Shown: in pieces, positions 1 through 64,000 of the stretch
How positions within the stretch are numbered: the first letter of the stretch is position 1
Layout of the letters: each line of letters begins with the position of its first letter
Source: Sphingopyxis sp. L1A2A
GTDB taxonomy: Bacteria > Pseudomonadota > Alphaproteobacteria > Sphingomonadales > Sphingomonadaceae
DNA: 64,000 nucleotides
Direction of reading: 5' to 3'
Assembly (NCBI RefSeq): GCF_005502465.1
Contig: NZ_SCOT01000002.1
Coordinates: forward strand, 1-64,000
The notes under the pieces: model-generated
Told to the model about the DNA's origin: nothing
The model's input: the letters and a program-made list of their open reading frames with translations, nothing else
The model's database searches: none
Made by a program: the position numbers and the translations under genes

Positions 1-124
1 CGATGACGGCTCTGAGCCGTGCGCGGCATCAGATCGGAATCCCGCGCGGGATCAGATCGGAACGATGCGCGTGATCATGTCGGTATCCCTGCGCGGGATC
101 GTCGGAATCCGCAGGCGTCTACAC
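1..124. mobile_element. End of an IS21-like insertion sequence (partial)
   Basis: Four imperfect direct repeats with a core like ATCAGATCGG begin near 28, 51, 74 and 98, a period of 23-24 bases. They end at a CTACA/CTACACA stretch at about 119-125. Read on the minus strand, the element would begin TGTA. Multiple short terminal repeats and TG...CA ends are typical of IS21-family elements, where they bind the transposase. The transposase genes would lie to the left, outside the window. The element interrupts the methyltransferase gene that follows. The family assignment is an inference from end structure only. Confidence 0.5.
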
Positions 125-1040
125 ATCCGTCATCGAGTGCCGCATTCTTGTACTTAATGCGGTATGCTTCAAGCATCGATTTTACTCGACGGCGTTCAGC
201 CGCCCAACACCGGCCGGCGGTGGGGTAGACCATCTCGCCCGTAAACGGATTTTGTATGCCATAAACCTGTGACCGATGAGTATCAGCACCCGGGCCGGTT
301 AGATCGCCCGCTTTCCAAATTTTCGGGTCGCCATCGCGATTGCCATAGCGCGCGTTCATTGCCTCGCTGCGCGGTAAGAGGTTCGTTTTTGCCCGATCCA
401 CTGACTTCGCATAGACCAGAACATATTCGGTAGAGGTCGACACATGCGACCGCTTTCCGACGTTGTTCTTGGGGGCATAGCTTTTTTGCCAATTGATGAT
501 GGCAATACGATTCGATTCACCAAACATTTCGTCCAAAAGCATACCCAGCCTGAAGACTTCTCGATGATCGATGCAGATCGCCAAGACGCCGCCCGGTTTC
601 AACATTTCCTTCATCATCCATAAGCGCGGGGTCATGAAGCGAAGCCATTTGGAATGTCGCGAGCCATCGTCGGCAGGGACGAGGCTGCCAAGGTCGGGAT
701 CGTTAGGATCTTCGTCCCAACGATCATTGTACCTGAAGTCTAGGCCGGTGTTATAAGGCGGGTCAGTTAATACCAGGTCGACTTGGCCTCGATATTTATA
801 AAGGCTCACTAGGGCTTGCAGGTTTTCGCCTTCAATCAGCATATTCTGTGATTGACTGGCCTCGTCGCCAACACAGAATTTTCGCTCGATGCGTTGGGAG
901 CGCGGTTTGAGTTGCCGGATTATCTGCCAAGGAGGCGTCTGCCCCGGGTAGGTCAGTCGGATGCCGCCTGCGTCCGCTCCATCACGTTCGAGGAGCAGCC
1001 GAATCAGATCATCTCGGCTGAGCTTTGCGTAATCCACCAT
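75..1040 (-). pseudogene. Type III-like DNA adenine methyltransferase (Mod), 3' end lost to an insertion sequence
   Basis: The frame opens with MVDYAKLSRDDLIRLLLERD and carries the DPPY catalytic motif (TDPPYNTG), preceded by IEGENLQAL, which is typical of beta-class N6-adenine methyltransferases of type III restriction systems. In this class the SAM-binding FxGxG motif lies C-terminal to DPPY and the target recognition region. The native sequence stops at about residue 305, where the frame runs into the IS21-like end, and the last ~17 residues are encoded by the insertion. The SAM-binding motif and part of the recognition region are therefore missing and the product should be inactive. No Res subunit is seen in the window. 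Confidence 0.75.
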
Positions 1041-1218
1041 ATCAACCCCTTAGTGCGAGCAAGGCAGGCGTTCGCACCCGTCCTCGGTCGCACGGTTACC
1101 GATTTTCTGGCTCTATCAGGAAAGACCAATTGCGCAAGAACATGACCGGAACAATTGTTGCCATTTAGGTCGATCGGATAGGTGTTTCTGCGAGTTTGCG
1201 GGGACAGGCGGTCTCTGC

Positions 1219-1860
1219 TCATTCGTCTAAGGGTTGGCTTTCTCTTTCTGCTTTTTGGGCCTCTACTCTGGCGGCTTCTTCGGTCGCGGCTTTTGCCTGC
1301 ATCCTCTCTTTGAATGCGTCATCCTTTACGCGCTGTTCCGCCATCATGTCGTCCCATGTCCTCACGGGAGGCGCTGTCTCTTCGACGGCATCGACATCAC
1401 CTTCGATTAGCTCTCCGTCATGAGATTCGTCTGCGGCTGAGCGTTCTGTCGGCGCGTTCGTCAGCGCCGGGCCGCCGCCTATATCAGCCCATGTGACAAA
1501 CTTATCGGGTCGAGCCATGCCGACGCTCTGCTCTCCCAACCTTTTGATATCGCCATGACCGGTCACGCAAAAATGAACCTCGCGTCCCGAAGACTGGTTG
1601 TCGCCAAACTCGGAGTAGATCCGCACTTTAATCGTGCGATCGTCCGCATCGTTGTTGCAGAAGGTCAAGCTTTCAGATTCGACGCTTGCGATGTGAATTT
1701 TGATTAGCCCCGCGCTGGATATCATGTCGTTGCTCCGAAGGATGTCGGTCACAATCCGCCGCGCCGGCTCATCCGTCGCATAATCAATCTCTGTCCCCAG
1801 CGAGCCGGAACACCCCGACATTGTCGCCAACATTATTGCCGACAGAACGTACCTCTTCAT
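1219..1860 (-). CDS. Hypothetical lipoprotein
   Basis: This 213-residue protein starts MKRYVLSAIMLATMSGC. It has a basic N-terminus, a hydrophobic stretch and a lipobox (MSGC) with Cys17 as the likely lipidated residue, so it is probably a membrane-anchored lipoprotein. The middle contains a beta-rich region with two further cysteines. The C-terminal third is acidic and then strongly charged, rich in E, K, R, A and Q, and probably helical (from about residue 165). No catalytic family is recognised. It is divergent from the XRE regulator, and the 83-base gap between them probably holds both promoters. The island setting suggests accessory function. Confidence 0.6.
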   Translation of the reverse strand: MKRYVLSAIMLATMSGCSGSLGTEIDYATDEPARRIVTDILRSNDMISSAGLIKIHIASVESESLTFCNNDADDRTIKVRIYSEFGDNQSSGREVHFCVTGHGDIKRLGEQSVGMARPDKFVTWADIGGGPALTNAPTERSAADESHDGELIEGDVDAVEETAPPVRTWDDMMAEQRVKDDAFKERMQAKAATEEAARVEAQKAERESQPLDE

Positions 1861-1943
1861 GCTGCCCTCCTTTGCGCTCTTGCGCGTTGATTGATGAGTA
1901 TACTCCGTGGATGAAAAGTCTACCGTGACCTCAGTTTGCCGGT

Positions 1944-2171
1944 ATGACTTTGAGGACCATATTGGCTCGGAATCTGCGCGGCCTGCGCTCCGCTGCTGGC
2001 TTGTCGCAAGAAGAGCTGGCCCATCTGGCAGCGATCGACCGCACTTACGTTAGCGCGCTGGAGCGCGAACGCTATGCCGCGACAATCGACATGATTGAGC
2101 GGTTGGCCGCGGCTCTAAATGTAAGTCCGCTAGCGTTGCTGGCCGACACAGGACAGGTCGCCAGCCGATAA
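1944..2171 (+). CDS. XRE-family helix-turn-helix regulator
   Basis: This 75-residue protein is almost entirely one Cro/C1-type HTH domain: LRGLRSAAGLSQEELAHLA forms helices 1-2 and DRTYVSALERERYAATIDMI the recognition helix and after. Such short single-domain regulators control phage, plasmid or restriction-modification genes. It is divergent from the lipoprotein and converges on the DUF3768 gene. A control role for the former methyltransferase locus (C-protein type) is possible but unproven. No clear Shine-Dalgarno precedes the ATG. Confidence 0.8.
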   Translation: MTLRTILARNLRGLRSAAGLSQEELAHLAAIDRTYVSALERERYAATIDMIERLAAALNVSPLALLADTGQVASR

Positions 2172-2172
2172 C

Positions 2173-2532
2173 TTAGTATTCGGAAACGAGCATCACAGTC
2201 AGCACTCTGGCCGTCACCGCTTCATTGGCTGGGTCGTCGGATCCGTATTTTCGATCGAGAGCATAATAATCGATCTTCCAAAATAGATCCGCACCAAACA
2301 GGTGGACGTCTCCGAAGTCGCGTTCGCCGTGAGGGTCATTCTCGCCATCAAACGCGGCGTACTTTGCTAAGGCCTTGGCGAGCGCGATCGGATCGAAGTC
2401 GGAAAGCGAAAGAACACCAGCGGTGACCACCAAATTCCCACCTTCGCCGCGCTTCCGTAAGGCGTCGTTAAGCCGCGCGATACGTTCCGCCCGCGGTGGC
2501 TTGGCGCACGTACAATTATTCTCGGAATCCAT
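2173..2532 (-). CDS. DUF3768 family protein
   Basis: This 119-residue protein starts at the ATG at 2532, which has a good AGGAG-type site before it. A longer reading frame upstream lacks such support. The pattern RIARLNDALR...FDPIALAKALAKYAAFDGENDPHGERDFGD...FWKIDYYA...TARVLTVMLVSEY is the DUF3768 signature, common on alphaproteobacterial plasmids and integrative elements. Its function is unknown. The N-terminus has two close cysteines (NCTCAK). A paralogue lies on the second island at 46714-47106. The gene lies downstream of the HhH-GPD gene on the same strand. Confidence 0.8.
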   Translation of the reverse strand: MDSENNCTCAKPPRAERIARLNDALRKRGEGGNLVVTAGVLSLSDFDPIALAKALAKYAAFDGENDPHGERDFGDVHLFGADLFWKIDYYALDRKYGSDDPANEAVTARVLTVMLVSEY

Positions 2533-2594
2533 TTTCCGTACTCCTTCTTCTAAGATTGAAATTGTGTGGCCAACTCGGTGATTGACCCGCATCG

Positions 2595-3215
2595 CTAGTC
2601 GGTCGAGCGCGGCACTAGCTTTCTGGGGTCGAAAGCAGCCGTCCAACCGGCTCTCTCGTAGGCCGAGGAATTCAACAATCCCTCGGCGCACGCTCGCCAT
2701 AACACGGTGTCGATCGTCGCAATTCGATACCCAGATTCGCGGGCCAGTCGTCGACACAGCTTATGAGTCGACGTTTTGTCACGGCGGGCAATCCGTTCGA
2801 GATGAATATCAGGCTTTGCAACATCCGCACCCAAGTTTTTGGCGAGATGGTAGCTGGTAATTGGGCCGACCCACGGCAGCCGCTGCAAAAACGCCACCGG
2901 CTCGTTCGACAGCAAATAGGCTACGAAAAACAGCTCGCGATCACGCCATATTTTTTGGATCGCCTTGCTCTTCCCAGGGTGGCCGAACACCCGCCTCACG
3001 CGTTTGCCGTTATGCAGCGCCGACATGCATCTTTCATAGATCGGTTCTGCCACGCTGTTCTTCATGCCGGAATTGCAGATTACATAGATCGCGTGGTCTG
3101 CAAATTCTTCGGGAGTCGTTGCGCGCGGAACCGCCTCTGACCAATCGATGTCGTCGGAAAAACCTGCGCTTCGAAGAAGCAACTCGATCCGGCGAAATCG
3201 CTTCAAAGTTATCAC
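2595..3215 (-). CDS. HhH-GPD superfamily DNA glycosylase-like protein
   Basis: The 206-residue product has the segment LPWVGPITSYHLAKNLG followed by KPDIHLERIA. This matches the helix-hairpin-helix and Gly/Pro-Asp region of base-excision glycosylases, where Asp in the PDIH position is the conserved acid. The lysine of bifunctional EndoIII enzymes is not obvious (Tyr-His at that place), so a monofunctional glycosylase or a degenerate member is possible. It starts with GTG inside the TGA of the integrase gene (GTGA overlap), so the two are translationally coupled. Base-repair-like genes on islands may act in defence or element maintenance; that is speculation. Confidence 0.6.
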   Translation of the reverse strand: MITLKRFRRIELLLRSAGFSDDIDWSEAVPRATTPEEFADHAIYVICNSGMKNSVAEPIYERCMSALHNGKRVRRVFGHPGKSKAIQKIWRDRELFFVAYLLSNEPVAFLQRLPWVGPITSYHLAKNLGADVAKPDIHLERIARRDKTSTHKLCRRLARESGYRIATIDTVLWRACAEGLLNSSAYERAGWTAAFDPRKLVPRSTD

Positions 3216-3790
3216 AGCATTTGGATCAGCTTCCGCTGTGCCTCCCGGTCGCCCTCAATGTATCGCTCCGTGGTGGTGAGAGCGCGGTGTCCCGCCAGCT
3301 CCTGAATGTCGCGTAGTGAGCCACCAACCTTTGCGAGCAACCTTGCGGATTGGGTGATGAACGTCCGGCGCCCGGAATGCGAGGAGCACCCGACAAACCC
3401 GAGTTTGCTGTACAGGGCAGAGAACCAGTTAACGATGCTCTTGGCTGTCATGTGACCACCCCGCTGAGAGCGAATAACTGGTCCAGCCGTCGGATAACCT
3501 TGAGACGCGCGCATCGACGCGAGGACTGTCTTGAGCTCCGCGTGAATGGGTACAATCCTGCCGCGACCATTTTTGGCAATTGATCCGCTGACCGCGATTG
3601 TCGTCGAAATATGTCCATCGGGACCGGTGACCATCTCCCAACTCAGCCCGGCAATCTCGCAAGCGCGAAGTCCGGCCCTAAAGCTAAGCAGCACGATGCA
3701 TTGGTTTCGTTTCGCTGCGCCTCCTTGACGAACGTGCTCCAGCACGCGGCCAAACTCTCGAGGCGTCAGCACTTTTGCTGACGTTCCCAT
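3212..3790 (-). CDS. Tyrosine recombinase/integrase, catalytic domain only
   Basis: The 192-residue product contains the C-terminal catalytic domain of tyrosine recombinases: the first Arg in GLRACEIAGL, HSGRR as the His-x-x-Arg box, AGHRALTTTERY with the second His and the tyrosine nucleophile near the C-terminus. The usual N-terminal core-binding (SAM-like) domain is absent, so the protein is about half the usual length, although this short form recurs on alphaproteobacterial elements. It is the outermost gene of the first island and probably the enzyme that moved it. Its stop overlaps the start of the glycosylase-like gene. Confidence 0.8.
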   Translation of the reverse strand: MGTSAKVLTPREFGRVLEHVRQGGAAKRNQCIVLLSFRAGLRACEIAGLSWEMVTGPDGHISTTIAVSGSIAKNGRGRIVPIHAELKTVLASMRASQGYPTAGPVIRSQRGGHMTAKSIVNWFSALYSKLGFVGCSSHSGRRTFITQSARLLAKVGGSLRDIQELAGHRALTTTERYIEGDREAQRKLIQML

Positions 3791-4134
3791 AATCTGCCTC
3801 TGTCATGAAATACGGCAAACCGCCGCCAGCAACGTATAGCAAGTTTTCACTACTTCGTCAAATTACATCAATTTATCAATGCTTTGGTATAGGGATGGCT
3901 CGATTCTCCGAGGGGTGCTGACTAATGCTGTGGGAGGCTATATGCTCCTACGCAATTGAGCGAAACCGCGTGATGGATAACCACTACAGCCGCTCGTGAT
4001 CGTGGAGGTCCGCCTCCATCCGCTGCATTTGGGGGTATAATTGGGGGTAGCTTGAGTTATATCATTGCAGGACTGTAATTATATCAACGCGTTAATTCGC
4101 AGTTGTGGTTCCCGCTACCTCCAGGTCTTTCCGA
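3791..4134. other. Island boundary region with direct repeats next to the integrase
   Basis: No gene is seen in these 344 bases. TTGGGGGTA occurs twice, at 4029-4037 and 4041-4049, a 12-base period. Such tandem repeats often lie beside tyrosine integrase genes as arm-type binding sites. TTATATCA is also repeated nearby (about 4057 and 4080). The sequence turns GC-rich like the core at about 4100, so the island-chromosome junction probably lies at 4050-4130. The exact attachment core is not identifiable from one end alone. Confidence 0.4.
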
Positions 4135-4626
4135 TCATCCCGCCGGTTCGATGCCCAGCAGTTCGACCGTGAACAGCAAGGTGGCGGCGCCCGGGATCGG
4201 GCCTTTGCCGTCGGCGCCATAAGCCAGCTGGTAGGGGATCGCGAGTTCGACCTTGTCGCCGACGCCCATCAGCGCGACGCCTTCCTGCCAGCCCTTGATG
4301 ACGCGATTGAGCGGAAAGCTGGTCGGTTCGCCGCGCTTGATCGAGCTGTCGAATTCCTGACCGTCGGCGAGGGTGCCGACATAATGGACGGTGACCATGT
4401 CGGTCGGGCCGGGCCGGGCGCCGTTGCCGTCGCCGGCGATGCGGCGCCAGCGCAGGCCGCTGGCCGTGACGTGCCAGCCATCGGCGCCATGGCGCTGGGC
4501 GAGCGCCGCCATCTGGCGGTTCAGCCACGCAGTTCCCGATGACGGTTCGGCGGCGATGGTGGCGGGGGACAATATGCCGAGGCCGAGCGTCGCCAGCAGC
4601 AGTCGGTGGGGTAGCGATACGCGCAT
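4135..4626 (-). CDS. FKBP-type peptidyl-prolyl cis-trans isomerase, exported
   Basis: A signal peptide (RVSLPHRLLLATLGLGILSPATIAAE) precedes a FKBP domain from about residue 55: VTVHYVGTLADGQEFDSS, FPLNRVIKGWQEGVALMGVGDK, IPYQLAYG and the closing LLFTVELLGI. It should catalyse prolyl isomerisation of envelope proteins in the periplasm. The ATG at 4626 is preferred over a GTG six bases upstream, because AGGAG lies five bases before this ATG and overlaps the GTG. It is the first core gene after the island. Confidence 0.88.
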   Translation of the reverse strand: MRVSLPHRLLLATLGLGILSPATIAAEPSSGTAWLNRQMAALAQRHGADGWHVTASGLRWRRIAGDGNGARPGPTDMVTVHYVGTLADGQEFDSSIKRGEPTSFPLNRVIKGWQEGVALMGVGDKVELAIPYQLAYGADGKGPIPGAATLLFTVELLGIEPAG

Positions 4627-4856
4627 GGTCACTCCTGTTATGATCGCTGTTCATAAACGCACCCGTGCCCGGTTGTGCAAACCCTATCATGCGCCAACGT
4701 CGCTTTTGCGCGCGCGCCGCGGCGCCGCGGCGACCTCCGCCGACCTCCGCCGACCTGTCCGATTAACGCGACGAACGCCGCGGCGCGCCGGATCAATCCG
4801 CCGGTGCGGATCGTTGGTCGGGTTCAACGTCACAGTTTTCACGGATGGAGAAAGCA

Positions 4857-5084
4857 ATGCATATGGTCAAAAAGCTCGTCATCGCGCTGGCGGCGACGTC
4901 CGCCGTCGTGGCGCCGGTTGCCGCATCGGCGGCCAGCGGCGTGCGGGCGGGGTCGATGGTCGAGGGCGACAGCGAACTGGAAGGCAATTCCGGCTGGTTG
5001 ATCGGGCTCGTCGGCCTGCTCGCCGGGGTCGTCGCGATCGTGCTGGTCGCCGATAATGACGAGGATTCGCCCACCAGCCCCTGA
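4857..5084 (+). CDS. Small exported or membrane protein
   Basis: The 75-residue product starts MHMVKKLVIALAATSAVVAPVAASAAS, a clear signal peptide with an Ala-rich cleavage region. A second hydrophobic segment (WLIGLVGLLAGVVAIVLVA) follows, then an acidic tail (DNDEDSPTSP). It is likely a small inner-membrane protein. GGAG six bases before the ATG at 4857 supports this start over an ATG twelve bases upstream. No known family is recognised. Confidence 0.6.
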   Translation: MHMVKKLVIALAATSAVVAPVAASAASGVRAGSMVEGDSELEGNSGWLIGLVGLLAGVVAIVLVADNDEDSPTSP

Positions 5085-5304
5085 TCCAGCCATGAGCGAC
5101 GACCGCCGGGCGTGCGCATTGTCGGTGCGCGCGCTCGGCGTTTGCGTTGCCGATCGCGTTGCGCCGCGATGAACGGCGCGGCGCGACTGTGACATTTTGC
5201 GACATTTTTGCGCCGATCCGGCAAGGGACTGGGACAAATGGCGCCTAGAACGGCTTCATCGGGATCCGGCCTTTGCCCGGACAGCCCATGAAGGAGTTCG
5301 TGAC

Positions 5305-5913
5305 GTGAACAAAAAAATGACATTTCTGACCCTGGGTGCGGCGCTGATCGCGGTGCCGGTGCTTGCTGCGCCCGGTGGCAAGGGTGACACCGACGGCAAT
5401 GGCACGGTGTCGCGTGCCGAGGCGCAGGCGCGTGCGACGCAGATGTTTGCCCGGATGGATGCCAACAAGGATGGCAAGGTCGACCCGAGCGACCGGGCCG
5501 CCCAGCATGCCGAACGCCAGGGCAAGATGTTTGCCGCAATCGACGCCGACAGCAATGGCAGCATCAGCAAGGCCGAATGGGACCAGCATGGCGTCGATCG
5601 CGCCGCGAAGCGCGCCGAACGCGGGGCCAAGCGCGCCGACGCGGGTGAGGCTGGCGAAGGCAAGCGTCATGGCATGCGCGGTCCCGGCAAGCGCGTTGGC
5701 TACCACGGCATGCGCGGCGGCATGATGGCCAAGGCCGATACCAATGGTGACAAGGCGATCAGCCAGGCCGAGTTCCAGACCGCGGCGCTCGCGCGCTTCG
5801 ATGCGTCCGACGCCAACAAGGATGGCCAGGTGACCGCCGAGGAGCGTCAGGCGCAGCGCGGCGCCTGGCGCGCCAAGCGCGCTGCACCGCCGGCTGCCCC
5901 CGCCAGCGAATAA
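5305..5913 (+). CDS. EF-hand calcium-binding protein, exported
   Basis: The product has a short signal peptide (NKKMTFLTLGAALIAVPVLAA) and several EF-hand loops: DTDGNGTVSRAE, DANKDGKVDPSD, DADSNGSISKAE, DTNGDKAISQAE and DANKDGQVTAEE. The region between the loops is basic and Ala-rich. It probably binds calcium or another divalent metal in the periplasm. The GTG at 5305 is chosen because AAGGAG lies eight bases upstream; an ATG four codons later is possible. It lies upstream of, and in the same direction as, the two-component pair, but 148 bases separate them. Confidence 0.82.
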   Translation: MNKKMTFLTLGAALIAVPVLAAPGGKGDTDGNGTVSRAEAQARATQMFARMDANKDGKVDPSDRAAQHAERQGKMFAAIDADSNGSISKAEWDQHGVDRAAKRAERGAKRADAGEAGEGKRHGMRGPGKRVGYHGMRGGMMAKADTNGDKAISQAEFQTAALARFDASDANKDGQVTAEERQAQRGAWRAKRAAPPAAPASE

Positions 5914-6061
5914 GCATTTGGCCGGGGCCAGCGGCATGGGGCAGGCTTTCTCCCCCCCTCCCGGCATTGCCTTTGCCGCTGGTCCCTGCCAGCTATCGCC
6001 CATCGGCCCTTCGGCCGGTGGGCGAACCAGCGTTCAATTCCCGTTTATCCATGGGCCGACG

Positions 6062-6796
6062 ATGACCGACAGCAATTCTCCGCGCATCCTGCTGATCGAC
6101 GACGAGCCGTCGATCCGCGAGCCGCTGACCGAATATCTGGCGGCGCAGGGCTTTGCGGTGACCGCCGCGGCGAGCGCCGCCGAGGCGCGGTCGGTGCTGC
6201 GCGCCCAATCGGTCGATCTGGTCGTCAGCGATATCATGATGCCCGGCGAGGACGGCTTGTCGCTGACCCGCCATTTGCGCGAGACGAGCGCCATTCCCGT
6301 GATCCTGCTCACCGCGCGCGCCGAGGATACCGAACGGATCGTCGGCCTGGAAATCGGCGCCGACGATTATGTCGTCAAACCCTTCAATCCGCGCGAGCTG
6401 GTCGCGCGCATCCGCACCGTGCTGCGGCGCACCCAGCAGGGCGGCCGGGCGCTCGATCCCGGCGGCACTTGCTATGCATTTGGCGACTGGGTGCTGCGCG
6501 AGGTCGAACGGGTGCTGGTCGATAGCGACGGCAATGAGGTCGCGCTGTCGTCGGGCGAATATCATCTGCTCCACGCGCTGGTCCGCCATCCGCGCCAGGT
6601 GATGAGCCGCGACCGCCTGCTCGATCTGGTCCGCGGGCGCGAGGCCGATATTTTTGATCGCGCGATCGACAATCTGGTCAGCCGCCTGCGCAAGAAGATC
6701 GAGGTCGACGCCGCGCACCCGCAGATCGTCAAGACGGTGTGGGGCGGCGGCTATACGCTGGCGTGCGAAGTGAAGCGGATGGGACCGGCGGCGTGA
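6062..6796 (+). CDS. OmpR/PhoB-family response regulator
   Basis: The 244-residue product has a receiver domain (ILLIDDEPSIREPL; phosphoacceptor Asp57 in SDIMMPGEDG; VVKPF with the conserved Lys) and a C-terminal winged-helix DNA-binding domain (SSGEYHLLHALVRHPRQVMSRDRLLDLVRG, DRAIDNLVSRLRKKIE, VWGGGYTLA). It regulates transcription after phosphorylation by the histidine kinase encoded next, whose GTG start overlaps its stop (GTGA), so the two are coupled. The ATG at 6062 is chosen because homology begins there. The EF-hand protein upstream might be a sensor or target, but that is only proximity. Confidence 0.92.
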   Translation: MTDSNSPRILLIDDEPSIREPLTEYLAAQGFAVTAAASAAEARSVLRAQSVDLVVSDIMMPGEDGLSLTRHLRETSAIPVILLTARAEDTERIVGLEIGADDYVVKPFNPRELVARIRTVLRRTQQGGRALDPGGTCYAFGDWVLREVERVLVDSDGNEVALSSGEYHLLHALVRHPRQVMSRDRLLDLVRGREADIFDRAIDNLVSRLRKKIEVDAAHPQIVKTVWGGGYTLACEVKRMGPAA

Positions 6797-8142
6797 AATT
6801 CCGTCTGTGGCCGCGCAGCCTGATCGGCCAGCTTGTTTTCGCGGTGGCGCTGATGCTGTTCGTCGCGCAGGCGATCAACTTTGCCCTGCTCGTGCGCGGC
6901 CAGAAACAGCAGATGCTGGCGCATGGCGGCGGCATGGCGGTGGCGCGGATCATCGACGCGGTCGATCGCGACCGGCGCGGCGATTTTCGGCGCGGGCCGC
7001 GTGACCGGCGCGACGACCCGCACGAGCGCGAGCGCGCGCAAAAGCTGGTGATTTCGGACACCCCCATTGCGGTTCCGACCGGTGCGGTGCGGCTGCCCGA
7101 GCTGGCTGATTATGTCGCCGACTTGCTGAACGAGGCCGATGTCGGCGCGCAGTCGGTCGATGCCTGGGCGCTGCCACAGCGGCCGCGGTTGCGGCCGAAT
7201 TTCCCCGGCCGCACGGTGATCGTGTCGGCCAGGATCGACAATCGCTATATCGCGGTGCGCAGCCGGATCCAGACCAGCGGCAACCGGTTGCAGGGGTTTC
7301 TGATCTGGCAGACGCTCTCGCTCTATCTGCTTCTGCTCATCCCGATCATGGTCATTGCCTGGCGCGCCGCGGCGCCGCTGCGCGACCTGACGCGCGCGGC
7401 GCGGGCCAATCCGGCATTGCGCGATGCGACGCCGCTGGAGGAGGAGGGGCCGTCGGACGTTCGCGACCTGATCATCGCCTTTAACGCGTATCGCGGCCGG
7501 ATTGCCACGATGTTGTCGGACAAGGACCGGATGCTCGGCGCGGTCGGCCACGATCTTCGCACCCCGCTGGCCAGCTTGCGGGTGCGGGTCGAGCAGATCG
7601 ACGACGATGTCCTGCGCGACAAGATGATCGCATCGATCGACGAAATGACCGCGATGCTGACCGACATATTGGCGCTGGCGCGATCAGGGGCAGGGACCGA
7701 GCTGCGCGAGGCGGTGGGCCTGCGCGGCCTGGTTGAAGAAATCGCCGCCGATTACCGGGAGCGCGGTCAGGATGTCACGGTGGCCGCGGCGGCCGATGCC
7801 GCGGTGATGGCGCGGCCGTTGCTGCTCCGCCGCGCGCTGCGCAACCTGATCGACAATGCCGCGGCCTATGGGGTTCGCGCCCGCCTGTCGGTGGAGCGCG
7901 CGCCGGGCGAGGTGCGGATCATCGTATCGGATGACGGCCCCGGCCTGACCGACGAGCAAATCCGGACGCTGATCGAACCGTTCGCGCGCGGCGAAGGGTC
8001 ACGCAACCGGGCGACCGGCGGGTCGGGACTGGGCCTGTCGATCGCGCGCGACATTGCCGAGGGCGAAGGCGGGACGCTGACTTTGGTCAATCGCGCCGGC
8101 GGCGGGCTGGACGCGGTGGTGATGTTGCCGAGCGCGAGCTAA
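6793..8142 (+). CDS. Sensor histidine kinase
   Basis: The 449-residue membrane kinase has a first transmembrane helix at about residues 9-33, a periplasmic sensor of about 140 residues rich in Arg and Asp, and a second transmembrane segment (LYLLLLIPIMVIAW). A HAMP-like linker follows, then the H box HDLRTPLASL with phosphoacceptor His253. The ATPase domain shows RNLIDNAAAYG (N box), DDGPGL (G1) and GGSGLGLSIARD (G2). The GTG start overlaps the response regulator stop. The signal sensed is unknown; overall architecture resembles EnvZ-type kinases. Confidence 0.9.
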   Translation: MKFRLWPRSLIGQLVFAVALMLFVAQAINFALLVRGQKQQMLAHGGGMAVARIIDAVDRDRRGDFRRGPRDRRDDPHERERAQKLVISDTPIAVPTGAVRLPELADYVADLLNEADVGAQSVDAWALPQRPRLRPNFPGRTVIVSARIDNRYIAVRSRIQTSGNRLQGFLIWQTLSLYLLLLIPIMVIAWRAAAPLRDLTRAARANPALRDATPLEEEGPSDVRDLIIAFNAYRGRIATMLSDKDRMLGAVGHDLRTPLASLRVRVEQIDDDVLRDKMIASIDEMTAMLTDILALARSGAGTELREAVGLRGLVEEIAADYRERGQDVTVAAAADAAVMARPLLLRRALRNLIDNAAAYGVRARLSVERAPGEVRIIVSDDGPGLTDEQIRTLIEPFARGEGSRNRATGGSGLGLSIARDIAEGEGGTLTLVNRAGGGLDAVVMLPSAS

Positions 8143-8167
8143 CGCCCAGGGCCGTTACCCTAAACCG

Positions 8168-8228
8168 TAGCCCTGAGCTTGTCGAAGAGCGCTTCGCCGA
8201 GAGGCGCCCTTCGACAAGCTCAGGGCTA
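8168..8228. repeat. Intergenic hairpin repeat
   Basis: A perfect 20-base inverted repeat (arms 8168-8187 and 8209-8228, core CCCTGAGCTTGTCGAAG) surrounds a 21-base loop. It lies between the convergent kinase and thioesterase genes. It resembles the REP-like palindromes scattered through sphingomonad genomes and could also act as a bidirectional terminator. Confidence 0.75.
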
Positions 8229-8253
8229 TTGTTGAACCTGAAAACGTCAGGCT

Positions 8254-9054
8254 CTAGGCGTAAATCGCGATCGCCTGGCTGCCGCTGAGCACCGGTTCGC
8301 CGGCGCGGTTCCACAGCATCATGTCCTGCACCGACAGCCCGTGGCGGGCATAGCCGGTCTTGGCCGACAGCAACCACCAGCCGTCGTCGGTTTGCGGGTC
8401 GCCGGTCAGCATGTTGACGGTCCAGTTCATCGAGCTGATCGGCCCGAATTCGCTGAACAGCGCCATTGCGGCGGGGGGCAGCGCGTCGCCCATCGCGAGC
8501 AGTGCGACGGCGGGGTGGCAGGCGGGTTCCTCGACAAAGCGCACCCAGGTCAGATATTCGCCGACCTCGCTTTTCCATGCAAAACGCGGGCCGGTCGTCG
8601 GGCGCATGTCGAAATGGCGCACGAACGATGGACGCGCGTGATGGTCGGGCACCGGTTCGAGCGTTTCGGGCGCCGGGCAGGCAGGCATCGTCAGCCGATT
8701 GTGATCGAGATGGCTTTTGCGGTCGGGCGAAAAGGCGAACACGGCCGCGGTGCCGAACCCCGCGTCACTCGATACGCCAGCCTCGACGAACAGCGACGAT
8801 TTCGACTGGCGCAGGACGCGCGTGTTCACGGTGCAATCGCCGCCGACCGGGCCGACGAAGCTGATCTGGGCATAACGCAGCGGCGTGCCGGTGGGGTGGA
8901 GCATCATCGTACCCGCCAGCGCGACCGCCGAGCTGATCCCGCCATAAGCGGTGCGGCCCTGCATCCAGCCATCATCGATATGCGCCTTCGCCACGCCGTC
9001 TTCGGTACGCAGCGTCGAAAGCAGCGCGTCGAGCGCGCTGGGGGAGGTCGTCAT
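8254..9054 (-). CDS. Acyl-CoA thioesterase family protein (TesB-like double hotdog)
   Basis: The 266-residue product starts MTTSPSALDALLSTLR and contains GWMQGRTAYGGISSAVALAG and RYAQISFVGPVGGDCTVNTRVLRQSKSSLFVEAG, typical of TesB/PaaI-like thioesterases with two hotdog folds. The second half includes FDMRPTTGPRFAW and YLTWVRF. It probably hydrolyses acyl-CoA esters; the chain length is unknown. Its start is only a few bases after the stop of the upstream saccharopine-dehydrogenase-like gene, so the two likely form an operon. Confidence 0.82.
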   Translation of the reverse strand: MTTSPSALDALLSTLRTEDGVAKAHIDDGWMQGRTAYGGISSAVALAGTMMLHPTGTPLRYAQISFVGPVGGDCTVNTRVLRQSKSSLFVEAGVSSDAGFGTAAVFAFSPDRKSHLDHNRLTMPACPAPETLEPVPDHHARPSFVRHFDMRPTTGPRFAWKSEVGEYLTWVRFVEEPACHPAVALLAMGDALPPAAMALFSEFGPISSMNWTVNMLTGDPQTDDGWWLLSAKTGYARHGLSVQDMMLWNRAGEPVLSGSQAIAIYA

Positions 9055-9061
9055 CTTGCTT

Positions 9062-10231
9062 TTAGTCCTCGATCTGAAAGGTCAGTCCGGCATGTTCGGT
9101 CAGCCGCGCGATCAGCGCGTCGCCGAGCAAGGCGCCCGGGGTCCATACGCCGCCGTCGCCCTTGTTCGCGAGCAGCGCGATGCCGGTTTCAGCCAGCATC
9201 TTTGACGTCGAGCCATAGCCGGGATCGCGGTCGCCCTGGACACTGGCGCGAATGGTGGTGCCGTCGGGATATTCGCCGATGAACAATATGTCGTAAAAGC
9301 CGTTTTCGCGCTCTTCCTGGCTCGGGCCTTCGCCGGGCTTCAGCTTCGATTCGCCGAACGGGTTCGCCTTTGCCATCGCTTCGGCCATCGCTTTGCCGGC
9401 GTCGCCGATCGTCGTCATCACCATCTCGTCATAGACCAGATCGGCACCCCACGCGTGGCCGAGCAGGAAGTTGGTGCGGTGGACATTCTTGGTGTTGATC
9501 GGCGCCATGACAAAGGGCGCGGTCCAGGTGCCGGTCGCGCTGTCATATTCGGGGATCAGCCCGGTCGGCTGCGACGGCCCGTCGAAACCGGGGGTCAGCG
9601 CAAAACTCGATTTGAGCAGCAGCGCGAGCGAGGGCTTTTTGGCGATCGCCTTTAACGTCTCGGTCAGGCTGGCGATGGTGCCACCCGACGCGCCGCCCGC
9701 CATCTTGCGGACGCGGCCCTTGACCCGCGGCGCGGGCTTGCCATGGCGCTTCACCGCTTCGGCCTGGAGGAAATGGACGCCAAGGTCGAAGGGGATCGAG
9801 TCGAAGCCGCAGCTGAAGGTGATCCGCGCCCCCGAAGCCTTGGCGGCGTCCTGATGCGCGTCGATCATCTCGCGCATCCAGCCGGGTTCGCCGCACAGGT
9901 CGGCATAGGCGGTGCCCGCCTTGACGCAGGCGGCGACAAGTTCGCTGCCGTAAAGCTGATAGGGGCCGACGGTGGTCAGGATGACCGTCGCGCGCGCTGC
10001 CATCGTGTCGAGGGTCGCGGGATCGCTGGCGTCGGCGACGACCAGCGGGGTGTCCTTGGGCGCATCGATCAGGTCGCGCACCTCGGCCAGCTTGGCGGCG
10101 CTGCGCCCCGCCATCGCCCATTTCGGCGCGTCCTTGCGGCCCGCATAATGCCGCGCCAGATATTCGGCGACGAGCCGACCGGTGAACCCGGTGGCGCCAT
10201 AGACGATGATATCAAATTCCCGGCTGGCCAT
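9062..10231 (-). CDS. Saccharopine dehydrogenase-like NAD(P)-binding protein (trans-acting enoyl reductase type)
   Basis: The 389-residue product begins MASREFDIIVYGATGFTGRLVAEYLARHY, a Rossmann GxTGFTG motif. It continues with TVGPYQLYGSELVAACVKAGTAYADLCGE and SCGFDSIPFDLGVHFLQ, hallmarks of the family that includes mycobacterial trans-acting enoyl reductases and animal SCCPDH. It is an NAD(P)H-dependent oxidoreductase, probably acting on lipids. It is upstream of the thioesterase in a likely two-gene operon. An imperfect inverted repeat around 10233-10265 (CCTCCC...GGGAGG) lies just before the start and may be regulatory. Confidence 0.85.
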   Translation of the reverse strand: MASREFDIIVYGATGFTGRLVAEYLARHYAGRKDAPKWAMAGRSAAKLAEVRDLIDAPKDTPLVVADASDPATLDTMAARATVILTTVGPYQLYGSELVAACVKAGTAYADLCGEPGWMREMIDAHQDAAKASGARITFSCGFDSIPFDLGVHFLQAEAVKRHGKPAPRVKGRVRKMAGGASGGTIASLTETLKAIAKKPSLALLLKSSFALTPGFDGPSQPTGLIPEYDSATGTWTAPFVMAPINTKNVHRTNFLLGHAWGADLVYDEMVMTTIGDAGKAMAEAMAKANPFGESKLKPGEGPSQEERENGFYDILFIGEYPDGTTIRASVQGDRDPGYGSTSKMLAETGIALLANKGDGGVWTPGALLGDALIARLTEHAGLTFQIED

Positions 10232-10323
10232 GAAAGCCTCCCCTTACGTAAACGTAAAGGGAGGCTAGCGCAGCGCGCGGCCGATGCCAAGCACCAAGCG
10301 TCAGCGCACCGGTGAAGTGTGAG

Positions 10324-10836
10324 TCAGCGCCGCCAGAACGGCCGCTTTTCCACCACCACCGGGGTACCGACCGCCTCGGCGCGGCCTTCGGCGCGTGCGG
10401 CGCGCAGTTCGGCGTCGGCGGCGTGCTGCTGTGCCTTGTGCGTCGCCAGTTCGTCGCGGCGACGCTGGCGCAGCGCGTCATAGCTCCAGCGCGTATGGCC
10501 ATAGCCGAACAGGCTGAGCAGGCCGCCCGCGATCGCGAGATTCTTCATCGCCGCCATCGCCTGCACAGGATCGGTAAATTCGCGATGGAAAAACAGGATC
10601 GTCGCCAGGACAAAGCCCGCGAGCAGGATCGACCACAGCCGCACCGCGATGCCGAGCGCGATGCACACCCCGGCGATCAGTTCGAACAGCCCGGTCGGGA
10701 TCGCGAGGCCGCCGGGCAGCCCCGCGGCGGAAATCATGGCGGTGGTGTCGTTGACGTGGATCAGCTTGTTGATCCCCGACACGATGAAAATCACGGCGAT
10801 GAACAGGCGCCCGATAAAAACGGCAATCATGGACAT
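10324..10836 (-). CDS. DoxX family membrane protein
   Basis: The product has four hydrophobic segments beginning with MSMIAVFIGRLFIAVIFIVSGINKL, then FELIAGVCIALGIAV, LLAGFVLATILFF and AIAGGLLSLFGYG, the four-helix DoxX pattern, followed by a basic Ala-rich cytoplasmic tail. DoxX proteins are inner-membrane proteins with roles in redox or quinone-linked chemistry in some species; the role here is not known. The ATG at 10836 is chosen because GGAGG lies seven bases upstream, and a longer frame before it lacks membrane sequence. Confidence 0.85.
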   Translation of the reverse strand: MSMIAVFIGRLFIAVIFIVSGINKLIHVNDTTAMISAAGLPGGLAIPTGLFELIAGVCIALGIAVRLWSILLAGFVLATILFFHREFTDPVQAMAAMKNLAIAGGLLSLFGYGHTRWSYDALRQRRRDELATHKAQQHAADAELRAARAEGRAEAVGTPVVVEKRPFWRR

Positions 10837-10907
10837 GCGTCTATCCTCCAAACGATGCCCCCGCGCCGATGGTTTCAGGACGCTTGGGGGCGGGTGGAGG
10901 TTCCGCG

Positions 10908-11462
10908 TCAGAGCTTGGGCAGCGTGACGCCCTTTTGCCCCATATATTTGCCCGCCCGGTCGGCGTAGCTGATCTCGCACGGCTCGTTGCCAGCCAGGAA
11001 CAGGAACTGGCACGCGCCCTCATTGGCGTAAATCTTGGCGGGCAGGGGGGTGGTGTTGGAAAACTCCAGCGTCACATGACCTTCCCAGCCGGGTTCGAGC
11101 GGGGTGACGTTGACGATGATGCCGCAGCGCGCATAGGTCGATTTGCCGAGGCAGATGACCAGCACGTCGCGCGGGATGCGGAAATATTCCACCGTCCGCG
11201 CGAGCGCGAAGCTGTTTGGTGGGATGATGCAGACGTCGGTTTCGCGGTCGACGAAATTCTTCGGATTAAAATCCTTGGGATCGACGATCGTCGAATCGAC
11301 ATTGGTGAAAATCTTGAATTCGGGCGCAACGCGCGCGTCATAACCATAGGACGACAGGCCATAGCTGATGCACCCGTCGCGGCGCTGCGCCTCGACAAAC
11401 GGTTCGATCATGCCCTGTGTCTGGGCGGCTTCGCGAATCCAGCGGTCGGAAAGAATGGCCAT
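10908..11462 (-). CDS. dcd: dCTP deaminase
   Basis: This 184-residue enzyme deaminates dCTP to dUTP for thymidylate synthesis. The product starts [22 protein letters not shown] and contains [46 protein letters not shown] (catalytic Glu in the [10 protein letters not shown] segment) and CQFLFL, with the usual family length. The ATG at 11462 matches the family N-terminus. Cytidine deaminase follows upstream on the same strand, so two pyrimidine deaminases are clustered. Confidence 0.94.
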
Positions 11463-11500
11463 ACCGCTGTTTGTCGGCGCGCGCAGATTCGCGCAAGCGG

Positions 11501-11953
11501 TCAGTCGCCGATCAGGCCCAGATCCTTCGGACCGAAGGCGGCGGGTAGCAGCTCGCTGAGTTTGTAGGTCTTCACCTTTGCGCCATCGCCCGACGCGCAA
11601 TGAACCAGGATGTCGGTTTGCGACCGTTCGGCGGCTTCGTTCAATATCTGGCGGCAGCGGCCGCACGGGTTGACCGGGTCGCTGCCCAGCAGCGCGTCGC
11701 CGTCGGGACGGCCGCCGATGATCGCGACTTCCGCGAGCTCGCCGATCCAGCCCTCGTTGGCGATCTTGGCCACCGCGGCGGTCTCGGCGCAGAGGGTCAG
11801 GCCATAGCTGGCGTTCTCGACATTCGCCCCGGTGACGACGTCGCCATTTTTGAGCAGCAGCGCCGCGCCGACGTGAAAGCCCGAATAGGGCGCATAAGCG
11901 CGGCGTGCGGCGTCGCGGGCGGCGGCGATCAACTCGTCACGGGGGTCGCTCAT
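11501..11953 (-). CDS. cdd: Cytidine deaminase
   Basis: The 150-residue product contains the zinc-binding motifs CAETAAVAK (His replaced by Cys in the CAE form) and PCGRCRQIL, together with [32 protein letters not shown]. It hydrolyses cytidine and deoxycytidine to uridine forms for pyrimidine salvage. The ATG overlaps the stop of the GH25 gene (ATGA), and dcd lies just downstream, so GH25-cdd-dcd probably form one transcription unit. Confidence 0.94.
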
Positions 11954-12705
11954 CGCGGGTCTCCTTCGGGGCGGACGACGTTCCAGCCGACGGTGCCATC
12001 GGCCCCCGACAAGCGGACATAATCATTCGCCTGCCACATCGCCCAGGGGTGGGCGCCATAGTCGGGCTCGAAAAAATCGCGGCGCAGCCAGATGGTGCGC
12101 GCGATGCCCTGGGTGACCTTATAGTCGCTCTCGAACCCCGGGCCGGGGGCGATCAGGCTGGGTTTGCCCATATGCGCCTCGATCTGCGCCAAAAAGGTCG
12201 CGAGTTCGGAGAGCAGCAGCGCGCGGGTCGGGCGGTCGGGGCAGCGGTCGTCATAATCGAGCCACACCACCGCGGGCAGTGCGTCGGCGCGGCGCGGGAC
12301 GTGGCGGATGAAATTGGCCGCCTGATCGGTTGCCAGCTGGCACAGGCTGTAGCGGTGGATCGCGCCGGTCTGCACCCCCGCCTCGCGCGCCGCGACCATG
12401 TTGCGGGCGAATTGGGCGTCGATGCCGCGGGTTCCGTCGGTGCCCATCACATAAGCGAAATCGGCGCCCGCCGCCTTGATCGATCCCCATTGGACATCGC
12501 CATTGCCCGCGTCGATCGTCACCCCCTGCGTCGGATAGATCGCCCGATCGGGGGTCCAGCGCGCCGCCCACCACAGCGCCAGACCGGTGGCGAGCAGCAG
12601 CAGCACGATCGCCGCGCCGATCCGCCGCAGCAGGCGCACGGCCGCGGCGCGCCAACCGTCGCCCCGCTTTGCTCGCCGCTTGTTGTTGATCGCCCCCGTT
12701 GCCAC
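11950..12705 (-). CDS. GH25-type glycoside hydrolase (lysozyme-like), membrane-anchored
   Basis: The 251-residue product has a basic N-terminus, one transmembrane helix (IGAAIVLLLLATGLALWWAA) and a GH25 domain: GVTIDAGNGDVQWGSIKAAGADFAYVMGTDG, then AGVQTGAIHRYSL and AVVWLDYDDRCPD, where acidic residues of the DxDx pattern would be catalytic, and WAMWQANDY near the end. GH25 enzymes cleave the glycan of peptidoglycan. The predicted topology is an N-terminal anchor with the hydrolase in the periplasm. It starts with GTG and its stop overlaps cdd. Confidence 0.82.
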   Translation of the reverse strand: MATGAINNKRRAKRGDGWRAAAVRLLRRIGAAIVLLLLATGLALWWAARWTPDRAIYPTQGVTIDAGNGDVQWGSIKAAGADFAYVMGTDGTRGIDAQFARNMVAAREAGVQTGAIHRYSLCQLATDQAANFIRHVPRRADALPAVVWLDYDDRCPDRPTRALLLSELATFLAQIEAHMGKPSLIAPGPGFESDYKVTQGIARTIWLRRDFFEPDYGAHPWAMWQANDYVRLSGADGTVGWNVVRPEGDPR

Positions 12706-12708
12706 GCC

Positions 12709-13206
12709 TTAACCCTTGATGTGCAGGACGCAGATCAGCGTGAACAGCCGCCGCGCGGTATCGAAATCGACTGCAATCTTGCCGTCCAACCGGTCCATCA
12801 GCATCTCGGCTGCTTCGTTGTGCAGCCCGCGGCGCGCCATATCGACGGTTTCAATCTGCTGCGCGGTCGAGGTCTTGATCGCCTGGTAATAGCTGTCGCA
12901 GATCGCGAAATAATCGCGGATCGGGCGGCGGAAACGGCCGAGGCCAAGAATAATCGCTTCGAGCGGCGAACCGTCCTCGCGCGAAATTTCAAAGATCAAC
13001 CGGCCTTCCTCGACGCGCAGCATCAGCCGGTAGGGGCCGGCATAGCCATCGGCATGGCCGCGTTGCGGGACGAATTTATTGTCCTCGATCAGGTCGAAAA
13101 TCGCGACACGGCGTTCCTGTTCGACATCGGGATTGCGCCAGACGATCGAACCCTCGTCGAGTTCGACCGAAATGATGCGTTGTCGTGAAGGGTCTGCGTC
13201 GGCCAT
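12709..13206 (-). CDS. UPF0262 family protein
   Basis: The 165-residue product ([18 protein letters not shown]...) contains [54 protein letters not shown] and [15 protein letters not shown], matching UPF0262, a conserved alphaproteobacterial family of unknown function. The ATG at 13206 agrees with the family start. It is divergent from dnaB with a 129-base shared upstream region, and is followed closely by the GH25 gene. Confidence 0.88.
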
Positions 13207-13335
13207 GCTGCCTGTGCTTCTACTTGGCACGGGGCGAAGGGCAAGGGACGACTTATCCCGAAAGTGTCCACAGGCACGTCCTGGCTGTCGTGATGGCAGT
13301 TGCGCCCTTTGCATCGTCGTCGCATGGTGCCGCCC

Positions 13336-14847
13336 ATGCTTGACGTAGCCCGCCTACCGATCGCGGCATCCGCCGGGGATGACCGCCAATTGCCGCGCAA
13401 TATCGAGGCCGAGGCCGCGTTTCTTGGTGCGATTCTGATCGACAACCGAGTCGTCGAGGATCTGCCTATCGCGCTGACCCCCGATCATTTCTTCGAGCCG
13501 CTCCATGGCCGCATTTTCCAGCAGACGATGGCGCTGATCGAGCGCAACAGCATCGCGACGCCGGTGACGCTGAAGCCCTATTTCGAAGCGGACGAGGCGA
13601 TGAAGGCGGTCGGCGGACCCGGCTATCTGGCCCAGCTTACGGGCAGCGGTGCCGGGCTGATCGGCGCCCGCGACTTTGCCAAGCAGATTTACGACTTGGC
13701 CTTGCTGCGCGAACTGGCAGGCGTCGGGCGGGTGCTCGTCGAAAATGCGCTCGACACCAGCGAGCGCGTCGATCCGCAGGCGCAGATCGAGGAAGCGGAA
13801 ACCGCGCTCTACCGCGTCGCGGGCGGCGAGGCCGAGATGGGGTCGGTCAAAAGTTTCAGTCAGGCCAGCCTCACGGCGTTACAGGCCGCCGAACGCGCGC
13901 TCAATTCGGGCGGCCACCTGTCGGGGATCACGACCGGGATTTCGAGCATGAACGCCAAGATCGGCGGCATGCACAACAGCGACTTGATGATCCTCGCCGG
14001 CCGTCCGGGCATGGGCAAGACCTCGCTCGCCACCAACATCGCCTATAACGCCGCCGAACGCTTCCGCCGCGACGAGGGTGACGGCATTCCGCCCGAAAAG
14101 AATATGGGCGCGAAGGTCGCCTTTTTCAGCCTCGAAATGTCCGCCGACCAGCTCGCAACGCGCGTCCTGGCCGAACAATCGGGGGTGTCGGGCGAAGCGC
14201 TGCGCATGGGCAAGATCAGCAAGGAGCAGTTCCAGCAACTGTCCCGTGCGGCGCAGACGCTCCAGACATTGCCGCTGTTCATCGACGACACGCCGGCGCT
14301 GACGATCGCAGGGCTGCGGACGCGGGCGCGGCGCTTGCAGCGACGGCACGGCATCGGCCTGATCATCGTCGATTATCTCCAATTGCTGGCGGGCAGCTCG
14401 AAGAGCGGCGACAATCGCGTGCAGGAAATTTCGGAAATTTCGCGGGGTTTGAAGACGCTGGCGAAGGAACTTCATGTGCCGGTGATGGCGCTGTCGCAGC
14501 TTAGCCGCGCGGTCGAACAGCGCGAAGACAAACGGCCGATGCTGTCCGATCTGCGCGAATCGGGCTCGATCGAGCAGGACGCGGACATGGTGCTGTTCGT
14601 GTTTCGCGAGGATTATTATGTCGCCTCGCGCGAGCCGAAACGCCCGATGGAGGGCGACGATGTTAAGATTCACGCCGCGCATGAGGAATGGGCGGCCGAG
14701 ATGGAGCGCGTCTTTGGCCTCGCCGAAGTGATCGTTGCCAAATCCCGTCACGGTTCGACGGGCAAGATCCGCATGCACTTCGAGGCGAAGACGACGAAGT
14801 TCAGCGATCTGGCCGACGAGAGCCAGGCGTTTGCGGATTATGAGTAA
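13336..14847 (+). CDS. dnaB: Replicative DNA helicase DnaB
   Basis: The product has the N-terminal DnaB domain ([32 protein letters not shown]) and the C-terminal RecA-like helicase: [20 protein letters not shown] (Walker A), [27 protein letters not shown] (Walker B), [35 protein letters not shown] and AKSRHGSTG. It unwinds DNA at replication forks as a hexamer. Starts at 13324 or 13336 are both possible; no strong Shine-Dalgarno distinguishes them. The length fits the family and no intein is seen. Confidence 0.93.
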
Positions 14848-14857
14848 GGCGTAGCCT

Positions 14858-14931
14858 GTCATTGCGAGCGAAGCGAAGCAATCCAGAGCGTGACAAGCCG
14901 CACTGGATTGCTTCGCTTCGCTCGCAATGAC
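14858..14931. repeat. Intergenic hairpin repeat
   Basis: A 29-base inverted repeat has arms at 14858-14886 and 14903-14931 (core ATTGCGAGCGAAGCGAAGCA) with a 16-base loop. It lies between convergent dnaB and cysH. It belongs to the widespread REP-like family of alphaproteobacteria and could end transcription from both sides. Confidence 0.8.
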
Positions 14932-14954
14932 AACGTTTTTTGCGATGCGTCAGA

Positions 14955-15833
14955 TCAGAACGCCGGATCATTCGCTGGGTCGTCACCGATCGGCGACACC
15001 GCTTCGTGGATGCCGCATTCTGTCTTGTCCCAGCCGCGCCAGCGGCCCGAGCGCGGGTCTTCACCGGGCAGAACCTTTGATGTGCACGGCGAGCAGCCGA
15101 TCGACGGATAGCCTTGCGATTCCAGCGGATGGCGCGGCAGGTCGTGCGCTTCGAAATAGGCGTCGAGGTCGGCGCGCGTCCAGTTGGCGAGCGGGTTGAA
15201 TTTCAACCGGCCGGTGCTGCCGTCGAGTTCGAAGCGCGGCAAGCCTTGGCGCGTCGAGGACTGGAAGCCTTTGCGACCGGTGATCGACGCATCGAAACCC
15301 GCCATCGCCTTTTCGAGCGGCTTGACCTTGCGGATTTCGCAGCAGCCATCGGGGTCGTAGGACCAGCGCAATTCGGTTGCGTCCTTGACCGCGAGATCGT
15401 CGGCATCGGGGGTCAGGTTGACGATCTTGAGTCCGAGCCGCGCCGTGAGCGTATCGCGATACGCCAGCGTTTCGGGAAAATGTTTGCCGGTGTCGAGAAA
15501 CAGCACCGGCATGTCGGGGGCAACCTGTGCCACGAGATGCAGCAAAACCGCGCTTTCGGCGCCAAAGCTTGAGACGATTGCGGTATCGCCAAGCAGGCCT
15601 GCGCCGATCACGCTGGCGACCACCTCGGCGGCGTCTTGGCCACGGAACAGATTGTTGAGGCGGATCACGTCGGCGTCGGTGAAACGCGGCGCGACGTCGA
15701 TGCGGTCGCGGGTGCGATCTTTCCCAACCCCGTTCGTATCGCGCGTAGTCGAGATGCCGCGCGTCGGCGCGCTGCCGCTGGGTGTCCCGACCTCGCTCGA
15801 CACGAACGGAATTCGGGGATCGGCTTTACCCAT
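14955..15833 (-). CDS. cysH: Phosphoadenylyl/adenylyl-sulfate reductase
   Basis: This enzyme reduces activated sulfate (PAPS or APS) to sulfite. The product shows AIVSSFGAESAVLLHLVAQV (PP-loop), LFLDTGKHFPETLAYRD, CCEIRKVKPL, TGRKGFQSSTR, FNPLANWT, and the C-terminal KTECGIH. The CCEIRK and CSPC pairs are those of the Fe-S-containing, APS-type reductases. The N-terminus is odd: residues 9-35 are encoded by an 80-base palindromic repeat. No other start codon between the repeat and the catalytic domain fits, so the frame must read through it. It is the last gene of the cobA-cysH operon, and its start overlaps the DUF934 stop. Confidence 0.9.
   Translation of the reverse strand: MGKADPRIPFVSSEVGTPSGSAPTRGISTTRDTNGVGKDRTRDRIDVAPRFTDADVIRLNNLFRGQDAAEVVASVIGAGLLGDTAIVSSFGAESAVLLHLVAQVAPDMPVLFLDTGKHFPETLAYRDTLTARLGLKIVNLTPDADDLAVKDATELRWSYDPDGCCEIRKVKPLEKAMAGFDASITGRKGFQSSTRQGLPRFELDGSTGRLKFNPLANWTRADLDAYFEAHDLPRHPLESQGYPSIGCSPCTSKVLPGEDPRSGRWRGWDKTECGIHEAVSPIGDDPANDPAF
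15730..15809. repeat. Palindromic repeat inside the cysH coding sequence
   Basis: Arms at 15730-15758 (CCGTTCGTATCGCGCGTAG...) and 15781-15809 (GGTGTCCCGACCTCGCTCG...) are imperfect inverted copies and form one hairpin of 80 bases. The sequence resembles the REP-like element normally seen between genes in sphingomonads. Here it sits in frame, without a stop, near the 5' end of cysH and encodes about 27 residues. Confidence 0.75.
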
Positions 15834-16239
15834 GCCGCAGTTTCCAGATCGGCACAGCGCCGTCGGCAGCGCCCTGATAATGTTCGGGCCAGCGCGACAG
15901 CGCCGCTTCGACATCGGCGGGATTGAGCGATTTTTCGGGCGCGAAGCTGTCGAAACCACAGCGTTTCAGATAGCCGATCTGATCGACCAGCACGTCGCCC
16001 TGCGCGCGCAGTTCGCCGGTATAGCCCGCCTCACGCAGGATACGCGCCGATGAATAGCCGCGGCCGTCGCGGAATTTCGGGAAGGCGACCTCGATCAGCT
16101 TGAGCCGATCAAGAAAGGGGATCAGCGCGCGCGCGTCCTCATCGGATTCGAGGCGGACGGCGGTCGCGTTCGACTGGTCAAGGAAGGCGTCGAGGGTGAC
16201 GCAGGGTTCCTCGCCATCGGCTTGCAGATGCTCAACCAT
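15826..16239 (-). CDS. DUF934 protein, sulfite reductase-associated
   Basis: The 137-residue product (MVEHLQADGEEPCVTLDAF...) contains FPKFRDGRGYSSARILREAGYTGELRAQGDVLVDQIGYLKRCGFDSF, the DUF934 signature. This family is nearly always encoded next to sulfite/nitrite reductase; it has been suggested to be an accessory or electron-transfer partner, but the role is not proven. Its ATG overlaps the stop of cysI by eight bases, and its stop overlaps the start of cysH, so the three are coupled. Confidence 0.9.
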   Translation of the reverse strand: MVEHLQADGEEPCVTLDAFLDQSNATAVRLESDEDARALIPFLDRLKLIEVAFPKFRDGRGYSSARILREAGYTGELRAQGDVLVDQIGYLKRCGFDSFAPEKSLNPADVEAALSRWPEHYQGAADGAVPIWKLRHG

Positions 16240-17863
16240 AGATCGCCTCCTTGAACGGCGCCATGCCGACGCGGCGATAGGTGTCGACGAAGCGTTCGCC
16301 ATCGGTCCGCTCGGCAAGATATTTGTCGGTGACGCGTTCGATGGCGTCGACGATGCCGTCTTCGTCGAAACCGGGGCCGGTGATGGTGCCGAGCGACACA
16401 TCCTCCGCGCCCGAGCCACCAAGGAGGAGCTGGTAATTCTCGGTCCCTTTACGGTCGACCCCGAGAATGCCGATGTGACCCGCATGGTGATGCCCGCACG
16501 CGTTGATGCAACCCGAAATCTTGAGCTTGAGTTCGCCGAGATCGCGCTGGCGCGCTGGGTCGGCAAAACGCTGGGCGATTTTCTGCGCGACCGGGATCGA
16601 GCGCGCATTGGCGAGGCTGCAATAGTCGAGGCCGGGGCAGGCGATGATGTCGCTGATCAGGTCGAGGTTGGGCGTCGCGAGCCCTGCGCCGTCGAGGGCC
16701 TGCCAGATCGCGTAAAGATCGGCCTTGCGGACGTGCGGCAGGACGATGTTCTGCGCGTGGGTGACGCGCAGCTCGTCATGGCTGTATTTCTCGGCGAGGT
16801 CGGCCATCAGGTCGATCTGCGCCGAGCTGGCGTCGCCGGGGATGCCGCCGATGGGTTTCAGGCTGATGTTGACGATCGCATGGCCCGGCACCTTGTGCGC
16901 CGCGACATTCTGGTCGACCCAGACCGCAAAATCGGGGTCGGTGCGGTCGATCTCGTCCGAAGCCGACGCATCGAGCGGTGGCATCGCAAATTGCGCCGCG
17001 ATGCGGTCGAATTCGGCCTTGGGCGGATCGATGCCGAGTGATTTTACGTGCGCAAATTCTTCTTCGACTTGGCGACGATATTCGTCGGCGCCGAGCTCGT
17101 GGATCAGGATCTTGATTCGCGCCTTGTAGATATTGTCGCGGCGGCCGTAGCGATTGTACACGCGCAGGCACGCTTCGGTGTAGCTGAGCAGATCGTCGAG
17201 CGGCACGAAATCCTTGATCAACGGCGCGATCATCGGGGTGCGACCCATGCCGCCGCCGACATAGAAAGCGGCGCCGTGGGCACCGTCCTTTTCGACGATC
17301 TGGATGCCGATGTCGTGGAGGCGCATCGCGGCGCGATCTTCGTCGGCGGCGATCACCGCGATCTTGAACTTGCGCGGCAAATAGCTGAATTCGGGGTGAA
17401 AGCTCGACCATTGGCGCAGCAGCTCGGCCCACGGGCGCGGATCGGTCAGCTCGTCGGCGGCGGCGCCCGCCCACTGGTCCGAACTGATATTGCGGATGCA
17501 ATTGCCGCTGGTCTGGATCGCGTGCATTTCGACCGACGCCAGGTCTGCGAGGATCGCGGGTGCGTCCTCCAGCTTGATCCAGTTATACTGGATATTCTGG
17601 CGGGTGGTGAAATGGCCGTAATCGCGGTCATATTTGCGCGCGATATGCGCGAGCATCCGCATCTGGCGGCTGTCGAGCGTGCCGTAAGGCACTGCGACGC
17701 GCAGCATATAGGCGTGGAGCTGGAGATAGAGACCGTTCATCAGCCGCAGCGGCTTGAACTGATCCTCGGTGATCTCCCCCGCCAGGCGGCGCTTCACCTG
17801 ATCGGCGAATTCGGCGACACGGGCATCGACCATTTGCTGGTCATATTCGTCATATTTATACAT
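16232..17863 (-). CDS. cysI: Sulfite/nitrite reductase hemoprotein subunit
   Basis: The 543-residue enzyme reduces sulfite to sulfide with six electrons. Both ferredoxin-like half domains are present (LMNGLYLQLHAYMLRVAVPYG, FTTRQNIQYNWI, TSGNCIRNISS). The cysteines that hold the coupled 4Fe-4S cluster and siroheme are in CPGLDYC and GCINACGHH. Siroheme needs the methyltransferase encoded at the head of the operon. The length and motifs fit the single-subunit, ferredoxin-type reductases used by alphaproteobacteria. Confidence 0.92.
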   Translation of the reverse strand: MYKYDEYDQQMVDARVAEFADQVKRRLAGEITEDQFKPLRLMNGLYLQLHAYMLRVAVPYGTLDSRQMRMLAHIARKYDRDYGHFTTRQNIQYNWIKLEDAPAILADLASVEMHAIQTSGNCIRNISSDQWAGAAADELTDPRPWAELLRQWSSFHPEFSYLPRKFKIAVIAADEDRAAMRLHDIGIQIVEKDGAHGAAFYVGGGMGRTPMIAPLIKDFVPLDDLLSYTEACLRVYNRYGRRDNIYKARIKILIHELGADEYRRQVEEEFAHVKSLGIDPPKAEFDRIAAQFAMPPLDASASDEIDRTDPDFAVWVDQNVAAHKVPGHAIVNISLKPIGGIPGDASSAQIDLMADLAEKYSHDELRVTHAQNIVLPHVRKADLYAIWQALDGAGLATPNLDLISDIIACPGLDYCSLANARSIPVAQKIAQRFADPARQRDLGELKLKISGCINACGHHHAGHIGILGVDRKGTENYQLLLGGSGAEDVSLGTITGPGFDEDGIVDAIERVTDKYLAERTDGERFVDTYRRVGMAPFKEAIYG

Positions 17864-17864
17864 G

Positions 17865-18161
17865 TCAGATCACCCAGTCGCCGGCCGCGGGATCGGCGGG
17901 TTTTAATGTCAGGTCGGGGCGCACGGTCGGGCCGAGCGCGCGAATACGGTCCTTGATGTGCGCGGGGCGCGGGCCGTCGGCGGTTTGCTCGCCCGCGATG
18001 ATATAGGGCGCATTGACGCGGCGCGCGGCTTCCTCGACCGCGAGGATCGCCTCGCCAGCCTCACCGACGTCGGCGGCGTCCTCGATATGCAGCGACCAGT
18101 CGGCGCCGGTCCACCAGGTGACGAAGCCCGTTTTCAGGTCGTTGCCGGTCAGCAGTTTCAT
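17865..18161 (-). CDS. DUF2849 protein
   Basis: This 98-residue protein begins MKLLTGNDLKTGFVTWWTGADWSLHIEDA and ends LTLKPADPAAGDWVI, matching DUF2849. This family is found between cobA/cysG and cysI in many alphaproteobacteria, so a role in assimilatory sulfite reduction is likely, but no mechanism is known. Its ATG overlaps the cobA stop (ATGA), and only one base separates its stop from the cysI start. Confidence 0.88.
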   Translation of the reverse strand: MKLLTGNDLKTGFVTWWTGADWSLHIEDAADVGEAGEAILAVEEAARRVNAPYIIAGEQTADGPRPAHIKDRIRALGPTVRPDLTLKPADPAAGDWVI

Positions 18162-18946
18162 GCAAAATTCCCCAATTTTTCGGCAACCCCGGGGGCGCCG
18201 AGACAGTCGAGCGCGTCGGCGCGCGCTGCGACCTTGCCGACGATGATCAGCGCCGGGCTCTTCACCGCTTCGCGTGCGACGAGATCGCCAAGATCGGTGA
18301 GCAGAGTGCGCAGGACGCGGGCGTCGGCGGTGGTGCCGCGCTCGATCACCGCGACGGGCAGATCGGGCGACACGCCGTCGGCGATCAGCTTGTCGGCGAT
18401 GGCGGTTGCGGTGGCGATGCCCATGTAGATGACGAGGGTGCGGCCGTGGCCCGCCAACCCCGACCAGTCCTGATCGGACAAATCCTTGCACTGGCCAGCG
18501 ACAAAGCTGACCGCGCTGGCGTCTTCGCGGTGGGTGAGGGGGAGGCCGGCCTGCGCGGCGCAGCCGGCGGCGGCGGTGATGCCGGGGACGACCTCGCACG
18601 CGACGCCGGCTTGGCGCGCGGCATCCAGTTCTTCGCCGCCGCGCCCGAAGATCAACGGATCGCCGCCCTTCAGCCGCACGACCTGTTTCCCGGCCAGCGT
18701 CTCGCGGACGAGCAGGTCGTTGATCAATTCCTGTTTCATCGTGTGGCGGCTGCGCTGCTTGGCGACCGAAATGCGCGTCACATGCGGCGGGATCAGCGCG
18801 AGCACGCCAGCGCCGACCAGCCCGTCATGGACAACAAGGTCGGCACTCGCCAGCAAGCGCGCCGCGCGCAGCGTCAGCAGGTCCGGGTCGCCGGGACCGG
18901 CGCCGACCAGCCATAATTTGCCGGCAGGGGGGAGAGTCTTTTCCAT
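18158..18946 (-). CDS. cobA: Uroporphyrinogen-III C-methyltransferase
   Basis: This SAM-dependent enzyme methylates uroporphyrinogen III at C-2 and C-7 to precorrin-2, the branch to siroheme and cobalamin. The 262-residue product shows LWLVGAGPGDPDLLTLRA, VRLKGGDPLIFGRGGEE, EVVPGITAAAGCAAQAGLPLTHR and TLVIYMGI. Only the methyltransferase domain is present, so the dehydrogenase/ferrochelatase step must be encoded elsewhere. It heads the sulfur assimilation operon. Confidence 0.93.
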   Translation of the reverse strand: MEKTLPPAGKLWLVGAGPGDPDLLTLRAARLLASADLVVHDGLVGAGVLALIPPHVTRISVAKQRSRHTMKQELINDLLVRETLAGKQVVRLKGGDPLIFGRGGEELDAARQAGVACEVVPGITAAAGCAAQAGLPLTHREDASAVSFVAGQCKDLSDQDWSGLAGHGRTLVIYMGIATATAIADKLIADGVSPDLPVAVIERGTTADARVLRTLLTDLGDLVAREAVKSPALIIVGKVAARADALDCLGAPGVAEKLGNFA

Positions 18947-19027
18947 GCAGGATAGATGATGGCGCGCCCGCCGAATGGCAAAGCAGGCTTTATTGACGGT
19001 GATGAAGGTAAAATTGCCCCTCTCGAT

Positions 19028-19098
19028 CGTCACCCCGGACTTGATCCGGGTCCATGCTGCCGCTGCGGGAATGGATGCCGGATCAAGTCCGGCATGAC
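19028..19098. repeat. Intergenic hairpin repeat
   Basis: The arms CGTCACCCCGGACTTGATCC (from about 19028) and GGATCAAGTCCGGCATGACG (to 19098) are near-perfect inverted copies. They lie between cobA and astD. The same type recurs at 25964-26057, so it is a dispersed REP-like family. Confidence 0.75.
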
Positions 19099-19108
19099 GA
19101 AGAAGCGG

Positions 19109-20554
19109 CTAGTTATAGTTCTTGAGCACCAGCTGCGACCCTTCGGGATCGCGCAAGCCCACCCCGATCGACGCGCGCATCGCGTCGCTTTCGCTGCTTG
19201 CGACCGGATAGGCGCAATAATCGGCGGCGTAGAAGGCACTGGGGCGATGATTGCCCGACAGGCCGACGCCGCCAAAGGGCGCGGCCGATGAGGCGCCGTT
19301 GGTCGGGCGGTTCCAGTTGATCACCCCGGCGCGGGCATTGGCCCAGAACTGGTCGTAAAGCTGGGGCGTGCCGCCGACCAGCGCCGCCGACAGACCGAAA
19401 GATGTGTTGTTCGCCTCGGCAATCGCGGCCTCGAAACTGTCGACGCGGATCACTTGCAGCAACGGGCCGAACAGCTCGATGTCGGGGCGTTCGGGCATGC
19501 CGGTCACGTCGATGATGCCGGGGGTCAGGAACGGGCGCCCGGCGATCGGCCGCGTCATGTGGCGGATCACCTGGCCGCCGTTCGACATCAGGATCAGAAA
19601 GCTTTCGGTCAGATGGTCGGCGGCCTCATTGTCGATCACCGGCCCCATATAGGGCGCGGGGTCGGCGTGCGCATGATCGACGATCAGCCGGCCCGCGAGC
19701 GTCTTGACCTCTTCAAGCAGCGCGTCGGCCAGACTGTCGCGCACGATCAGCCGCCGCGCATTGCTGCACCGCTGCCCGGCGCTGAGGAACGCCGATTGCA
19801 CCACGATGATCGCCGCGGTGCGGATGTCGGCGGTGTCCCACACGACGATCGGATTGTTGCCGCCCATTTCGAGCGCCAGCAGCTTGCCCGGCTGATCGGC
19901 GAACTGGCGATTGAGCGCCAGGCCGGTGCGCGCCGAGCCGGTGAACAGCAGGCCGTCGATGCCCTGATGCCCCGCCAGCGCCTTGCCCGTGTCGGGGCCG
20001 CCGACGATCAGGCGCAGCACCGCTTCCGGTACCCCGGCGCTGTGGAACAGTTCGACCAGCTTGGCGCCGACCGCGGGGGTCTTTTCCGACGGTTTGAACA
20101 GCACCGAATTGCCCGCAATCAGCGCCGGGACGATATGGCCGTTCGGCAGATGGGCAGGAAAATTATACGGGCCGAGCACCGCGAGCGCGCCATGCGGTTT
20201 GTGGCGCACCGCGTTGCGCAGCCCCATTGCGCCCTCGATCCGCCGGTTGGGGGTGCGTTCGGCGTAAGCGGTGACCGAGATATTGACCTTGGCCACGACC
20301 GATTCGACCTCGGTCCGCGCTTCCCAAAGCGGTTTTCCGGTTTCGCGCGCGATCAGGTCGGCAAAGGTTTCGCTCTCGGCTTTGACCCGATCGGCGAAGC
20401 GGCGCAGCGTTTCGGTGCGAAAGGTGACGGGTTTTGCCGCCCATTCGGGCCAGGCGCGGCGGGCGATGTCCACTTCGTCATCGACATGGCTGACCGCGCC
20501 GCGCCACAGTTCTTCGCCGGTTGCGGGTTCGAAGGAAAGCAGGGGTTCGCTCAT
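19109..20554 (-). CDS. astD: Succinylglutamate-semialdehyde dehydrogenase
   Basis: The 481-residue aldehyde dehydrogenase matches AstD, the fourth enzyme of the arginine succinyltransferase pathway (N-succinylglutamate semialdehyde to N-succinylglutamate with NAD). Motifs are LGPYNFPAHLPNGHIVPALIAGN, KPSEKTP, LFTGSARTG, LALEMGGNNP (catalytic Glu), AGQRCSNARRL (catalytic Cys) and PFGGVGLSGNHRPSAFYAADYCAYP. The last stretch is characteristic of AstD. No other ast gene is in the window, so it may belong to a scattered pathway. Confidence 0.9.
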   Translation of the reverse strand: MSEPLLSFEPATGEELWRGAVSHVDDEVDIARRAWPEWAAKPVTFRTETLRRFADRVKAESETFADLIARETGKPLWEARTEVESVVAKVNISVTAYAERTPNRRIEGAMGLRNAVRHKPHGALAVLGPYNFPAHLPNGHIVPALIAGNSVLFKPSEKTPAVGAKLVELFHSAGVPEAVLRLIVGGPDTGKALAGHQGIDGLLFTGSARTGLALNRQFADQPGKLLALEMGGNNPIVVWDTADIRTAAIIVVQSAFLSAGQRCSNARRLIVRDSLADALLEEVKTLAGRLIVDHAHADPAPYMGPVIDNEAADHLTESFLILMSNGGQVIRHMTRPIAGRPFLTPGIIDVTGMPERPDIELFGPLLQVIRVDSFEAAIAEANNTSFGLSAALVGGTPQLYDQFWANARAGVINWNRPTNGASSAAPFGGVGLSGNHRPSAFYAADYCAYPVASSESDAMRASIGVGLRDPEGSQLVLKNYN

Positions 20555-20711
20555 GGTCGATCGGGTCTTATCGGCGAAAGGCGGTGGCGGCAACCTGCGC
20601 TGCGGTTTGGCGTGATGGATTGCTTGCACCGCGCTTCATGGTTGGCGATAGACACGGACGACTCCCGCGCACCGGGACATGCCAAGACAATAGCCAAGGG
20701 GACGTGCCATT

Positions 20712-21602
20712 CTGGCCAAGCAGGACAGCCGCCGCGAGTGGTCGGACCAATATTGGTGGTCGGGCGACGGCGTGCGGCTGCACGCGCGCATCTATGCGGG
20801 GCCAGAAGGGACCGAGAAAGCGCCGCCGATATTGTGCATGCCGGGCCTCGCCCGCAACGCCCGCGATTTCGAGCTGCTCGCGCCGCATGTCGCGCGGCAC
20901 CGCAAAACGATCGTCATCGAATTCCGCGGTCGCGGCGAGAGCGCCTATGCCAAGGACCCGATGACCTATGTCCCGCTGACCTATGTCCAGGATGTCGTCG
21001 CGCTGCTCGACGACATGGCGATCGATCGCTTTGCGACGATCGGCACGTCGCTGGGCGGGCTGGTGTCGATGCTGATGGCGGCGACGCTGCCCGGACGGCT
21101 GGTCGGCGCGGTGCTGAACGACGTCGGACCCGAACTGCAAACCGCCGGGCTGGCGCGGATCCGCGATTATATCGGCGCGGGGGGCAGCCAGCCGACGTGG
21201 ATGCACGCGGCGCGCGCCCATGCCGAACTCAACGGCGCGATCTATCCGCATTTTAGTATTCACGACTGGCTGCGGCTGACCAAGCGCACCCACCGCTTGA
21301 CCCCCGAAGGCCGCATCGTCACCGATTATGACAAGCAGATCGCAGCGCCGCTGCGCGTAACCGGCGGTGAAGCCGCGTTCGATATGTGGCCGGTGTATCG
21401 CGCGCTTGGCGATGGCCCGTTGCTGATCCTGCGCGGCGAACTGTCGGACATATTGGCGCGGACGGCGGGCGAGAAGATGGTCGCCGCGCTGCCGCACGCC
21501 CGGCTGGTCGAGGTGCCGGGGGTCGGCCACGCGCCGACGCTGGACGAACCCGAAGCCCGCGCCGCGATCGACGCCTGGGTGGCGGAACTGCCCGCCGCGT
21601 GA
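20712..21602 (+). CDS. Alpha/beta hydrolase
   Basis: The product has an alpha/beta hydrolase fold: ILCMPGLARNARDFELLAPHVA, nucleophile Ser in IGTSLGGLVSMLMA, and GVGHAPTLDEPEA with the likely catalytic His. The substrate is not predictable. The start is unusual. The frame is open from 20694 (stop at 20691), the family-like segment QYWWSGDG is encoded before the first GTG at 20772, and AAGGGGA lies just before ATT (20709) and CTG (20712). Initiation at a non-standard codon is therefore proposed; a GTG start would remove the first strand. The stop overlaps the GTG of the next gene. Confidence 0.75.
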   Translation: MAKQDSRREWSDQYWWSGDGVRLHARIYAGPEGTEKAPPILCMPGLARNARDFELLAPHVARHRKTIVIEFRGRGESAYAKDPMTYVPLTYVQDVVALLDDMAIDRFATIGTSLGGLVSMLMAATLPGRLVGAVLNDVGPELQTAGLARIRDYIGAGGSQPTWMHAARAHAELNGAIYPHFSIHDWLRLTKRTHRLTPEGRIVTDYDKQIAAPLRVTGGEAAFDMWPVYRALGDGPLLILRGELSDILARTAGEKMVAALPHARLVEVPGVGHAPTLDEPEARAAIDAWVAELPAA

Positions 21603-22741
21603 CCGACGCCAAGGCTCCTGTGCGCCTGCTGCATCTCCATTCCAGCTTTTCGCTGGGCGGGAAGGAGGCGCGCGCCGTCCGTTTGATGAATTTGATGGGG
21701 CCGCGCGCGCGCCACACGATATTGTCGGCGGTGCCCGAGGCGATGGGCGCGCGCGCCGCGATCGACCCGGCGATCGACGTCGAATTTCCGGTCGATGCCC
21801 CGCCACTGCATGGCAAGCCGGGGCTGGCGCGCTATCGCGATCTGGCGCGCTATATGCAGCGATTTGATCTGGTGCTCAGCTATAATTGGGGGGCAATGGA
21901 CGGGGTGATGGCGCACCGCGTTCTGGCGCCGTTTCGCGACCCGCCGCCGCTGATCCACCATGAGGATGGGTTCAACGAGGATGAGAGCGTTCGGCGCAAC
22001 TGGAAGCGAAGCGCCTTTCGCCGCCTTGCGCTGCCGACCGCCGAGGCGTTGGTGGTGCCGTCGGCGCTGCTCGAACGGATCGCGGCGGACGAATGGGGCG
22101 CGCGGCGGCGGACCGTTCTGATCCGCAACGGGATTGACGTCGAGGCCTATGGCGCCGAACCGTCTGCGGCGATTCCGGGGCTGGACCGCCGCGCGGGCGA
22201 GGTCGTAATCGGGACCGTCGCCGGGCTGCGCAAGGTCAAGGATCTGCCACGGCTGGTGCGCGCGGTCGCGACTTTGCCGACCAACGTCCGGCTGGTGATC
22301 GTCGGCGAAGGGCCGGAGCGCGCCGCGATTGCGGCCGAAGCGGCGGGGTGCGGCATCGCCGACCGGCTGGTGATGCCGGGGTTCATGGCCCACCCGGCAC
22401 GCTGGATCGGCCATTTCGATTTGCTGGCGTTGTCGTCGGCGAGCGAACAGGCGCCGATCGCGGTGATCGAGGCGATGGCGGCGGGTCTGCCGGTGGTCAG
22501 TCCCGATGTCGGCGATGTTGCGGCGATGGTGGCGCCTGATAACCGGTCCTTTATCGCGCCGGACGACGCGGCCTTTCGCGTGGCATTGGCAGAACTGGCA
22601 GCCGACGCCGACCTGCGCGCGCGGATCGGCACCGCGAACCGGCGCGTCGCCGCTGAGCGGTTTGACGAATCGACCATGGTCGCGGCGTATGAAAATCTCT
22701 ATGGTCGGGCGCTTAAAGGCCGCCGTTTGTTTGCGGGCTGA
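21599..22741 (+). CDS. Glycosyltransferase family 4-like
   Basis: The 380-residue product is a GT-B glycosyltransferase: LLHLHSSFSLGGKEARAVRL at the N-terminus (glycine-rich loop), VIGTVAGLRKVKDLPRLVRA and LVIVGEGPERAAI in the C-terminal nucleotide-sugar domain, and SEQAPIAVIEAMAAGLPVVSPDVGDV with the catalytic E-x7-E region. It probably adds sugars to a surface polysaccharide or lipid. It starts with GTG overlapping the hydrolase stop, so the two are coupled. Confidence 0.88.
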   Translation: MTDAKAPVRLLHLHSSFSLGGKEARAVRLMNLMGPRARHTILSAVPEAMGARAAIDPAIDVEFPVDAPPLHGKPGLARYRDLARYMQRFDLVLSYNWGAMDGVMAHRVLAPFRDPPPLIHHEDGFNEDESVRRNWKRSAFRRLALPTAEALVVPSALLERIAADEWGARRRTVLIRNGIDVEAYGAEPSAAIPGLDRRAGEVVIGTVAGLRKVKDLPRLVRAVATLPTNVRLVIVGEGPERAAIAAEAAGCGIADRLVMPGFMAHPARWIGHFDLLALSSASEQAPIAVIEAMAAGLPVVSPDVGDVAAMVAPDNRSFIAPDDAAFRVALAELAADADLRARIGTANRRVAAERFDESTMVAAYENLYGRALKGRRLFAG

Positions 22742-22843
22742 CCAGCCGCGGAACCATTGACTTTCGCTGCGCGCTTCCGCTTACGGAAGTGATACGGGGA
22801 CTGGCCGGAACGGGAACGGCCGGTGGAGAGAAAGAGATCTAGA

Positions 22844-24247
22844 ATGTTCAAAGGATTGAAGCCCATCCTTTACGGCGGACGTGAAGTCTGGCCGTTGGTC
22901 GAGGGCGGCAAAGGCGTGTCGGCGACCAACCATATGTCGAGCGGCGCGTGGGCCGCGGCGGGCGGGATCGGCACCGTGTCGGCGGTCAACGCCGACAGCT
23001 ATGACGCCGAGGGCAAGATCGTCCCGCAGGTTTACAACGCGCTGACCCGGCGCGAACGCCATGAAGAGCTGATCCAATACGGCATCGAAGGCGCGGTGGC
23101 GCAGGTCGAACGCGCTTATGAAGTGTCGGGCGGCAAGGGCGCGATCAACATCAACGTGCTGTGGGAAATGGGCGGCGCGCAGCAGATCCTCGAGGGCGTC
23201 CTTGCAAGGACCAAGGGCATGGTCGCCGGGGTCACCTGCGGCGCCGGAATGCCCTACAAGCTCAGCGAAATCGCCGAGCGCCACAATGTGATGTACCTGC
23301 CGATCATCAGCTCGGCCCGCGCCTTTCGCGCGCTGTGGAAGCGCGCCTATCACAAGGTGCCGCATCTGCTGGGCGCGGTGGTCTATGAGGATCCGTGGCT
23401 CGCGGGCGGTCACAACGGCCTGTCGAACGCCGAAGACCCGCTGGTCCCGCAGGACCCCTATCCGCGCGTCGCCGCAGTGCGCGAAACGATGCGCGCCGAA
23501 GGAATCGCCGACTCGGTGCCGATCGTGATGGCGGGCGGCGTGTGGTATCTGCGCGACTGGGAAAACTGGATCGACAATCCCGAGCTGGGCCAGATCGTGT
23601 TCCAGTACGGCACCCGCCCGCTGCTGACCGAAGAAAGCCCGATCCCGCAGGCGTGGAAGGATCGCCTCCGCACCCTCGACGACGGCGACGTGCTGCTGCA
23701 CCGCTTTTCGCCGACCGGCTTCTACTCGAGCGCGGTGCGCACACCGTTCTTGCGCGATCTCGAAGCGCGTTCGGAGCGCCAGATTCCTTACTCGAAGCAG
23801 GAAGCGGGCGATCATATCGTCCAGCTCGACGTCGGGGTGAAGGGCAAGAATTTCTGGGTCACCCCGCATGACCGGGCGAGGGCGCGCGACTGGGCGGCCG
23901 AGGGCTATACCGAGGCGCTGAAGACCCCCGACAATACGGTGGTGTTTGTGACCCCCGACGACAAGGCGGTGATCCGCAAGGACCAGACCGACTGCATGGG
24001 CTGCCTGTCGCATTGCGGCTTTTCGTCGTGGAAAGACCATGACGATTACACCACCGGCTACCTCGCCGACCCGCGCAGCTTTTGCATCCAAAAGACGCTG
24101 CAGGACATCGCGCACGGCGGCGATCCCGAGCAAAATCTGATGTTTGCGGGCCATGCCGCGTTCAATTTCAAAACCGATCCCTTCTATTCGAACAACTTCA
24201 CCCCGACGGTGAAGCAGCTGGTCGACCGGATTTTGACGGGGGATTGA
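22844..24247 (+). CDS. NAD(P)H-dependent flavin oxidoreductase, nitronate monooxygenase family
   Basis: The 467-residue product (MFKGLKPILYGGREVWPLVEGGKGVSATNH) contains SSGAWAAAGGIGTVSAVNADS, GVTCGAGMPYKLSEIA, PIVMAGGVWYLRDWENWI and IVFQYGTRPLLTEESPIP. These are FMN-binding and TIM-barrel segments of 2-nitropropane dioxygenase/nitronate monooxygenase-like proteins. It is longer than the classical enzyme, and its C-terminus has a cysteine group (DCMGCLSHCGF...FCIQ) that could bind metal. A GGAGAG site precedes the ATG. The true substrate is unknown. Confidence 0.82.
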   Translation: MFKGLKPILYGGREVWPLVEGGKGVSATNHMSSGAWAAAGGIGTVSAVNADSYDAEGKIVPQVYNALTRRERHEELIQYGIEGAVAQVERAYEVSGGKGAININVLWEMGGAQQILEGVLARTKGMVAGVTCGAGMPYKLSEIAERHNVMYLPIISSARAFRALWKRAYHKVPHLLGAVVYEDPWLAGGHNGLSNAEDPLVPQDPYPRVAAVRETMRAEGIADSVPIVMAGGVWYLRDWENWIDNPELGQIVFQYGTRPLLTEESPIPQAWKDRLRTLDDGDVLLHRFSPTGFYSSAVRTPFLRDLEARSERQIPYSKQEAGDHIVQLDVGVKGKNFWVTPHDRARARDWAAEGYTEALKTPDNTVVFVTPDDKAVIRKDQTDCMGCLSHCGFSSWKDHDDYTTGYLADPRSFCIQKTLQDIAHGGDPEQNLMFAGHAAFNFKTDPFYSNNFTPTVKQLVDRILTGD

Positions 24248-24254
24248 GCCGATA

Positions 24255-24330
24255 TGTCGTCCCAGCGAAAGCTGGGACCGCTATCGTGGCGACAGGACGA
24301 TGGAGACCCCGGCTTTCGCTGGGGTGACGG
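24255..24330. repeat. Intergenic hairpin repeat
   Basis: Inverted copies of GTCCCAGCGAAAGCTGGGA (from about 24257) and CCCCGGCTTTCGCTGGGGTG (to about 24326) form a long hairpin. It lies between the convergent oxidoreductase and 2-hydroxyacid dehydrogenase genes, another REP-like element of the core region. Confidence 0.7.
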
Positions 24331-24335
24331 GCTGT

Positions 24336-25334
24336 TTAAACCCACCCCTCCAGCACCTGATCGGCGGGGCGATGCCCGTCGCACCAGGCGCGAATGTTGG
24401 CGATGACTTTTTCACCCGATGCCTCGCGGCCCTCGATCGTCGCCGAGCCGAGGTGCGGGAGCAGCACGACATTGTCGAGCGCCAGCAGCGCCGGATCGAC
24501 CGCGGGTTCGTGGGTGTAAACGTCGAGCCCGGCGCCGGCGATGCGCCCCGTCTGGAGCGCCGCGATCAGCGCCGCCTCGTCGACGATCTCGCCGCGCGCG
24601 GTGTTGATCAGGTACGCGGTGGGCTTCATTGACCCGATGCGCGCCGCATTGACCATTTCGTGCGTTTCGGCGGTGTGCGGGCAGTGCAGCGTCACGATGT
24701 CGCTGATCCGCAGCAGGGTGTCGACACTGGCGTGATAGCTCGCGCCCAATTCCTCCTCGATCGCCTCGGGCAGGCGGCGGCGGTTGTGGTAATGGATCGA
24801 CAGGCCGAATGCACGGGCGCGGCGGGCAACCGCCAGCCCGATGCGCCCCATGCCGATGATGCCGAGCAATTTGCCGCCGACGCGGTGGCCGAGCATCGCG
24901 CTGGGCGCCCAGCCGGCCCATTGGCCCGACCGCATCAGTTTCTCGCCCTCGGCCAGTCGCCGCGGCACCGACAGGATCAGCGCCATCGTCATGTCGGCGG
25001 TATCCTCGGTGAAGACGCCGGGGGTGTTCGACACCATGATGCCGCGCGCGCGCGCTGCCGACAGATCGATATGATCGACCCCGGCGCCGAAATTGGCGAT
25101 CAGTTTCAGCCGCTCGCCCGCCGCGGCGATGACGTCGGCGTCGATTTCGTCGGTCACCGTCGGCACGAACACGTCGCAGTCTGTGACCGCGGCCTTCAGC
25201 TCGTCCCTGGTAAAGGCGTGGTCGTTGGCCGACAGCGCGACGTCGAACAATTCGGCCATGCGCGCTTCGACATGCGGCATCAACTGGCGGGTGACGATGA
25301 CGCGCGGGCGTTTCGGGCGGGTGGAATCGGGCAT
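24336..25334 (-). CDS. D-2-hydroxyacid dehydrogenase (glyoxylate/hydroxypyruvate reductase type)
   Basis: The 332-residue product has the D-isomer dehydrogenase pattern: LIANFGAGVDHIDLSAARARGI, GKLLGIIGMGRIGLAVARRARAFG (NAD(P) Rossmann), INTARGEIVDE (catalytic Arg), AGLDVYTHEP (Glu) and LLPHLGSATIEGR (catalytic His). It probably reduces glyoxylate or hydroxypyruvate. The ATG at 25334 matches the family start; the longer frame upstream is not family-like. Confidence 0.9.
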   Translation of the reverse strand: MPDSTRPKRPRVIVTRQLMPHVEARMAELFDVALSANDHAFTRDELKAAVTDCDVFVPTVTDEIDADVIAAAGERLKLIANFGAGVDHIDLSAARARGIMVSNTPGVFTEDTADMTMALILSVPRRLAEGEKLMRSGQWAGWAPSAMLGHRVGGKLLGIIGMGRIGLAVARRARAFGLSIHYHNRRRLPEAIEEELGASYHASVDTLLRISDIVTLHCPHTAETHEMVNAARIGSMKPTAYLINTARGEIVDEAALIAALQTGRIAGAGLDVYTHEPAVDPALLALDNVVLLPHLGSATIEGREASGEKVIANIRAWCDGHRPADQVLEGWV

Positions 25335-25470
25335 GGCCGCCGATAGAGCGCGCCGATGGGCGGTGGTCAAGAGCAGGAACCCGAAACAGGCGCGAAAAGA
25401 CTGGGGATGAACGCAGCCTTTTGCGCGGCGAGCGGTTGAATATCGGACCCGAGTTTGACAAGGCAATGTG

Positions 25471-25929
25471 ATGACCAGCCGCTTGATAATAGCAACCGCC
25501 GCGCTGATGGCCATCGTGGGACCGGCCGCCGCGCAATCCGACCCGAAACTACCCTATTGGGCATCGATCAGCGTCGACGAGGCGCGGATGCGCAAGGGGC
25601 CGTCGCCCGACGTGCCGGTGATCTGGGAATATCGGCGCAAGGATTTGCCGGTCAAGGTTGTCGCGCGCCACGAAACCTGGCGCAAGATAGAGGATCCCGA
25701 CGGGACGCAGGGGTGGATGGCGGCGCGTCTGCTCAGCCGCACGCGCACCGCGATCGTCACCGGTGACATCCGCCCGCTGCGCGAAGAAGCGAACGCGGCG
25801 GCGGCGGTAGCCTATCGCGCCGAGCCCGGCGTCGTCGGGCGGATCACCGAATGTGGCGATGGCTGGTGCCGGTTCGACGTCAAGGGGCGCAAGGGCTGGA
25901 TCCAGACCGATCATATCTGGGGCGATTAA
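25471..25929 (+). CDS. Exported SH3-domain protein
   Basis: The product has a signal peptide (MTSRLIIATAALMAIVGPAAAQ) followed by two bacterial SH3-like repeats: WASISVDEARMRKGPSPDVPVIWEYRRKDLPVKVV and the second ending GDGWCRFDVKGRKGWIQTDHIWG. Such domains bind peptidoglycan or peptides in the envelope. The ATG at 25471 is preferred; a GTG one codon earlier is possible. It is divergent from the dehydrogenase. Confidence 0.85.
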   Translation: MTSRLIIATAALMAIVGPAAAQSDPKLPYWASISVDEARMRKGPSPDVPVIWEYRRKDLPVKVVARHETWRKIEDPDGTQGWMAARLLSRTRTAIVTGDIRPLREEANAAAAVAYRAEPGVVGRITECGDGWCRFDVKGRKGWIQTDHIWGD

Positions 25930-25963
25930 GGGAGGGTTTCGACCGGTGCCGATTATAGAATTC

Positions 25964-26057
25964 TCGTCACCCCGGACTTGATCCGGGGTCCCGCTTTGCG
26001 TGGAACGCCCGGAGTCGCCTCAAGAAGCGGGATCCCGGGTCAAGCCCGGGATGACGA
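25964..26057. repeat. Intergenic hairpin repeat
   Basis: The left arm TCGTCACCCCGGACTTGATC starts at 25964, and the right arm GGTCAAGCCCGGGATGACGA ends at 26057. It is the same repeat family as at 19028-19098 and lies between the SH3 and RcnB-like genes. Confidence 0.75.
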
Positions 26058-26095
26058 AAATCGAAGGGCAGCTTTCCACGCCAAAGCGCACAACG

Positions 26096-26126
26096 AAAAG
26101 GGCCGGACGGTTTCCCGCCCGGCCCT
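26096..26126 (-). terminator. Rho-independent terminator of the RcnB-like gene
   Basis: On the minus strand, AGGGCCGGGCGG and CCGTCCGGCCCT form a 12-bp stem with one G-T pair and a GAAA loop, followed by TTTT. It lies 15 bases past the stop of the RcnB-like gene. Confidence 0.8.
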
Positions 26127-26141
26127 CTGATACTCTATCGG

Positions 26142-26609
26142 TTAGCGCCGCCAGTTGAAATGGTTGCGGTAAACCCGGACAACGCGGCCGTTGCGCTCGT
26201 TGACCAGCAGCAGGTCGTTATAGTGACGCACATAGGTCAGGTTGCGACCGGCGCGCGGCAAGCCCCAGCGGCTGTCATAGCTCGGACGATACGCCGGGGC
26301 GTAATAGTTCGAGCGGAGCGTCGCGCCGACGCGGAACTGCTGGTAACGGAACGGCGCGCGATAGTTCGAATAGCGACGGTCCTGGCGCCAGTCGCGACGG
26401 CTGTCGCGCAGGTCGCCGCGCGCATCGCGCAGCTCGCGGCGCTCTTCGCGGACATCGCCGCGGTCACCATAGCGCTGAGCATCGCGCAGCTCGCGCTTTT
26501 CTTCGCGAACGTCGCGGCGGTCTTCGCGGATCTCGCGGGTCTGGGCCTGCGCAGCGGCGGGGACCATCATCGCGGCGATCAGGCCGGCGGTGAGAAATTT
26601 GGTCTTCAT
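26142..26609 (-). CDS. RcnB-like periplasmic protein
   Basis: The 155-residue product has a signal peptide (MKTKFLTAGLIAAMMVPAAAQAQ), then a highly charged region with repeated units such as REDRRDVREEKRELRDA and DVREERRELRDARGDLRD. A C-terminal part (NLTYVRHYNDLLLVNERNGRVVRVYRNHFNW) matches the RcnB domain, known from the Ni/Co homeostasis factor of E. coli. Metal binding is plausible, but this domain is also common in sphingomonad proteins of unknown role. Confidence 0.8.
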   Translation of the reverse strand: MKTKFLTAGLIAAMMVPAAAQAQTREIREDRRDVREEKRELRDAQRYGDRGDVREERRELRDARGDLRDSRRDWRQDRRYSNYRAPFRYQQFRVGATLRSNYYAPAYRPSYDSRWGLPRAGRNLTYVRHYNDLLLVNERNGRVVRVYRNHFNWRR

Positions 26610-26795
26610 GTGCCATTCCTTTCAATCGGTCAGGGGGAGGGGATCTGCCCGATGACAAAACTGGGATAGGCGAGTCGTTTTGAACGGTGGCGGAATGGCC
26701 CGTTTATTTTCAGGACATTAGTGTCGCAAATTGTCGCGGCGTTGCGATGGGCAGATGCTGCCGTGCGACGAGGCCGGGGAACCTTGCATAGCAAC

Positions 26796-26872
26796 CGTCG
26801 CCCCCGCGAAGGCGGGGGCCGCTGGCGACGTGGCGCAAGGTCGATAACGACCCCCGCCTTCGCGGGGCGACG
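26796..26872. repeat. Intergenic hairpin repeat
   Basis: Inverted copies of CGTCGCCCCCGCGAAGGCGG (from 26796) and CCGCCTTCGCGGGGCGACG (to 26872). It lies in the 267-base gap between the RcnB-like and thiolase genes, immediately after the thiolase stop. No other feature is seen in that gap. Confidence 0.75.
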
Positions 26873-26876
26873 ATCC

Positions 26877-28064
26877 TTAAACCAGTTCGACCGCCACCGC
26901 CGTCGCTTCGCCGCCGCCGATGCACAGGCTGGCGATGCCGCGCGTCTTGCCGTGGCGTTGCAGTGCGGCGATCAGCGTCGTGATGATGCGGGTGCCGCTG
27001 GCGCCGATCGGGTGGCCCAGCGCGGTTGCGCCGCCGTGGATGTTGATCTTGTCGTGCGCGATACCCAGGTCGTGCATCGCGAACATCGCGACGCAGGCAA
27101 AGGCTTCGTTGACCTCGAACAGGTCGACGTCACCGATCGTCCAGCCAGCCTTGGCCAGCACCTTGTTGATCGCGCCGACTGGGGCAATCGTGAAATCCTT
27201 GGGCTCCTGCGCGTGCGCGGCGTGCGCGACGAGGCGCGCGACGGGCTTGGCACCCTTGGCATCGGCGACCGACTGGCGGGTCAGCACGACGGCGGCGGCG
27301 CCGTCCGAAATCGAGCTGCTCGTCGCGGCGGTGATCGTGCCGTCCTTGGCAAAGGCGGGCTTCAGCGTCGGGATCTTGTCGGGCATCGCCTTGCCCGGCG
27401 CTTCGTCGGTGTCGACGATGGTGTCGCCCTTGCGCCCGGCGATCGTCACCGGCGCGATTTCGGCGGCAAAGGCGCCGTCGGTGATCGCGCTCTTGGCGCG
27501 GCTCAGCGAGGTCAGCGTATAGTCATCCTGCGCCTGACGGCTCAGCTGATAGGCGTCGGCGGTATCCTGGGCAAAGGTGCCCATCGCGCGGCCGGCCTCA
27601 TAGGCGTCTTCCAGCCCGTCGAGGAACATATGGTCATAGGCGGTGTCGTGGCCGATGCGCGCGCCGCCGCGATGCTTTTTGAGCAAATAGGGGGCGTTGG
27701 TCATCGATTCCATGCCCCCCGCGACGATCAGGTCGACGCTGCCCGCGGCGAGCGCTTCGGCGCCCATGATCACCGTTTGCATACCCGATCCGCACACCTT
27801 GTTGACGGTGGTGGCCTGCACCGATTTGGGCAGGCCTGCCTTGATCGCAGCCTGGCGCGCGGGGGCCTGGCCCAGCCCGGCGGGAAGGACGCAGCCCATA
27901 TAGATACGCTCGATATCGTCGCCCGAAACCCCGGCGCGCTCGACCGCTGCCTTGACTGCGGTCGCGCCCAGATCGGTCGCGCTGGCGTCCGACAGGCTGC
28001 CCTGCATGCTGCCCATCGGGGTGCGGGCATAGGACAGGAAGACGACGGGATCGGTGGCGGTCAT
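26877..28064 (-). CDS. Acetyl-CoA acetyltransferase (thiolase)
   Basis: The 395-residue product is a biosynthetic-type thiolase: catalytic Cys in NKVCGSGMQTVIMGAEAL, His in NIHGGATALGHPIGASG and the second Cys in SLCIGGGEA. It condenses or cleaves acetyl-CoA/acetoacetyl-CoA or longer beta-ketoacyl-CoA. The ATG at 28064 has GGAG nine bases upstream and fits the family start (MTATDPVVFLSYARTPMGSMQG). Confidence 0.93.
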   Translation of the reverse strand: MTATDPVVFLSYARTPMGSMQGSLSDASATDLGATAVKAAVERAGVSGDDIERIYMGCVLPAGLGQAPARQAAIKAGLPKSVQATTVNKVCGSGMQTVIMGAEALAAGSVDLIVAGGMESMTNAPYLLKKHRGGARIGHDTAYDHMFLDGLEDAYEAGRAMGTFAQDTADAYQLSRQAQDDYTLTSLSRAKSAITDGAFAAEIAPVTIAGRKGDTIVDTDEAPGKAMPDKIPTLKPAFAKDGTITAATSSSISDGAAAVVLTRQSVADAKGAKPVARLVAHAAHAQEPKDFTIAPVGAINKVLAKAGWTIGDVDLFEVNEAFACVAMFAMHDLGIAHDKINIHGGATALGHPIGASGTRIITTLIAALQRHGKTRGIASLCIGGGEATAVAVELV

Positions 28065-28221
28065 GGGACAAGACTCCGTAAGGGAAAACAGGATCGGTCG
28101 CCCGATTAGCGGCTTTGCTGCAAATGCGAAAGGGGTTGAACCGACATAAGGAGCCGGTTTCATCTTGCAACCCGCCTCGGCTCATGATCAAACACGCGCC
28201 AGCAAAACAGGGAGATGGGCA

Positions 28222-29673
28222 ATGGCAACGGTCGCAACCAATATCACCGGCGAAACGCAGCGCATGGCCGAGGTGCTCGCGGCGCAAAAAACCGCCTTTA
28301 CTGCGGCGATGCCCGAAAGCCTGAGCGTTCGCGCCGACCGTATCGACCGCGCGATTGCGCTGCTCGTCGACAATGCCGAAAATTTTGCCAAGGCGGTCAG
28401 CGAAGATTTCGGCCACCGCAGCCGCGAACAGACGCTGATGACCGACATCATGCCGTCGGTCAGCGCGCTCAAGCATGCCAAAAAACATATGGCGAGCTGG
28501 GCGAAGGGCGAAAAGCGGAGGCCCACTTTCCCGCTCGGGCTGCTCGGCGCCAAGGCCGAGGTTGTCTATCAGCCGAAGGGTGTCGTTGGCATCGTGAGCC
28601 CATGGAATTTCCCGGTCGGCATGGTGTTCGTGCCGATGGCGGGAATCCTGGCGGCGGGCAATCGCGCGATGATCAAGCCGTCGGAGTTCACCGAGAATGT
28701 GTCGGCGCTGATGGCGCGGCTGGTGCCCGAATATTTCGACGCGACCGAGATGGCGGTGTTCACCGGTGACGCCGACGTCGGCGTCGCTTTCTCGAAGCTC
28801 GCCTTCGACCATATGATCTTCACGGGCGCGACGAGTGTTGGGCGGCATATCATGCGCGCTGCGGCGGATAATCTGGTGCCGGTGACGCTGGAGCTGGGCG
28901 GCAAGTCGCCGACCTTTATCGGGCGCAGCGCGAACAAGGATCTGGTCGGGCAGCGCGTCGCGCTGGGCAAGATGATGAACGCGGGGCAGATATGCCTCGC
29001 GCCCGATTATCTGCTCGTCGCCGAGGATCAGGAAGGCGCGGTGATCGACAGCGTCACCAAAAGCGCGGGTGAACTTTACCCGACCCTGCTCGCCAACGAT
29101 GATTATACGTCGGTGGTCAACACGCGCAATTACGACCGGCTGCAATCCTATCTGACCGATGCGCGCGACAAGGGTGCCGAGGTGATCGAGGTCAATCCGG
29201 GCAATGAGGATTTTGCGAGTGCGAACGGCCACAAGATGCCGCTGCACATCGTGCGCAACCCGACCGACGACATGAAGGTGATGCAGGAGGAAATCTTTGG
29301 CCCGATCCTGCCGGTCAAGACCTACAAGACGATCGACGAGGCAATCGATTATGTGAATGCCAATGATCGCCCGCTTGGACTTTATTATTTCGGGCAGGAC
29401 AAGAGCGAGGAGGACCGCGTGCTGACGCGGACGATCTCGGGCGGGGTGACGGTTAACGACGTGCTGTTCCACAATGCGATGGAGGATCTGCCGTTCGGTG
29501 GCGTCGGGCCGTCAGGGATGGGCAATTATCACGGCGTTGATGGCTTCCGCACCTTCAGCCACGCGCGGGCGGTCTATCGCCAGCCCAAGCTCGACGTCGC
29601 CGGGCTGGCGGGGTTCAAGCCCCCCTATGGCAAGGCGACGGCGAAGACGCTGGCGAAAGAGTTGAAGAAGTAG
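28222..29673 (+). CDS. Aldehyde dehydrogenase, coniferyl aldehyde dehydrogenase type
   Basis: The 483-residue product contains SPWNFPVGMVFVPMAGILAAGN, MIKPSEFTENV, FTGATSVGRHIMRAA, LELGGKSPTFI (catalytic Glu), NAGQICLAPDYLLV (catalytic Cys) and LPFGGVGPSGMGNYHGVDGFRTFSHARAV. The short N-terminus and the KPPYGK tail fit coniferyl-aldehyde-type dehydrogenases. It oxidises an aldehyde with NAD(P); the natural substrate is unknown. The ATG has GGAGATGGGCA before it. Confidence 0.87.
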   Translation: MATVATNITGETQRMAEVLAAQKTAFTAAMPESLSVRADRIDRAIALLVDNAENFAKAVSEDFGHRSREQTLMTDIMPSVSALKHAKKHMASWAKGEKRRPTFPLGLLGAKAEVVYQPKGVVGIVSPWNFPVGMVFVPMAGILAAGNRAMIKPSEFTENVSALMARLVPEYFDATEMAVFTGDADVGVAFSKLAFDHMIFTGATSVGRHIMRAAADNLVPVTLELGGKSPTFIGRSANKDLVGQRVALGKMMNAGQICLAPDYLLVAEDQEGAVIDSVTKSAGELYPTLLANDDYTSVVNTRNYDRLQSYLTDARDKGAEVIEVNPGNEDFASANGHKMPLHIVRNPTDDMKVMQEEIFGPILPVKTYKTIDEAIDYVNANDRPLGLYYFGQDKSEEDRVLTRTISGGVTVNDVLFHNAMEDLPFGGVGPSGMGNYHGVDGFRTFSHARAVYRQPKLDVAGLAGFKPPYGKATAKTLAKELKK

Positions 29674-29828
29674 CTTCTCCCCTCCCTGCAAGGGAGGGGC
29701 GGGGGGTGGGTGCGCGCGTCTGCGCGCCTAAAAAATATTCGACGGCAGCGTGGAAAGCTTTGAAGGAGGCATTGAGCCTCCTTCAAAGCTAACCCACCCC
29801 CGACCCCTCCCTTGCAGGGAGGGGAGGG
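29674..29828. repeat. Compound intergenic hairpin repeat
   Basis: Outer arms (CTCCCCTCCCTGCAAGGGAG... and its inverted copy ending at 29828) flank an inner perfect hairpin, AGCTTTGAAGGAGGC (29756-29770) and GCCTCCTTCAAAGCT (29776-29790). The 155-base structure fills the gap between the convergent aldehyde dehydrogenase and AI-2E permease genes. Confidence 0.75.
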
Positions 29829-29829
29829 T

Positions 29830-30948
29830 TCAATCCGCCCCCGCGATCTTGATGTCCTTGCCCAGCAGCGTCTTCACATACACCCGCTGCACCAGCACAT
29901 AGACCACGACCGTCAGCGGCGCGGCGAGCAGGACGCCGAGGAAGCCGAACAGCACCCCCGCCGCGACCACCGCGAACAACAGCACCGCGGGCGGCACATC
30001 GACCGCCTGTTTCTGGATCATCGGTTGCAGGAAATTGCCCTGCAACTGCTGGATCACCAGGAACAGGACCAGCGTCCACAGCGCGGTGGCGGGCGACACG
30101 GTAAAGGCGAGCAGCACCGCGGGAAGCCCCGCGATGATCGGCCCGATCATCGGGATCACGTCGAGCAGCCCGGCGATCAGCCCCAGGCCGCCCGCCGCGG
30201 GTACGCCGAGCAGCGCCAGCCCGGCGCCGGTCAGCGCCGCGACGACCAGCGATGACACCGCCTGGCCGACCATCCAGCCCTTCAGCCCGCGGGCTGCGTC
30301 GCCCAGCGCAAGCTGTGCGGTCGCTTCGGCCCGGGCGGGCATCAGCAACAAAAGCCCGCGGCGATAGGTCGCGGGATCGCTGGCGAGGAAGATCGCGGCG
30401 ACCAGCACCAGCACGAAATCGGCGATGCCGCTGCCCGCCGCCAGCGCATAGCCGCCGGCCTGTGAGACGATCTGTGAGATGTCGTTGCTGCCGACCTCGG
30501 CCAGTTCGCGCACGCGCGTGCCGAGGCCGTAGCGGTCGAGGAAGGCTTCGACGCCGCGCAGCGCCTGCGGCACCTGCTGCCGGATCGTGTCGATCTCGCG
30601 CGCCAGCTGCGACCCGAACAGGATGAAGGCGCCGGCAAAGATGGCGACGATGCCCGCGACCGACAGCGCGAGAGCGATCCCGCGCCGCATCCCGGTACGG
30701 CGGACCAGCCAGCTGGCGATCGCATCAAAGATCGCCGCCAGCACGATCGCGGCGAACACCAGCATGAAAAAGCGGGTCAGCGTGATCGCCAGCCACGCGA
30801 CGCCGATGATCGCGATAACCGTCACCGCCGCCATCGCGACCCGTCCGGGTCCGAACGGCGCGGCCAGCGCAGACTTGGCGCGCGCGGGCTTGGCGCGGGC
30901 GGCGGGGGTATTGGATGGGGCAGGGGCTGCCTTGCTTTTGTCGGTCAT
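29830..30948 (-). CDS. AI-2E family transporter-like permease
   Basis: The 372-residue membrane protein has about eight hydrophobic segments: VAMAAVTVIAIIGVAWLAITL, LVFAAIVLAAIFDAI, GIALALSVAGIVAIFAGAFILFG, and later MIGPIIAGLPAVLLAF and VLLFAVVAAGVLFGFLGVLLAAPLTVVVYVLVQ. The last stretch with GPIIAG and FGFLGVLLAAPL is typical of the AI-2E/PerM/YdiK family. The N-terminus is Ala/Lys/Pro-rich and cytoplasmic. The family name does not prove autoinducer transport. It is the last core gene before the element. Confidence 0.9.
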   Translation of the reverse strand: MTDKSKAAPAPSNTPAARAKPARAKSALAAPFGPGRVAMAAVTVIAIIGVAWLAITLTRFFMLVFAAIVLAAIFDAIASWLVRRTGMRRGIALALSVAGIVAIFAGAFILFGSQLAREIDTIRQQVPQALRGVEAFLDRYGLGTRVRELAEVGSNDISQIVSQAGGYALAAGSGIADFVLVLVAAIFLASDPATYRRGLLLLMPARAEATAQLALGDAARGLKGWMVGQAVSSLVVAALTGAGLALLGVPAAGGLGLIAGLLDVIPMIGPIIAGLPAVLLAFTVSPATALWTLVLFLVIQQLQGNFLQPMIQKQAVDVPPAVLLFAVVAAGVLFGFLGVLLAAPLTVVVYVLVQRVYVKTLLGKDIKIAGAD

Positions 30949-31068
30949 GCCCCCGTCTTATGCACGATGCCGCTTATCCACTAGACTAAAACCACCTTTC
31001 TGTGGCAACGGCTCGTCCGCATCGGTCGCCCGGCGGGAATCAGTTTCCGGTTTGGCTGCCGTCCATGG

Positions 31069-31108
31069 GCCCCTGTGGTGAAATTGGTAGACGCGCCGCA
31101 CTCAAAAT
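31069..31108 (+). pseudogene. 5' half of a host tRNA-Leu, cut in the anticodon loop (element junction)
   Basis: GCCCCTGTGGTGAAATTGGT... has a tRNA-Leu acceptor strand, D-arm and the 5' anticodon stem (CCGCA) followed by the loop CTCAAAA with a CAA anticodon. The 3' part should continue TGCGG and later CAGGGGC, but instead element sequence follows (TGCGTTTAGCC...). The gene therefore breaks at or just after TCAAAAT, 31102-31108, the probable crossover core, next to the integrase gene. The 3' half is not seen in the window. Confidence 0.8.
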
Positions 31109-31184
31109 TGCGTTTAGCCTAAAAAAGTAAGCCAAAAACCACGCAAAACCAATAGTTTGAGCAAGGACGAGACCTCCAAAAAGA

Positions 31185-31204
31185 CTTACACATGTCTTAC
31201 ACAT
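31185..31204. promoter_or_regulatory. Direct repeat upstream of the integrase, possible arm or operator site
   Basis: CTTACACAT occurs at 31185-31193 and again at 31196-31204, an 11-base period of about one helical turn. It overlaps the small inverted repeat AAGAC...GTCTT. It lies 16 bases before the integrase start and between the crossover site and the gene, so it may bind the integrase or a repressor. Confidence 0.4.
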
Positions 31205-31219
31205 TTTGGAGTTCTCGCA

Positions 31220-32506
31220 ATGCCGACAGAAAGCCATCTGCTGATGGATGGGGCGCTGCACGTCTATCGGCGTGAGAACAGCCGCTACTGGCAATGCTCG
31301 ACCTATCTTGGCAGCCGCAACTACCGGCAGACGACCAAGGAGGTCAGCCTTGCTGCCGCCAAGGATTTCGCGCGCGACTGGTATATGGAGCGTTGCGTCG
31401 AGGATCGGCAACGCCGACGCGGTGGTGTTGCCTTGCTGGACGGCACCGTCCAGCCCCCGATCGCCGGAACCGGCGCGCCGACCGATGGTCGGCGTCGGCG
31501 AACGCCTACTGGCCCCAGCTTTAAGGATGCCGCAGACGCTTTCACCAGCGAGTTCGAGGTAATCACGCTGGGCGAACGCAACGCGGAATATGTGGCATCG
31601 AAGTCAGATCACATCCGCGTGCACCTGTTACCATTCTTTGGCGACACCGCGCTTGAGGACATAACGGCCGGCAAAGTGCAGGAGTATCGGGCGCACCGTC
31701 AGACATCGAGGGTCGATCCCAAAACCGGCAAGCCGAAGAAGCCAGCACGCGCGACCTTGCACGGCGAGATCGTCACGCTTCGGCAGGTTTTAAAAACCGC
31801 CAACCGTAAGGGCTGGATTGCGGCAATCCCGGATATGTCAGCGCCCTACAAGACGTCCGGCAAGGTGGAGCATCGCGCGTGGTTTTCGCCTGAGGAATAC
31901 AAGATGCTTTATGAGGCTACGCGCGAGCGGGCCAAGAACCCGCCGAAGCCGCGCTGGCGTGAAGTTTGCGAGACCTTCCACGATTATGTTCTGTTCATGG
32001 GCAACACCGGACTTCGGCCCGATGAGTCCGCTCGACTTGAGCTGCGGGACGTCAAGATCGTGAACGACGAGTCGACCGGCGAGCGCATCTTGGAGATCGA
32101 GGTGCGAGGCAAGCGCGGTGTCGGTTTCTGCAAGTCGATGCCCGGTGCGATCCTGCCCTTCGAGCGCGTTCGCAAGCGCAAGCAGCTCAAACCGACCGAC
32201 CGGATATTCGGGAAGTCGCCGCGCGAATTAATGAACACGGTTCTCGACGAGCTGAATCTGAAGTTCGACCGCGATGGCCACATCCGCACCTGCTACAGCC
32301 TGCGGCATACCTATATCTGTCTGCGCTTGCTCGAAGGGGCGGACATTTATCAGGTTGCCAAGAACTGCCGCACGAGTGTCGAAATGATCGAGAAGTTTTA
32401 CGGGCGCCATTTGAAGAACAACATCGACGCATCGGCCGTCAATGTTCGTAAGGCCAAGCCCCCGAAAGAGGCCGTCCGGAAGAAGACCGCGAAGCGAACG
32501 ACATAG
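31220..32506 (+). CDS. Tyrosine integrase of the element
   Basis: The 428-residue product has an N-terminal part (HVYRRENSRYWQCSTYLGSRNYRQTTKEVSL) like an AP2-type arm-binding domain. A core-binding domain follows at about residues 110-200 and a catalytic domain with GNTGLRPDESARLEL (first Arg), YSLRHTYICLRLLEGADIYQVA (second Arg) and EKFYGRH (Tyr nucleophile). In the usual His-x-x-Arg box the His is replaced by Tyr (YSLR). It should integrate and excise the element at the tRNA-Leu anticodon loop. ATG 31220 is chosen: GGAG lies eight bases upstream, and an earlier frame start overlaps the direct repeats. Confidence 0.88.
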   Translation: MPTESHLLMDGALHVYRRENSRYWQCSTYLGSRNYRQTTKEVSLAAAKDFARDWYMERCVEDRQRRRGGVALLDGTVQPPIAGTGAPTDGRRRRTPTGPSFKDAADAFTSEFEVITLGERNAEYVASKSDHIRVHLLPFFGDTALEDITAGKVQEYRAHRQTSRVDPKTGKPKKPARATLHGEIVTLRQVLKTANRKGWIAAIPDMSAPYKTSGKVEHRAWFSPEEYKMLYEATRERAKNPPKPRWREVCETFHDYVLFMGNTGLRPDESARLELRDVKIVNDESTGERILEIEVRGKRGVGFCKSMPGAILPFERVRKRKQLKPTDRIFGKSPRELMNTVLDELNLKFDRDGHIRTCYSLRHTYICLRLLEGADIYQVAKNCRTSVEMIEKFYGRHLKNNIDASAVNVRKAKPPKEAVRKKTAKRTT

Positions 32507-32566
32507 GCCAAGATGCCGTGTTTGCTGTTGCGTGTTTTGACGGCGGCGCTATAGGCACCTCGCAAC

Positions 32567-32651
32567 GCGGGCGTGGTGGAATTGGTAGACGCGCGGGATT
32601 CAAAATCCCGTTCCGCAAGGAGTGTGGGTTCGATTCCCACCGCCCGCACCA
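32567..32651 (+). tRNA. tRNA-Leu (anticodon CAA), carried by the element
   Basis: The 85-base gene folds as a complete class II tRNA. The acceptor GCGGGCG pairs with CGCCCGC, the anticodon stem is CGGGA/TCCCG with loop TTCAAAA (CAA), a long variable arm follows (TTCCGCAAGGAGT), the T-arm is GTGGG TTCGATT CCCAC, and CCA is encoded. Its acceptor does not match the split host gene at 31069 (GCCCCTG), so it is a separate gene and not the rebuilt host tRNA. It could replace the function lost by integration. Confidence 0.93.
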
Positions 32652-32929
32652 GCCCTCTCGGCATGATCCATTTGCGCCACCGCACGGTGGAGGGATCATG
32701 CCCGAGCGGGGCATAGCGGCCCATACGGGCCGCGTCCCGCGTCCTGCGAAATGACAATCGAACGTCATTGTCATGCTGGCCGTAGGAATCCCGGACGGGA
32801 TTCGGCCATCGCCGACACAGACCCAAAACTCTAATCGTACTCGGACTTGCTTCGGCCGGCAGGGCATGAGGAAACCACCTTGGCGAACAATCCTTGAGTG
32901 CCGCAGACTCGCCTGCAATATCTGGGCGC
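32652..32929. other. Non-coding stretch with hairpins after the tRNA
   Basis: No gene is seen in 278 bases. A nested hairpin has outer arms GGCATGATCC (32660-32669) and GGATCATGCC (32693-32702) and an inner CCACCG-CA-CGGTGG (32677-32690). Another inverted repeat, ATGACAAT/ATTGTCAT, lies at about 32751-32774. They may be processing or termination signals or remnants of an inserted sequence. Confidence 0.4.
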
Positions 32930-33466
32930 ATGAATGATTTGAATCTTTCGAATTGGCGCAGAGCCGCCAATAGGCAGACGACCTATCCGAATGCGGCTGG
33001 CGTTTATGCGCTGTTCCTGAACGAAGGAGCGATCATCCCAGGTGTGCAGCCGGGCAAGTGCGGCTTGGTTTATGTCGGCTTGGGGCAAGGCACACGCGGC
33101 CTGGCAGCCAGGTGTCACTTCAAAGGCAAGACTGCTGCTCATTCACCTCGGCGCAGCCTTTCCGCATTGCTCGCTAACGAATTGGGCCTACGACCAATCT
33201 TCATCCGCAAACCTTCCGGGGCCACGACATTCAAACTCGACAATGCTTCGGAGCATTTGCTCGACCAGTGGATGGAAGACAATCTCCGCGTTGCGTTGCA
33301 GATTTACGATAACCCGGCCGGCTACGAACGTGCGTTGATTAGGCAGTGGGAGCCTCCGCTCAATTGTGACAAAAGGGTGTGCCCTTTGAACGCGCAGCAG
33401 TTGTTCGTCCTGGGTCGGCGTGAAAGGCTCAAAGCACATGCCGCACGGCTGGTTGGAGGCTGTTGA
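32930..33466 (+). CDS. GIY-YIG-like nuclease domain protein
   Basis: The product shows AGVYALFLNEG (GVY in place of GIY) and CGLVYVGLGQGTRGLAARC (YVG in place of YIG, followed by the conserved Arg). ASEHLLDQWMEDNLRVAL and ALIRQWEPPLNCDK supply the Glu and the Pro-Leu-Asn of the usual GIY-YIG core. A single-domain nuclease of this kind could cut foreign DNA or act in element recombination. The ATG at 32930 is taken; a GTG 36 bases earlier is possible. No strong ribosome site is seen. Confidence 0.65.
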   Translation: MNDLNLSNWRRAANRQTTYPNAAGVYALFLNEGAIIPGVQPGKCGLVYVGLGQGTRGLAARCHFKGKTAAHSPRRSLSALLANELGLRPIFIRKPSGATTFKLDNASEHLLDQWMEDNLRVALQIYDNPAGYERALIRQWEPPLNCDKRVCPLNAQQLFVLGRRERLKAHAARLVGGC

Positions 33467-33619
33467 CGAAGGCCATCCTTTCGCACCCCATTGTAACTTT
33501 TTGTGACTTAAGAGCGCGCTACTGCAACTTTTTTGGAGGTTAAAAAGTGCGCGAAATTCGATCATCGCTACGAAACGGCGCTGGGAAGCGTAGCTTGTGA
33601 GTGATTGGCTATCGCTTTA

Positions 33620-33648
33620 TCAATCATAATCGTGCTAATCGTGATTGA
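33620..33648. promoter_or_regulatory. Palindromic operator-like site before fic
   Basis: TCAATCA (33620-33626) and TGATTGA (33642-33648) are perfect inverted arms, and inside them AATCGTG is repeated directly. The 29-base site lies 21 bases before the Fic start in an AT-rich stretch, where a repressor could block transcription or translation. Autoregulation of Fic is a possibility only. Confidence 0.45.
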
Positions 33649-33669
33649 TAGAAAGGCATCCTGTCGATC

Positions 33670-34773
33670 ATGCGCTGGAACTGGCAACTTCCCGACTGGC
33701 CCGATTTCCGCTTCGACGCGGACCGCATCAGTGTGTCGGAAGAGCAATTTCTGAAAGGGGCCGGTGTCGTCATTGGGGCGTTGCATCACCTCGACACCGA
33801 TGGGCGCGATGGTCTGACCATCGAACTCATTTCGCAGGAGATCGTGGATAGCTCTGCCATCGAGGGCGAAATTCTCGACCGCGCGAGCGTCCAGTCGTCA
33901 CTCGCAAGGCATCTGGGCTTTGCCGCCGATCAGCGCCGCGCCAGTGCGGCCGAGGCCGGTGCCGCCGAACTCATGGCCGATGTCTATCGCAACCATGCCG
34001 CGCCGCTTGATGACCAGACTCTGTTCGCGTGGCACGCCATGCTGATGAACGGTCGCCGCGATATTGCTGATGTCGGGCACTACCGGACGCATGAAGACGC
34101 CATGCAGATCGTCTCGGGCGCGCTTCACGCGCCGCGCGTGCATTTCGAGGCACCGCCATCCGATACCGTTCCTGCGGAAATGGCCCGGTTCATCGTGTGG
34201 TTCAACGATAGCGCGCCATCGGGAGCGGCTCCGCTTCCGGCGATCACCCGCGCCGCGATCTCGCACTTGTGGTTTGAGAGCATCCATCCCTTTGAAGACG
34301 GAAATGGCCGGATCGGACGCGCGATTTCGGAAAAGACATTGGCCCAAAACGTTGCTGCTCCGACGCTGACGGCACTCGCGGAAACGATCAATCGCCACCG
34401 CAAAGCCTACTACGCCGCGCTTCAGCTCGGAAGCCAGAGCAACGACATCGACGCCTGGCTGACATGGTTTGCCGATATTGTCATCGAGGCGCAGGCGCGA
34501 ACGATCACCCGCATCCGCTTCCTGATCGACAAGACCCGGCTGCTCGATCGCTTGCGCGGGCAAATCAACGAACGTCAGGAAATGGCGTTGCTTCGCCTGT
34601 TCCGTGAGGGACCGGACGGATTCGAGGGCGGGTTGAGCGCCGGGAATTACCGGACGATCACCGGGGCGGCGCTTGCAACTGCGACCCGCGATCTTGCCGA
34701 TCTTGTGGAGAAAGGTGCGCTGATCCGCACCGGTGAACGCCGCTATGCTCGCTACTTTCTTACGAGCAGCTAG
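33670..34773 (+). CDS. Fic family protein with N-terminal DUF4172-like domain
   Basis: The 367-residue product carries the full Fic motif HPFEDGNGRIGR with catalytic His206, the hallmark of enzymes that transfer AMP (or other nucleotides) to hydroxyl groups of proteins. Upstream, VDSSAIEGE matches the (S/T)xxxE(G/N) inhibitory helix, so activity should be self-restrained (class II). The N-terminus (MRWNWQLPDWPDFRFDADRI) is the DUF4172-type segment, and the C-terminal ~90 residues look like a winged helix (LRLFREGPDGFEGGLSAGNYRTITG...TATRDLADLVEKGAL). It precedes the defence operon by 149 bases. A link to phage defence is unproven. Confidence 0.9.
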   Translation: MRWNWQLPDWPDFRFDADRISVSEEQFLKGAGVVIGALHHLDTDGRDGLTIELISQEIVDSSAIEGEILDRASVQSSLARHLGFAADQRRASAAEAGAAELMADVYRNHAAPLDDQTLFAWHAMLMNGRRDIADVGHYRTHEDAMQIVSGALHAPRVHFEAPPSDTVPAEMARFIVWFNDSAPSGAAPLPAITRAAISHLWFESIHPFEDGNGRIGRAISEKTLAQNVAAPTLTALAETINRHRKAYYAALQLGSQSNDIDAWLTWFADIVIEAQARTITRIRFLIDKTRLLDRLRGQINERQEMALLRLFREGPDGFEGGLSAGNYRTITGAALATATRDLADLVEKGALIRTGERRYARYFLTSS

Positions 34774-34922
34774 GATAAGAGGAATTGAGCAGGTGCAGGT
34801 TTGGAACTCGGTGACAGTCGCATCACCAGCCGCTAGTCATTACTCATCTCTGGACGCAACTTTGCGCCCCCTAGAAATCGCGACACAAAAGCATCTCATC
34901 TGGTGCAGGAAAATATTGTAGA

Positions 34923-37697
34923 ATGAATGCTGTAGAAATTGAGGAAGCAGTATCGGAACTTGCAAGCAAGCCCTTTGATCGGGCCGATTTCGCGTATCAA
35001 TTCTTAGCCGCCTTTGGGAACAAGGAGACCACCATAAAGCGCCTTCGCGCTGCGGGTGGCTCCAACGCCTCTGATGTTCCTGGCGGCATTCTTCAGCGTA
35101 ACAACATTCACTTGGCGGCGTGCGCGACGGGTGAGGTTGATGCGACGTTGAAGGCGTTGCGCGACAGTCCGAAAACGGCGTCAGCCAAGGCCAAGTTCAT
35201 CCTCGCCACCGATGGCGAGACGCTACAGGCGGAGGACGTCACCAGCGACGATCCGCCCATCGCGTGCGAATATGCCAAGTTTCCCGATCACTTCGGATTC
35301 TTCCTGCCGCTGGCGGGCATCACCACCGTCAAGCAAATCCGCGAAAGCTCATTCGACATTCGCGCCACGGGGCGGCTCAACAAGCTCTATGTCGAGCTGC
35401 TGAAAGACAATCCCGAATGGGCGACCGCCGAACGCCGACCGGACATGAACCATTTTATGGCGCGGCTGATCTTCTGCTTTTTCGCGGAGGATACCGACAT
35501 CTTCAATGGCACCGGCCTGTTTACGGCAGAGGTGCAGAAAATGTCCGAGGCGGACAGCTCGAACACGCACGAGGTCATCAGCCACATATTCCTGGCGATG
35601 AATACGCCAACGCGACATGAGGGGAAGCCTGATAACCGCTATCGGGAAGCGGCGGGAATCCGTTTGTGGGCCAACCGATTTCCGTATGTGAACGGTGGGC
35701 TGTTTTCGGGCAGCACCGAGGTTCCGCGTTTCAGCAAGATCGCGCGATCCTATTTGATCAACATCGGTAGTCTCGACTGGAAAAAGATCAACCCCGACAT
35801 TTTTGGCAGCATGATTCAGGCCGTTGCCGATGACGAGGAGCGGGGCGCACTTGGTATGCACTACACCAGTGTGCCGAATATTTTGAAGGTTCTGAACCCG
35901 TTGTTCCTCGATGACCTGCGCGGGGCATTGGAGGAGGCGGGCGACAATGGGCGTAAGCTGCTCAATCTTCGCAACCGCATGGCGAAAATCCGGGTGTTCG
36001 ATCCGGCTTGTGGCAGCGGCAATTTCCTCGTGATCGCTTACAAGGAAATGCGCGCGATCGAGGCGGTGATCAACCAGCGCCGCAATGAGGAAGAGCGACG
36101 CAGCGACATTCCGCTCACCAATTTTCGCGGCATCGAGCTGCGTGATTTCCCGGCAGAGATTGCGCGCCTTGCGCTGATCATCGCCGAATATCAGTGCGAC
36201 GTGACCTATCGCGGCCAGAAAGAAGCGCTGGCCGAACTGCTCCCGCTGAATGCGCAGAATTGGATCACTTGCGGCAATGCGCTGCGGCTAGACTGGTTGA
36301 GCATCTGCCCGCCGACCGGCACCGGCGTGAAGATTCACGGCGATGATTTGTTCAACACCCCGCTCGATCAGGTCCAGATTGATTTCGAGAACGAAGGCGG
36401 GGAAACTTACATCTGTGGAAATCCTCCGTTCAAAGGCACGCGCAAGCAAGCCGACGAGGAAAAGCGCGATCTAAACGAGGTCTTTTCAAGCCAAACGAGC
36501 AAGTGGAAAAATGTCGATTATGTAGGCGCATGGTTGATGAAGGCAGCAATCTACAATGATTCCTGCGCCGCTCCATTCGCCTTCGTAACCACCAATAGTC
36601 TCTGTCAGGGGCAGCAGGTTCCGATCACTTGGTCACTGATTTTGAAGCGCGGGTTACGAATACGGTTTGCCCATACGTCGTTCAAATGGTCCAATTTGGC
36701 TGCTAACAAGGCGGGGGTGACTGTCGTGGTCACCGGGGTTGATCGCGAACAAGGCGGCATCCGTCGAATCTACGCGGACGAGAGCGTCCGCGAGGTCGCG
36801 AACATCAATCCATATTTGACAGACCATGACATTTCCGTCGTGTCTGCCGAGAAGCGGCCTCGCGCGACAAACGTGTCAATGGAATATGGTGTTTACTACT
36901 CCAAATCGGCCGGACTGATGCTTGAATCGGCAGAAAAGACGGCGTTGCTTGCGGCCGGAGTTCCGAGCCGCTTCCTCCGGCGATTTATCGGCTCGACGGA
37001 ATACATAAACGGTAGAGAACGTTTTTGCCTTTGGATCGGTGACGACGATGTTGGGGAAATTTGCCAATTTCCTGTGGTCCGTGAACGTATCCAGAGCGTC
37101 AAGCGGGACCGGACTGAAACCGACGACGAAGCCGTCAATAAGCTTGCTGCCAAGCCTCACCAATTTCGAGAGCGCAAAGGTGGCGAAGCGTTCAAGATTT
37201 TCGTTCCGATCGTCTCATCCGAGAATCGAGAGTATTTTCCTGCCGGCGTTGCTGATGGATCTGTCATTCCAACGAACAAGGCCTTCTATATTCCTGACGG
37301 CCCGCTCTGGTCTCTCGCCGTTATCGCATCCAAAATTCACCTTGCTTGGATTGATACGATTTGTGGACGACTGCGGAATGATTTTTCATACTCGAATACG
37401 TTGGGCTGGAACACATTCCCAATTCCAACTCTGACCGAGCAAAACAAGGCTGACCTCATCCGTTGCGCGGAGGACATTCTACTTGCTCGTGAGCATTATT
37501 TCCCAGCCACCATTGCTGAGATGTATGACCCCAAGCGCATGGACTCCGAGTTTCCCCGCGTCCGCGCTGCACATGAAGCAAACGATGAGGTGCTTGAACG
37601 CATTTTTATCGGACGGCGCTTCAGGAACGATACGGAGCGGTTGGAAAAGCTGTTCGAGCTTTACACCAAGATGGCTGCGAAGGGGAAAGCGGCGTGA
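34923..37697 (+). CDS. MmeI-like class I DNA methyltransferase, first gene of the defence operon
   Basis: The 924-residue product has the MmeI-family layout. An N-terminal domain (LAACATGEVDATLKALRDSP, KFILATDGETLQAEDV), a helical spacer (FPDHFGFFLPLAGI, FMARLIFCFFAEDTDIF), and a gamma-class amino-methyltransferase core follow in order: Asp360 in VFDPACGSGNFLVIAYKEMR binds SAM and Asn500 in CGNPPF is catalytic. A target recognition domain lies at about 620-820 and a final helical part after it. MmeI itself has an N-terminal D...EXK nuclease; no such motif is clear here, so the protein probably only methylates adenine. Its stop overlaps the GTG of the next gene, which encodes a nuclease. Confidence 0.87.
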   Translation: MNAVEIEEAVSELASKPFDRADFAYQFLAAFGNKETTIKRLRAAGGSNASDVPGGILQRNNIHLAACATGEVDATLKALRDSPKTASAKAKFILATDGETLQAEDVTSDDPPIACEYAKFPDHFGFFLPLAGITTVKQIRESSFDIRATGRLNKLYVELLKDNPEWATAERRPDMNHFMARLIFCFFAEDTDIFNGTGLFTAEVQKMSEADSSNTHEVISHIFLAMNTPTRHEGKPDNRYREAAGIRLWANRFPYVNGGLFSGSTEVPRFSKIARSYLINIGSLDWKKINPDIFGSMIQAVADDEERGALGMHYTSVPNILKVLNPLFLDDLRGALEEAGDNGRKLLNLRNRMAKIRVFDPACGSGNFLVIAYKEMRAIEAVINQRRNEEERRSDIPLTNFRGIELRDFPAEIARLALIIAEYQCDVTYRGQKEALAELLPLNAQNWITCGNALRLDWLSICPPTGTGVKIHGDDLFNTPLDQVQIDFENEGGETYICGNPPFKGTRKQADEEKRDLNEVFSSQTSKWKNVDYVGAWLMKAAIYNDSCAAPFAFVTTNSLCQGQQVPITWSLILKRGLRIRFAHTSFKWSNLAANKAGVTVVVTGVDREQGGIRRIYADESVREVANINPYLTDHDISVVSAEKRPRATNVSMEYGVYYSKSAGLMLESAEKTALLAAGVPSRFLRRFIGSTEYINGRERFCLWIGDDDVGEICQFPVVRERIQSVKRDRTETDDEAVNKLAAKPHQFRERKGGEAFKIFVPIVSSENREYFPAGVADGSVIPTNKAFYIPDGPLWSLAVIASKIHLAWIDTICGRLRNDFSYSNTLGWNTFPIPTLTEQNKADLIRCAEDILLAREHYFPATIAEMYDPKRMDSEFPRVRAAHEANDEVLERIFIGRRFRNDTERLEKLFELYTKMAAKGKAA

Positions 37698-38998
37698 CCG
37701 AGGCAGTCACGCAATTTCCATCTACCGAGGAGCTTGAGAGCCTGTTCGTAAACAACGAATCTATGGCGAAGATCGAAACTCACCTTAATCGCTTCAATCC
37801 GATCAGGGTTATGAAAATGGAACGGATGGAAATCCGTCATTCGGCGATATTGAGCTGGCTTTTGAACCCGGGCGAAAGTCACGGGCTTGATGACAAATTT
37901 TTGAAAGCCTTCTTGGGTGAGGCATTGCGCGGACATAGCTCGCTTGGGTCTCCTACTGCGCTAGACATTGCACGAGCCGACTTGCGGGATTCGACCGTTC
38001 GTCTTGAATGGCAGAATATCGACATTTTCATCTACAGCGAGAAGAACGCCTGGGGATTTGTGATTGAGAACAAATTCGACAGTAAGCAGCACGAAGGGCA
38101 GTTGGCCAAATATCTGGACAGCGTTTCTGCGGGCTTGGGAAAGTTGGCGGATGATCTATCTGTCAGGGGAATATTTCTAACTCTGCATGATGAAGAGCCA
38201 GAAGATGCGCGCTACGCGCCGATAAACTATGAGGCAATTTGCCAATTTTTGCCGAGGTTCATCGGCCAAGAAGCTCATCTACTGACGGCAGAGGTGAGGA
38301 CATTCTTACAGCATTACAACGAAATTATCGCGGAGGAGGTCGGCATGAGCGCCGAGAGCAATGAGATGGAAAAGCTGGCTAGGCAGCTTTACCGCGAGAA
38401 CAAGAAGGCGCTGGACTTCATCATGGAGCATGGTGCGGGGTCAGATTTCGCCATTGCGGCTGAAGACGTTTTTGGCGACGGTCGGGATCATCTCGATGTC
38501 ATCGAGATTGACGGGCATAAATATCGATTCTGCCATTTGGACCATAAAATGGTCAGTTTTCTTCCCGAAAGCTGGTTTTTGGCGCTTGGAAAAGACGAGT
38601 ATGACTGGAAGGGCTGCGAGCAGTGGTGGTCAGGATACCCGCTGATTTCATGGCTTCAACTTTGGGCTGATGCCGACGGGACATCGGGGCAGTTAGGCTT
38701 GTATGGCGAGGTCGGTCCGCTGAAGGAGTATGAATTCAGAAGCAGTCTAATCAACGCAATTCAGAGCGCCGGAGAGAACCTGCCTAAAAATCGTATAAAG
38801 TTTCATAAGGCCGCTGCCGACGAAGGCAAGCAATACTCGAAATTCCTGAAAGAGAACTTTCTGAAAATCAAAGATGTGCAGGATGCAGAAGAGATTGCTG
38901 AAGGTATGAAGAAACTTCTCCAACGGTTCCAACCGGAATTTGACGGAATAGGCAGTATTCTGACCGAATTCAAAAAATATGGCTATGTTGACAAATGA
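37694..38998 (+). CDS. PD-(D/E)XK nuclease family protein
   Basis: The 434-residue product has a PD-(D/E)XK core of the PDDEXK_4 type: EIRHSAILSWLLNPGESHGLDDKFLKAFL, then Asp110 in NIDIFIY, Glu125-Asn-Lys127 in VIENKFDSKQHEGQLAKYLD and the conserved Gln after it. The C-terminal half (about 230-434) is mixed alpha/beta with no recognised domain. It should cut or nick DNA; target choice may come from the methyltransferase or helicase. The GTG start overlaps the upstream stop (GTGA) and its stop overlaps the next ATG (ATGA). Confidence 0.83.
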   Translation: MTEAVTQFPSTEELESLFVNNESMAKIETHLNRFNPIRVMKMERMEIRHSAILSWLLNPGESHGLDDKFLKAFLGEALRGHSSLGSPTALDIARADLRDSTVRLEWQNIDIFIYSEKNAWGFVIENKFDSKQHEGQLAKYLDSVSAGLGKLADDLSVRGIFLTLHDEEPEDARYAPINYEAICQFLPRFIGQEAHLLTAEVRTFLQHYNEIIAEEVGMSAESNEMEKLARQLYRENKKALDFIMEHGAGSDFAIAAEDVFGDGRDHLDVIEIDGHKYRFCHLDHKMVSFLPESWFLALGKDEYDWKGCEQWWSGYPLISWLQLWADADGTSGQLGLYGEVGPLKEYEFRSSLINAIQSAGENLPKNRIKFHKAAADEGKQYSKFLKENFLKIKDVQDAEEIAEGMKKLLQRFQPEFDGIGSILTEFKKYGYVDK

Positions 38999-41121
38999 CG
39001 ACTTCTAAACCCATCCCCGCAGTGTCATTCCAGACCGCGCGCACCGGGGCATCGGCCAAACCCAATGAAATGGGTATGCGCCAGATGCAGGAGCGTGCCT
39101 ATGCCAAGCGCGGCGAGCAATATTTGCTGATCAAATCGCCGCCCGCATCGGGCAAGTCGCGCGCGTTAATGTTCATCGCGCTCGACAAGCTCCACAATCA
39201 GGGCGTCAAACAGGCAATCATCGTCGTGCCGGAAAAGAGCATCGGCGGCAGCTTTGCCGATGAGCCGCTTTCAAAGTTCGGTTTCTGGGCTGACTGGACG
39301 GTCAAGCCGCAATGGAATCTGTGCAACGCACCTGGCCCCGATGAAGAACGCGTTGATCCATCCAAGGTGCGCGCCGTTGGGCAGTTCCTCGCCAGCGATG
39401 ACAAGGTGCTGGTTTGCACCCATGCGTCTTTCCGCTTTGCGGTTGAGCAGCTTGGTATCGAGGCGTTTGACAACCGCCTGATCGCGGTGGACGAGTTCCA
39501 CCATGTTTCCGCGAGCGCCGACAACAAGCTAGGCAGCCAGCTTGGCGACTTCATCCACCGCGACAAGGTGCATCTTGTCGCCATGACCGGCAGCTATTTC
39601 CGGGGCGACGCCGTTCCCGTCTTGATGCCCGAAGATGAGGCGAAATTCGAGACTGTAACCTACACCTATTACGAGCAGCTCAACGGCTATGAGTATCTGA
39701 AATCGCTCAATATCGGCTATTTTTTCTACACGGGCCGCTATCTGGGCGCGATAGAGGCCGTGCTTGATCCATCGCGCAAAACCATCGTGCATATTCCTTC
39801 GGTCAATTCGCGCGAAAGCACGAAGGACAAGATCAAGGAAGTCGAAGAGATCATGGAGTATCTCGGTGACTGGAAGGGTGCCGATCCCGTGACCGGCTTC
39901 CATCTGGTCGAGCTGCCCGCCGATGAAAATGGGAACGTCCGCACGGTCAAGATCGCCGATCTCGTGGACGACAGCGATCAGGTAAAGCGCACGAAGGTTC
40001 TGGCGGCTCTGAAAGATCCGGCGCACAAGAATGACCGCGACCATGTGGATATCATCATCGCGCTTGGCATGGCAAAGGAAGGCTTCGACTGGATTTGGTG
40101 CGAACATGCGCTGACCGTGGGCTATCGCTCCAGCCTGACCGAGATCATTCAAATTATCGGTCGTGCCACCCGCGATGCGCCGGGCAAGGAAGTGGCGAGC
40201 TTCACAAATCTGATCGCGGAACCCGATGCGTCCGAAGCCGCCGTGGTCGACGCGATCAATGACACGCTCAAAGCCATCGCGGCGAGCTTGCTCATGGAGC
40301 AGGTGCTGGCGCCGCGTTTCAATTTCACCCCGAAAGACCACGGACCGCTGCCTGACTTCAAATATGAAGGCGGGTATCAGGAAGGGCAAACGAACGTAGG
40401 TTTCAACGAAGAACGCGGACAGTTCCATTTCGAGATCAAAGGACTTGTGACGCCCAAGAGTCCCGAGGCAACCCGCATTTGCGCTGAAGATTTGAACGAG
40501 GTTATCACCGCGTTCGTGCAGGATAAGTCCGCTCTTGAGCGCGGTTTGTTCGATGGTGCGCACGTTGGCGGCGAAACATTGGCGGAAGAACTGACCCAGC
40601 TAAAAATGGGTAAGATCGTGCGGGATCGTTACCCTGAATTATCAGGTGAAGATCAGGAAGCGGTGCGGCAGCACGCCGTCGCGGCGTTGAACCTGACCCA
40701 GAAGGCCAAGCAGCTTGCGGGCAGCGGTGATACTGGAGCAGGCCACATTGATGATGGGGAGGCCCGGTCCAATACAGCGTTGATCGAGGGCGTTCGCAAA
40801 TTTGCGATTGAGGTGAAAGACCTCGATATTGACCTGATCGACAGGATCAATCCGTTTGAGGCAGCCTATTCTGTTCTCGCCAAGGCGATGAACGAGGGGA
40901 CGTTGAAGCAGGTTGCCGCTGTGATCGGCAAGCGCAAGGTCAGCATCCCCTACGAGGAAGCCCGCGACCTGGCGGTCCGCGCGTTGCAGTGGAAAAAGGA
41001 ACGTGGGCGCGCTCCTGAGATCACTTCGCAAGATCCTTGGGAAAAGCGCCTTGCCGAAGGCGTTGCCGCCCTCGCGAAATTCCGCGCGCAGCAGAATGCT
41101 CAAGAGTCTGACAATGGTTGA
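38995..41121 (+). CDS. DEAD/DEAH-box helicase (superfamily 2)
   Basis: The 708-residue product has SF2 helicase motifs: Walker A in IKSPPASGKSRA (Lys54), motif II VDEFHHV (Asp166), motif III-like MTGSY, and motif VI QIIGRATRD. The layout resembles the motor subunits of type I/III restriction enzymes but lacks a nuclease domain of its own. About 250 C-terminal residues are probably a partner-binding part. Together with the PD-(D/E)XK protein it could form a translocating nuclease. The ATG overlaps the upstream stop. Confidence 0.88.
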   Translation: MTTSKPIPAVSFQTARTGASAKPNEMGMRQMQERAYAKRGEQYLLIKSPPASGKSRALMFIALDKLHNQGVKQAIIVVPEKSIGGSFADEPLSKFGFWADWTVKPQWNLCNAPGPDEERVDPSKVRAVGQFLASDDKVLVCTHASFRFAVEQLGIEAFDNRLIAVDEFHHVSASADNKLGSQLGDFIHRDKVHLVAMTGSYFRGDAVPVLMPEDEAKFETVTYTYYEQLNGYEYLKSLNIGYFFYTGRYLGAIEAVLDPSRKTIVHIPSVNSRESTKDKIKEVEEIMEYLGDWKGADPVTGFHLVELPADENGNVRTVKIADLVDDSDQVKRTKVLAALKDPAHKNDRDHVDIIIALGMAKEGFDWIWCEHALTVGYRSSLTEIIQIIGRATRDAPGKEVASFTNLIAEPDASEAAVVDAINDTLKAIAASLLMEQVLAPRFNFTPKDHGPLPDFKYEGGYQEGQTNVGFNEERGQFHFEIKGLVTPKSPEATRICAEDLNEVITAFVQDKSALERGLFDGAHVGGETLAEELTQLKMGKIVRDRYPELSGEDQEAVRQHAVAALNLTQKAKQLAGSGDTGAGHIDDGEARSNTALIEGVRKFAIEVKDLDIDLIDRINPFEAAYSVLAKAMNEGTLKQVAAVIGKRKVSIPYEEARDLAVRALQWKKERGRAPEITSQDPWEKRLAEGVAALAKFRAQQNAQESDNG

Positions 41122-42328
41122 TCTGTCCGACGACGAATTGCTCGCCGAACTTGGTGTTAGCGTCGAGCAACAGGCTGCACGCGCCTATACTCCGCAGCAG
41201 GAGCGGATCATCGCGGGCTTTGAGGACATTCTCAAATTCCACGATGCGCATGGTCGAGCGCCGCAGCACGGTGAGCAGCGCGACATATTCGAGCGACTTT
41301 ATGCAGTGAGGCTCGATCGCCTGCGCGAGCTGGAGGATTGCCGTTCGCTGTTGGCAGGCTTTGACAAGCATGGTTTGCTGAAGGTGAACTCGGATGCCAG
41401 CCACATCGTTCCCGATGAGCTGGATGATGATGCGTTGCTTGCTGAACTCGGCATTGATCCTGGCGGTGATGATGACATCACGCAGCTTCGCCATGTGCAA
41501 ACACGGGAAGAAAGGCAGGCCGCCGAAGAGATTGCCAACCGTGAACGCTGCATCGATTTTGCGAAATTTCAGCCGCTGTTTGCCGATGTGCAGCTCGACC
41601 TTGATTCCGGCGTTCGCAGCACCCGCCCTTTCGTAAAGGACGCCGGATTTCTGAAAGCCGACATTGGCACGGGCCAATTTTTCATCCTGGGCGGCCAGAC
41701 AGCCTATGTGGCTGAGGTTGGCGAGACCATTAAGGCCCCAAATGGCGAGTTCGACGCCCGTTTAAGGGTCATCTATTCCAATGGGACGGAGAGCAACCTG
41801 TTGCGCCGCTCCCTGCAACGCGCGCTTTACAAGGATGACGCAGGGCGGCGCATTACCGATCCAGCGGCGGGGCCGCTCTTCTCTGACAATGCGGGCAAAG
41901 ACGACACCGAAAGCGGGACCATCTATGTCTTGCGGAGCAAGTCCGACCATCCCCAGATCGCCAAGCACCGTGACCTGATCCACAAGATCGGCGTGACGGG
42001 TGGCAGTGTTACGACGCGCATTGCGGCAGCGGAGAACGACGCGACCTATCTGCTGGCCGGCGTCGAGATCATCGCCGAATACAAGCTGTTCAACATCAAC
42101 CGGACGAAGCTGGAAAAGCTGATCCACCGATTTTTCGCTGATGCCGCATACGACATCCAAATTACTGATCGCTTTGGTAGGCCTGTGCGACCCCGCGAGT
42201 GGTTTCTCGTCCCGCTCTATGCGATCGATGAGGCTGTTGAACGAATACGAGACGGATCGATTGCGCTGTATATGTATGACCCAAAACACGCACGTTTGGT
42301 TCAGCGAGAATTAGGCGCGCAAGCCTGA
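41114..42328 (+). CDS. GIY-YIG nuclease family protein (T5orf172/MUG113-like domain)
   Basis: The 404-residue product starts in the last codons of the helicase gene (eight-base overlap). The N-terminal half is acidic and helical with repeated SDDELLAELG and DDDALLAELG segments. The C-terminal part GTIYVLRSKSDHPQIAKHRDLIHKIGVT (Tyr271, then the IG pair), AEYKLFNINRTKLEKLIHRFF and the DRFGRPVRPREWFLV tail match the T5orf172/MUG113 variant of GIY-YIG nucleases. It is probably a DNA nickase or nuclease. Its stop and the drt3a ATG share one base (TGATG). Confidence 0.83.
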   Translation: MVDLSDDELLAELGVSVEQQAARAYTPQQERIIAGFEDILKFHDAHGRAPQHGEQRDIFERLYAVRLDRLRELEDCRSLLAGFDKHGLLKVNSDASHIVPDELDDDALLAELGIDPGGDDDITQLRHVQTREERQAAEEIANRERCIDFAKFQPLFADVQLDLDSGVRSTRPFVKDAGFLKADIGTGQFFILGGQTAYVAEVGETIKAPNGEFDARLRVIYSNGTESNLLRRSLQRALYKDDAGRRITDPAAGPLFSDNAGKDDTESGTIYVLRSKSDHPQIAKHRDLIHKIGVTGGSVTTRIAAAENDATYLLAGVEIIAEYKLFNINRTKLEKLIHRFFADAAYDIQITDRFGRPVRPREWFLVPLYAIDEAVERIRDGSIALYMYDPKHARLVQRELGAQA

Positions 42329-43674
42329 TGCTCGATCAAATGTTCACCGCGGAAAACTTCCGTCGTATTTATGATTCAGAGAATCGCAAAGGCCTTGATC
42401 TGGCCACTCGCTACTTCCCGGATCTCGAACCGCACACGCTCGCTGTGCGCGACAAGGTGCAGGATATTCGTGATCTGCGCAAAATCGAAATTACGCTGAC
42501 GGCAGATGATTTCGAGGCACAGCTGCTCGCCTTGAAAGGCGAGCTAGCAGTCTTGAAGATAGCAAAATCATCTGCGGTTGATGCACTGATGGAGGAGATC
42601 AGCCAAAAGGTTCTCAAGCGAACCTTCAAGATCGACCTGTCGCAGAAGGTCGGGCCACAGGGAAAGCCGGTCTACTGCATCGATGCGGAGCCCGAGACGT
42701 TCTTCGTCATCAAGCAGCTCCAGCGAAACATCCACCGCATCTACGGTGTGAAACAGGCGAACCGCCACGACTTGGTGTGCCAGCTTCGGGACATGCTCGG
42801 CAGCAGCTTTCCTTTCGAGCTGGTTCGCACTGACATTTCGTCGTTCTATGAGAGCGTCGACCGCAAGCAGCTGGTGGAGAAACTGGACCAGGACCAGCTT
42901 CTGAGTCCGGCGTCGAAGAAATACATCAAGCAAGTGCTGGATTCTTACGGCGCGATTTCCGGCACCGCGATCGGCATCCCCCGTGGTGTAGGTATCAGCG
43001 CCTATCTGGCCGAGCTTTATCTGCGTCCCGTCGACAAAGCGATCAGGGCAATTCCCGGCCTCGTCCTCTATTGCCGATTCGTCGATGACATCGTGGCCGT
43101 GTTCGCACGACCGCCCGCAGGTAAAAGCCTTGGTTCATTCAAAGACCTGATCATTGCGATTTTCGTCGAAAATGCGCTCACACACAACGCCGCAAAAACC
43201 GCAGAATTCAAGCTCCCGGACACGGCTTCCCAGGAGTTCGAGTATCTGGGTTATCGCTTTACGTGCATCGGCGATAAGTTCGCGGTTTCTCCGAGCGTTG
43301 CAAAGGTGGAAAAATATCGTGCGCGAATGAATGTCTCGTTTGACGACTATTGGCACGAGCGTCCGGTGAACCCAAAAGGGGCTTTTCGCAAGCTGGTCGG
43401 ACGGGTCAAGTTTTTGACTGGTAACACTCGGCTTGCCAACAGCAAGTCCCGTGCGGTTACGGGCATCTATTACAACAACTCAATCGTGACCGACCTGTCG
43501 GATTTTGAACAGCTCGATAAGGAGCTGAAAGTCCTCGTCACAGCGACGAAGCGCACGACCCTGCAAAAGCAGTTGAAGAAGCTCAAATTCACTACCGGCT
43601 TCGTGCAACGCCGGTATCACAATTTCAGTACGAGAGAGTTGCAGATGATCGTGAGGGCCTGGAAGCATGGCTAA
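42328..43674 (+). CDS. drt3a: Antiviral reverse transcriptase Drt3a-like (UG3)
   Basis: The 448-residue product is a reverse transcriptase: motif A VRTDISSFYESVD with Asp169, motif B GIPRGVGISAYLAELYL, and motif C YCRFVDDIVAVF with Asp253-Asp254. The ~100 N-terminal and ~130 C-terminal residues do not match retron or group II intron domains. The pairing with a second, larger reverse transcriptase fits DRT type 3 (UG3 plus UG8), a phage defence system that makes DNA with an associated RNA. In reported DRT3 systems Drt3a copies an ACACAC tract in the RNA to poly(GT). It is coupled to the upstream and downstream genes. Confidence 0.83.
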   Translation: MLDQMFTAENFRRIYDSENRKGLDLATRYFPDLEPHTLAVRDKVQDIRDLRKIEITLTADDFEAQLLALKGELAVLKIAKSSAVDALMEEISQKVLKRTFKIDLSQKVGPQGKPVYCIDAEPETFFVIKQLQRNIHRIYGVKQANRHDLVCQLRDMLGSSFPFELVRTDISSFYESVDRKQLVEKLDQDQLLSPASKKYIKQVLDSYGAISGTAIGIPRGVGISAYLAELYLRPVDKAIRAIPGLVLYCRFVDDIVAVFARPPAGKSLGSFKDLIIAIFVENALTHNAAKTAEFKLPDTASQEFEYLGYRFTCIGDKFAVSPSVAKVEKYRARMNVSFDDYWHERPVNPKGAFRKLVGRVKFLTGNTRLANSKSRAVTGIYYNNSIVTDLSDFEQLDKELKVLVTATKRTTLQKQLKKLKFTTGFVQRRYHNFSTRELQMIVRAWKHG

Positions 43675-45739
43675 GCGGCGCGTCTCTCTCACGCACCGAA
43701 AGCAGCGTTCTGTCCTCACCGACATGCTGCCTTTCGAGGTGCCGCCGACTTTTTCCAACCGGGGCTATTACCGGTTTCTGCGAGACAACAGTGTCGAGAT
43801 TGAAAATGGCCATTTGCGCTGGATCAGCAAAACCGACGTCCTTGATCGTACAATGCGCCTTCTGTTCGGAGTTTTGCCCAGCGCAGGGATCGCGGAAGAG
43901 ACCCTGACCGAATGGGGCAAGGAAAAAACCCGCAGGTTCGTGCCCCTCAACAAATGCCAGATGGCGACGATCCCTTTCAATTTCCGGGTCGCGCACAATC
44001 TCGACGGGCGCACGTTGAGCGTCGTGCATCCGCGCAATCAGGTTGCGGTAGCGAGCTTTTACGCCACCCACAGCGCGCTCATCATTTATCACACGTCGGT
44101 CAGCGAGTTTTCGATCCGCCGACCGGTGTCGGTGTCTCGCTACGCCTACTTCAAGGACAAACTCCACGAAGAGCGGCTGGATTCCGTGGCGGGTGTGGAG
44201 GAGGAGGACCGGGAGTACGAGCAGCTCGGCTCCTATTTCGTGTACCGGAAATACCGAAACATCCATCGCTTTTTCGAATCCTACAAATATCACCGCAGCG
44301 AGAAAAAATACGACGCGATGGTGCAGATCGACGTGAGTAAGTGCTTCGACAGCATCTACACCCACTCGCTGCCTTGGGCCGTTTTAGGCAAGGACCAGAC
44401 AAAGTTCAGCCTCGAAGAATCGAAGGGCACTTTCGGCGGACACTTCGACGCCCTCATGCAGGGCCTGAATCATAAAGAGACCAATGGCATTGTGATCGGT
44501 CCCGAGTTTTCACGGATTTTTGCCGAGATCATTTTGCAATCGGTCGATGCCGAGCTGATCAAACAGTTGGCCGAAGGGGCCAACCTGAAACACAAGGTCG
44601 ATTACGAGATTTTCAGGTACGTCGATGACTTCTTCGTTTTCTACAACGAGGAGTCGACCCAGCTAAAGATTTTCGAGACGCTCCAGGAAATCCTCAAGGG
44701 CAGGAAGCTCAGCATCAACACGGCGAAGATCAAGCACTACCAGAAGCCGATCATCACCGAGATCACGGTCGCGAAAGAGCGCGTCTCGATGCTGCTGAAC
44801 GACGAGATCAATCCGGTTTGCGAGGAGGAGCCGCCGGCCGATCCGGCCAAGCCGCCGAAACAGAAGCTCGTGTGCGGCATCAACGCGAACCGGCTGATCA
44901 TTCGTTACAAAGCCGCCATCAAGGAGACAGGCGTCACCTATGGCGACCTGCTAAATTACACATTCGCGATTATCGAAAACAAGGTCGAGAAGCTATTCAA
45001 GGCCTTTGTTGCGAGCGACAAGTCAGACCGCGACCGTAAGCGTCTCTCCAATGCGTTGCTGGCGATCTTGGAGTTTGCCTTCTTCGCCTATTCGGCGAGC
45101 CCGAAGGTTAATCACACCATCCGCATTTGTCGGATGATCGCGACCTCTGTGGACTTCCTGCACGCCCAGAATTTACCCTACGAACAGAAGCACCTGCTGT
45201 TCAAGTATGTCCACGACAACGTGATGCAGCAGCTTGAAAAGAACACGATGAGCGTCCATCGCGAGGTCGAAAGCCTCTATCTGCTCATCTCGCTCTCGCA
45301 GATCGGTCGCGAATATTGGATGCCGGTCTCCGTGCTGCTCCGACACTTTCTGATCACGGAGGAGGAGGGCACGGGGGACTACATACGTCCTACCGGGTTC
45401 ATGAACCATTTTTCGGTCACGATCCTACTGTCCTATATAAAGGACAAGGTCAGGTATGCGAAGCTGAAAACCTTCATCGAGGGGCATATCATCGCCAAAC
45501 TCGAATACATGAAGGCCCATTGTCCGAACGACGCCGAAACGCTTATCATGCTGCTCGATCTCGTCGTATGTCCTTACATCAGTGCCACCACCAAGAATGC
45601 CATAGGACTCATTTTCGGACTGGACGCGGTGGGTCTCGCGTCAGTCAAATCCGCAAACGATCACTGGTTCACTGCCTGGGGCGATAAGTTCGATCTCGGC
45701 AAGGAGCTGGACGCGAAGCGCAGTCGTGAGGTATACTGA
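43667..45739 (+). CDS. drt3b: Antiviral reverse transcriptase Drt3b-like (UG8)
   Basis: The 690-residue product starts inside the end of drt3a (eight-base overlap). Motif A is QIDVSKCFDSIYTHSL with Asp222, motif B GIVIGPEFSRIFAEIIL and motif C FRYVDDFFVFY with Asp320-Asp321, so the polymerase centre is intact. A long helical C-terminal region (about 400-690) follows, as in the larger partner of DRT3. In reported DRT3 this protein makes the complementary poly(AC) strand without a nucleic acid template. The candidate non-coding RNA lies right after its stop codon. Confidence 0.83.
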   Translation: MAKRRVSLTHRKQRSVLTDMLPFEVPPTFSNRGYYRFLRDNSVEIENGHLRWISKTDVLDRTMRLLFGVLPSAGIAEETLTEWGKEKTRRFVPLNKCQMATIPFNFRVAHNLDGRTLSVVHPRNQVAVASFYATHSALIIYHTSVSEFSIRRPVSVSRYAYFKDKLHEERLDSVAGVEEEDREYEQLGSYFVYRKYRNIHRFFESYKYHRSEKKYDAMVQIDVSKCFDSIYTHSLPWAVLGKDQTKFSLEESKGTFGGHFDALMQGLNHKETNGIVIGPEFSRIFAEIILQSVDAELIKQLAEGANLKHKVDYEIFRYVDDFFVFYNEESTQLKIFETLQEILKGRKLSINTAKIKHYQKPIITEITVAKERVSMLLNDEINPVCEEEPPADPAKPPKQKLVCGINANRLIIRYKAAIKETGVTYGDLLNYTFAIIENKVEKLFKAFVASDKSDRDRKRLSNALLAILEFAFFAYSASPKVNHTIRICRMIATSVDFLHAQNLPYEQKHLLFKYVHDNVMQQLEKNTMSVHREVESLYLLISLSQIGREYWMPVSVLLRHFLITEEEGTGDYIRPTGFMNHFSVTILLSYIKDKVRYAKLKTFIEGHIIAKLEYMKAHCPNDAETLIMLLDLVVCPYISATTKNAIGLIFGLDAVGLASVKSANDHWFTAWGDKFDLGKELDAKRSREVY

Positions 45740-45744
45740 CTCCG

Positions 45745-45895
45745 GCGCTCCGCTTTACCCTTAATGGCTGTTGGCAGCCTACACACAAGCGCCCTCTCTT
45801 CCCCTATATCAATTGGGGGTTGGGTAATTGGGCGGTAGGAGCGGGCCGTCCCACCCAAAACTGGCAGGATAGATGAAATCTTTTTGGTCAGTGGA
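45745..45895 (+). ncRNA. Candidate DRT3 non-coding RNA with ACACA template bulge
   Basis: This non-coding stretch follows drt3b. CCTAC (45778-45782) can pair with GTAGG (45835-45839) and CGCCC (45790-45794) with GGGCG (45830-45834). On the right strand the two stems are contiguous; on the left they are split by ACACAAG (45783-45789), leaving the template-like tract as a bulge. A hairpin GCTG-TTGG-CAGC precedes it, and CCAAAA...TTTTGG (45855-45887) could close the 3' end near a T-run. The ACACAC template reported for DRT3 RNA fits. The ends are guesses, and the fold was made by eye. Confidence 0.6.
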
Positions 45896-46528
45896 AAGCC
45901 CTATTGATTGTCAGACAGCGGAGGGAGCAAACTGACAGGGTGGATACGAAGCGGGATGTTAGGATGTTATGCGCTGCCCTCACGGGCAACCCGCTCTATT
46001 CGCTGCGCGAACCAAGCCTGTAGTCTTGGCCCTACGGGTGACGATCGGGAGCGCGCGAAAATGAGCGGGATTTTTTTAAGGACGCACTCTTTCCCGCTGC
46101 GCTCCTTTTGGGTGCGGAGTCTTTGAATTGACCCGCAGGCGCTCTTGCTTCTCTCCTTGCCATGCGAGCGCCGGCCGCGCTTTCGCTTCGACCGGCGGCG
46201 CTGCGCCGATGGCGCAACATCCTTGTCTTCGCTCTGCTTGCCGTCACGTCGCCCGTCGGCGTCGCGCCGTGCAAGTGTGCCGTTGCCTGCGCCGCGCCGC
46301 GGCCGAGGGAGGCTGATCGCCTCCGTTCCTTCGAATGTGCGGGAACGCCAAGGGCTTTGCCCTCTCGTTCCCCAAGCAGAATAGCCGCCCCCGTGTGGCG
46401 GTCGCTGCGCGACCGCTGGCCCGCGCCAGGACGGCGATTCAGCTTTCCCTCCCCCTCCCATCCTCGCCGGAAGGCAGAGCCGCATGCCGCAGGCAGTGCG
46501 GCTTTCAGCCGAGGAAGGAAGGTTTCAG
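45896..46528. other. Non-coding leader with nested hairpins
   Basis: No gene is supported in these ~630 bases, although GC-rich shadow frames cross it. GGGAACG (46341-46347) and CGTTCCC (46366-46372) enclose AGGGC-TTT-GCCCT, and a further hairpin GCGGTCG/CGACCGC lies at 46398-46416. Composition changes at about 45950 from the defence operon style back to GC-rich. It may be a long 5' leader of the genes that follow. Confidence 0.4.
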
Positions 46529-46717
46529 ATGACCGATTTACTCTTGAACTATCGTGCTTGCGGCGCGGAGTGCCGCGACGATTATTTGCGCGGAGTCGCC
46601 AACGAGAACGGCTTGCAGCTGGAGTGCGTTCGCAAGATCGCCGACCGGCTTGGCGAGCGCGAGGATTTCGGGGCGCTTATCCTGATTTGCGAAGGGCGGC
46701 GGGGGCTGGCGCAATGA
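46529..46717 (+). CDS. Small hypothetical protein
   Basis: This 62-residue protein starts MTDLLLNYRACGAECRDDYLRG and has a strong AGGAAGGAAGG site just upstream, which supports translation. It has three cysteines in the first 40 residues and is mostly helical. The stop overlaps the ATG of the DUF3768 gene (ATGA), so the pair is coupled. The family is not recognised. Confidence 0.6.
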   Translation: MTDLLLNYRACGAECRDDYLRGVANENGLQLECVRKIADRLGEREDFGALILICEGRRGLAQ

Positions 46718-47106
46718 GCGCGACCCTCACCAGCCAGCGCGAACGCATCGCCCGTTTGAACGACTTGGCACGGCGCGCGATGGGCGTTGCCTGCACCGCC
46801 GTTGCAACGGTCGGTTTTCGTTCGCTGCCCGACGCCGATCAGTCCTGCGTCCGTGAATTGATCGAGACGTTCGACGCTTTCGACGAGGACAACGACCTGC
46901 ACGGCGAACGCGATTTCGGGACGATCTACCAGCTTGCCGATGGGCGCTGGACGACCGAGCGCCCACGACTGCGAGAGGATGAGCGCGAACGGGTGTTCTG
47001 GAAACTCGATTATTACGACCGCCAGATGGAGTTCGCCAGCGACGACGCGGCGAACCCAGCGATCACGAGGCGCGTCCTGACCATCATGCTGTCCGATGAA
47101 TATTGA
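46714..47106 (+). CDS. DUF3768 family protein
   Basis: The 130-residue product (MSATLTSQRERIARLNDLAR...) carries the DUF3768 signature FDAFDEDNDLHGERDFG, VFWKLDYYDRQMEFASDDAANPAITRRVLTIMLSDEY. It is a paralogue of the protein at 2173-2532 on the first island. The family is common on mobile elements and its function is unknown. It lies in a run of small genes leading to the ParB-like gene. Confidence 0.85.
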   Translation: MSATLTSQRERIARLNDLARRAMGVACTAVATVGFRSLPDADQSCVRELIETFDAFDEDNDLHGERDFGTIYQLADGRWTTERPRLREDERERVFWKLDYYDRQMEFASDDAANPAITRRVLTIMLSDEY

Positions 47107-47120
47107 ACGGAGGCAGTTCC

Positions 47121-47312
47121 ATGAAACGCAAAGACCTTGCCAGCGTCACCCCGCCCGACCCCGATCAGATCATGATGGCGGGCATCGCGCCCGTCAGCAT
47201 GGGCGAACGGCTTGGCTGGCTTGCCGCGCAACCGATGCAGCCCCGCCGTGAACAGCGCCCGCTCGACATCGGGTTTTGGAACCCGATGCGCGACCAGCTT
47301 GAGATGTTCTGA
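47121..47312 (+). CDS. Small hypothetical protein
   Basis: The 63-residue product starts MKRKDLASVTPPDPDQIMMAG and ends NPMRDQLEMF; it is proline- and methionine-rich. ACGGAGG lies nine bases before the ATG. Similar small proteins occur just before ParB-like genes on sphingomonad elements, so it is probably real. No function can be given. Confidence 0.55.
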   Translation: MKRKDLASVTPPDPDQIMMAGIAPVSMGERLGWLAAQPMQPRREQRPLDIGFWNPMRDQLEMF

Positions 47313-47348
47313 CCTGCCCGTTTCCAACCATTTTCAGGAGTGTTCCAG

Positions 47349-49211
47349 ATGACCCTACAGACCGTCAAACTTTCGCAGCTTCGTTTGTCGCCACTCAACG
47401 TGCGGCGCGTGAAGCCCAAGGCTATCGACCAGCTTGCCGCCGATATGCTGGCGCATGGCCAATTGCAGAACCTTGTCGTTTACGCCGAAGGCAATCGCTT
47501 CGAGGTTGCCGCCGGAGGTCGACGCTATCGCGCATTCAAGCAGCTTGAGAAGGCCAAGGCGATTTCTGCCAGCCATCCGGTTAGTGTGGACGTGCGCGAT
47601 AAGGCCGAGGCGGTGGAACTGTCCTTGGCCGAGAATGTGAGCCGTGAGGATATGCACGTTGCCGATGCGGTGATCGCTTATGGCGATCTTCGCACCGAGG
47701 GAAAATCGCCCGAGGATATTGCCGCGCGGTTCGGCGTGGCGCTGTCCTACGTCAAGAAGGTGTTGCGGCTGTCGGCATTGCACCCCGATGCGCTTGCCTG
47801 TCTGGCGCGCGATCAGATCGGCATGGAGGCGGCACAGGCATTGACCCTGACCGACGACCACGACCGCCAACTTGAGGCGTTGAAGCGGTTCGGCAACAGC
47901 GCCCATCAAATCCGCCGGATGCTGACCGAGGAAAAGATCGGCACGAGCCACGCCCTGTTCCTGTTCGTCGGGCATGACGCCTATGCCGCAGCGGGCGGGA
48001 CGATCACCGCCGACCTGTTTGCCGAGAATGGCGATGGGTATGCCGACGACCCCGAACTGGTCAAGACGCTGGCCACCGCGAGGATGGCCGAGGTTGAAGC
48101 GGGCTATCGCGGCGAAGGGTGGGGCGACGTTCGGGCATCGCTCGAACGACCGGACGACTATTACAACCTTGTCACTGTCCACGCCGAGGGGAAGCGCGAG
48201 CCGACGGATGCCGAACAGGCCGAGCGCGCCCGTATTCAGGAAGCAGCCGACGCGCGGCTTGCCGAACTTGGCAAGGGCAACCAGTGGGGCGACAGGGTGT
48301 TCAATGGTCTGGAGCGCGAGGCCCGCGTCCTTGAAAACCGCCTGTGCGTATTCACCGACATGCAAATGGCAGACAGTGCGATGGTGCTGTTCGTCGGCAA
48401 TGGCGGCGAGATCGAGGCCAAGGCTATCCGCACCAAGCGGATTGCCAAAGGCGGCAGCGGCGATGCGCCCGCCATCAAGCCCGATTATTCGGGGGCGATG
48501 ATCGAGACGCTATCGAAGATCAAGACGCTGGCCGTGCAGGAAGCGGTTGCTACCAACCCCGCGTTGGCGCTCGACATCTTGCTCGATTGTCTTGTCGGGC
48601 AGGGCATCCACCGCGAACCAAGCTATTACTCGCCGCTGTCGCTTCGGCTCGACGGGTTCAATGCCGCCGTTCCCGACGAAATGATGACGATGGCCGAGAT
48701 CGCATCGGTCGATGAGATCGGCGGCAGCGACTTCGCCGCACTGCCCGAGGTCAATCGGTTCGCGGCCATTCAGGCGATGGACGCCGAGGCCAAGGGCCGG
48801 TTGCTGGCGTTGCTTGTTGCGCGCCAGATCAACGGCGGCGAAACGTCCGGCTCGCGCCGTGACCGTCGCCACCACCGGTTCGACCAGATCGCCTTTGCCT
48901 CTGGCGTCGATATGGTCGCCAAGTGGCAAGCGCCGGTCGCTTTTTACGACCGGCTCAAAAAGCCTGTGATCGCCAAGATCATGACCGAGGTGCTGGGCAA
49001 GCCCGCTGCCGACAATTGCGTCAAGATGAAGAAGGCCGACCTTGCCGCCGCCGCCGCCGAGCGAATGGCAGGGCGTGGATGGCTGCCGCCAGCGCTTGTG
49101 ATCGTTGAGCCGCCCGTCGAGGTAGCGCAGGAGCGCCCCGTGTTCGACGATGAAGATGATGGCGATGAGGAAGGCGAAGCCCCCGAGTTCGAGGAAGAAG
49201 ACGCGGCTTGA
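47349..49211 (+). CDS. ParB/RepB/Spo0J-like partition protein
   Basis: The 620-residue product has an N-terminal ParB nuclease-like domain (KLSQLRLSPLNVRRV, VYAEGNRFEVAAGGRRYRAFKQL, SLAENVSREDMHVADAVIAYGDL) and an HTH region (SPEDIAARFGVALSYVKKVLRLSAL). A long C-terminal extension with an acidic tail (EDDGDEEGEAPEFEEEDAA) follows. It is much larger than chromosomal ParB, and no ParA gene lies next to it. Such orphan ParB-like proteins are typical of integrative elements and plasmids and may act in gene control or maintenance. ATG 47349 has AGGAG eight bases before it. Confidence 0.88.
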   Translation: MTLQTVKLSQLRLSPLNVRRVKPKAIDQLAADMLAHGQLQNLVVYAEGNRFEVAAGGRRYRAFKQLEKAKAISASHPVSVDVRDKAEAVELSLAENVSREDMHVADAVIAYGDLRTEGKSPEDIAARFGVALSYVKKVLRLSALHPDALACLARDQIGMEAAQALTLTDDHDRQLEALKRFGNSAHQIRRMLTEEKIGTSHALFLFVGHDAYAAAGGTITADLFAENGDGYADDPELVKTLATARMAEVEAGYRGEGWGDVRASLERPDDYYNLVTVHAEGKREPTDAEQAERARIQEAADARLAELGKGNQWGDRVFNGLEREARVLENRLCVFTDMQMADSAMVLFVGNGGEIEAKAIRTKRIAKGGSGDAPAIKPDYSGAMIETLSKIKTLAVQEAVATNPALALDILLDCLVGQGIHREPSYYSPLSLRLDGFNAAVPDEMMTMAEIASVDEIGGSDFAALPEVNRFAAIQAMDAEAKGRLLALLVARQINGGETSGSRRDRRHHRFDQIAFASGVDMVAKWQAPVAFYDRLKKPVIAKIMTEVLGKPAADNCVKMKKADLAAAAAERMAGRGWLPPALVIVEPPVEVAQERPVFDDEDDGDEEGEAPEFEEEDAA

Positions 49212-49285
49212 TGATCGAGAGGGCGGACCATGTGGCCCGCCCTCATTGTCTTGTTACCGAATTTGCCTGTGCAGGAGTTCGCGCG

Positions 49286-49367
49286 GCCCGTCCCTGCTGG
49301 ACGGGCAAAGGCCGGATGTTCCGGCCGGCCTCAAATCGGTACGGCAGCTTATAGCTGCCGTGCCGAT
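49286..49367. repeat. Cluster of three strong hairpins after the ParB-like gene
   Basis: Three adjacent perfect or near-perfect inverted repeats are seen: GCCCGTCC/GGACGGGC (49286-49306), GGCCGG/CCGGCC (49310-49326) and 15-base arms from ATCGGTACGGCAGCT (49335-49349) to 49367 with one wobble pair. They may be a replication or transfer site or transcript ends. There is no T-run. Confidence 0.55.
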
Positions 49368-49415
49368 TGCGCGCGAAGGATAGCGAGCGAGCCGCTTCGC
49401 GACTAGGGGAAGGGC

Positions 49416-49613
49416 ATGATCGACCGTGCTCAATCGCCCTGTGTTGCGGTCTGCGCGCTCGATGCGCGCGCAGAGTTTTGCACCGCCTGCGGTCGCACCG
49501 TAGCCGAGATCGGCGAATGGGGCGGCGCGACTGTCGAACGGCAGTGCGCGATACTGGCCTTGTTGCCGGAGCGGATGGCGCGGCAAGCCGCTGGTCAGCC
49601 GGTAGTGCTGTGA
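49416..49613 (+). CDS. DUF1289 family protein
   Basis: The 65-residue product MIDRAQSPCVAVCALDARAE... has the DUF1289 pattern SPCVxVCxLD...FCTACGRTVAEIGEW, with four cysteines that probably bind a metal or iron-sulfur cluster. The family is short and widespread; its role is unknown. A GGGGAAGGG stretch precedes the start. It lies between the hairpin cluster and the SSB region. Confidence 0.8.
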   Translation: MIDRAQSPCVAVCALDARAEFCTACGRTVAEIGEWGGATVERQCAILALLPERMARQAAGQPVVL

Positions 49614-50128
49614 GCGTAATGTCACCGCCGTCGTCGTCTGGATTATGCCCCGCCGAAAGCAATCGCCGCTGTCGATGACACCGCTGCCGTGGTGGTGACG
49701 GATCGCCGGGCTGCGTTGAAGGTCGCGGCTTAGCGCGCAGCGCGTGCGCGCTGGAGGATGGCGAGACTGTTCGGATGAGCGCGGACTGGTGGTGCGTCGG
49801 TGGCGGGTGAGCTCGCACCAGCTGTGACATTGCAGACCTCGGTGTCGATACGGCCAGAACTGATCGAGCGAAGGATCGGCAGCTTCTCTTATCCGGGGTT
49901 GGCAGGACGATTTCCTTGTTTGCCGGTTTCGTGGCTGCGCGCGTCGCCTAATACGATCAAGCAAAAAAGCGGACGCCCAGATGCCCGCCAAGGCGGGCGA
50001 GGCGTCCTACGGTTTCCACCCCATTGCATGGGACGGAGCCTCCGTTTTTTGGCTGGATCGCGGCTCCTTCGCGGCCCCCTTGAAGACCGTCAGGAAATCA
50101 CCCTGCAATCCAAGACGGAGTAAGACCC
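49614..50128. other. Non-coding gap between the DUF1289 and ssb genes
   Basis: No gene is supported in 515 bases; the frames that cross it have no clear start signals or domains. A strong hairpin terminator on the minus strand lies at about 49963-50007. An inverted pair GGAGCC/GGCTCC is also visible at about 50034-50066. Confidence 0.4.
49963..50007 (-). terminator. Orphan minus-strand Rho-independent terminator
   Basis: On the minus strand, GGACGCC/GGCGTCC and an inner GCCCGCC/GGCGGGC form a nested stem followed by GCTTTTTTGC. No minus-strand gene lies upstream of it within the gap, so it may end a small RNA or an antisense transcript from the ssb side. Confidence 0.55.
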
Positions 50129-50464
50129 ATGCAGAACATCGCAGAATTTCGGATCATCGGCCGCATCGGCAAGGTCGAGGTCAAGGAGAAGGTCACTTAT
50201 CTTTCGGTGGCCTCGAACTACAACCGTAAGGACGGCGACGACTGGAAAACCGACGTGCACTGGAACAGCGTTACGCTGTTTGACAAGCTCGCCAAGCGTC
50301 TGACCGCCAGCAAGGGCGACCTCGTTCACATCACCGGTCGCGTCCGCCAGAACCAATATGAGGCAGGCGGCAGCACCCACCACGGCGTCGATCTGATCGC
50401 CGACGGCATCGCCATCCTCGCCAAGAAGGACGGCGGCCCTGCCGATGACGAAAAGCCGGACTGA
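50129..50464 (+). CDS. ssb: Single-stranded DNA-binding protein
   Basis: This 111-residue OB-fold protein contains AEFRIIGRIGKVEVKEKVTYLSVASNY, DWKTDVHWNSVTLFDKLAKRL and KGDLVHITGRVRQNQYEAGG. It is shorter than chromosomal SSB and lacks the acidic DFDDDIPF-type tip, although it ends acidic (PADDEKPD). It would protect single-stranded DNA during element transfer. GGAG precedes the ATG. Confidence 0.88.
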   Translation: MQNIAEFRIIGRIGKVEVKEKVTYLSVASNYNRKDGDDWKTDVHWNSVTLFDKLAKRLTASKGDLVHITGRVRQNQYEAGGSTHHGVDLIADGIAILAKKDGGPADDEKPD

Positions 50465-50470
50465 CCACCC

Positions 50471-50586
50471 AGCGGGGCGGCGACAAGCCGCCCCGCTTCT
50501 TCACTGCGGCCGATGCTGCCGATAAGGCAGGCCGAGGCGGCGCGCGGCACCAACGGGGTTGGTGTCGCGCGCCGCCGTTTTTTTTT
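50471..50586 (+). terminator. Tandem terminators after ssb
   Basis: The first hairpin AGCGGGGCGG/CCGCCCCGCT (50471-50498) is followed by TCTTC. The second, GGCGGCGCGCGGCACCAAC with its near-perfect inverted copy (50536-50577), is followed by nine T residues (50578-50586), an unusually strong Rho-independent terminator. They separate the maintenance genes from the mobilisation region. Confidence 0.88.
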
Positions 50587-50761
50587 GCGCGTTGATGTCG
50601 GCAGGAAGGGGGGCGGTCGGTTGGTCGCTCTGTCGGGATAGTGTGGCCAATGCGGCTCGCCCTGGCAGTAATATCCGGGGGAGGCCTATACGCTGTTGGC
50701 TTCTTCACACGGCCAGCGACGCGACCGGAGGAATGGGCGCAGGCTGATTACTATGGGCGCT

Positions 50762-50859
50762 ATCGCTCGTGTCGAGCTGCCGAGGATCGGAGCGATGATT
50801 GGGCGATTCTGCCTTCGTTAGTTTGGGAATTTGTCGGTTATTGTCTTGATTGCAGGATA
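50762..50859. other. Candidate origin of transfer (oriT)
   Basis: The reverse complement of 50852-50859 is TATCCTGC, the nic core of MOBP-type origins such as that of RP4. It lies 67 bases before mobC in a region without a convincing gene. An inverted repeat ATCGCTC/GAGCGAT (50762-50796) lies nearby. The rest of 50587-50925 shows nothing else clear; a 93-codon frame across it is doubtful. Confidence 0.5.
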
Positions 50860-50925
50860 TGCCTAGCGGCGCGTGTTGTCTTACATTGCCCTATGATTTC
50901 AGCTTTGCTTCACCGGGCATGATTG

Positions 50926-51480
50926 ATGGCGACAAATTCTGGGCCAACCACTGCGATGCTAAGCGTCCGCGTCGATGCGCAGGCGCTTACGGCGTTCGAT
51001 AGCTTCGCGGTCGGTCGTGGCGGTCGGAGCGCTCTGGTGCGTCAGATGATCGAACGGACGCTGCAAGAGAACAGCGACCGACCCCATATCGACCGCCCGG
51101 AGGGCGCCGCGCGCAACCGGATCTCGCTGCGGTTTACTGAGGTCGAAATTGCCGTGATCGCGCACCGCGCATCACAGCGTTCGACCGATCGCGCCGGCTG
51201 GATCAAGGCATTGGTGCGCCGCCACCTTGCTCTGAAATCACGGGTCGATGACGGCCTGCTTGCTGAACTCGCACCGATCAGAATGCAGTTGCTCCGCATC
51301 GGTCGCAATCTCAATCAGGCGATGAAGGCCGCCAATGCAGCCATGCTCGAAACCGGCGACAGGAAGATCGAACCCGAGCTGCGACGGATCGCCGATATGC
51401 GGATGGAGATTTCCGAGCAGGTCGCAGCCGTCGGCGATGCCATGCGCGGCGATGCGAGCTATTGGACGGTGGCCGACTGA
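50926..51480 (+). CDS. mobC: MobC-like mobilisation protein
   Basis: The 184-residue product has an N-terminal ribbon-helix-helix segment (MLSVRVDAQALTAFDSFAVGRGGRSALVRQMIERTL) and the C-terminal MobC pattern PIRMQLLRIGRNLNQAMKAAN. It probably binds the origin of transfer and helps the relaxase to nick. ATG 50926 is chosen over TTG one codon before. Its TGA shares a base with the relaxase ATG (TGATG). Confidence 0.82.
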   Translation: MATNSGPTTAMLSVRVDAQALTAFDSFAVGRGGRSALVRQMIERTLQENSDRPHIDRPEGAARNRISLRFTEVEIAVIAHRASQRSTDRAGWIKALVRRHLALKSRVDDGLLAELAPIRMQLLRIGRNLNQAMKAANAAMLETGDRKIEPELRRIADMRMEISEQVAAVGDAMRGDASYWTVAD

Positions 51481-52538
51481 TGGCGATGGGATCAAGCCTG
51501 GAATCAGCCGTGTGGGAAGCGAGCCGTCCGCCGTATCGTGTGCGCTATATCCACGATCCGGGCGCTCAGCCCGGCGTGCCGCTTTACGCCAGCTACGGTG
51601 TCGCCAATCCGAAGACGGCGCGCGCCAAGCTGGCGCGGATCGTGCGCGGCGCGCCCGAGGTGGTGGTCAAGGTCACGGGCCGCCAGCGGGGCGGCAGCCA
51701 TGTCAAAGCCCATCTCGACTATATCGGGCGGAAGGGGGCGGTCGACATCGAAACACGCGATGGTGAAATCCTGACCAGCAAGGACGACATCGCCGAGCGT
51801 GCGGCCGAATGGAGCGATACGCTTGAATGGCGGTCGCGGCCAACGGTCGCGTCGGTGTCGCTGATCTTCTCGATGCCCGAAGGCACTGACCCTGACAAGG
51901 TGCTGGGAGCCGTTCGCGCGCTGGCCCATGCCGAACTCAGCGACAATCACGATTATGTCTTGGCGCTTCATACAGACACGCCGCGTCCCCATGTCCATCT
52001 GACGGTTCAGGCCGAAGGGTTGGACCGCAACCGGTTCAATCCCAGACCGGTTCAGCTTCACCGCTTTCGCGAGCGGTTCGCCCGCGAACTGCGCGAGCGC
52101 GGTGTCGCCGCGGAAGCCACGCCGAGACGGGCGCGTGGCAGGGGAGTTGCCGGATCCAGCATTAGGCTGGTCAAACTTCGTGCCCGTCTGTCGAGCGGGG
52201 CCAGCGGCGTGATGACCAACGCTGACCGGCGAACTAACGAGCAGGCCATCGCCGTTGCGCGCGGTCAGGCCAGACTTCCATGCTTTGTCGCCAAAGGGAA
52301 AACCCGCTGGCAGGCGATACGCCAAGCCTACCGCCAGGCGGCTGCCGCGCTGGATGCCAGTGGCCAACCGGATGATCGGGCTCTCGCAAGGGACGTTCGG
52401 AGATTCCTCGACAAGCAACCCGACGTACACGCCACGCCCGAAATCTTTGCCGCGCGTCATGTCGAGGCCCTGTCGGCAGCACGCGCGAAACATGATCCGC
52501 CAGTTCCTATGCCGCCCCCGCACGATCGAGGGCGCTAA
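51480..52538 (+). CDS. MobA/VirD2-family relaxase
   Basis: The 352-residue product has a MOBP-type relaxase core: GSHVKAHLDYIGRKG at about 65-80, and HTDTPRPHVHLTVQAEGLDRNRF, the metal-binding HUH-like histidines. A basic C-terminal part follows. It nicks the origin of transfer and pilots the strand to the VirB/VirD4 channel encoded at the right of the window. It is coupled to mobC. Confidence 0.85.
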   Translation: MAMGSSLESAVWEASRPPYRVRYIHDPGAQPGVPLYASYGVANPKTARAKLARIVRGAPEVVVKVTGRQRGGSHVKAHLDYIGRKGAVDIETRDGEILTSKDDIAERAAEWSDTLEWRSRPTVASVSLIFSMPEGTDPDKVLGAVRALAHAELSDNHDYVLALHTDTPRPHVHLTVQAEGLDRNRFNPRPVQLHRFRERFARELRERGVAAEATPRRARGRGVAGSSIRLVKLRARLSSGASGVMTNADRRTNEQAIAVARGQARLPCFVAKGKTRWQAIRQAYRQAAAALDASGQPDDRALARDVRRFLDKQPDVHATPEIFAARHVEALSAARAKHDPPVPMPPPHDRGR

Positions 52539-52752
52539 GCTACGGCTTTGTTTCGCCTTAAGTGGGAAGAGAGGGGGGCAATGGACCAAGTGGGCTATTG
52601 GGTGCTAAAATACGCGGCAGGACGATACGAACTAGCCAGGTTCGGCACTGAGCGACCGCCCGACCCGTCGCCACCGTCCTGTTCGTGTCCGTTCAGCGAT
52701 TGGAAGGGATTGACGCGGATAAGCCTTCTCCAACACAGGGGCGGAGGCAGAC
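52539..52752. other. Gap between relaxase and first recombinase, possible remnant frame
   Basis: A frame that starts at 52581 (MDQVGYWVLKYAAGRYELARF) has a strong AGAGGGGGGCA site but runs into the recombinase gene in another frame and ends at 52829. It may be the front of a gene that the recombinase unit cut, or chance. Confidence 0.3.
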
Positions 52753-54429
52753 ATGTCGAAGGAAATGGTTCTCCGGAATGGGAATGTCGCCGGCATACCG
52801 GCGGCGCAGTACATTCGCATGTCTACTGAGCATCAGCGATATTCTCCTGACAATCAAAAAGCCGCTATCGCATCGTTCGCCGACGCGCGCGGATTTGAGG
52901 TCGTTAAAACCTATCTCGACGCGGGCAAAAGCGGTCTCTCTCTTGCGAGGCGCGATGGCCTGAAACAACTGCTCAGCGATGTCATCTCGGGAGAGATCAA
53001 CTTTCGTGCTATTTTGGTTCTCGACGTTAGTCGCTGGGGTAGGTTTCAGGACACTGACCAAGCGGCGCATTACGAATATCTGTGCCGCGAAGCGGGAGTA
53101 CAACTCCACTACTGCGCGGAATCATTCGAGAATGACGGCGGCGCCATCTCGTCGATCGTCAAACATATGAAGCGAGTCATGGCGGCAGAATATAGCCGCG
53201 ATCTCTCCGCTCGCATTTCGCGTGCCCAACGGCAGCAGGCTAAGCTCGGTTTCAAGATGGGCGGAATGGCTCCGTACGGCACCCGGCGCCAAGTGGTCGA
53301 CGAAAGCGGAAAGCGTCGAATGACGTTGAAGCCCCGCCAGCGAAAGGCGCTCAGCACTGATAAAGTAATCTACGCCTTGGGACCGCCGGCCGAGGTCGAA
53401 GTGGTGGAGAGGGTTTTTCGCGACTACGCGATCCGCAGAAAGAAAATGACCGAGATCGCGCGTTGGCTCAACGACGAGAAGCGCAAGCATCCGATGCGCG
53501 AGATTTGGACACCCGACATCGTGCGATGCATGCTGAAGAACGAAATATACATCGGCACCCTTGTCTTCGGCCGCCGCTATATGAACCTCGGTCGCACTAT
53601 TAGGTTCGACGAGAAGGACTGGATCAGGGTCGCAGTGGTCCAGCCCGCCGTGTCGGTTCAACTCTTCGAAGCCGCGGCGCGGCGATTGAAGCGCTCCGCA
53701 GCCTCCAAGAGGCCGTTATCGATGCAGGAACTTACTGAGGGGTTGGCTCGCCTATATGAGGAAAAAGGGAAGCTATCCCACGCGATCATAACGAAATGTC
53801 GCTACCTCCCTGTGCCGTCCGTTTTTGCCCGCCGGTTCGGATCGCTCGAAGCAGCCTATACCGCGGTAGGTTTTACTCCGCAGCGTCATTTTCAGATCAA
53901 CGAGGCTGGCCTGCCATTCAGCGACGAAGAGCTGCTTGATCAGATCCGGAGAATCCACCGCGAGCAAGGTCGGCTCACCATCGACCTCATAGACAAAGAC
54001 CCTTTGGTACCGAGCCGCTCGTACTTTATCGCACGCTTTGGCGGTTTTCGAAACATTGTCCGCCTCGCTGGCTTGCCAATACCGCCGCGGTCGCAGCGCG
54101 ACGTGGCAGGAGAGGCAAGGCAGCGCGCCCTTTATGAAACGAAGGCAAACCGAAAGGCGCCCTGTAGCCGGAACGAGGATGGTAAGAAGTTCACCAACGA
54201 GCAGATAGTCAGCAAACTTAAGTCGCTGCTTGCTGAGAAGGGATATTTGTCGCGCCCTTTGATCAATGCGGATGGTCGCGTACCGATGAGCCATGCGGTT
54301 GCACTCAGGTTCAACGGGATGCTCAATGCGTACGCCGCTGCAGGATACTATTCGACGCAGAGTCAGGTTAACAAGGCGGCGATGGCGCGCGCGATGGGAA
54401 CATGGGTCTCGCCATTTTTACGATCATGA
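52753..54429 (+). CDS. Large serine recombinase 1
   Basis: The 558-residue product has a resolvase domain (AAQYIRMSTEHQRYSPDNQ with nucleophile Ser24; LVLDVSRWGRF; ARISRAQRQQAKLGFKMGG) and a recombinase domain (EIARWLNDEKRKHPMREIWTPDIVRCMLKNEIYIG). The C-terminus then carries three repeats of ~50 residues, each ending like RFGSLEAAYTAVGF, RFGGFRNIVRLAGL and RFNGMLNAYAAAGY. These look like homing-endonuclease-associated repeats rather than the usual zinc-ribbon/coiled-coil part. GGAGG precedes the ATG. It is paired with a paralogue 52 bases downstream. Confidence 0.87.
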   Translation: MSKEMVLRNGNVAGIPAAQYIRMSTEHQRYSPDNQKAAIASFADARGFEVVKTYLDAGKSGLSLARRDGLKQLLSDVISGEINFRAILVLDVSRWGRFQDTDQAAHYEYLCREAGVQLHYCAESFENDGGAISSIVKHMKRVMAAEYSRDLSARISRAQRQQAKLGFKMGGMAPYGTRRQVVDESGKRRMTLKPRQRKALSTDKVIYALGPPAEVEVVERVFRDYAIRRKKMTEIARWLNDEKRKHPMREIWTPDIVRCMLKNEIYIGTLVFGRRYMNLGRTIRFDEKDWIRVAVVQPAVSVQLFEAAARRLKRSAASKRPLSMQELTEGLARLYEEKGKLSHAIITKCRYLPVPSVFARRFGSLEAAYTAVGFTPQRHFQINEAGLPFSDEELLDQIRRIHREQGRLTIDLIDKDPLVPSRSYFIARFGGFRNIVRLAGLPIPPRSQRDVAGEARQRALYETKANRKAPCSRNEDGKKFTNEQIVSKLKSLLAEKGYLSRPLINADGRVPMSHAVALRFNGMLNAYAAAGYYSTQSQVNKAAMARAMGTWVSPFLRS

Positions 54430-54481
54430 GACCTTCTCGCATCGATTAGCGTTGCCACGCTGAGGGAGAAGGAGTGGCCTG

Positions 54482-56167
54482 ATGACTGAGAACCTACCAG
54501 CGTCGCCGATACCGGTCGCGCAATATTTGCGCATGTCCAGAGATCATCAGCGCTATTCGATCAGGAATCAGGCGCGTGCGATCTCGGACTACGCCGCGCA
54601 GCATCACTTCGAGATCGTGAAGACCTACACCGATCCCGGCGAGAGCGGCCTGACCTTGAGGCAGCGCCCGGGACTTCAAGCATTGCTAGCCGATACGATG
54701 AAGCCGATCCGCTCCTTCGCCCGAATCTTGGTCCTAGATGTCAGCCGTTGGGGGCGGTTTCAAAACCTAGACGAGAGCAGCCATTACGAGTTTATATGCC
54801 TCGAAGCTGGGGTGCCGATTATCTATTGTGCGGAGCCCTTTGAAAACGACGGCACGCCGGTCATGATGCTGCTGAAACAGATCAAGCGACTGCAAGCTGC
54901 GGAGTTTAGCCGGGAGCTATCTGAAAAAGTAATTTACGCACAGCTTCTACAAGCGAAGATCGGCCACAAAATTGGCGGCCCCCGCCGGTACGGTTTCGAC
55001 CGAATGCTCGTCGATCAGCACGACAGGCCGATCCAGAAATTAAAGCGCGGCGAAACGAAAGCTCTGAACTGCCAGCGCGTCGTTTATGTCAGAGGTTCGG
55101 ACCAAGAGGTACAGGTAATTCGCGACATTTTCGCCTGGTTTACGCGCGACCGCATGAGCATGAAAGGGATCGCAGAGCGCCTGACCAATATGGAAATTCC
55201 TGCTGGCGATCGAGATGTCTGGAGCGCAAACATAGTGCGCCGCATTCTTTCTGACGAACTTGTATTGGGCATTTATGTCTTCAATCGGACGACGCAAAGA
55301 TTGAAGAGCAAGATGCGTCGGAACCCGCCCGAAGCTCTGATTAAGACCAAGGTGACCGAGCCAATCATCAGCCGGGTTCAATTTGCATCGGCTGCACAAC
55401 GGTTGCGCATAAGACGGCGCAAAGTTCCTCGGGAGGAAAATTTGGCGGCCGTGTCCCGCCTGTTGCGCAGCAAAGGGTACCTCACCGGACGGTTGATCGA
55501 CCAATGCCTTTACACCCCGAGCACGACCGTCCTCAGGCGGCAGTTCGGAAGTATGGCCGAGGTCTACAGACAGTTGGGTTATGTCACAAAGGATCGCTGG
55601 TGTCCGCGCGGTGGCATGGGTCCTTCATCAAAGAACGAAATCCTCGCCCAGCTGCGTCGCCTCCATGATCGTCTCGGCTATGTAAATGAGCACATAATCA
55701 ACGAACATCCCGATGTTCCCAGCTGCAGCGTCCTCCAGCGGCATTTTGGCAAGTTGACTGAGGCATATCGGCTTGCCGGGATTCCATTCGGTCGCACAGA
55801 ACTGCAACGTATGGGTCACGAGCGATGGATGGCCAAAAGAGCCGGCGAAACCCCTCGTGAAACGATCGCCCGCCGATGGCCCGAACTGGCTAGCCGATTC
55901 AGCGACGACGATTTGCTCGAATGTCTCCGTCGGCTTCAAAAGGAACATGGGTATGTGACGGCGCAAATCATTCGTGACGATGAGCTTTCGCCCACACCCC
56001 AACTCTTCACTACGCGTTTCGGCTCGCTCCTGAATGCTTACGCAAGCGCAGGCTTAGAAAACCGTCGGTCCAAAATTTGGAGCAGGGCCGCAACAGCGCA
56101 ACATGCAGTACGAAGGGCTCATCGCGCGGATGCAAAGGCCAACGATCAAGGCAACACCGCCGGATGA
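54482..56167 (+). CDS. Large serine recombinase 2
   Basis: The 561-residue paralogue of the preceding gene has VAQYLRMSRDHQRYSIRNQ with Ser19, LVLDVSRWGRF, and a recombinase domain (GIAERLTNMEIPAGDRDVWSANIVRRILSDELVLG). It has the same three C-terminal repeats (QFGSMAEVYRQLGY, HFGKLTEAYRLAGI, RFGSLLNAYASAGL). GGAG lies before the ATG. The two proteins share layout but are clearly diverged, so they may act as a heteromeric pair to move their own DNA or the element. Confidence 0.87.
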   Translation: MTENLPASPIPVAQYLRMSRDHQRYSIRNQARAISDYAAQHHFEIVKTYTDPGESGLTLRQRPGLQALLADTMKPIRSFARILVLDVSRWGRFQNLDESSHYEFICLEAGVPIIYCAEPFENDGTPVMMLLKQIKRLQAAEFSRELSEKVIYAQLLQAKIGHKIGGPRRYGFDRMLVDQHDRPIQKLKRGETKALNCQRVVYVRGSDQEVQVIRDIFAWFTRDRMSMKGIAERLTNMEIPAGDRDVWSANIVRRILSDELVLGIYVFNRTTQRLKSKMRRNPPEALIKTKVTEPIISRVQFASAAQRLRIRRRKVPREENLAAVSRLLRSKGYLTGRLIDQCLYTPSTTVLRRQFGSMAEVYRQLGYVTKDRWCPRGGMGPSSKNEILAQLRRLHDRLGYVNEHIINEHPDVPSCSVLQRHFGKLTEAYRLAGIPFGRTELQRMGHERWMAKRAGETPRETIARRWPELASRFSDDDLLECLRRLQKEHGYVTAQIIRDDELSPTPQLFTTRFGSLLNAYASAGLENRRSKIWSRAATAQHAVRRAHRADAKANDQGNTAG

Positions 56168-56692
56168 TTATCGCGCGCCTGTTCACTGCGTCCGTCGTCC
56201 CCGCTGGGCAATCTTTCAGCTACACGCCCAACGCCGTGTGGAAGGGCGATGGACCCGTCTGGTGCTCGGATTGCCGCGTGTCCGTCTTTCGTGAATGAGC
56301 ATGCGAGAGACGGACGGGACATGCTGCTCCCGGCCACGCGTTCGGCGTTGTAACCGTCTGCCGATCGCCGAATTCGGGAAGGCAAGGGGGAGGATTTAAT
56401 CGACAGAACGGCTGCCGTCATTGGGGTCTAGCAAAGGCAGCCGGCAATCGAAATATCGCTCGTATGTTTGCTTCCCGAGATTTTTTGTTTGAAACCTGCC
56501 TGACCGCAACCGGCCAGATATCGCGATTGAGCTGCGCTAAAAATTGAAGGCTTCTGACAAGCCCCTTTTTGACTTTGCAACGACCGCTATGCCGCCGGAA
56601 GCATTTTTTTTAACTACTGCCGCGCCTCTCATGTCGCGCCCAATATCGATTTTTCTGTCGGTTCACTGTGAATATCACGCCGTGGCTCCGCG
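56168..56692. other. Non-coding gap after the recombinase pair
   Basis: No gene is supported in these 525 bases. It is less GC-rich than the transfer genes, with T-runs near 56480 and 56600. It lies between the convergent recombinase and LPD7 genes and may hold one end of a unit moved by the recombinases. No obvious repeat of the left side is seen. Confidence 0.35.
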
Positions 56693-57478
56693 TCAGCGTG
56701 TCCGTCCCTCGCGCATCAATGCCTGATCCTGCGTGACTTCTCGGACGCGCTGCGTTTGTTGGTTACGCACATGAATTGCCGCAATCTTGTCGCCATTGGC
56801 AATGCGGCGAGCCACCTCGTGACGCTTGGCCTCGACTTCCTGCAATGCCTTCACCGGATCTTCGGGATATTTCGAGCGCGTGATCGAGATGGTTTGGGCG
56901 ACAAGGCTTTGGGCGCGGCGCAGTTCGGGGTCACGAGCATTTTGCTCGTGGGTCTGGCTCAGGAAGCGTTCCGACATGGCTTTGCGCGTGATTGTCTCTT
57001 CGGTCGGACGGGGTGATTTGCCCGTTGAGCTTTTAGCTTCGCGGCGCTTGTCGGGCTCGGCGAGCCGCGTTTGCAGCCGGACAGCTTCGGCTTGGACGAC
57101 TTTCGACGGCGTGTAATTCTCGACCGTTAGGCCTCGTGCGGCTGCAGCAAGAAATGCGGCCTTCTTGAACGTATCGCCGCCATTGATCCTGATTGACGTC
57201 CAGCCATTGGCCTTGGCGATCCGCACGATGTCGGGAAGGGCGTCGATCTTGCTGGTCTTGAGCCGGTCGGGTTCGAGGCGGGCAATCGGATTTTTATCAT
57301 CCGTAGTGCGATAGAGTGCATTGCCGACACGCAGGAATTTTCCGGTCAGGTCGTCGGTGAGGGTGGGTGTTTCGGCTTTGCGCTTCAGCTTCGCCGTCTC
57401 CGATTTGGTTTTGTCCGGCTTCGGCATTGCCTTGCGGCTGCGTCCTGAAGAGGCATCGCCATCTTGTTTATTCGCCAT
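56693..57478 (-). CDS. LPD7 domain protein (conjugation-associated)
   Basis: The 261-residue product has a lysine-rich N-terminus followed by the LPD7 domain (FLRVGNALYRTTDDKNPIARLEPDRLKTSKIDALPDIVRIAKANGWTSIRINGGDTFKKAAFLAAAARGLTVENYTPSK), known from the C-terminal regions of conjugative relaxases and large polyvalent proteins. It may be a partner of the relaxase. The ATG at 57478 overlaps the virD4 stop by 11 bases, so it is the last gene of the T4SS operon. Confidence 0.8.
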   Translation of the reverse strand: MANKQDGDASSGRSRKAMPKPDKTKSETAKLKRKAETPTLTDDLTGKFLRVGNALYRTTDDKNPIARLEPDRLKTSKIDALPDIVRIAKANGWTSIRINGGDTFKKAAFLAAAARGLTVENYTPSKVVQAEAVRLQTRLAEPDKRREAKSSTGKSPRPTEETITRKAMSERFLSQTHEQNARDPELRRAQSLVAQTISITRSKYPEDPVKALQEVEAKRHEVARRIANGDKIAAIHVRNQQTQRVREVTQDQALMREGRTR

Positions 57479-59306
57479 TTTCGTCACCTTCCTCGATAAG
57501 CCCAGATACATTGCCGTCATGATCCAGCGTCAGCATGTCGGCGAAGAAGCTCGGGCAATCTGCGGTGAGGACATCATCTTGTGACATAGGCCGGGTCTCG
57601 TGCCCGGCGGCCTCTTCGGCGGTCATGTCGCGGAACAGCGCGGGCAGCGCGGTGCCAGGAGTTCGCTTAGGCGCGGCCGGCACTTTCGGCGCTGGAAACG
57701 CACGCTTTTTGAAAAAGCGGTTGCTGAAATAGGCAATCTTCGTGCCGACGATCGGCGGAATGCCGCCGCGCAGGAGGATCAGCTTATCGGTTGGAAACTG
57801 CATGAGTTCCTGCGGCAACAACAGAGCGCGGCGCTGTTCCGCGATGGATTTCGACCGATTGGCGAGGAGACCATTGATCGTGAGCGACCTGGTGACGCTA
57901 TCCTGTCCGACATAGCCGATCCTCTCGGACAGGTGGCTGGCGACGCGCAACTCCTTGGGCGTGAACGCCACTTCGACACCGCAATTGGCGACGATTTCAT
58001 CGGCGACATGCTCTCCGTAAACGCCGCGCAGTTGCGAGCGTGACTGGATGACGGGCATAAGCCTGATGCCGTAGCCCGCGACATAGGAAAAGGCGCTGGC
58101 GATGACCGATGCCCGGCCGAGCCGTGCAAATTCATCGAGAATGACCAGCAACGGCACGGCTGAGTGTTCGTCGGGCAATTCGCGCACATTGAGATCGACG
58201 AGCTGCTGGAACAGAAGATTGTAGAGCGGCGCGATCCGGTCGAGTTCATCAGGCGACACGCCGAGATAGATCGACATGGGGTGTTTGCGGAGCTGTCGAA
58301 GATCAAAGTCGCTTGCCGCTGTCGCGGCATCGACAAGGGGGTTGAGCCAGAGGCCAAGGACATTGGTGATCGTCTTTTTAATGTCGGCAAAGCTGTTGTC
58401 CGAGCCGCCGGCGAAATCAGCGAGCGCCGTTCGGCAGCCGACCGAGAGGTTCAGTCCGGGATTGGCGATTTCCTTTTTGAAAAAGATGCGTGCATCGCTA
58501 TCCGTCATATGGCGATAGATGGCACCCATCGTCAGCGGTTCGGTGCTGGTTTCGGCGAGCCAAGCACCAACGCCTGCAAATCCGGTTCGCGCGCCATTCG
58601 CCCAAAAGGCTTCGCCGTGGTCGGGCGCAACAAAGAGCATCGTTGCGATCTTCTGCAATTCGATGATGACGTCATCCGGGTCATTGCAATCGATATAGGC
58701 GAGCGGATTGTAGCGGGCGGTGCGGCCTTCGCGGTCGGTCGGATTAAACAGATAGACCGCCTGCCCGTAATGGGCACGAAACCCCGCGCTCGCTTCGTAA
58801 TTCTCGCGCTTCACATCGAGGACGACGACCGAGCCAGCCCATGTCAGCAGGTTCGGAATGACGATGCCGACGCCTTTGCCCGAGCGGGTAGGGGCTTCGA
58901 CAATGACATGCTCGCTTCCGCCAAAGGTCAGGAAGCGCCCGCCCTTCCGGCCAAGAACGATGCCGGAGCGTGCGCGAAATCCGTGGCGCCTGATCTCGCT
59001 TTCGCGAGCGAAACGCGCGGCTCCGTGGAGCGGCGCGCCGCGCGACCAAAGCGCATAGATCAGGCCTACCAGGATTAGTCCGCCGCCGATCAGTCCGCCT
59101 GCCATCGCGCGGACAACACGGGCGTCGCCGCGATAATACCAGACGAACTGCGGCATTTTGAGGGGATCATAGGCGGCGACGGGCAGGCCGAGGACTAGCC
59201 AGCCGATCATGGTGGCGATGGCGAGCGCGATCAGCACACCGAGCGGAATGCCGACCAGCAATCTAGCCGTCGCGCCGCTAGGCGGCGTACCTGCCTTCCG
59301 GGTCAT
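57468..59306 (-). CDS. virD4: VirD4/TraG coupling protein
   Basis: The 612-residue ATPase has two N-terminal transmembrane helices (LLVGIPLGVLIALAIATMIGWLVLG; GGLIGGGLILVGLIYALW), Walker A in EAPTRSGKGVGIVIPNLLTW, Walker B-type LVILDEFARLGRAS and QSRSQLRGVYG. It links the relaxase-DNA complex to the secretion channel at the inner membrane. Its start lies inside the 3' end of virB11. Confidence 0.92.
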   Translation of the reverse strand: MTRKAGTPPSGATARLLVGIPLGVLIALAIATMIGWLVLGLPVAAYDPLKMPQFVWYYRGDARVVRAMAGGLIGGGLILVGLIYALWSRGAPLHGAARFARESEIRRHGFRARSGIVLGRKGGRFLTFGGSEHVIVEAPTRSGKGVGIVIPNLLTWAGSVVVLDVKRENYEASAGFRAHYGQAVYLFNPTDREGRTARYNPLAYIDCNDPDDVIIELQKIATMLFVAPDHGEAFWANGARTGFAGVGAWLAETSTEPLTMGAIYRHMTDSDARIFFKKEIANPGLNLSVGCRTALADFAGGSDNSFADIKKTITNVLGLWLNPLVDAATAASDFDLRQLRKHPMSIYLGVSPDELDRIAPLYNLLFQQLVDLNVRELPDEHSAVPLLVILDEFARLGRASVIASAFSYVAGYGIRLMPVIQSRSQLRGVYGEHVADEIVANCGVEVAFTPKELRVASHLSERIGYVGQDSVTRSLTINGLLANRSKSIAEQRRALLLPQELMQFPTDKLILLRGGIPPIVGTKIAYFSNRFFKKRAFPAPKVPAAPKRTPGTALPALFRDMTAEEAAGHETRPMSQDDVLTADCPSFFADMLTLDHDGNVSGLIEEGDENGE

Positions 59307-60288
59307 AATAGATCTCCGTCACCCGAAATTCGCCATCGGTCTTTTTGGTTTGCACCACGACATCGACCAGCATCTTGAGCAGCGCGCGAATATCGCAGCG
59401 GGCCAGATCGGAACCGCCTTCGCTTTCTTTCACCAAAAGCGTCAGCTGCTCGAACGCTAATTCGGCGGAATCGGCATGGATGGTGGTGATCGAGCCGGGA
59501 TGGCCGGAATTGACGTTGCGCAAATAGAAAAAGGCAGTCCCGTCGCGCAGTTCTTGGAGCAGGATACGATCGGGGCGCATCCTGAGCGCGCTTTCGAGCA
59601 GATGTTTAGCAGTGACATTGGCAGTGCCCTGACCGTCCTTGGCATAGAGCATATGGACGACGTTCTTTTGACCGACGATCAGTTCGCGCGTGTCCTCGAT
59701 CGTCAGCAACCGCTCGTCGGGCGGGATCAACTGGATCAGGCCCTTCGACAGCGTAGTCTTGCCTGATCCCGTTGCCCCCGAAATGAGAATATTGAGCCTG
59801 GCCTTCACCGCGCGGTCGAAGAATTCGACATGACGGCCTGATTGCAGAAGTGCGAGCAACTCCAATTCCTGCGGAGTTACTTTCTTTTCCGAGATTCGCG
59901 TGTCCCTGAAAAGGCCAGCCGCCTCGAAATCGGCAAGTGTCATTGTCACGGTCGATGGCTTTCGCACAGTGATCGAGACCGTTTCGTCCGGCACGACGGG
60001 TGGCACGACGATTTGCACGCGCTCGCCAGTCGGGAAGATTGTAGAGACGATGGGGTTTTCGCGGGTGACATCCTGCGAGGTAAAGGCGGCGGCGGCAGTC
60101 GCGAGCGCCATGAGTGTCTTGAAATCGAGTGAGGGTTCGCTTTCCCAAGTCCAGCGCCCGCGTCGTTCAATCCCGACCTCGCCGGGCAAATTGATGACCA
60201 GTTCGGTGACGCTCGCGTCATCGAGATATCTGCGTAAGGGTGCAGTCACGCTGTCGAGGACAGCGGTGTTTTTGCCCGGTGCGGCCAT
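59278..60288 (-). CDS. virB11: VirB11-type secretion ATPase
   Basis: The 336-residue product has Walker A (ILISGATGSGKTTLSKGL), the Asp box LLTIEDTRELIVG, and the His box region with LRMRPDRILLQELRDGTAFFYLRNVNSGHPGSITTIHADSA. It is a hexameric traffic ATPase of the type IV system. It is coupled to virB10 upstream and virD4 downstream. Confidence 0.93.
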   Translation of the reverse strand: MAAPGKNTAVLDSVTAPLRRYLDDASVTELVINLPGEVGIERRGRWTWESEPSLDFKTLMALATAAAAFTSQDVTRENPIVSTIFPTGERVQIVVPPVVPDETVSITVRKPSTVTMTLADFEAAGLFRDTRISEKKVTPQELELLALLQSGRHVEFFDRAVKARLNILISGATGSGKTTLSKGLIQLIPPDERLLTIEDTRELIVGQKNVVHMLYAKDGQGTANVTAKHLLESALRMRPDRILLQELRDGTAFFYLRNVNSGHPGSITTIHADSAELAFEQLTLLVKESEGGSDLARCDIRALLKMLVDVVVQTKKTDGEFRVTEIYYDPEGRYAA

Positions 60289-61481
60289 TATTTCAGCGCG
60301 AGGCCGTAAACGGTCGAGAAGTCGAAGTCCTGCGCCACCGTGATCCCGACATCCTCGCCCTGATTCTTGCGCAGCACCGGCTTGATCTCGGCATTTTGCT
60401 GCAAGACAGTCGATGCCGCATCGGAGGGGACGCGCGTGGTGTTCGAGCCGTTATTGCCAACGGCTTCCGACCCGACGGTCGCCGCATCTTCGACAAGGCT
60501 GAACAGCAGGGCTGTGCCAAAACGCTGCCAGAAGAAATTATTGACCCGGCCATCCACGCCGCCGCGCCCGAGTGCATCAGTTGCGGACGATCCGACATCG
60601 ATCGCAATCCCGCGCGGCGTTACGGCACGCGTCCACAGGACGAACAGCCGGTATTGCCCGCGGTTGATGCCACCCTGATATTCGCCAAAGATCTTGGTGC
60701 CTTTCTCCATCAGCACAACCCGGCCATTGTCCGAATAGACATTGCGCGGAAGAATACAGCTCACATAGCCCGGCTGGCTTGAATCCATCGCGGTCTGCAA
60801 CACGCACGGAATGAAGCTTCCCGCCGTAATCAGGAAATTGCGGTCGGGAAGCGCGCGAGCCTGCGCCTGTCCGATGACCGAGCCACGCCGAAGCCTGTCG
60901 AGATTGGTGAGTTCGGGGGATGGTGAAAGACCGGGATTGGCCACAGTCCCATGGTCGCCGTAACGAACGCTTCCACCCGCACTCTCGCGTTCCCCGCCAT
61001 AGGCGATCAGCGATGACCGACGCGTGGCTTCGCGCAGGGCTTCGGCCGGGGATTGCTGGCCGGGCTGTTGGAGTGCTGCTGACGAACCTTGTTGCGGGCC
61101 GATGGCGGGTACGGCCGGTTCTCCAAGGGAAATGGGGGCGTCGGGGTCGGCTGCCGCCTCCGCCAGTGTCGGTGCGATAACCGTTGCTGGGTCATATTGC
61201 GCGGGCTCGAGCGCGGGTTTGGGTTTGACGGGTGGCAGAGTCGTATTGCCCGTCAGTCCGGTTCCCAGCGCCAGGACCGTGAACATGACGGCGCCTGCGG
61301 CGGCGGCCAGGCCGATCATCTTTTTTGGATCCATCGTGGTGCCGGAGATCGACGGCATTTTGCTACCGCGTTCGGAGGCGGGGGTGCGATCAATCTCGTC
61401 GGGATCGGGTGTTTGATCGACGGCGGGGCGATTGGCGCCTCGGCCTGAGGCGCGTTCCGGGTCAACTGTGTCGGCCATCAT
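60288..61481 (-). CDS. virB10: VirB10/TrbI-type protein
   Basis: The 397-residue product has a cytoplasmic N-terminus, one transmembrane helix (MIGLAAAAGAVMFTVLALGTGL), a proline-rich periplasmic linker and a C-terminal beta-domain (FLITAGSFIPCVLQTAMDSSQPGYVSCILPRNVYSDNGRVVLMEKGTKIFGEY). It spans both membranes in the core complex. The ATG overlaps the virB9 stop. Confidence 0.92.
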   Translation of the reverse strand: MMADTVDPERASGRGANRPAVDQTPDPDEIDRTPASERGSKMPSISGTTMDPKKMIGLAAAAGAVMFTVLALGTGLTGNTTLPPVKPKPALEPAQYDPATVIAPTLAEAAADPDAPISLGEPAVPAIGPQQGSSAALQQPGQQSPAEALREATRRSSLIAYGGERESAGGSVRYGDHGTVANPGLSPSPELTNLDRLRRGSVIGQAQARALPDRNFLITAGSFIPCVLQTAMDSSQPGYVSCILPRNVYSDNGRVVLMEKGTKIFGEYQGGINRGQYRLFVLWTRAVTPRGIAIDVGSSATDALGRGGVDGRVNNFFWQRFGTALLFSLVEDAATVGSEAVGNNGSNTTRVPSDAASTVLQQNAEIKPVLRKNQGEDVGITVAQDFDFSTVYGLALK

Positions 61482-62344
61482 TTCGTCTCCCCATCAGTAC
61501 CAGATGTGCGCTCGACGATGCTGGACGCGGTGCCGGTCTTGGGATCGCGCCCGTAGAATTCCGGAGCCTCGTTGAAGACGCACAGCACCTCTTTGCCGCG
61601 CCGCAAACGGAGCTGGGCAAAGACGCCGTGGATCACGACAAATTCGTCGCGGACATCGAACGGGACGATGCTCTCGCCGCCATCGGGATTGACGGCGAAG
61701 AACGCAGGAAGCTCGCGCTGGTTAGGAAAGCGCAGCGCAGTGAACTGGCCATTGTCGGTAATTTCGGACGGTTGAATCGCGGATGATCCCTGCACACTAT
61801 ATTGGAGGTTGCGCTTGCCTTCGAGGACCGCGAGGTCGAGGGCCGAGCGGATCGCGCCCGATTGAAGGGCCGTGGCTCGCGCGTATGCGGCTTGCGCCGC
61901 CGCCGCTTGTGCCGCGGCGGCTTCCTCGCGCGGATAGCGAAACACGACCTTGAAGAATGTGTCGGCGGACCGCGCGCCGATGCTCCCGCGCCGCGCCGAC
62001 AGTTCGAATGTGTAGCTGCGGCTCCCGGCGTCGGAACGCGTGATCACGATCAGATTGGTCGCTCCGGCCAGTTCGCGTGGTTTGATGAACAGCGAATTTT
62101 CAGCCGGCGCCACCTCCCACGATACGCTGTCGCCGAGCGCGACATGCTCGACCCGTTCACCCGCTGAAAATACGATCTGTGTTGCCGAGCGGAACGCGCC
62201 GACAATGCGGTAAACTTCGGCGTCGCTATAGATCGCTTCGCGGATTCTGCTGTCCTGCGCGGTAGGGTGCGGCGTCTCGCTGGCGCGTGCGGCGCCGGCG
62301 GAGAACATCAGGGCGATGGCAATGATGCCGTGTGCAGTCTTCAT
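61478..62344 (-). CDS. virB9: VirB9/TrbG-type protein
   Basis: The 288-residue product has a signal peptide (MKTAHGIIAIALMFSAGAARAS), an N-terminal domain (FSAGERVEHVALGDSVSWEV, IKPRELAGATNLIVIT) and a C-terminal beta-sandwich (LQYSVQGSSAIQPSEITDNGQFTALRFP) that lies in the outer-membrane ring with VirB10. Confidence 0.9.
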   Translation of the reverse strand: MKTAHGIIAIALMFSAGAARASETPHPTAQDSRIREAIYSDAEVYRIVGAFRSATQIVFSAGERVEHVALGDSVSWEVAPAENSLFIKPRELAGATNLIVITRSDAGSRSYTFELSARRGSIGARSADTFFKVVFRYPREEAAAAQAAAAQAAYARATALQSGAIRSALDLAVLEGKRNLQYSVQGSSAIQPSEITDNGQFTALRFPNQRELPAFFAVNPDGGESIVPFDVRDEFVVIHGVFAQLRLRRGKEVLCVFNEAPEFYGRDPKTGTASSIVERTSGTDGETK

Positions 62345-63027
62345 TGCGTCACCTCCAAATCGGCGCGGTAGCTTTGGACTTCCAGCCCCAGCGGGTTTTT
62401 GAACCGTTGCTGTTCGGTCGTTGGGGTGTCGGTGGTGTCGTAAGTCACCGTCGCGATCGCCGGGGTGTCGATCGTCGATGCGCCGCGCTGGAGTGTCTTG
62501 GTGAAGCGGATTTGCGCGACGTTCTTTGACACGAAGGTCACCGACTTTATGGCGATAAACACCGTATCCAGATCGGTGAAAACGCTTTGTGGCGACTGGG
62601 GATTGCCCTTGGCGTAAAAGGCCGTCCAGCGCGCCTGTTCGTCACGCGACGACATCGCCAGCACGCCTTCGAAAAACTCCTGGCGCGCCTGAGGAATCCA
62701 TCCCTCGCGATTGCGGACATAATCGGCGAGAAAATATTTGGCGACAGCCTCATTATAGGTGATCTGCCGGTCGCCGGTCAGTGGCGCGGCGATCTCGCTT
62801 GCGCCGGTGGCCTTGTCCACGGTGATCACATAGGGCGTGACGGTCTTGAGCGGCGTGAGCATGGCCACGGCCGCAATCGCTGCGATTGCAAGACTGCCGG
62901 CCATGACCGCGATGATCCACGCCAACCGTTTCGAGCGGTTTGCGGCTATCAGCCGGTCATGGTCCCAGCTCGCGGCCTCTGAAAAATAGGCCTTGAGATC
63001 CTGCCTGTCTGTAACGCCGCCAGCCAT
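62341..63027 (-). CDS. virB8: VirB8-type protein
   Basis: This 228-residue bitopic protein has a transmembrane helix (LAWIIAVMAGSLAIAAIAAVAML) and a periplasmic NTF2-like domain (VTPYVITVDKATGASEIA, YFLADYVRNREGWI, QARWTAFYAKGNPQSPQSVF). It is an assembly factor of the channel. ATG 63027 is preferred; a GTG at 63039 is possible. Its stop overlaps virB9. Confidence 0.9.
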   Translation of the reverse strand: MAGGVTDRQDLKAYFSEAASWDHDRLIAANRSKRLAWIIAVMAGSLAIAAIAAVAMLTPLKTVTPYVITVDKATGASEIAAPLTGDRQITYNEAVAKYFLADYVRNREGWIPQARQEFFEGVLAMSSRDEQARWTAFYAKGNPQSPQSVFTDLDTVFIAIKSVTFVSKNVAQIRFTKTLQRGASTIDTPAIATVTYDTTDTPTTEQQRFKNPLGLEVQSYRADLEVTQ

Positions 63028-63032
63028 GATGC

Positions 63033-63353
63033 TCACCAACTCCGATAGGAGGTTGGTGGGGTTGCGCTGCTGATGGGCGGGACCTGCGGGCCGGGTTTGG
63101 CGTCGGGCTGTGCGGGCTCGGGAAATACATCAACGCCTTTGCGTCCCTCTTTCTGGCCTGGCGTCTGGTCGGCTGGTGTTGATGTTCCTGCGAGGGGATC
63201 GACCGTTGGCAGGATCGTACCATTGGGGTTGGCCGGGCGGCGCTGCTTGCCGCTACATTTGGCAAGTTTTGGCGATTTCGACGCAGCGCTGATGGCCTCG
63301 ACTGGTGCAATGAGTGCCAGCCCAACCAATATACTCATCATATGCTTACGCAT
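63033..63353 (-). CDS. Small exported T4SS-cluster protein
   Basis: The 106-residue product has a signal peptide (MRKHMMSILVGLALIAPVEAISAAS) and a proline-rich mature part (PNGTILPTVDPLAGTSTPADQTPG, PAQPDAKPGPQVPP), with one cysteine at KCSGKQ. Its place between virB6 and virB8 suggests a VirB7-like role, but the typical lipobox is absent, so that is a guess. Confidence 0.6.
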   Translation of the reverse strand: MRKHMMSILVGLALIAPVEAISAASKSPKLAKCSGKQRRPANPNGTILPTVDPLAGTSTPADQTPGQKEGRKGVDVFPEPAQPDAKPGPQVPPISSATPPTSYRSW

Positions 63354-63365
63354 GGCCCTATCCCT

Positions 63366-64000
63366 TTATGCTGTGCCGCGACTGACTGATCCTGACGTTC
63401 GCATCCGTGCGATGCCGCGGGCGAAGCCCCGCTCGATGGCGCGGCTGGTCGCCTGAGCGCCGGTTGCGCCGCGCCCGACGACGAACCCGCCTGCCGCTGC
63501 GATTGCGGACGCAAACTGGTTGGCAAGGGCAGGGCCGCCGCCGCCGAGCGAAGCGGCGAGCGATGGAATCTGCAGGAAAAAGAAGAAGCCGAGTGCGTAA
63601 AAGGCCAGTGCCTTGATAGCGGCCATGCCGATGTCATCATTTTCCGAGATGGTGGCGATGATCGTCTCGCCCGTTTGGGTCAGAAACAATGTCAGCACGA
63701 GCGCGAAAACGATCAGCATCAGATAGTTGATGCACGCCCCAAGCCAGGCAAAGAAATAGCCGCGCGTGGACTCGAACAGCAGGGCGGCCACAAAAAGCGG
63801 ACCGACAACCGAGAGAAGCCCGAGCGCAAACAAGCCGAACGCACTGATGACGAAGCCGATGGCCGCGCAAAGCAGCGTGGCGATGATGACAATGACCACC
63901 AGAAAGCCCGCAAAGACGGCATAGCCGATATCGGGGAGCGCACCCTGGGTATCCTGATAATTAGCGGCGATCTTGCGCATTGTGTTGGCAGTTTCAAAGC
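63366..64000 (-). CDS. virB6: VirB6/TrbL-type channel protein, 5' end outside the window
   Basis: The frame is open to the window edge (residues FETANT before MRKIAANYQDTQ). At least four transmembrane helices are seen: IGYAVFAGFLVVIVIIATLLCAAIGF, FGLFALGLLSVVGPLFVAALL, LGACINYLMLIVFALVLTLFLT and ALAFYALGFFFFLQIPSLAASLGGG. It is a polytopic inner-membrane channel component. The C-terminus is basic and glycine-rich. Confidence 0.85.
   Translation of the reverse strand, partial: FETANTMRKIAANYQDTQGALPDIGYAVFAGFLVVIVIIATLLCAAIGFVISAFGLFALGLLSVVGPLFVAALLFESTRGYFFAWLGACINYLMLIVFALVLTLFLTQTGETIIATISENDDIGMAAIKALAFYALGFFFFLQIPSLAASLGGGGPALANQFASAIAAAGGFVVGRGATGAQATSRAIERGFARGIARMRTSGSVSRGTA

Follow-up and report, generated by a model that had tools for sequence, protein, structure and literature searches.

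The systems closest to the one considered here are described in two papers on phages. Lysogeny that depends on a phage-encoded tRNA was reported in 2024 for actinobacteriophages (Fionnbharth, cluster L and Gaia) by Guerrero-Bustamante and Hatfull, who showed the tRNA requirement by experiment (PMC10865867); the article also mentions a Lactobacillus prophage. As described there, these phages resemble the present element in using a tyrosine integrase that targets a host tRNA gene, in not reconstructing that gene and in carrying a cognate tRNA. Their common core (about 8-11 bp, against 15 bp here) is likewise short, and Gaia, too, sits at a tRNA-Leu-CAA gene with its own tRNA downstream of int. 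Phages akin to these that do reconstruct the gene lack the tRNA, as do most restoring relatives of the present integrase. The published systems are, however, phages of Actinobacteria, whereas the present integrase lies on a conjugative element of Alphaproteobacteria. The second paper (PMC11476347) describes Lo5R7ANS-like prophages integrated at tRNA-Leu(UAG) in two Sinorhizobium meliloti strains. Here also the host belongs to the Alphaproteobacteria, the gene is cut centrally and its place is taken by an isoacceptor from the phage that resembles the host tRNA by 80.6% at most; the differences are that these are prophages, found in two strains and with another anticodon. Prophages without tRNA-dependent lysogeny are dealt with in PMC12429752. 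Islander-type tRNA-targeting islands (PMC4383910) share the tyrosine integrase, the tRNA target and the tRNA fragment marking the ends, but in their case an identical segment serves to restore the gene, which does not happen with the present element. A literature search, with most subscription journals outside its reach, found no ICE with a replacement tRNA and no intron-bearing cargo (as the element-borne tRNA is called below). The principle is already known from phages; what appears to be new is the ICE family, the fixed int-tRNA cassette, the co-switching of isotypes and a possible self-protection.

The DNA analysed (the window) is a stretch of 64,000 nucleotides from Sphingopyxis sp. L1A2A, on the contig designated C22. 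The 5' half of the host tRNA-Leu(CAA) gene, GCCCCTG...ACTCAAAAT, occupies positions 31069-31108 (+ strand, attL side); it is cut in the anticodon loop, ends with TCAAAAT at 31108 and is followed by non-tRNA sequence. The 3' half lies outside the window, at C22:80909-80960, where it ends with GGGGCACCA and is preceded by non-tRNA DNA without a 5' half. The initial annotation had the host gene stopping at about 31108 and not rebuilt at this end; this proved correct, and the far end holds no rebuilt gene either. Joining the two host flanks in silico yields a complete 85-nt tRNA-Leu(CAA), with the right flank's tRNA-Ser(GGA) coming next. A 15-bp core, CGCCGCACTCAAAAT, at 31094-31108 (+) is common to the far end (C22:80901-80915), and a pattern search of the whole assembly found the core again at C22:80893-80915. 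From core to core the element measures 49,807 bp (49.8 kb; C22:31094-80901); the portion at 31094-64000 (+) falls within the window and the rest continues to C22:80915, the right end being outside. Two direct repeats of CTTACACA at 31185-31203 (+), with a second pair at C22:80828 and 80840, are presumed arm-type integrase sites. There are two matches per end (0.26 expected in the window and 0.14 in L044), and their location just inside both ends would fit such a role. In the terms used for tRNA-dependent integration, attB lies within a host tRNA gene that is reconstructed at neither attL nor attR, the common core is short, and the tRNA carried by the element is of the isotype that is disrupted.

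The tyrosine integrase (428 aa; 31220-32506, +) matches PHROG integrases (E 7.7e-23). Its residues R266, R362 and Y394 are invariant in an 18-member alignment; we take them to be the catalytic R...R-Y of tyrosine recombinases, with Y359 in place of the usual H of HxxR. The Pfam integrase catalytic domain gave no match at E 0.001, the one Pfam match being a weak N-terminal one. Among the best 80 of 180 matches, the closest named integrases are from Sphingopyxis. The cargo begins 60 nt past the integrase stop codon: it is a tRNA-Leu(CAA), complete with CCA, at 32567-32651 (+), identical to the host gene at 66 of 85 nt. This agrees with the initial annotation, which had placed a complete tRNA-Leu of the same anticodon, with a different acceptor stem (GCGGGCG, not GCCCCTG), after the integrase. 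Just upstream, a pattern scan picked out a promoter-like TTGCGT-16-TATAGG (32528-32555, +); a stricter consensus scan returned no promoter at the window's cargo. When the 50 nt upstream of family cargos were collected, with L116, L212 and L214 merged as duplicates, TTGNNN-16..18-TA[TC]NNN was present in 53 of 70 distinct sequences against 3.0 expected from mononucleotide shuffles, a count to be read with the caveat that many of the 70 are related and so not independent. Capture of a promoter from the host tRNA gene was also considered; the orientation would allow it, but the cargos have their own promoter-like site.

The assembly (3.7 Mb, 71 contigs) contains 42 tRNA matches, a single one of which, the cargo, is typed by ARAGORN as Leu(CAA). 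The remaining Leu genes among them are UAA, UAG, CAG and GAG, and no second intact tRNA-Leu(CAA) was found in this assembly. Within the host family a complete tRNA-Leu(CAA) was found by pattern in 190 of 199 genomes, nearly always as one match each. When 21 Sphingopyxis genomes, including the present one, were searched with the left flank plus 5' half as query, loci from 19 other genomes were returned. Sixteen of these have a complete GCCCCTG-type tRNA-Leu(CAA), although the upstream gene is matched in just a part of them, so that identity of the locus is not established for every one. Two others (L227 and L234) have the same kind of element junction; the last (L242), which has no tRNA, was set aside as a chance match.

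A MobA/VirD2-like, MobP1-like relaxase (51462-52538, +) and conjugation genes for VirD4/TraG, VirB11, VirB10, VirB9, VirB8 and VirB6 (57468-63980, - strand) were identified with Pfam, as were VirB5, VirB4 and a VirB1-like transglycosylase farther along C22, past the window. Integrase, relaxase, coupling protein and type IV secretion system thus all lie between the two att sites and, given the relaxase and the VirB/VirD4 genes, the element is by content an ICE and not a phage. It does not qualify as a temperate phage. A phage origin was rejected: the integrase has no match in 50,697 phage records, and viral contigs yielded one locus. ParB-like and LuxR-like regulators are also encoded. Two further groups of genes were noted in passing: a defence island at 42328-45739, comprising a DRT3 pair (Drt3a, Drt3b), an MmeI-like type IIG enzyme and a Fic protein, with a PDC-S26-like nuclease upstream; and, near the relaxase (52753-56167), two large serine recombinases side by side, each with HNH-associated repeats. 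VirB4 was also looked for in 17 other genomes whose two ends lie in simple order on a single contig, and a match between the ends was found in 7, so that not every member of the family need be an ICE; the other ten may hold smaller or different elements.

These data make it very probable that the element is an ICE which integrates by breaking the host tRNA-Leu(CAA) and replacing it. The tyrosine integrase would act on the DNA of the host gene's anticodon loop, recombining it with the short core of attP; the common core is too short for the gene to be rebuilt at either end, and the element would supply a complete tRNA-Leu(CAA) directly downstream of the integrase, apparently from its own promoter. 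The sequences themselves show that the gene is split and rebuilt nowhere, that one intact copy is present and that anticodons match throughout the family. We infer that the cargo is expressed and charged, compensates for the split gene, is selected for that role and is needed for growth. Replacement would also free the element from needing identity with the 3' half of each host's tRNA. That the broken tRNA is replaced by a cargo copy had been suggested in the initial annotation, and the suggestion agrees with both ends of the element, with the empty site seen in relatives, with the census of tRNAs and with the family-wide pattern described below. A strategy described in phages is thereby extended to conjugative elements, and to a family of integrases that occurs in Alphaproteobacteria and some other phyla. 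A core translation gene is seen being replaced by mobile-element copies, annotation rules that count on one end having a rebuilt tRNA are broken, and the many natural target/cargo pairs could serve as tests of what an anticodon-loop integrase can or cannot cut.

Related integrases were surveyed by scanning contigs, the best 80 of 180 matches being taken as loci, which gives 81 with the window. A tRNA 5' half lies just upstream of the integrase in 70 of the 81: 55 are Leu-CAA, 9 read as Leu-UAA and 6 Ser, those of L102, L104 and L134 having been read by eye. The other 11 comprise 2 with a complete tRNA-Arg and 9 with neither; no tRNA was found near the integrase at L095, L097 and L098. Among the 67 of these 70 loci with at least 250 nt after the integrase, a cargo of the same anticodon was found in 58 (57 within 200 nt, one at 1.8 kb), the matches spanning Leu-CAA, Leu-UAA, Ser-CGA and Ser-UGA targets; 9 of the 57 are intron-bearing. 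Eight of the 67 have no adjacent cargo. Six of them (L082, L083, L084, L085, L092 and L096) have a complete CAA gene farther along the same contig and L113 has one on another contig; the remaining locus, L129, was outside this follow-up. The one mismatch by label, L121, has UAA at attL and a CAA cargo. A CAA gene is what its 5' half matches, yet there is a T at anticodon position 34 of its attL, which suggests a crossover upstream of position 34.

A model of the 3' half was then used to look for both ends in 39 genomes, and the ends could be paired in 31. Of the eight left unpaired (G002, G003, G007, G019, G024, G032, G037 and G038), some either lacked a second match or had a complete gene where the sequence was fetched, and the far-end candidates of G024, G037 and G038 were outside the fetched set. 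Joining the ends restored a complete tRNA-Leu(CAA) in all 31 paired genomes, and attP and attB share ACTCAAAA in 30 of them, the attP of G025 being GCTCAAAA.

On a tree built from 98 integrases (a quick tree, with SH-aLRT support only), at least 14 changes of the target label are needed, against an average of 27.0 for shuffled labels; the well supported branches alone force 5 changes for the Leu-CAA and 5 for the Leu-UAA label. Wherever both are readable, the cargo follows these switches. The label was taken from the cargo for L065, L109, L110 and L128 (which have no readable 5' half), L309 and L312, and was set by default to Leu-CAA for L060 and L081 (neither half nor cargo), so that the match is not tested by these rows. 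Within the clade from L087 to L134 the targets are a mixture of Ser-CGA, Ser-UGA, Leu-UAA and Leu-CAA, and wherever the contig extends far enough each has its own cargo. L312, only distantly related to the integrase (49% over the matched part), is followed by a complete tRNA-Leu(UAG), a further isotype.

The cargo could instead serve the element's own translation or counter tRNA-cutting defences, the split being incidental since tRNA-Leu(UAA) covers UUG. A tRNA-Leu(UAA) might indeed read UUG by wobble, the present genome has one (on C24), and the element carries the defence island mentioned above (DRT3, type IIG, Fic). This explanation leaves out of account the tracking of the disrupted isotype by the cargo anticodon across repeated target switches and the behaviour of restoring relatives, those with a complete tRNA (Arg, Met or Lys) at the integrase: 9 of 10 such loci, three of which have the same integrase, lack such a tRNA in the 1.1 to 2.3 kb read downstream. 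At L317 Met is restored and another Met tRNA lies downstream. We consider a function in translation or defence unlikely.

The cargo might also be a gene that imprecise excision once took from an earlier host and that is now decaying. Comparison of cargo and host gene speaks to this point. The two are identical in none of the 27 genomes with an adjacent cargo and both ends, the number of identical positions ranging from 61 to 85. Some cargos are near their present hosts, the closest pairs being those of G015 (3 differences) and G026 (2 differences; 85/87 nt identical), as would be expected after capture. Conversely, one identical cargo is held by 8 genomes whose host tRNAs represent 5 different sequences, and this presence across diverse hosts, together with the fixed position after the integrase, the intact folds and the recurrent promoter-like site, argues against decay and makes capture of this kind very improbable. 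The cargo sequence, as judged from these comparisons, travels with the element. Finally, classic restoration, in which the host gene would be rebuilt at one end and the cargo be an extra, is the usual rule of tRNA-targeting islands and is seen in the relatives with Arg, Met or Lys targets, whose integrase end still has a complete tRNA, but both ends are incomplete here and in 30 other genomes and the far-end sequence refutes it at this locus, leaving it next to no likelihood.

It is quite possible, though we would stop short of calling it probable, that the elements shield the replacement tRNA from their own integrase, by a C32 to U change in CAA cargos, within the presumed recombination overlap, and by a group I intron at U34/A35, the cut point of the target, in UAA cargos. 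C32 is present in 31 of 31 reconstructed targets, and U32 in 23 of 27 adjacent cargos of paired genomes; C32 is among the differing positions in both of the closest host-cargo pairs, G015 and G026. In a wider set of 50 plain Leu-CAA cargos, 39 have U32; counted by distinct sequence, the figure is 20 of 30. By comparison, among the matches listed from family genomes without the integrase, U32 occurs in 5 of 140 (150 listed, minus 10 from integrase-bearing genomes; counted by eye). U32 was rejected as a universal rule, 9 of the 50 plain Leu(CAA) cargos having ACTCAAAAT and 2 having TCTCAAAAA.

Cargos beside a UAA 5' half are intron-split in 8 of 8 cases among the best 80 of 180 loci, L121 being set aside as a CAA gene. 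A tRNA-Leu split by an intron in the anticodon loop directly follows int at L089, L090, L103, L108, L127, L131, L132, L133 and L135; in L127 the intron is in a CAA cargo. For six of these nine introns the Rfam match to group I reaches the gathering score, the other three falling below it (E 5e-8 or better). ARAGORN run without its intron option misses the intron-split cargos and gives wrong isotypes for several; their anticodons were read from the expected splice site. Further intron-bearing UAA cargos are those of L215, L217, L304, L305 and L309, while L128 is a counter-example, a UAA cargo without an intron. That the intron is an invention of the elements finds no support, intron-bearing tRNA-Leu(UAA) being found also away from this integrase in several genomes of the class. 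Should the proposal be true, an anticodon-loop group I intron would be a DNA-level shield against tRNA-targeting integrases, and such shielding could partly explain the persistence of group I introns in anticodon loops. The intron-bearing cargos offer a testable reason for the presence of these introns at that position.

Some loci of the family have unusual arrangements. At L065, L109, L110 and L128 the core upstream of the integrase is flanked on both sides by element-like DNA and arm-like repeats, with no tRNA half; these junctions may be attP of tandem or circular copies. In G001 a complete tRNA-Leu(CAA), a lone 3' half and the cargo lie on one contig of that genome (positions 39102, 64686 and 763767 of its own C22), and no single insertion accounts for their order. 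At L060 (and also L208) the integrase is accompanied only by the 5' half of a cargo, cut in its own anticodon loop, and the left end is outside a tRNA; L060 looks like a mini-element formed by recombination at the cargo itself.

Follow-up and report, generated by a model that had tools for sequence, protein, structure and literature searches.

YeeABC restriction-like genes and a DRT3 reverse transcriptase pair in one gene run on an integrated element of Sphingopyxis sp. L1A2A

Genes of the run and their carrier element

The window analysed here is a stretch of 64,000 nucleotides from Sphingopyxis sp. L1A2A (GCF_005502465.1, NZ_SCOT01000002.1:1-64000), in which positions 34923-45739 hold six ORFs, all on the plus strand and with all frames open, that fall into a restriction-like module of four genes and a reverse transcriptase module of two (Table 1). 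The initial annotation, made from the DNA alone, had described six co-directional genes over this span, had named their families, including Drt3a and Drt3b, and had reported that all five junctions overlap; each of these points was confirmed, the families by Pfam and PADLOC matches and, for Drt3a and Drt3b, NCBIfam matches above the cut-offs, and the overlaps exactly as written. The methyltransferase and PDDEXK_4 genes overlap by 4 nt (GTGA), as do the PDDEXK_4 and helicase genes (ATGA), while the overlap is 8 nt between the helicase and GIY-YIG genes (ATGGTTGA) and again between drt3a and drt3b (ATGGCTAA). Because both 8-nt overlaps are internal to their own modules, where they are seen again in relatives, the 1-nt junction between the GIY-YIG gene and drt3a is the informative one, and the idea that all five overlaps prove the coupling of the modules was rejected. 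The accompanying claims, that the reverse transcriptases are translated as part of the operon and that no room is left for other promoters, go further than the overlaps allow; promoters inside coding DNA are compatible with overlap. A scan of the region for sigma-70 type promoters returned 5 sites against 5.9 expected from shuffles, and terminator-like sites were fewer than in shuffles.

Table 1. Features of the integrated element and of the six-gene run, in window coordinates.
Feature	Position	Strand	Basis or remark
attL core, 15 bp, CGCCGCACTCAAAAT	31094-31108	+	partner attR on contig C22, 80901-80915, outside the window
Tyrosine-type integrase of the element	31157-32506	+	weak Pfam SAM-domain hits only
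Intact tRNA-Leu(CAA) brought by the element, replacing the split host copy	32567-32651	+	adjoins the integrase
YeeA/DnmA-like MmeI-family adenine methyltransferase, 924 aa	34923-37697	+	profile search, motifs, subgroup in PMC7261158
PDDEXK_4 nuclease gene (PADLOC PDC-S26), optional accessory between methyltransferase and helicase	37694-38998	+	profiles, motif
YeeB-like superfamily 2 helicase, 708 aa	38995-41121	+	profiles; motifs SPPASGKS, DEFH, QIIGRATR
YeeC-like T5orf172/GIY-YIG protein, 404 aa	41114-42328	+	profile search
TGATG junction of GIY-YIG gene and drt3a, 1-nt overlap, sole link between both modules	42326-42330	+	
DRT3 cassette	42328-45856	+	DNA homology to stand-alone loci L027 and L028
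Drt3a reverse transcriptase, 448 aa	42328-43674	+	NCBIfam, PADLOC; catalytic FVDD 251-254
Drt3b reverse transcriptase, 690 aa	43667-45739	+	NCBIfam, PADLOC; YVDD 318-321, E24, R283, C-terminal Y690
DRT3 ncRNA	45740-45857	+	conserved block ~45744-45853; ACACAC template 45781-45786

The run is part of the cargo of an integrated element of ~49.8 kb, which, with relaxase and type IV secretion genes at 51-62 kb, looks conjugative. At the 15-bp core the host tRNA-Leu(CAA) is cut in its anticodon region, and the two flanks, on the 31094 side and at 80901-80946 of contig C22, rejoin to an intact tRNA. Between the integrase and the operon lie genes for a second GIY-YIG protein (PF20815, 32894-33466) and a SoFic-like Fic protein (33670-34773); a Fic gene is also found upstream of DRT3 in locus L062. 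At 52753-54429 and 54482-56167, two adjacent serine recombinases each carry a C-terminal homing-endonuclease-associated HNH repeat.

In the methyltransferase, a profile search recovered the MmeI MTase, TRD, N, helical-spacer and C domains, and the motifs DPACGSGNF and NPPF are intact, as are the active-site motifs of the helicase, Drt3a (FVDD) and Drt3b (YVDD). The methyltransferase, TRD, helical-spacer and C-terminal domains align with those of MmeI (type IIL, PDB 5hr4), but the N-terminal PD-(D/E)XK of MmeI has no counterpart: the first 165 residues contain no such motif (pattern D-x(7-14)-(D/E)-x-K), which agrees with what had been noted initially. The locus is therefore not a type IIL (MmeI) restriction-modification system, with nuclease and methyltransferase in one polypeptide, and nuclease functions would come from separate genes. 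Downstream of the methyltransferase, the PDDEXK_4 protein has a candidate catalytic stretch, D110...ENK, the helicase matches DEAD/ResIII profiles and the GIY-YIG gene product matches T5orf172/MUG113. A nuclease-less MmeI-like methyltransferase followed by a helicase and then by a T5orf172/GIY-YIG gene is the gene order of DnmA-YeeB-YeeC in Bacillus subtilis and of its homologues in Vibrio crassostreae, and on their sequences the first four genes are assigned to this restriction-like module ("YeeABC"), with the PD-(D/E)XK gene as an optional extra. B. subtilis DnmA(YeeA) is likewise an MmeI homologue without a nuclease motif and has yeeB and yeeC alongside (PMC7261158); in contrast to that locus, the window has the additional PDDEXK_4 gene between YeeA and YeeB, and DRT3 behind YeeC. 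No restriction of phage or of DNA uptake by DnmA-YeeB-YeeC was seen in B. subtilis (PMC7261158, PMC9973331), and in V. crassostreae deletions of the homologues led to higher sensitivity to some phages (PMC9973331).

Among YeeABC loci, what stands between methyltransferase and helicase varies: the slot is empty or holds RhuM, SLFN_AlbA_2, a weak T5orf172 match, other genes or PDDEXK_4. Homologues of the PDDEXK_4 gene occupy it in L136 (53%) and L166 (67%), and of 35 other YeeABC loci 2 have the gene, while the nine others that are linked to DRT3 all lack it. It was therefore rejected as a core part and, although the neighbouring nucleases were initially seen as likely partners of the methyltransferase, is treated here as an accessory. 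Variable too is the position behind YeeC, where loci that are not linked to DRT3 have AAA_13/PDC-S06 (L169), Mrr_N-AAA_5 (L136) or SMC/Ppl-like (L171) genes and, farther behind, GajA-like (L174) or UvrD (L143) genes, which suggests that the tail of the operon is a general docking site for diverse defence genes.

The last two genes, adjacent drt3a (UG3) and drt3b (UG8), are recognised as genuine members of their families by the NCBIfam equivalogs, with scores of 408 bits for Drt3a (cut-off 200) and 722.6 bits for Drt3b (cut-off 350), and by the PADLOC Drt3a and Drt3b models. DRT3 of Escherichia coli depends on three parts, Drt3a, Drt3b and an ncRNA encoded downstream; poly(dTdG) arises from the ACACAC template of this RNA, and poly(dCdA) is the product of Drt3b, which uses Y666 as primer and E22 and R241 as guides (PMC13174585). 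The products are under the control of RecBCD, the phage RecBCD inhibitor Gam leads to growth arrest, and the system is toxic without RecBCD (PMC13174585). The window shares with E. coli DRT3 (PDB 9z6y, 26cz) both reverse transcriptases above the cut-offs with FVDD and YVDD, the gating residues and C-terminal tyrosine of Drt3b, and the ACACAC template in an ncRNA that lies downstream. In Drt3b of the window, E24, R283, YVDD and Y690 sit at places corresponding to the E. coli residues, the equivalence of E24, R283 and Y690 to E22, R241 and Y666 being one of position and conservation; the glutamate and arginine of the gate do not vary across 81 Drt3b sequences, and every one of the 78 that extend to the tyrosine column has that residue. 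Two features set the window apart from E. coli DRT3: DRT3 here shares 1 nt at its 5' end with a restriction-like operon and lacks the leader motif described below, and the host has AddAB, not RecBCD. Profile searches found AddA in the host and no RecB above the cut-off.

The ncRNA had been overlooked in the initial parts list, which gave the reverse transcriptase pair correctly. Its ACACAC template begins 42 nt past the drt3b stop, and the same hexamer occurs within 350 nt after that stop in 77 of the 79 other loci with DNA there (L057 and L103 are without it, and L053 has no DNA at this place). A common fold of 33 sequences has 28 pairs, 11 of them with two-sided changes, and the covariance model R1 built on it recovered 25 loci outside the training set, including the YeeABC-linked L065, L069, L071, L080 and L094; the score of 134 bits for the window is not independent, because the window belonged to the training set. 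A search of Rfam gave no matching DRT3 family, the sole match being a tRNA, and the search for DRT3 homologues in phage records gave weak partial reverse transcriptase matches only.

Recurrence and repeated assembly of the pairing

A Drt3b alignment scan over 84,980 species genomes yielded 80 loci besides the window, ~65 of which have at least 3 kb of upstream DNA. Nine of the 80 have YeeABC upstream of drt3a with order and strand as in the window, namely those from Sphingopyxis (L026), Alcaligenaceae (L036), Pseudomonas mendocina (L044), Spongiibacteraceae (L065), Henriciella (L069), Sneathiella (L071), Flavobacteriaceae (L080), Rhodovulum (L094) and Flavobacterium gawalongense (L096), so that the pairing occurs in both Proteobacteria and Bacteroidota. 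Chance adjacency in one genome was accordingly rejected as the whole story, and the initial proviso, that the two sets of genes might almost never co-occur elsewhere, does not apply. Spacings between the GIY-YIG gene and drt3a are mostly tight (-8, -8, -8, -8, +5 and +23 in composites, -1 in the window), and in L044 and L096 other genes lie between YeeABC and DRT3. YeeB-like helicases are common on plasmids (264 records) and are present in 4.4-5.5% of genomes (17 of 385 in the class, 22 of 398 in the phylum), and DRT3 is rare, with 5 of 385 and 2 of 398, the window's included. If YeeB were merely present anywhere at a frequency of 5.5%, at least 9 of 65 loci would be reached with a probability of 0.009; adjacency with order and strand would have far lower odds by chance, and the loci are not independent of one another.

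The association is one-sided. Restriction genes were found within 3 kb of DRT3 upstream and co-directional in 14 of 65 loci and downstream in 1 of 66, counts from a query set that leaned to upstream finds and that were hence followed by a Pfam recount of large flanking ORFs at 46 DRT3 loci. In the recount T5orf172 tops the upstream families (7), and the 25 commonest families downstream, which are those listed, include no restriction family. Other restriction genes that stand directly upstream of DRT3 on the same strand are of type I (L033, L041, L086 and L099), type III with a 3-nt gap (L062), IIG (L078) and ISP (L088).

Most DRT3 loci nevertheless stand alone, including ones that are 85-90% identical, and DRT3 follows YeeABC in none of the 35 YeeABC loci from the genome samples and in none of four plasmid loci. 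Either partner is more often found without the other, and the system is not an obligate one. A fixed composite, in which the partners are nearly always together, was thereby discarded, and of the composite system suggested at the outset it is the recurrent pairing that stands, with nine cases among 80 DRT3 loci and, on the trees of both partners, roughly nine label changes apiece, and the obligate character that falls. No description of the pairing was found in the open-access literature, most subscription papers and preprints being outside the scope of the search; the operon joins two known systems that have come together independently several times.

The YeeABC label requires approximately nine changes when placed on a tree of 81 Drt3b sequences, and the DRT3 label approximately nine, for ten rows, on one of 49 YeeB helicases. 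The window and L026 are 91% identical in Drt3b, 71% in the helicase and 63% in the methyltransferase, and the Drt3b proteins of L027 and L028, which have no YeeABC, are 89-90% identical to that of the window. The label changes on both trees, together with the discordant identities of the partners, argue for repeated independent assembly, and a single ancient fusion inherited ever since was rejected on the same grounds. The pairing has evidently also been retained in one clade, that of L069, L071 and L094, in which divergence is similar across the helicase, the GIY-YIG protein and both reverse transcriptases and all three loci have an 8-nt overlap of the GIY-YIG gene and drt3a. Both L069 and L071 come from metagenome bins and are 94% identical in DNA here; shared transfer or a binning error is possible. 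Within this clade, L072 has a relic of ~100 nt of the GIY-YIG 3' end followed by an intact DRT3, and YeeABC has therefore been lost there; a DUF2779 gene (L072, 6698-8185) lies where it was. Between L069 and L071 the helicase, Drt3a and Drt3b are 98-99% identical and the methyltransferase just 75%, as if target specificity had been swapped in an otherwise constant operon.

The window is homologous in DNA to the stand-alone L027 and L028 from the drt3a ATG to 117 nt past the drt3b stop, and with such sharp borders DRT3 behaves like a cassette. A 15-nt motif close to AATCAAATGGAATGA precedes drt3a, at -25 to -11, in most of the stand-alone DRT3 loci of the closest clade; L036 and L044, whose linkage is loose, still have it, and the window and L026, whose linkage is tight, do not (shuffle p 0.64 and 0.85). 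This suggests that the leader was lost in these two tight composites of the closest clade; the result is suggestive only, because the motif was found and scored on one small set (leave-one-out for members) and some stand-alone DRT3 loci also lack it.

A possible two-layer defence and competing explanations

The explanation we prefer, with chances of being right and wrong that we consider to be evenly balanced, is that the locus is a two-layer defence operon on an integrative conjugative element, combining restriction with a suicide layer that guards a host nuclease. It builds on what was established directly, namely gene content, order and overlaps, catalytic residues, the ncRNA, the cassette borders, repeated assembly and the apparent loss of the stand-alone leader, and it would further require restriction activity of the YeeABC module, co-expression and synergy. 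In the first layer, adenine methylation by YeeA would mark host DNA, and unmarked DNA would be attacked by the YeeB helicase and the YeeC GIY-YIG protein, here aided by the PD-(D/E)XK nuclease. The second layer would be the complete DRT3 cassette docked at the 3' end of the operon and expressed through read-through, with Drt3a producing poly(dTdG) on the ACACAC template and Drt3b producing poly(dCdA). The resulting duplex would be cleared by a host exonuclease, which is RecBCD in E. coli and presumably AddAB here; AddAB would need to take the role of RecBCD because of the AddA and RecB search results given above. If a phage blocked the exonuclease, the duplex would build up and the cell would be arrested. 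The two layers might thus be complementary: restriction would make DNA ends, the exonuclease would complete the destruction, and a phage inhibitor that protects ends would trip DRT3. Counted in favour are the presence of YeeABC upstream of 9 of 80 DRT3 loci, against 4.4-5.5% of genomes with YeeB, the completeness of both modules by family and active-site tests, the covarying ncRNA, the repeated assembly, the mostly tight junctions, the missing leader motif in the tight composites, the other restriction systems that stand directly ahead of DRT3, and the AddA of the host. Counted against are the optional nature of the pairing for both partners, the acceptance of AAA_13, GajA and Mrr_N-AAA_5 at the YeeC tail, which may be a generic docking site, and the lack of restriction by DnmA-YeeB-YeeC in B. 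subtilis (PMC7261158, PMC9973331).

The main rival, which we rank below the two-layer operon while granting it a substantial share of the probability, is hitch-hiking in a defence island, whereby independent systems share a promoter and DRT3 gains instant expression behind a strong constitutive restriction operon with no synergy. It would account readily for the other defence genes in the same tail position, for DRT3 behind type I, III, IIG and ISP restriction genes, for an association gained and lost repeatedly, and for the intact DRT3 that outlived YeeABC in L072. The upstream bias of restriction genes, however, exceeds what simple clustering would give, even if the queries leaned upstream, as does the standing of YeeABC as the top upstream family; and the co-inheritance of the modules with a conserved 8-nt junction in L069, L071 and L094 also counts against it. 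Closer coupling is imagined in a model after PrrC, in which the restriction complex would physically restrain DRT3, and a phage anti-restriction protein, by disabling that complex, would set DRT3 free. There is a formal parallel in prrC, which lies inside the type IC operon EcoprrI (PMC3874165, PMC2610378), and in L169 the tail position behind YeeC is taken by an AAA_13 protein of the PrrC/RloC type. EcoprrI resembles the window in that a suicide effector gene, there for an anticodon nuclease, sits within a restriction operon as a second layer (PMC3874165), but the type of restriction and the chemistry of the effector differ, and silencing of DRT3 by the restriction complex is unsupported. We regard such restraint as improbable, given that most DRT3 loci function with no YeeABC nearby, that E. 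coli DRT3 is restrained by RecBCD with no restriction partner (PMC13174585), that a dedicated interaction domain was not found in DRT3 of the composite loci, and that a stand-alone Drt3b shares 90% identity with the one in the window. Least credible of all, to a degree that hardly competes, is that one or both modules are decayed or non-functional relics; the B. subtilis relatives of YeeABC do look inactive (PMC9973331), but the six open frames, the intact catalytic motifs and the conservation of the Drt3b priming and gating residues and of the ncRNA template all point the other way.

Beyond this locus, the two-layer operon may be an instance of a wider pattern, which we put forward tentatively and at a probability short of even: the 3' docking position would be recurrent in restriction operons, DRT3 would have been recruited repeatedly as a guard of the exonuclease that completes restriction, and in the tight cases it would have given up its leader and come to depend on the restriction operon for expression, forming a true cooperative system. 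DRT3 has so far been studied as a stand-alone system, and the role of YeeABC is disputed. Independent pairings in distant bacteria indicate which other defence suits DRT3 and suggest that the layers work well together, and the pairing offers a concrete test of whether DRT3 guards the RecBCD/AddAB step that finishes restricted phage DNA. The prediction is that the 3' ends of restriction operons are good places to seek unknown suicide effectors.

Among the genes that flank DRT3, DUF2779 (PF11074) is the top downstream family, with 5 ORFs at the 46 loci of the Pfam count, and is found upstream as well (2). ArdC-type antirestriction genes lie downstream of YeeABC-DRT3 in three composites, L026, L069 and L094, as assigned from alignment identities.

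What the first reader, a model, noticed from the sequence alone, without database searches (positions are those of the whole stretch)
45745..45895. Candidate DRT3 non-coding RNA with an ACACA tract as a one-sided bulge between stems
Just after drt3b, CCTAC pairs with GTAGG and CGCCC with GGGCG. The right strand is continuous while the left is split by ACACAAG, which leaves the tract unpaired. Reported DRT3 systems use an ACACAC template in an associated RNA for poly(GT) synthesis by Drt3a. Position, sequence and fold all fit, and nothing else explains this stretch.
Basis: partly seen in the sequence, partly recalled or inferred. Interest (0 to 1): 0.87.

Follow-up and report, generated by a model that had tools for sequence, protein, structure and literature searches.

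The report
DRT3 antiphage template RNA, fold corrected

Summary
The stretch is the non-coding RNA of a complete, ordinary DRT3 system (drt3a 42328-43674, drt3b 43667-45739). Both proteins pass NCBIfam's Drt3a and Drt3b equivalog cut-offs. All 63 other DRT3 loci read carry ACACAC downstream of drt3b, and it is invariant in all 44 aligned RNAs. CCTAC/GTAGG and CGCCC/GGGCG are not conserved (68% of cells paired, covariation no better than shuffled); a chance match of that shape occurs in 7% of shuffles. The supported fold is P1 GGCGCU/AGCGCC enclosing the template, P2 GGCUG/CAGCC just 5' of it, P3 and P4, plus a pseudoknot CCGCU/AGCGG joining the 5' linker to the P4 loop. This fold pairs in 98% of cells; the pseudoknot pairs in 100% and covaries (0 of 20,000 partner swaps as good). 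The template is UACACACA (45780-45787), longer than described. New details: the drt3b codons GTA-TAC-T form a -10-like TATACT. The rare codon GTA is kept in 30 of 31 relatives (4 expected), and the spacing to P1 is constant, so the RNA probably starts at 45744. It is a new member of a published system; pseudoknot and promoter are refinements.

The parts
42328..43674 (+). drt3a, RNA-templated reverse transcriptase of DRT3 (448 aa, FVDD active site)
   Evidence: NCBIfam NF041747 equivalog, 408 bits against cut-off 200; PADLOC Drt3a 5.7e-122; matches Drt3a chain 9z6y_A, E 2e-25
43667..45739 (+). drt3b, protein-templated reverse transcriptase of DRT3 (690 aa)
   Evidence: NCBIfam NF041748 equivalog, 723 bits against cut-off 350; PADLOC Drt3b 1e-200; E24, R115, R283, Y690 and YVDD match E22, R71, R241, Y666 and YVDD of EcoDRT3b
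45708..45713 (+). -35-like TGGACG inside drt3b (18-base spacer); inferred
   Evidence: promoter scan, 3 sites found against 0.5 expected; the codon stretch D-A-K-R-S-R-E-V is the most synonymously conserved 8-codon stretch of the gene
45732..45737 (+). -10-like TATACT formed by the last codons of drt3b (GTA TAC TGA); inferred promoter of the RNA
   Evidence: Val codon GTA in 30 of 31 relatives against 4.1 expected; TATAYT visible; constant 4-nt spacing from stop codon to P1 with variable sequence
45744..45852 (+). DRT3 non-coding RNA, about 109 nt; 5' end inferred from -10 spacing and P1, 3' end from P4
   Evidence: alignment of 33 relatives, covariance model hits
45744..45749 (+). P1, 5' strand GGCGCU
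   Evidence: pairs with 45788-45793; 95% of cells paired, double changes at 3 pairs
45750..45754 (+). pseudoknot, 5' strand CCGCU
   Evidence: pairs with 45840-45844; 100% of cells in 44 sequences, 4 of 5 pairs with double changes; partner-swap test 0 of 20000
45766..45779 (+). P2 hairpin GGCUG-UUGG-CAGCC, directly 5' of the template
   Evidence: 100% of cells paired
45780..45787 (+). single-stranded template UACACACA (core ACACAC 45781-45786)
   Evidence: core invariant in 44 of 44 aligned RNAs; present downstream of drt3b in every locus read
45788..45793 (+). P1, 3' strand AGCGCC
   Evidence: as P1 5' strand
45796..45824 (+). P3 hairpin (45796-45798 with 45822-45824; 45801-45806 with 45814-45819)
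   Evidence: 97% of cells paired, 8 of 9 pairs with double changes
45830..45851 (+). P4 hairpin GGGCGGU-AGGAGCGG-GCCGUCC
   Evidence: 100% of cells paired, 6 of 7 pairs with double changes
45840..45844 (+). pseudoknot, 3' strand AGCGG in the P4 loop
   Evidence: as pseudoknot 5' strand

Best explanation
45744-45852 encodes the non-coding RNA of a DRT3 antiphage system. Drt3a holds the RNA with the loop U45780-A45787 in its active site and copies ACACAC over and over into poly(dGdT). P1 on the 3' side and P2 on the 5' side bound the template; running into P2 would end a repeat, and the pseudoknot between the 5' linker and the P4 loop locks the fold around the template. Drt3b makes the complementary poly(dAdC) without a nucleic-acid template, using E24 and R283 as nucleotide gates and Y690 as primer. 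Shown here: the genes, the conserved template, helices and pseudoknot by covariation, the catalytic and gate residues, and selection on synonymous sites at the end of drt3b. Inferred by homology: the two products and their role in defence. Inferred from sequence: the RNA's own promoter (TATACT overlapping the last codons of drt3b, start at 45744) and the roles given to P1, P2 and the pseudoknot.
For: Both genes pass the Drt3a and Drt3b equivalog cut-offs. The RNA follows the drt3b stop in the window and close relatives. A model from 33 close RNAs finds it in distant loci (33-44% identical Drt3b) at the same place, E 3e-11 to 0.01, and only once in the window's genome, E 1e-32. ACACAC is invariant in 44 of 44. 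P1-P4 plus pseudoknot pair in 98.1% of cells, 25 of 32 pairs with double changes, 140 double-change cells against 26.5 shuffled; slid versions reach 49%. The pseudoknot was not used to build the alignment and pairs in 100%; over 12 lineages own partners score 186 against 118 +/- 10 for swapped, 0 of 20000. Gate, primer and catalytic residues are invariant in 46 Drt3b. Experimental DRT3 biology: PMC13174585. Promoter.
Against: No RNA or activity was measured. The single-sequence energy minimum of the window's RNA (-45.2 kcal/mol) is another nested fold in which the pseudoknot strands extend into a long helix replacing P1 and P4; the conserved nested helices alone score -39.7, so a conformational switch is not excluded. 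The whole stretch folds no better than shuffles (z -1.1). P4 has no U-run after it here, so the 3' end is uncertain. DRT3 has not been tested experimentally in this clade in any paper I could read.
Confidence: 0.9

Rival explanations
1. One reading: CCTAC/GTAGG and CGCCC/GGGCG form one continuous-right-strand helix that bulges out ACACAAG.
For: The strings are complementary in the window, and part of CGCCC/GGGCG has about 0.78 probability in the single-sequence ensemble.
Against: Not kept in relatives (68-73% of cells, no covariation beyond shuffles). It uses bases that covary with other partners in P1 and P4, it hides the first AC of the template, and such a pattern arises by chance in 7% of shuffles.
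Confidence: 0.02
2. The RNA has no promoter of its own and is cut from the drt3a-drt3b transcript; the GTA-TAY conservation reflects something else, such as translation termination or RNA processing.
For: Consensus promoter matches are weak evidence. In some distant clades the codon is GTT or GTC (L033, L035, L047).
Against: GTA is fixed in 30 of 31 close relatives although it is the rarest Val codon of the gene. It is also kept in several more distant clades (L034, L036, L037, L059, L069). TATAYT lies exactly 7 bases before the first base of P1 at constant spacing, while the 4 bases after the stop vary.
Confidence: 0.25
3. The pseudoknot strands and P1/P4 form alternately, as a two-state switch, rather than together.
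For: The single-sequence minimum extends the CCGCU/AGCGG pairing into a long helix that excludes P1 and P4.
Against: P1, P4 and the pseudoknot each covary and are geometrically compatible (linker next to P1, 8-base P4 loop). The extension into P4's 5' strand is not conserved: relatives with GGCAG break it.
Confidence: 0.2
4. An ordinary transcription terminator or operon 3' end, with the AC tract incidental.
For: In Bacteroidota and a few other loci P4 is followed by a run of T and may also terminate transcription.
Against: ACACAC is invariant while its surroundings vary, in loci from several phyla. The window's P4 has no T-run, and the scan finds no plus-strand terminator here.
Confidence: 0.01

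Closest known systems
DRT3 of Escherichia coli (EcoDRT3; Wang et al. 2026, PMC13174585; Deng et al. 2026 as described in PMC13314766; PDB 9z6y, 9z6z, 26cz)
   Same: drt3a-drt3b order, RNA downstream of drt3b, ACACAC in a loop next to a stem-loop, DRT3b gates E22, R71, R241, priming tyrosine and YVDD.
   Different: Distant relative (Drt3b matches 26cz_A only at E 1e-70). Drt3a here has FVDD where the 9z6y Drt3a has YVDD. The priming tyrosine is the very last residue, whereas EcoDRT3b Y666 is next to last. The pseudoknot and the promoter inside drt3b are not mentioned in the texts I could read.
DRT10 and DRT9 (class 2 DRTs with a template RNA)
   Same: A cis-encoded RNA with a short template copied repeatedly (PMC12632851 and PMC13174585).
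   Different: Single-RT systems with other templates; no Drt3b partner. Family scores here are far below those for Drt3a.
Drt3 loci on a Sphingopyxis contig (L002) and other proteobacterial contigs
   Same: Drt3b 91% identical in L002 and 78-90% in most other close loci; RNA nearly identical.
   Different: Neighbouring genes differ; the RNA has C rather than U before ACACACA in most.

Membership tests
DRT3 | Drt3a (UG3) reverse transcriptase | tested here: met
   NF041747 equivalog above cut-off; PADLOC Drt3a
DRT3 | Drt3b (UG8) reverse transcriptase directly downstream | tested here: met
   NF041748 equivalog above cut-off; genes overlap by 8 bases
DRT3 | Non-coding RNA downstream of drt3b with ACACAC template in a loop | tested here: met
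DRT3 | Drt3b residues for alternating dA/dC addition (E22, R241) and R71 | tested here: met
   E24, R283, R115 by alignment to 26cz_A and in 46 homologues; R71 is not universal in more distant loci (N in L058, T in L064)
DRT3 | Drt3b priming tyrosine (Y666) and YVDD | tested here: met
   Y690 is the terminal residue; YVDD at 318
DRT3 | Poly(GT)/poly(AC) DNA products and phage defence | not testable with these tools
   needs expression and sequencing
DRT3 | 6:6:6 Drt3a:Drt3b:RNA complex | not testable with these tools
   no structure of this complex was made

The most novel reading that the evidence does not exclude
The codons that end drt3b, including the one for the DNA-priming tyrosine, double as the -10 element of the template RNA's own promoter. 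RNA supply would then be set independently of the enzymes, and a pseudoknot that spans the template loop (linker with P4 loop) would be a universal, previously undescribed core of DRT3 RNAs, perhaps acting like the template-boundary or pseudoknot elements of telomerase RNA.
Probability: 0.5. Interest if true: 0.5.

Novelty: new member of a known kind. Interest (0 to 1): 0.38.

Why it matters
DRT3 is a recent and unusual discovery: one enzyme copies an RNA while the other makes the complementary strand with no template. A 2026 review (PMC13314766) lists as open how widely DRT3 occurs and whether subtypes make other repeats. In the loci read here, all related by Drt3b similarity and coming from several phyla, the RNA template (ACACAC) is unchanged, and so are both protein gates wherever they were checked, so no subtype with another repeat was seen. 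The covariation-supported fold with pseudoknot and the predicted start site give exact positions to mutate.

Tried and rejected
Rfam at gathering thresholds finds no RNA family here (only tRNA-Leu), so no Rfam 15 family covers the RNA at that threshold. Single-sequence folding was misleading. A first pseudoknot count was off by one column and was redone. A naive hairpin picker misassigned P4 in several loci, including the window; the swap test still favoured own partners (0 of 2000), and was repeated on 12 lineages where P4 was placed correctly. One count failed on string length and was repeated. An extra weak model hit at 53130-53210 (E 1.7) lacks the template and is chance. A blastn search of the RNA in plasmids found nothing. 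Gate residues of L057 and L063 were not checked (script limit); both have ACACAC. The idea that the upstream restriction, helicase and GIY-YIG genes belong to DRT3 was dropped: helicase and GIY-YIG relatives are found in only 5 of the loci.

Full report
What was claimed.

Check of the observation. The strings are present at the stated place. The alternating tract is one step longer than described, U45780 then ACACACA 45781-45787. The fold alone would not be evidence; the case rests on comparison.

The genes. 42328-43674 and 43667-45739 are Drt3a and Drt3b by NCBIfam equivalog cut-offs (408 against 200 and 723 against 350 bits), PADLOC, and the solved DRT3 proteins (9z6y_A; 26cz_A and 9z6y_H). 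From the alignment to 26cz_A and the residue roles in PMC13174585, E24, R115 and R283 correspond to E22, R71 and R241; Y690 corresponds to the priming Y666. These and YVDD are invariant in 46 Drt3b. In more distant loci E22 and R241 persist where checked, R71 does not always.

The RNA. Drt3b relatives were fetched (51 loci, 33-91% identical) together with two viral contigs, three plasmids and eight loci from other genomes, a few of them the same species twice. Downstream of drt3b every locus read holds ACACAC or longer. In the close group it lies at a fixed place after the stop codon. Thirty-three close RNAs were aligned (A1), folded and made into a covariance model (R1). R1 finds one place in the 3.7-Mb genome, the window's (E 1e-32), and finds distant loci not used to build it, each at the end of drt3b.

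The fold. RNAalifold and pair counts support P1 (45744-45749/45788-45793) enclosing the template, P2 (45766-45770/45775-45779) directly 5' of it, P3 (45796-45824) and P4 (45830-45836/45845-45851). Reading the distant loci suggested a fifth helix: the linker after P1 (CCGCU 45750-45754) with the P4 loop (AGCGG 45840-45844), a pseudoknot. On A1 it pairs in all 33 sequences. On 44 sequences aligned by a model that did not contain it, it pairs in 100% of cells with double changes at four of five pairs; the whole structure pairs in 98.1% with 140 double-change cells against 26.5 shuffled. In a partner-swap test over 12 lineages own partners score 186 against 118 +/- 10, 0 of 20000 swaps as good; examples are CCGUC/GACGG, UCAUGU/ACAUGA, CCAGUCA/UGACUGG, CCAACCA/UGGUUGG. 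Caveat: the energy minimum of the window RNA alone is a different nested fold, so a switch between states is possible, though the extension it needs is not conserved.

How it is made. The promoter scan found TGGACG-18-TATACT ending on the first base of the stop codon. TATACT is spelled by the codons GTA TAC T(GA), for V689, Y690 (the priming tyrosine) and the stop. GTA is the rarest Val codon in these genes, yet it is used at this place in 30 of 31 close relatives, against 4.1 expected (sd 1.8). The highest synonymous conservation of any 8-codon stretch in the gene is here, at D-A-K-R-S-R-E-V. The four bases between stop codon and P1 vary freely in sequence but not in number. The simplest reading is a promoter that starts the RNA at 45744, the first base of P1. 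This is inference; it needs 5' RACE. The 3' end is taken as the end of P4; in Bacteroidota and a few other loci P4 is followed by a T-run and may also be the terminator, but not in the window.

Mechanism. Published work on the E. coli system shows that Drt3a copies ACACAC of the RNA into poly(dTdG), Drt3b makes poly(dCdA) from its tyrosine without a nucleic-acid template, both are needed for defence, and aberrant reading into the stem-loop next to the template ends products (PMC13174585). All parts needed are present and conserved here, so the same mechanism is by far the likeliest. P2, directly 5' of the template, is the element the enzyme would run into.

Novelty. The system and its RNA are known; this is a new member. 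The texts of PMC13174585 and PMC13314766 were searched for some of the terms at issue: neither a pseudoknot nor a promoter of the RNA was found in the first, and the one promoter passage in the second concerns DRT2. The Deng et al. paper was not found in the library, and its 9z6y structure may already show the pseudoknot.

Distribution. Drt3b is found in 2 of 398 genomes drawn from the phylum, the window's own included, and in 8 of 199 of its family. The operon is lower in G+C (0.54) than the sequence after it (0.61-0.65), consistent with horizontal gain.

Noticed in passing
34923-42325: A block of defence-type genes upstream of drt3a: MmeI-like type IIG restriction enzyme, PDDEXK_4 nuclease (PADLOC candidate PDC-S26), a DEAD/ResIII-type helicase and a T5orf172 (GIY-YIG-like) protein. 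Helicase and GIY-YIG relatives lie near drt3 in 5 other loci (L002, L012, L020, L037, L039), and MmeI-like pieces in three of these (L002, L012, L037), so they may be a recurrent neighbour module.
   Followed up: partly
32567-32651: tRNA-Leu(CAA) next to a possible integrase-like ORF (31157-32506, weak Phage_int_SAM_3 match below cut-off), perhaps the edge of an integrated element; no long direct repeat was found between 31500 and 52000.
   Followed up: partly
52753-56167: Two large serine recombinases in tandem, each with an HNH_repeat (homing-endonuclease-associated) domain at its C-terminal side.
   Followed up: no
42328-43674: The catalytic motif of Drt3a is FVDD in this window and many close relatives but YVDD in most distant ones and in the 9z6y Drt3a.
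   Followed up: no
L031:6001-8073 and L051:6001-6432: drt3b appears frame-shifted in Paenalcaligenes (L031, 9 in-frame stops) and at the end in Acidithiobacillus (L051), yet the RNA is intact in both.
   Followed up: no
L039, L044, L045, L046, L048, L050, L056: In several Bacteroidota loci and in the Zymomonas plasmid the template lies 70-140 bases after drt3b, with extra sequence between P1 and the template; P1 and ACACAC are kept.
   Followed up: partly
33670-34773: Fic/DOC-family protein with DUF4172 just upstream of the restriction genes.
   Followed up: no
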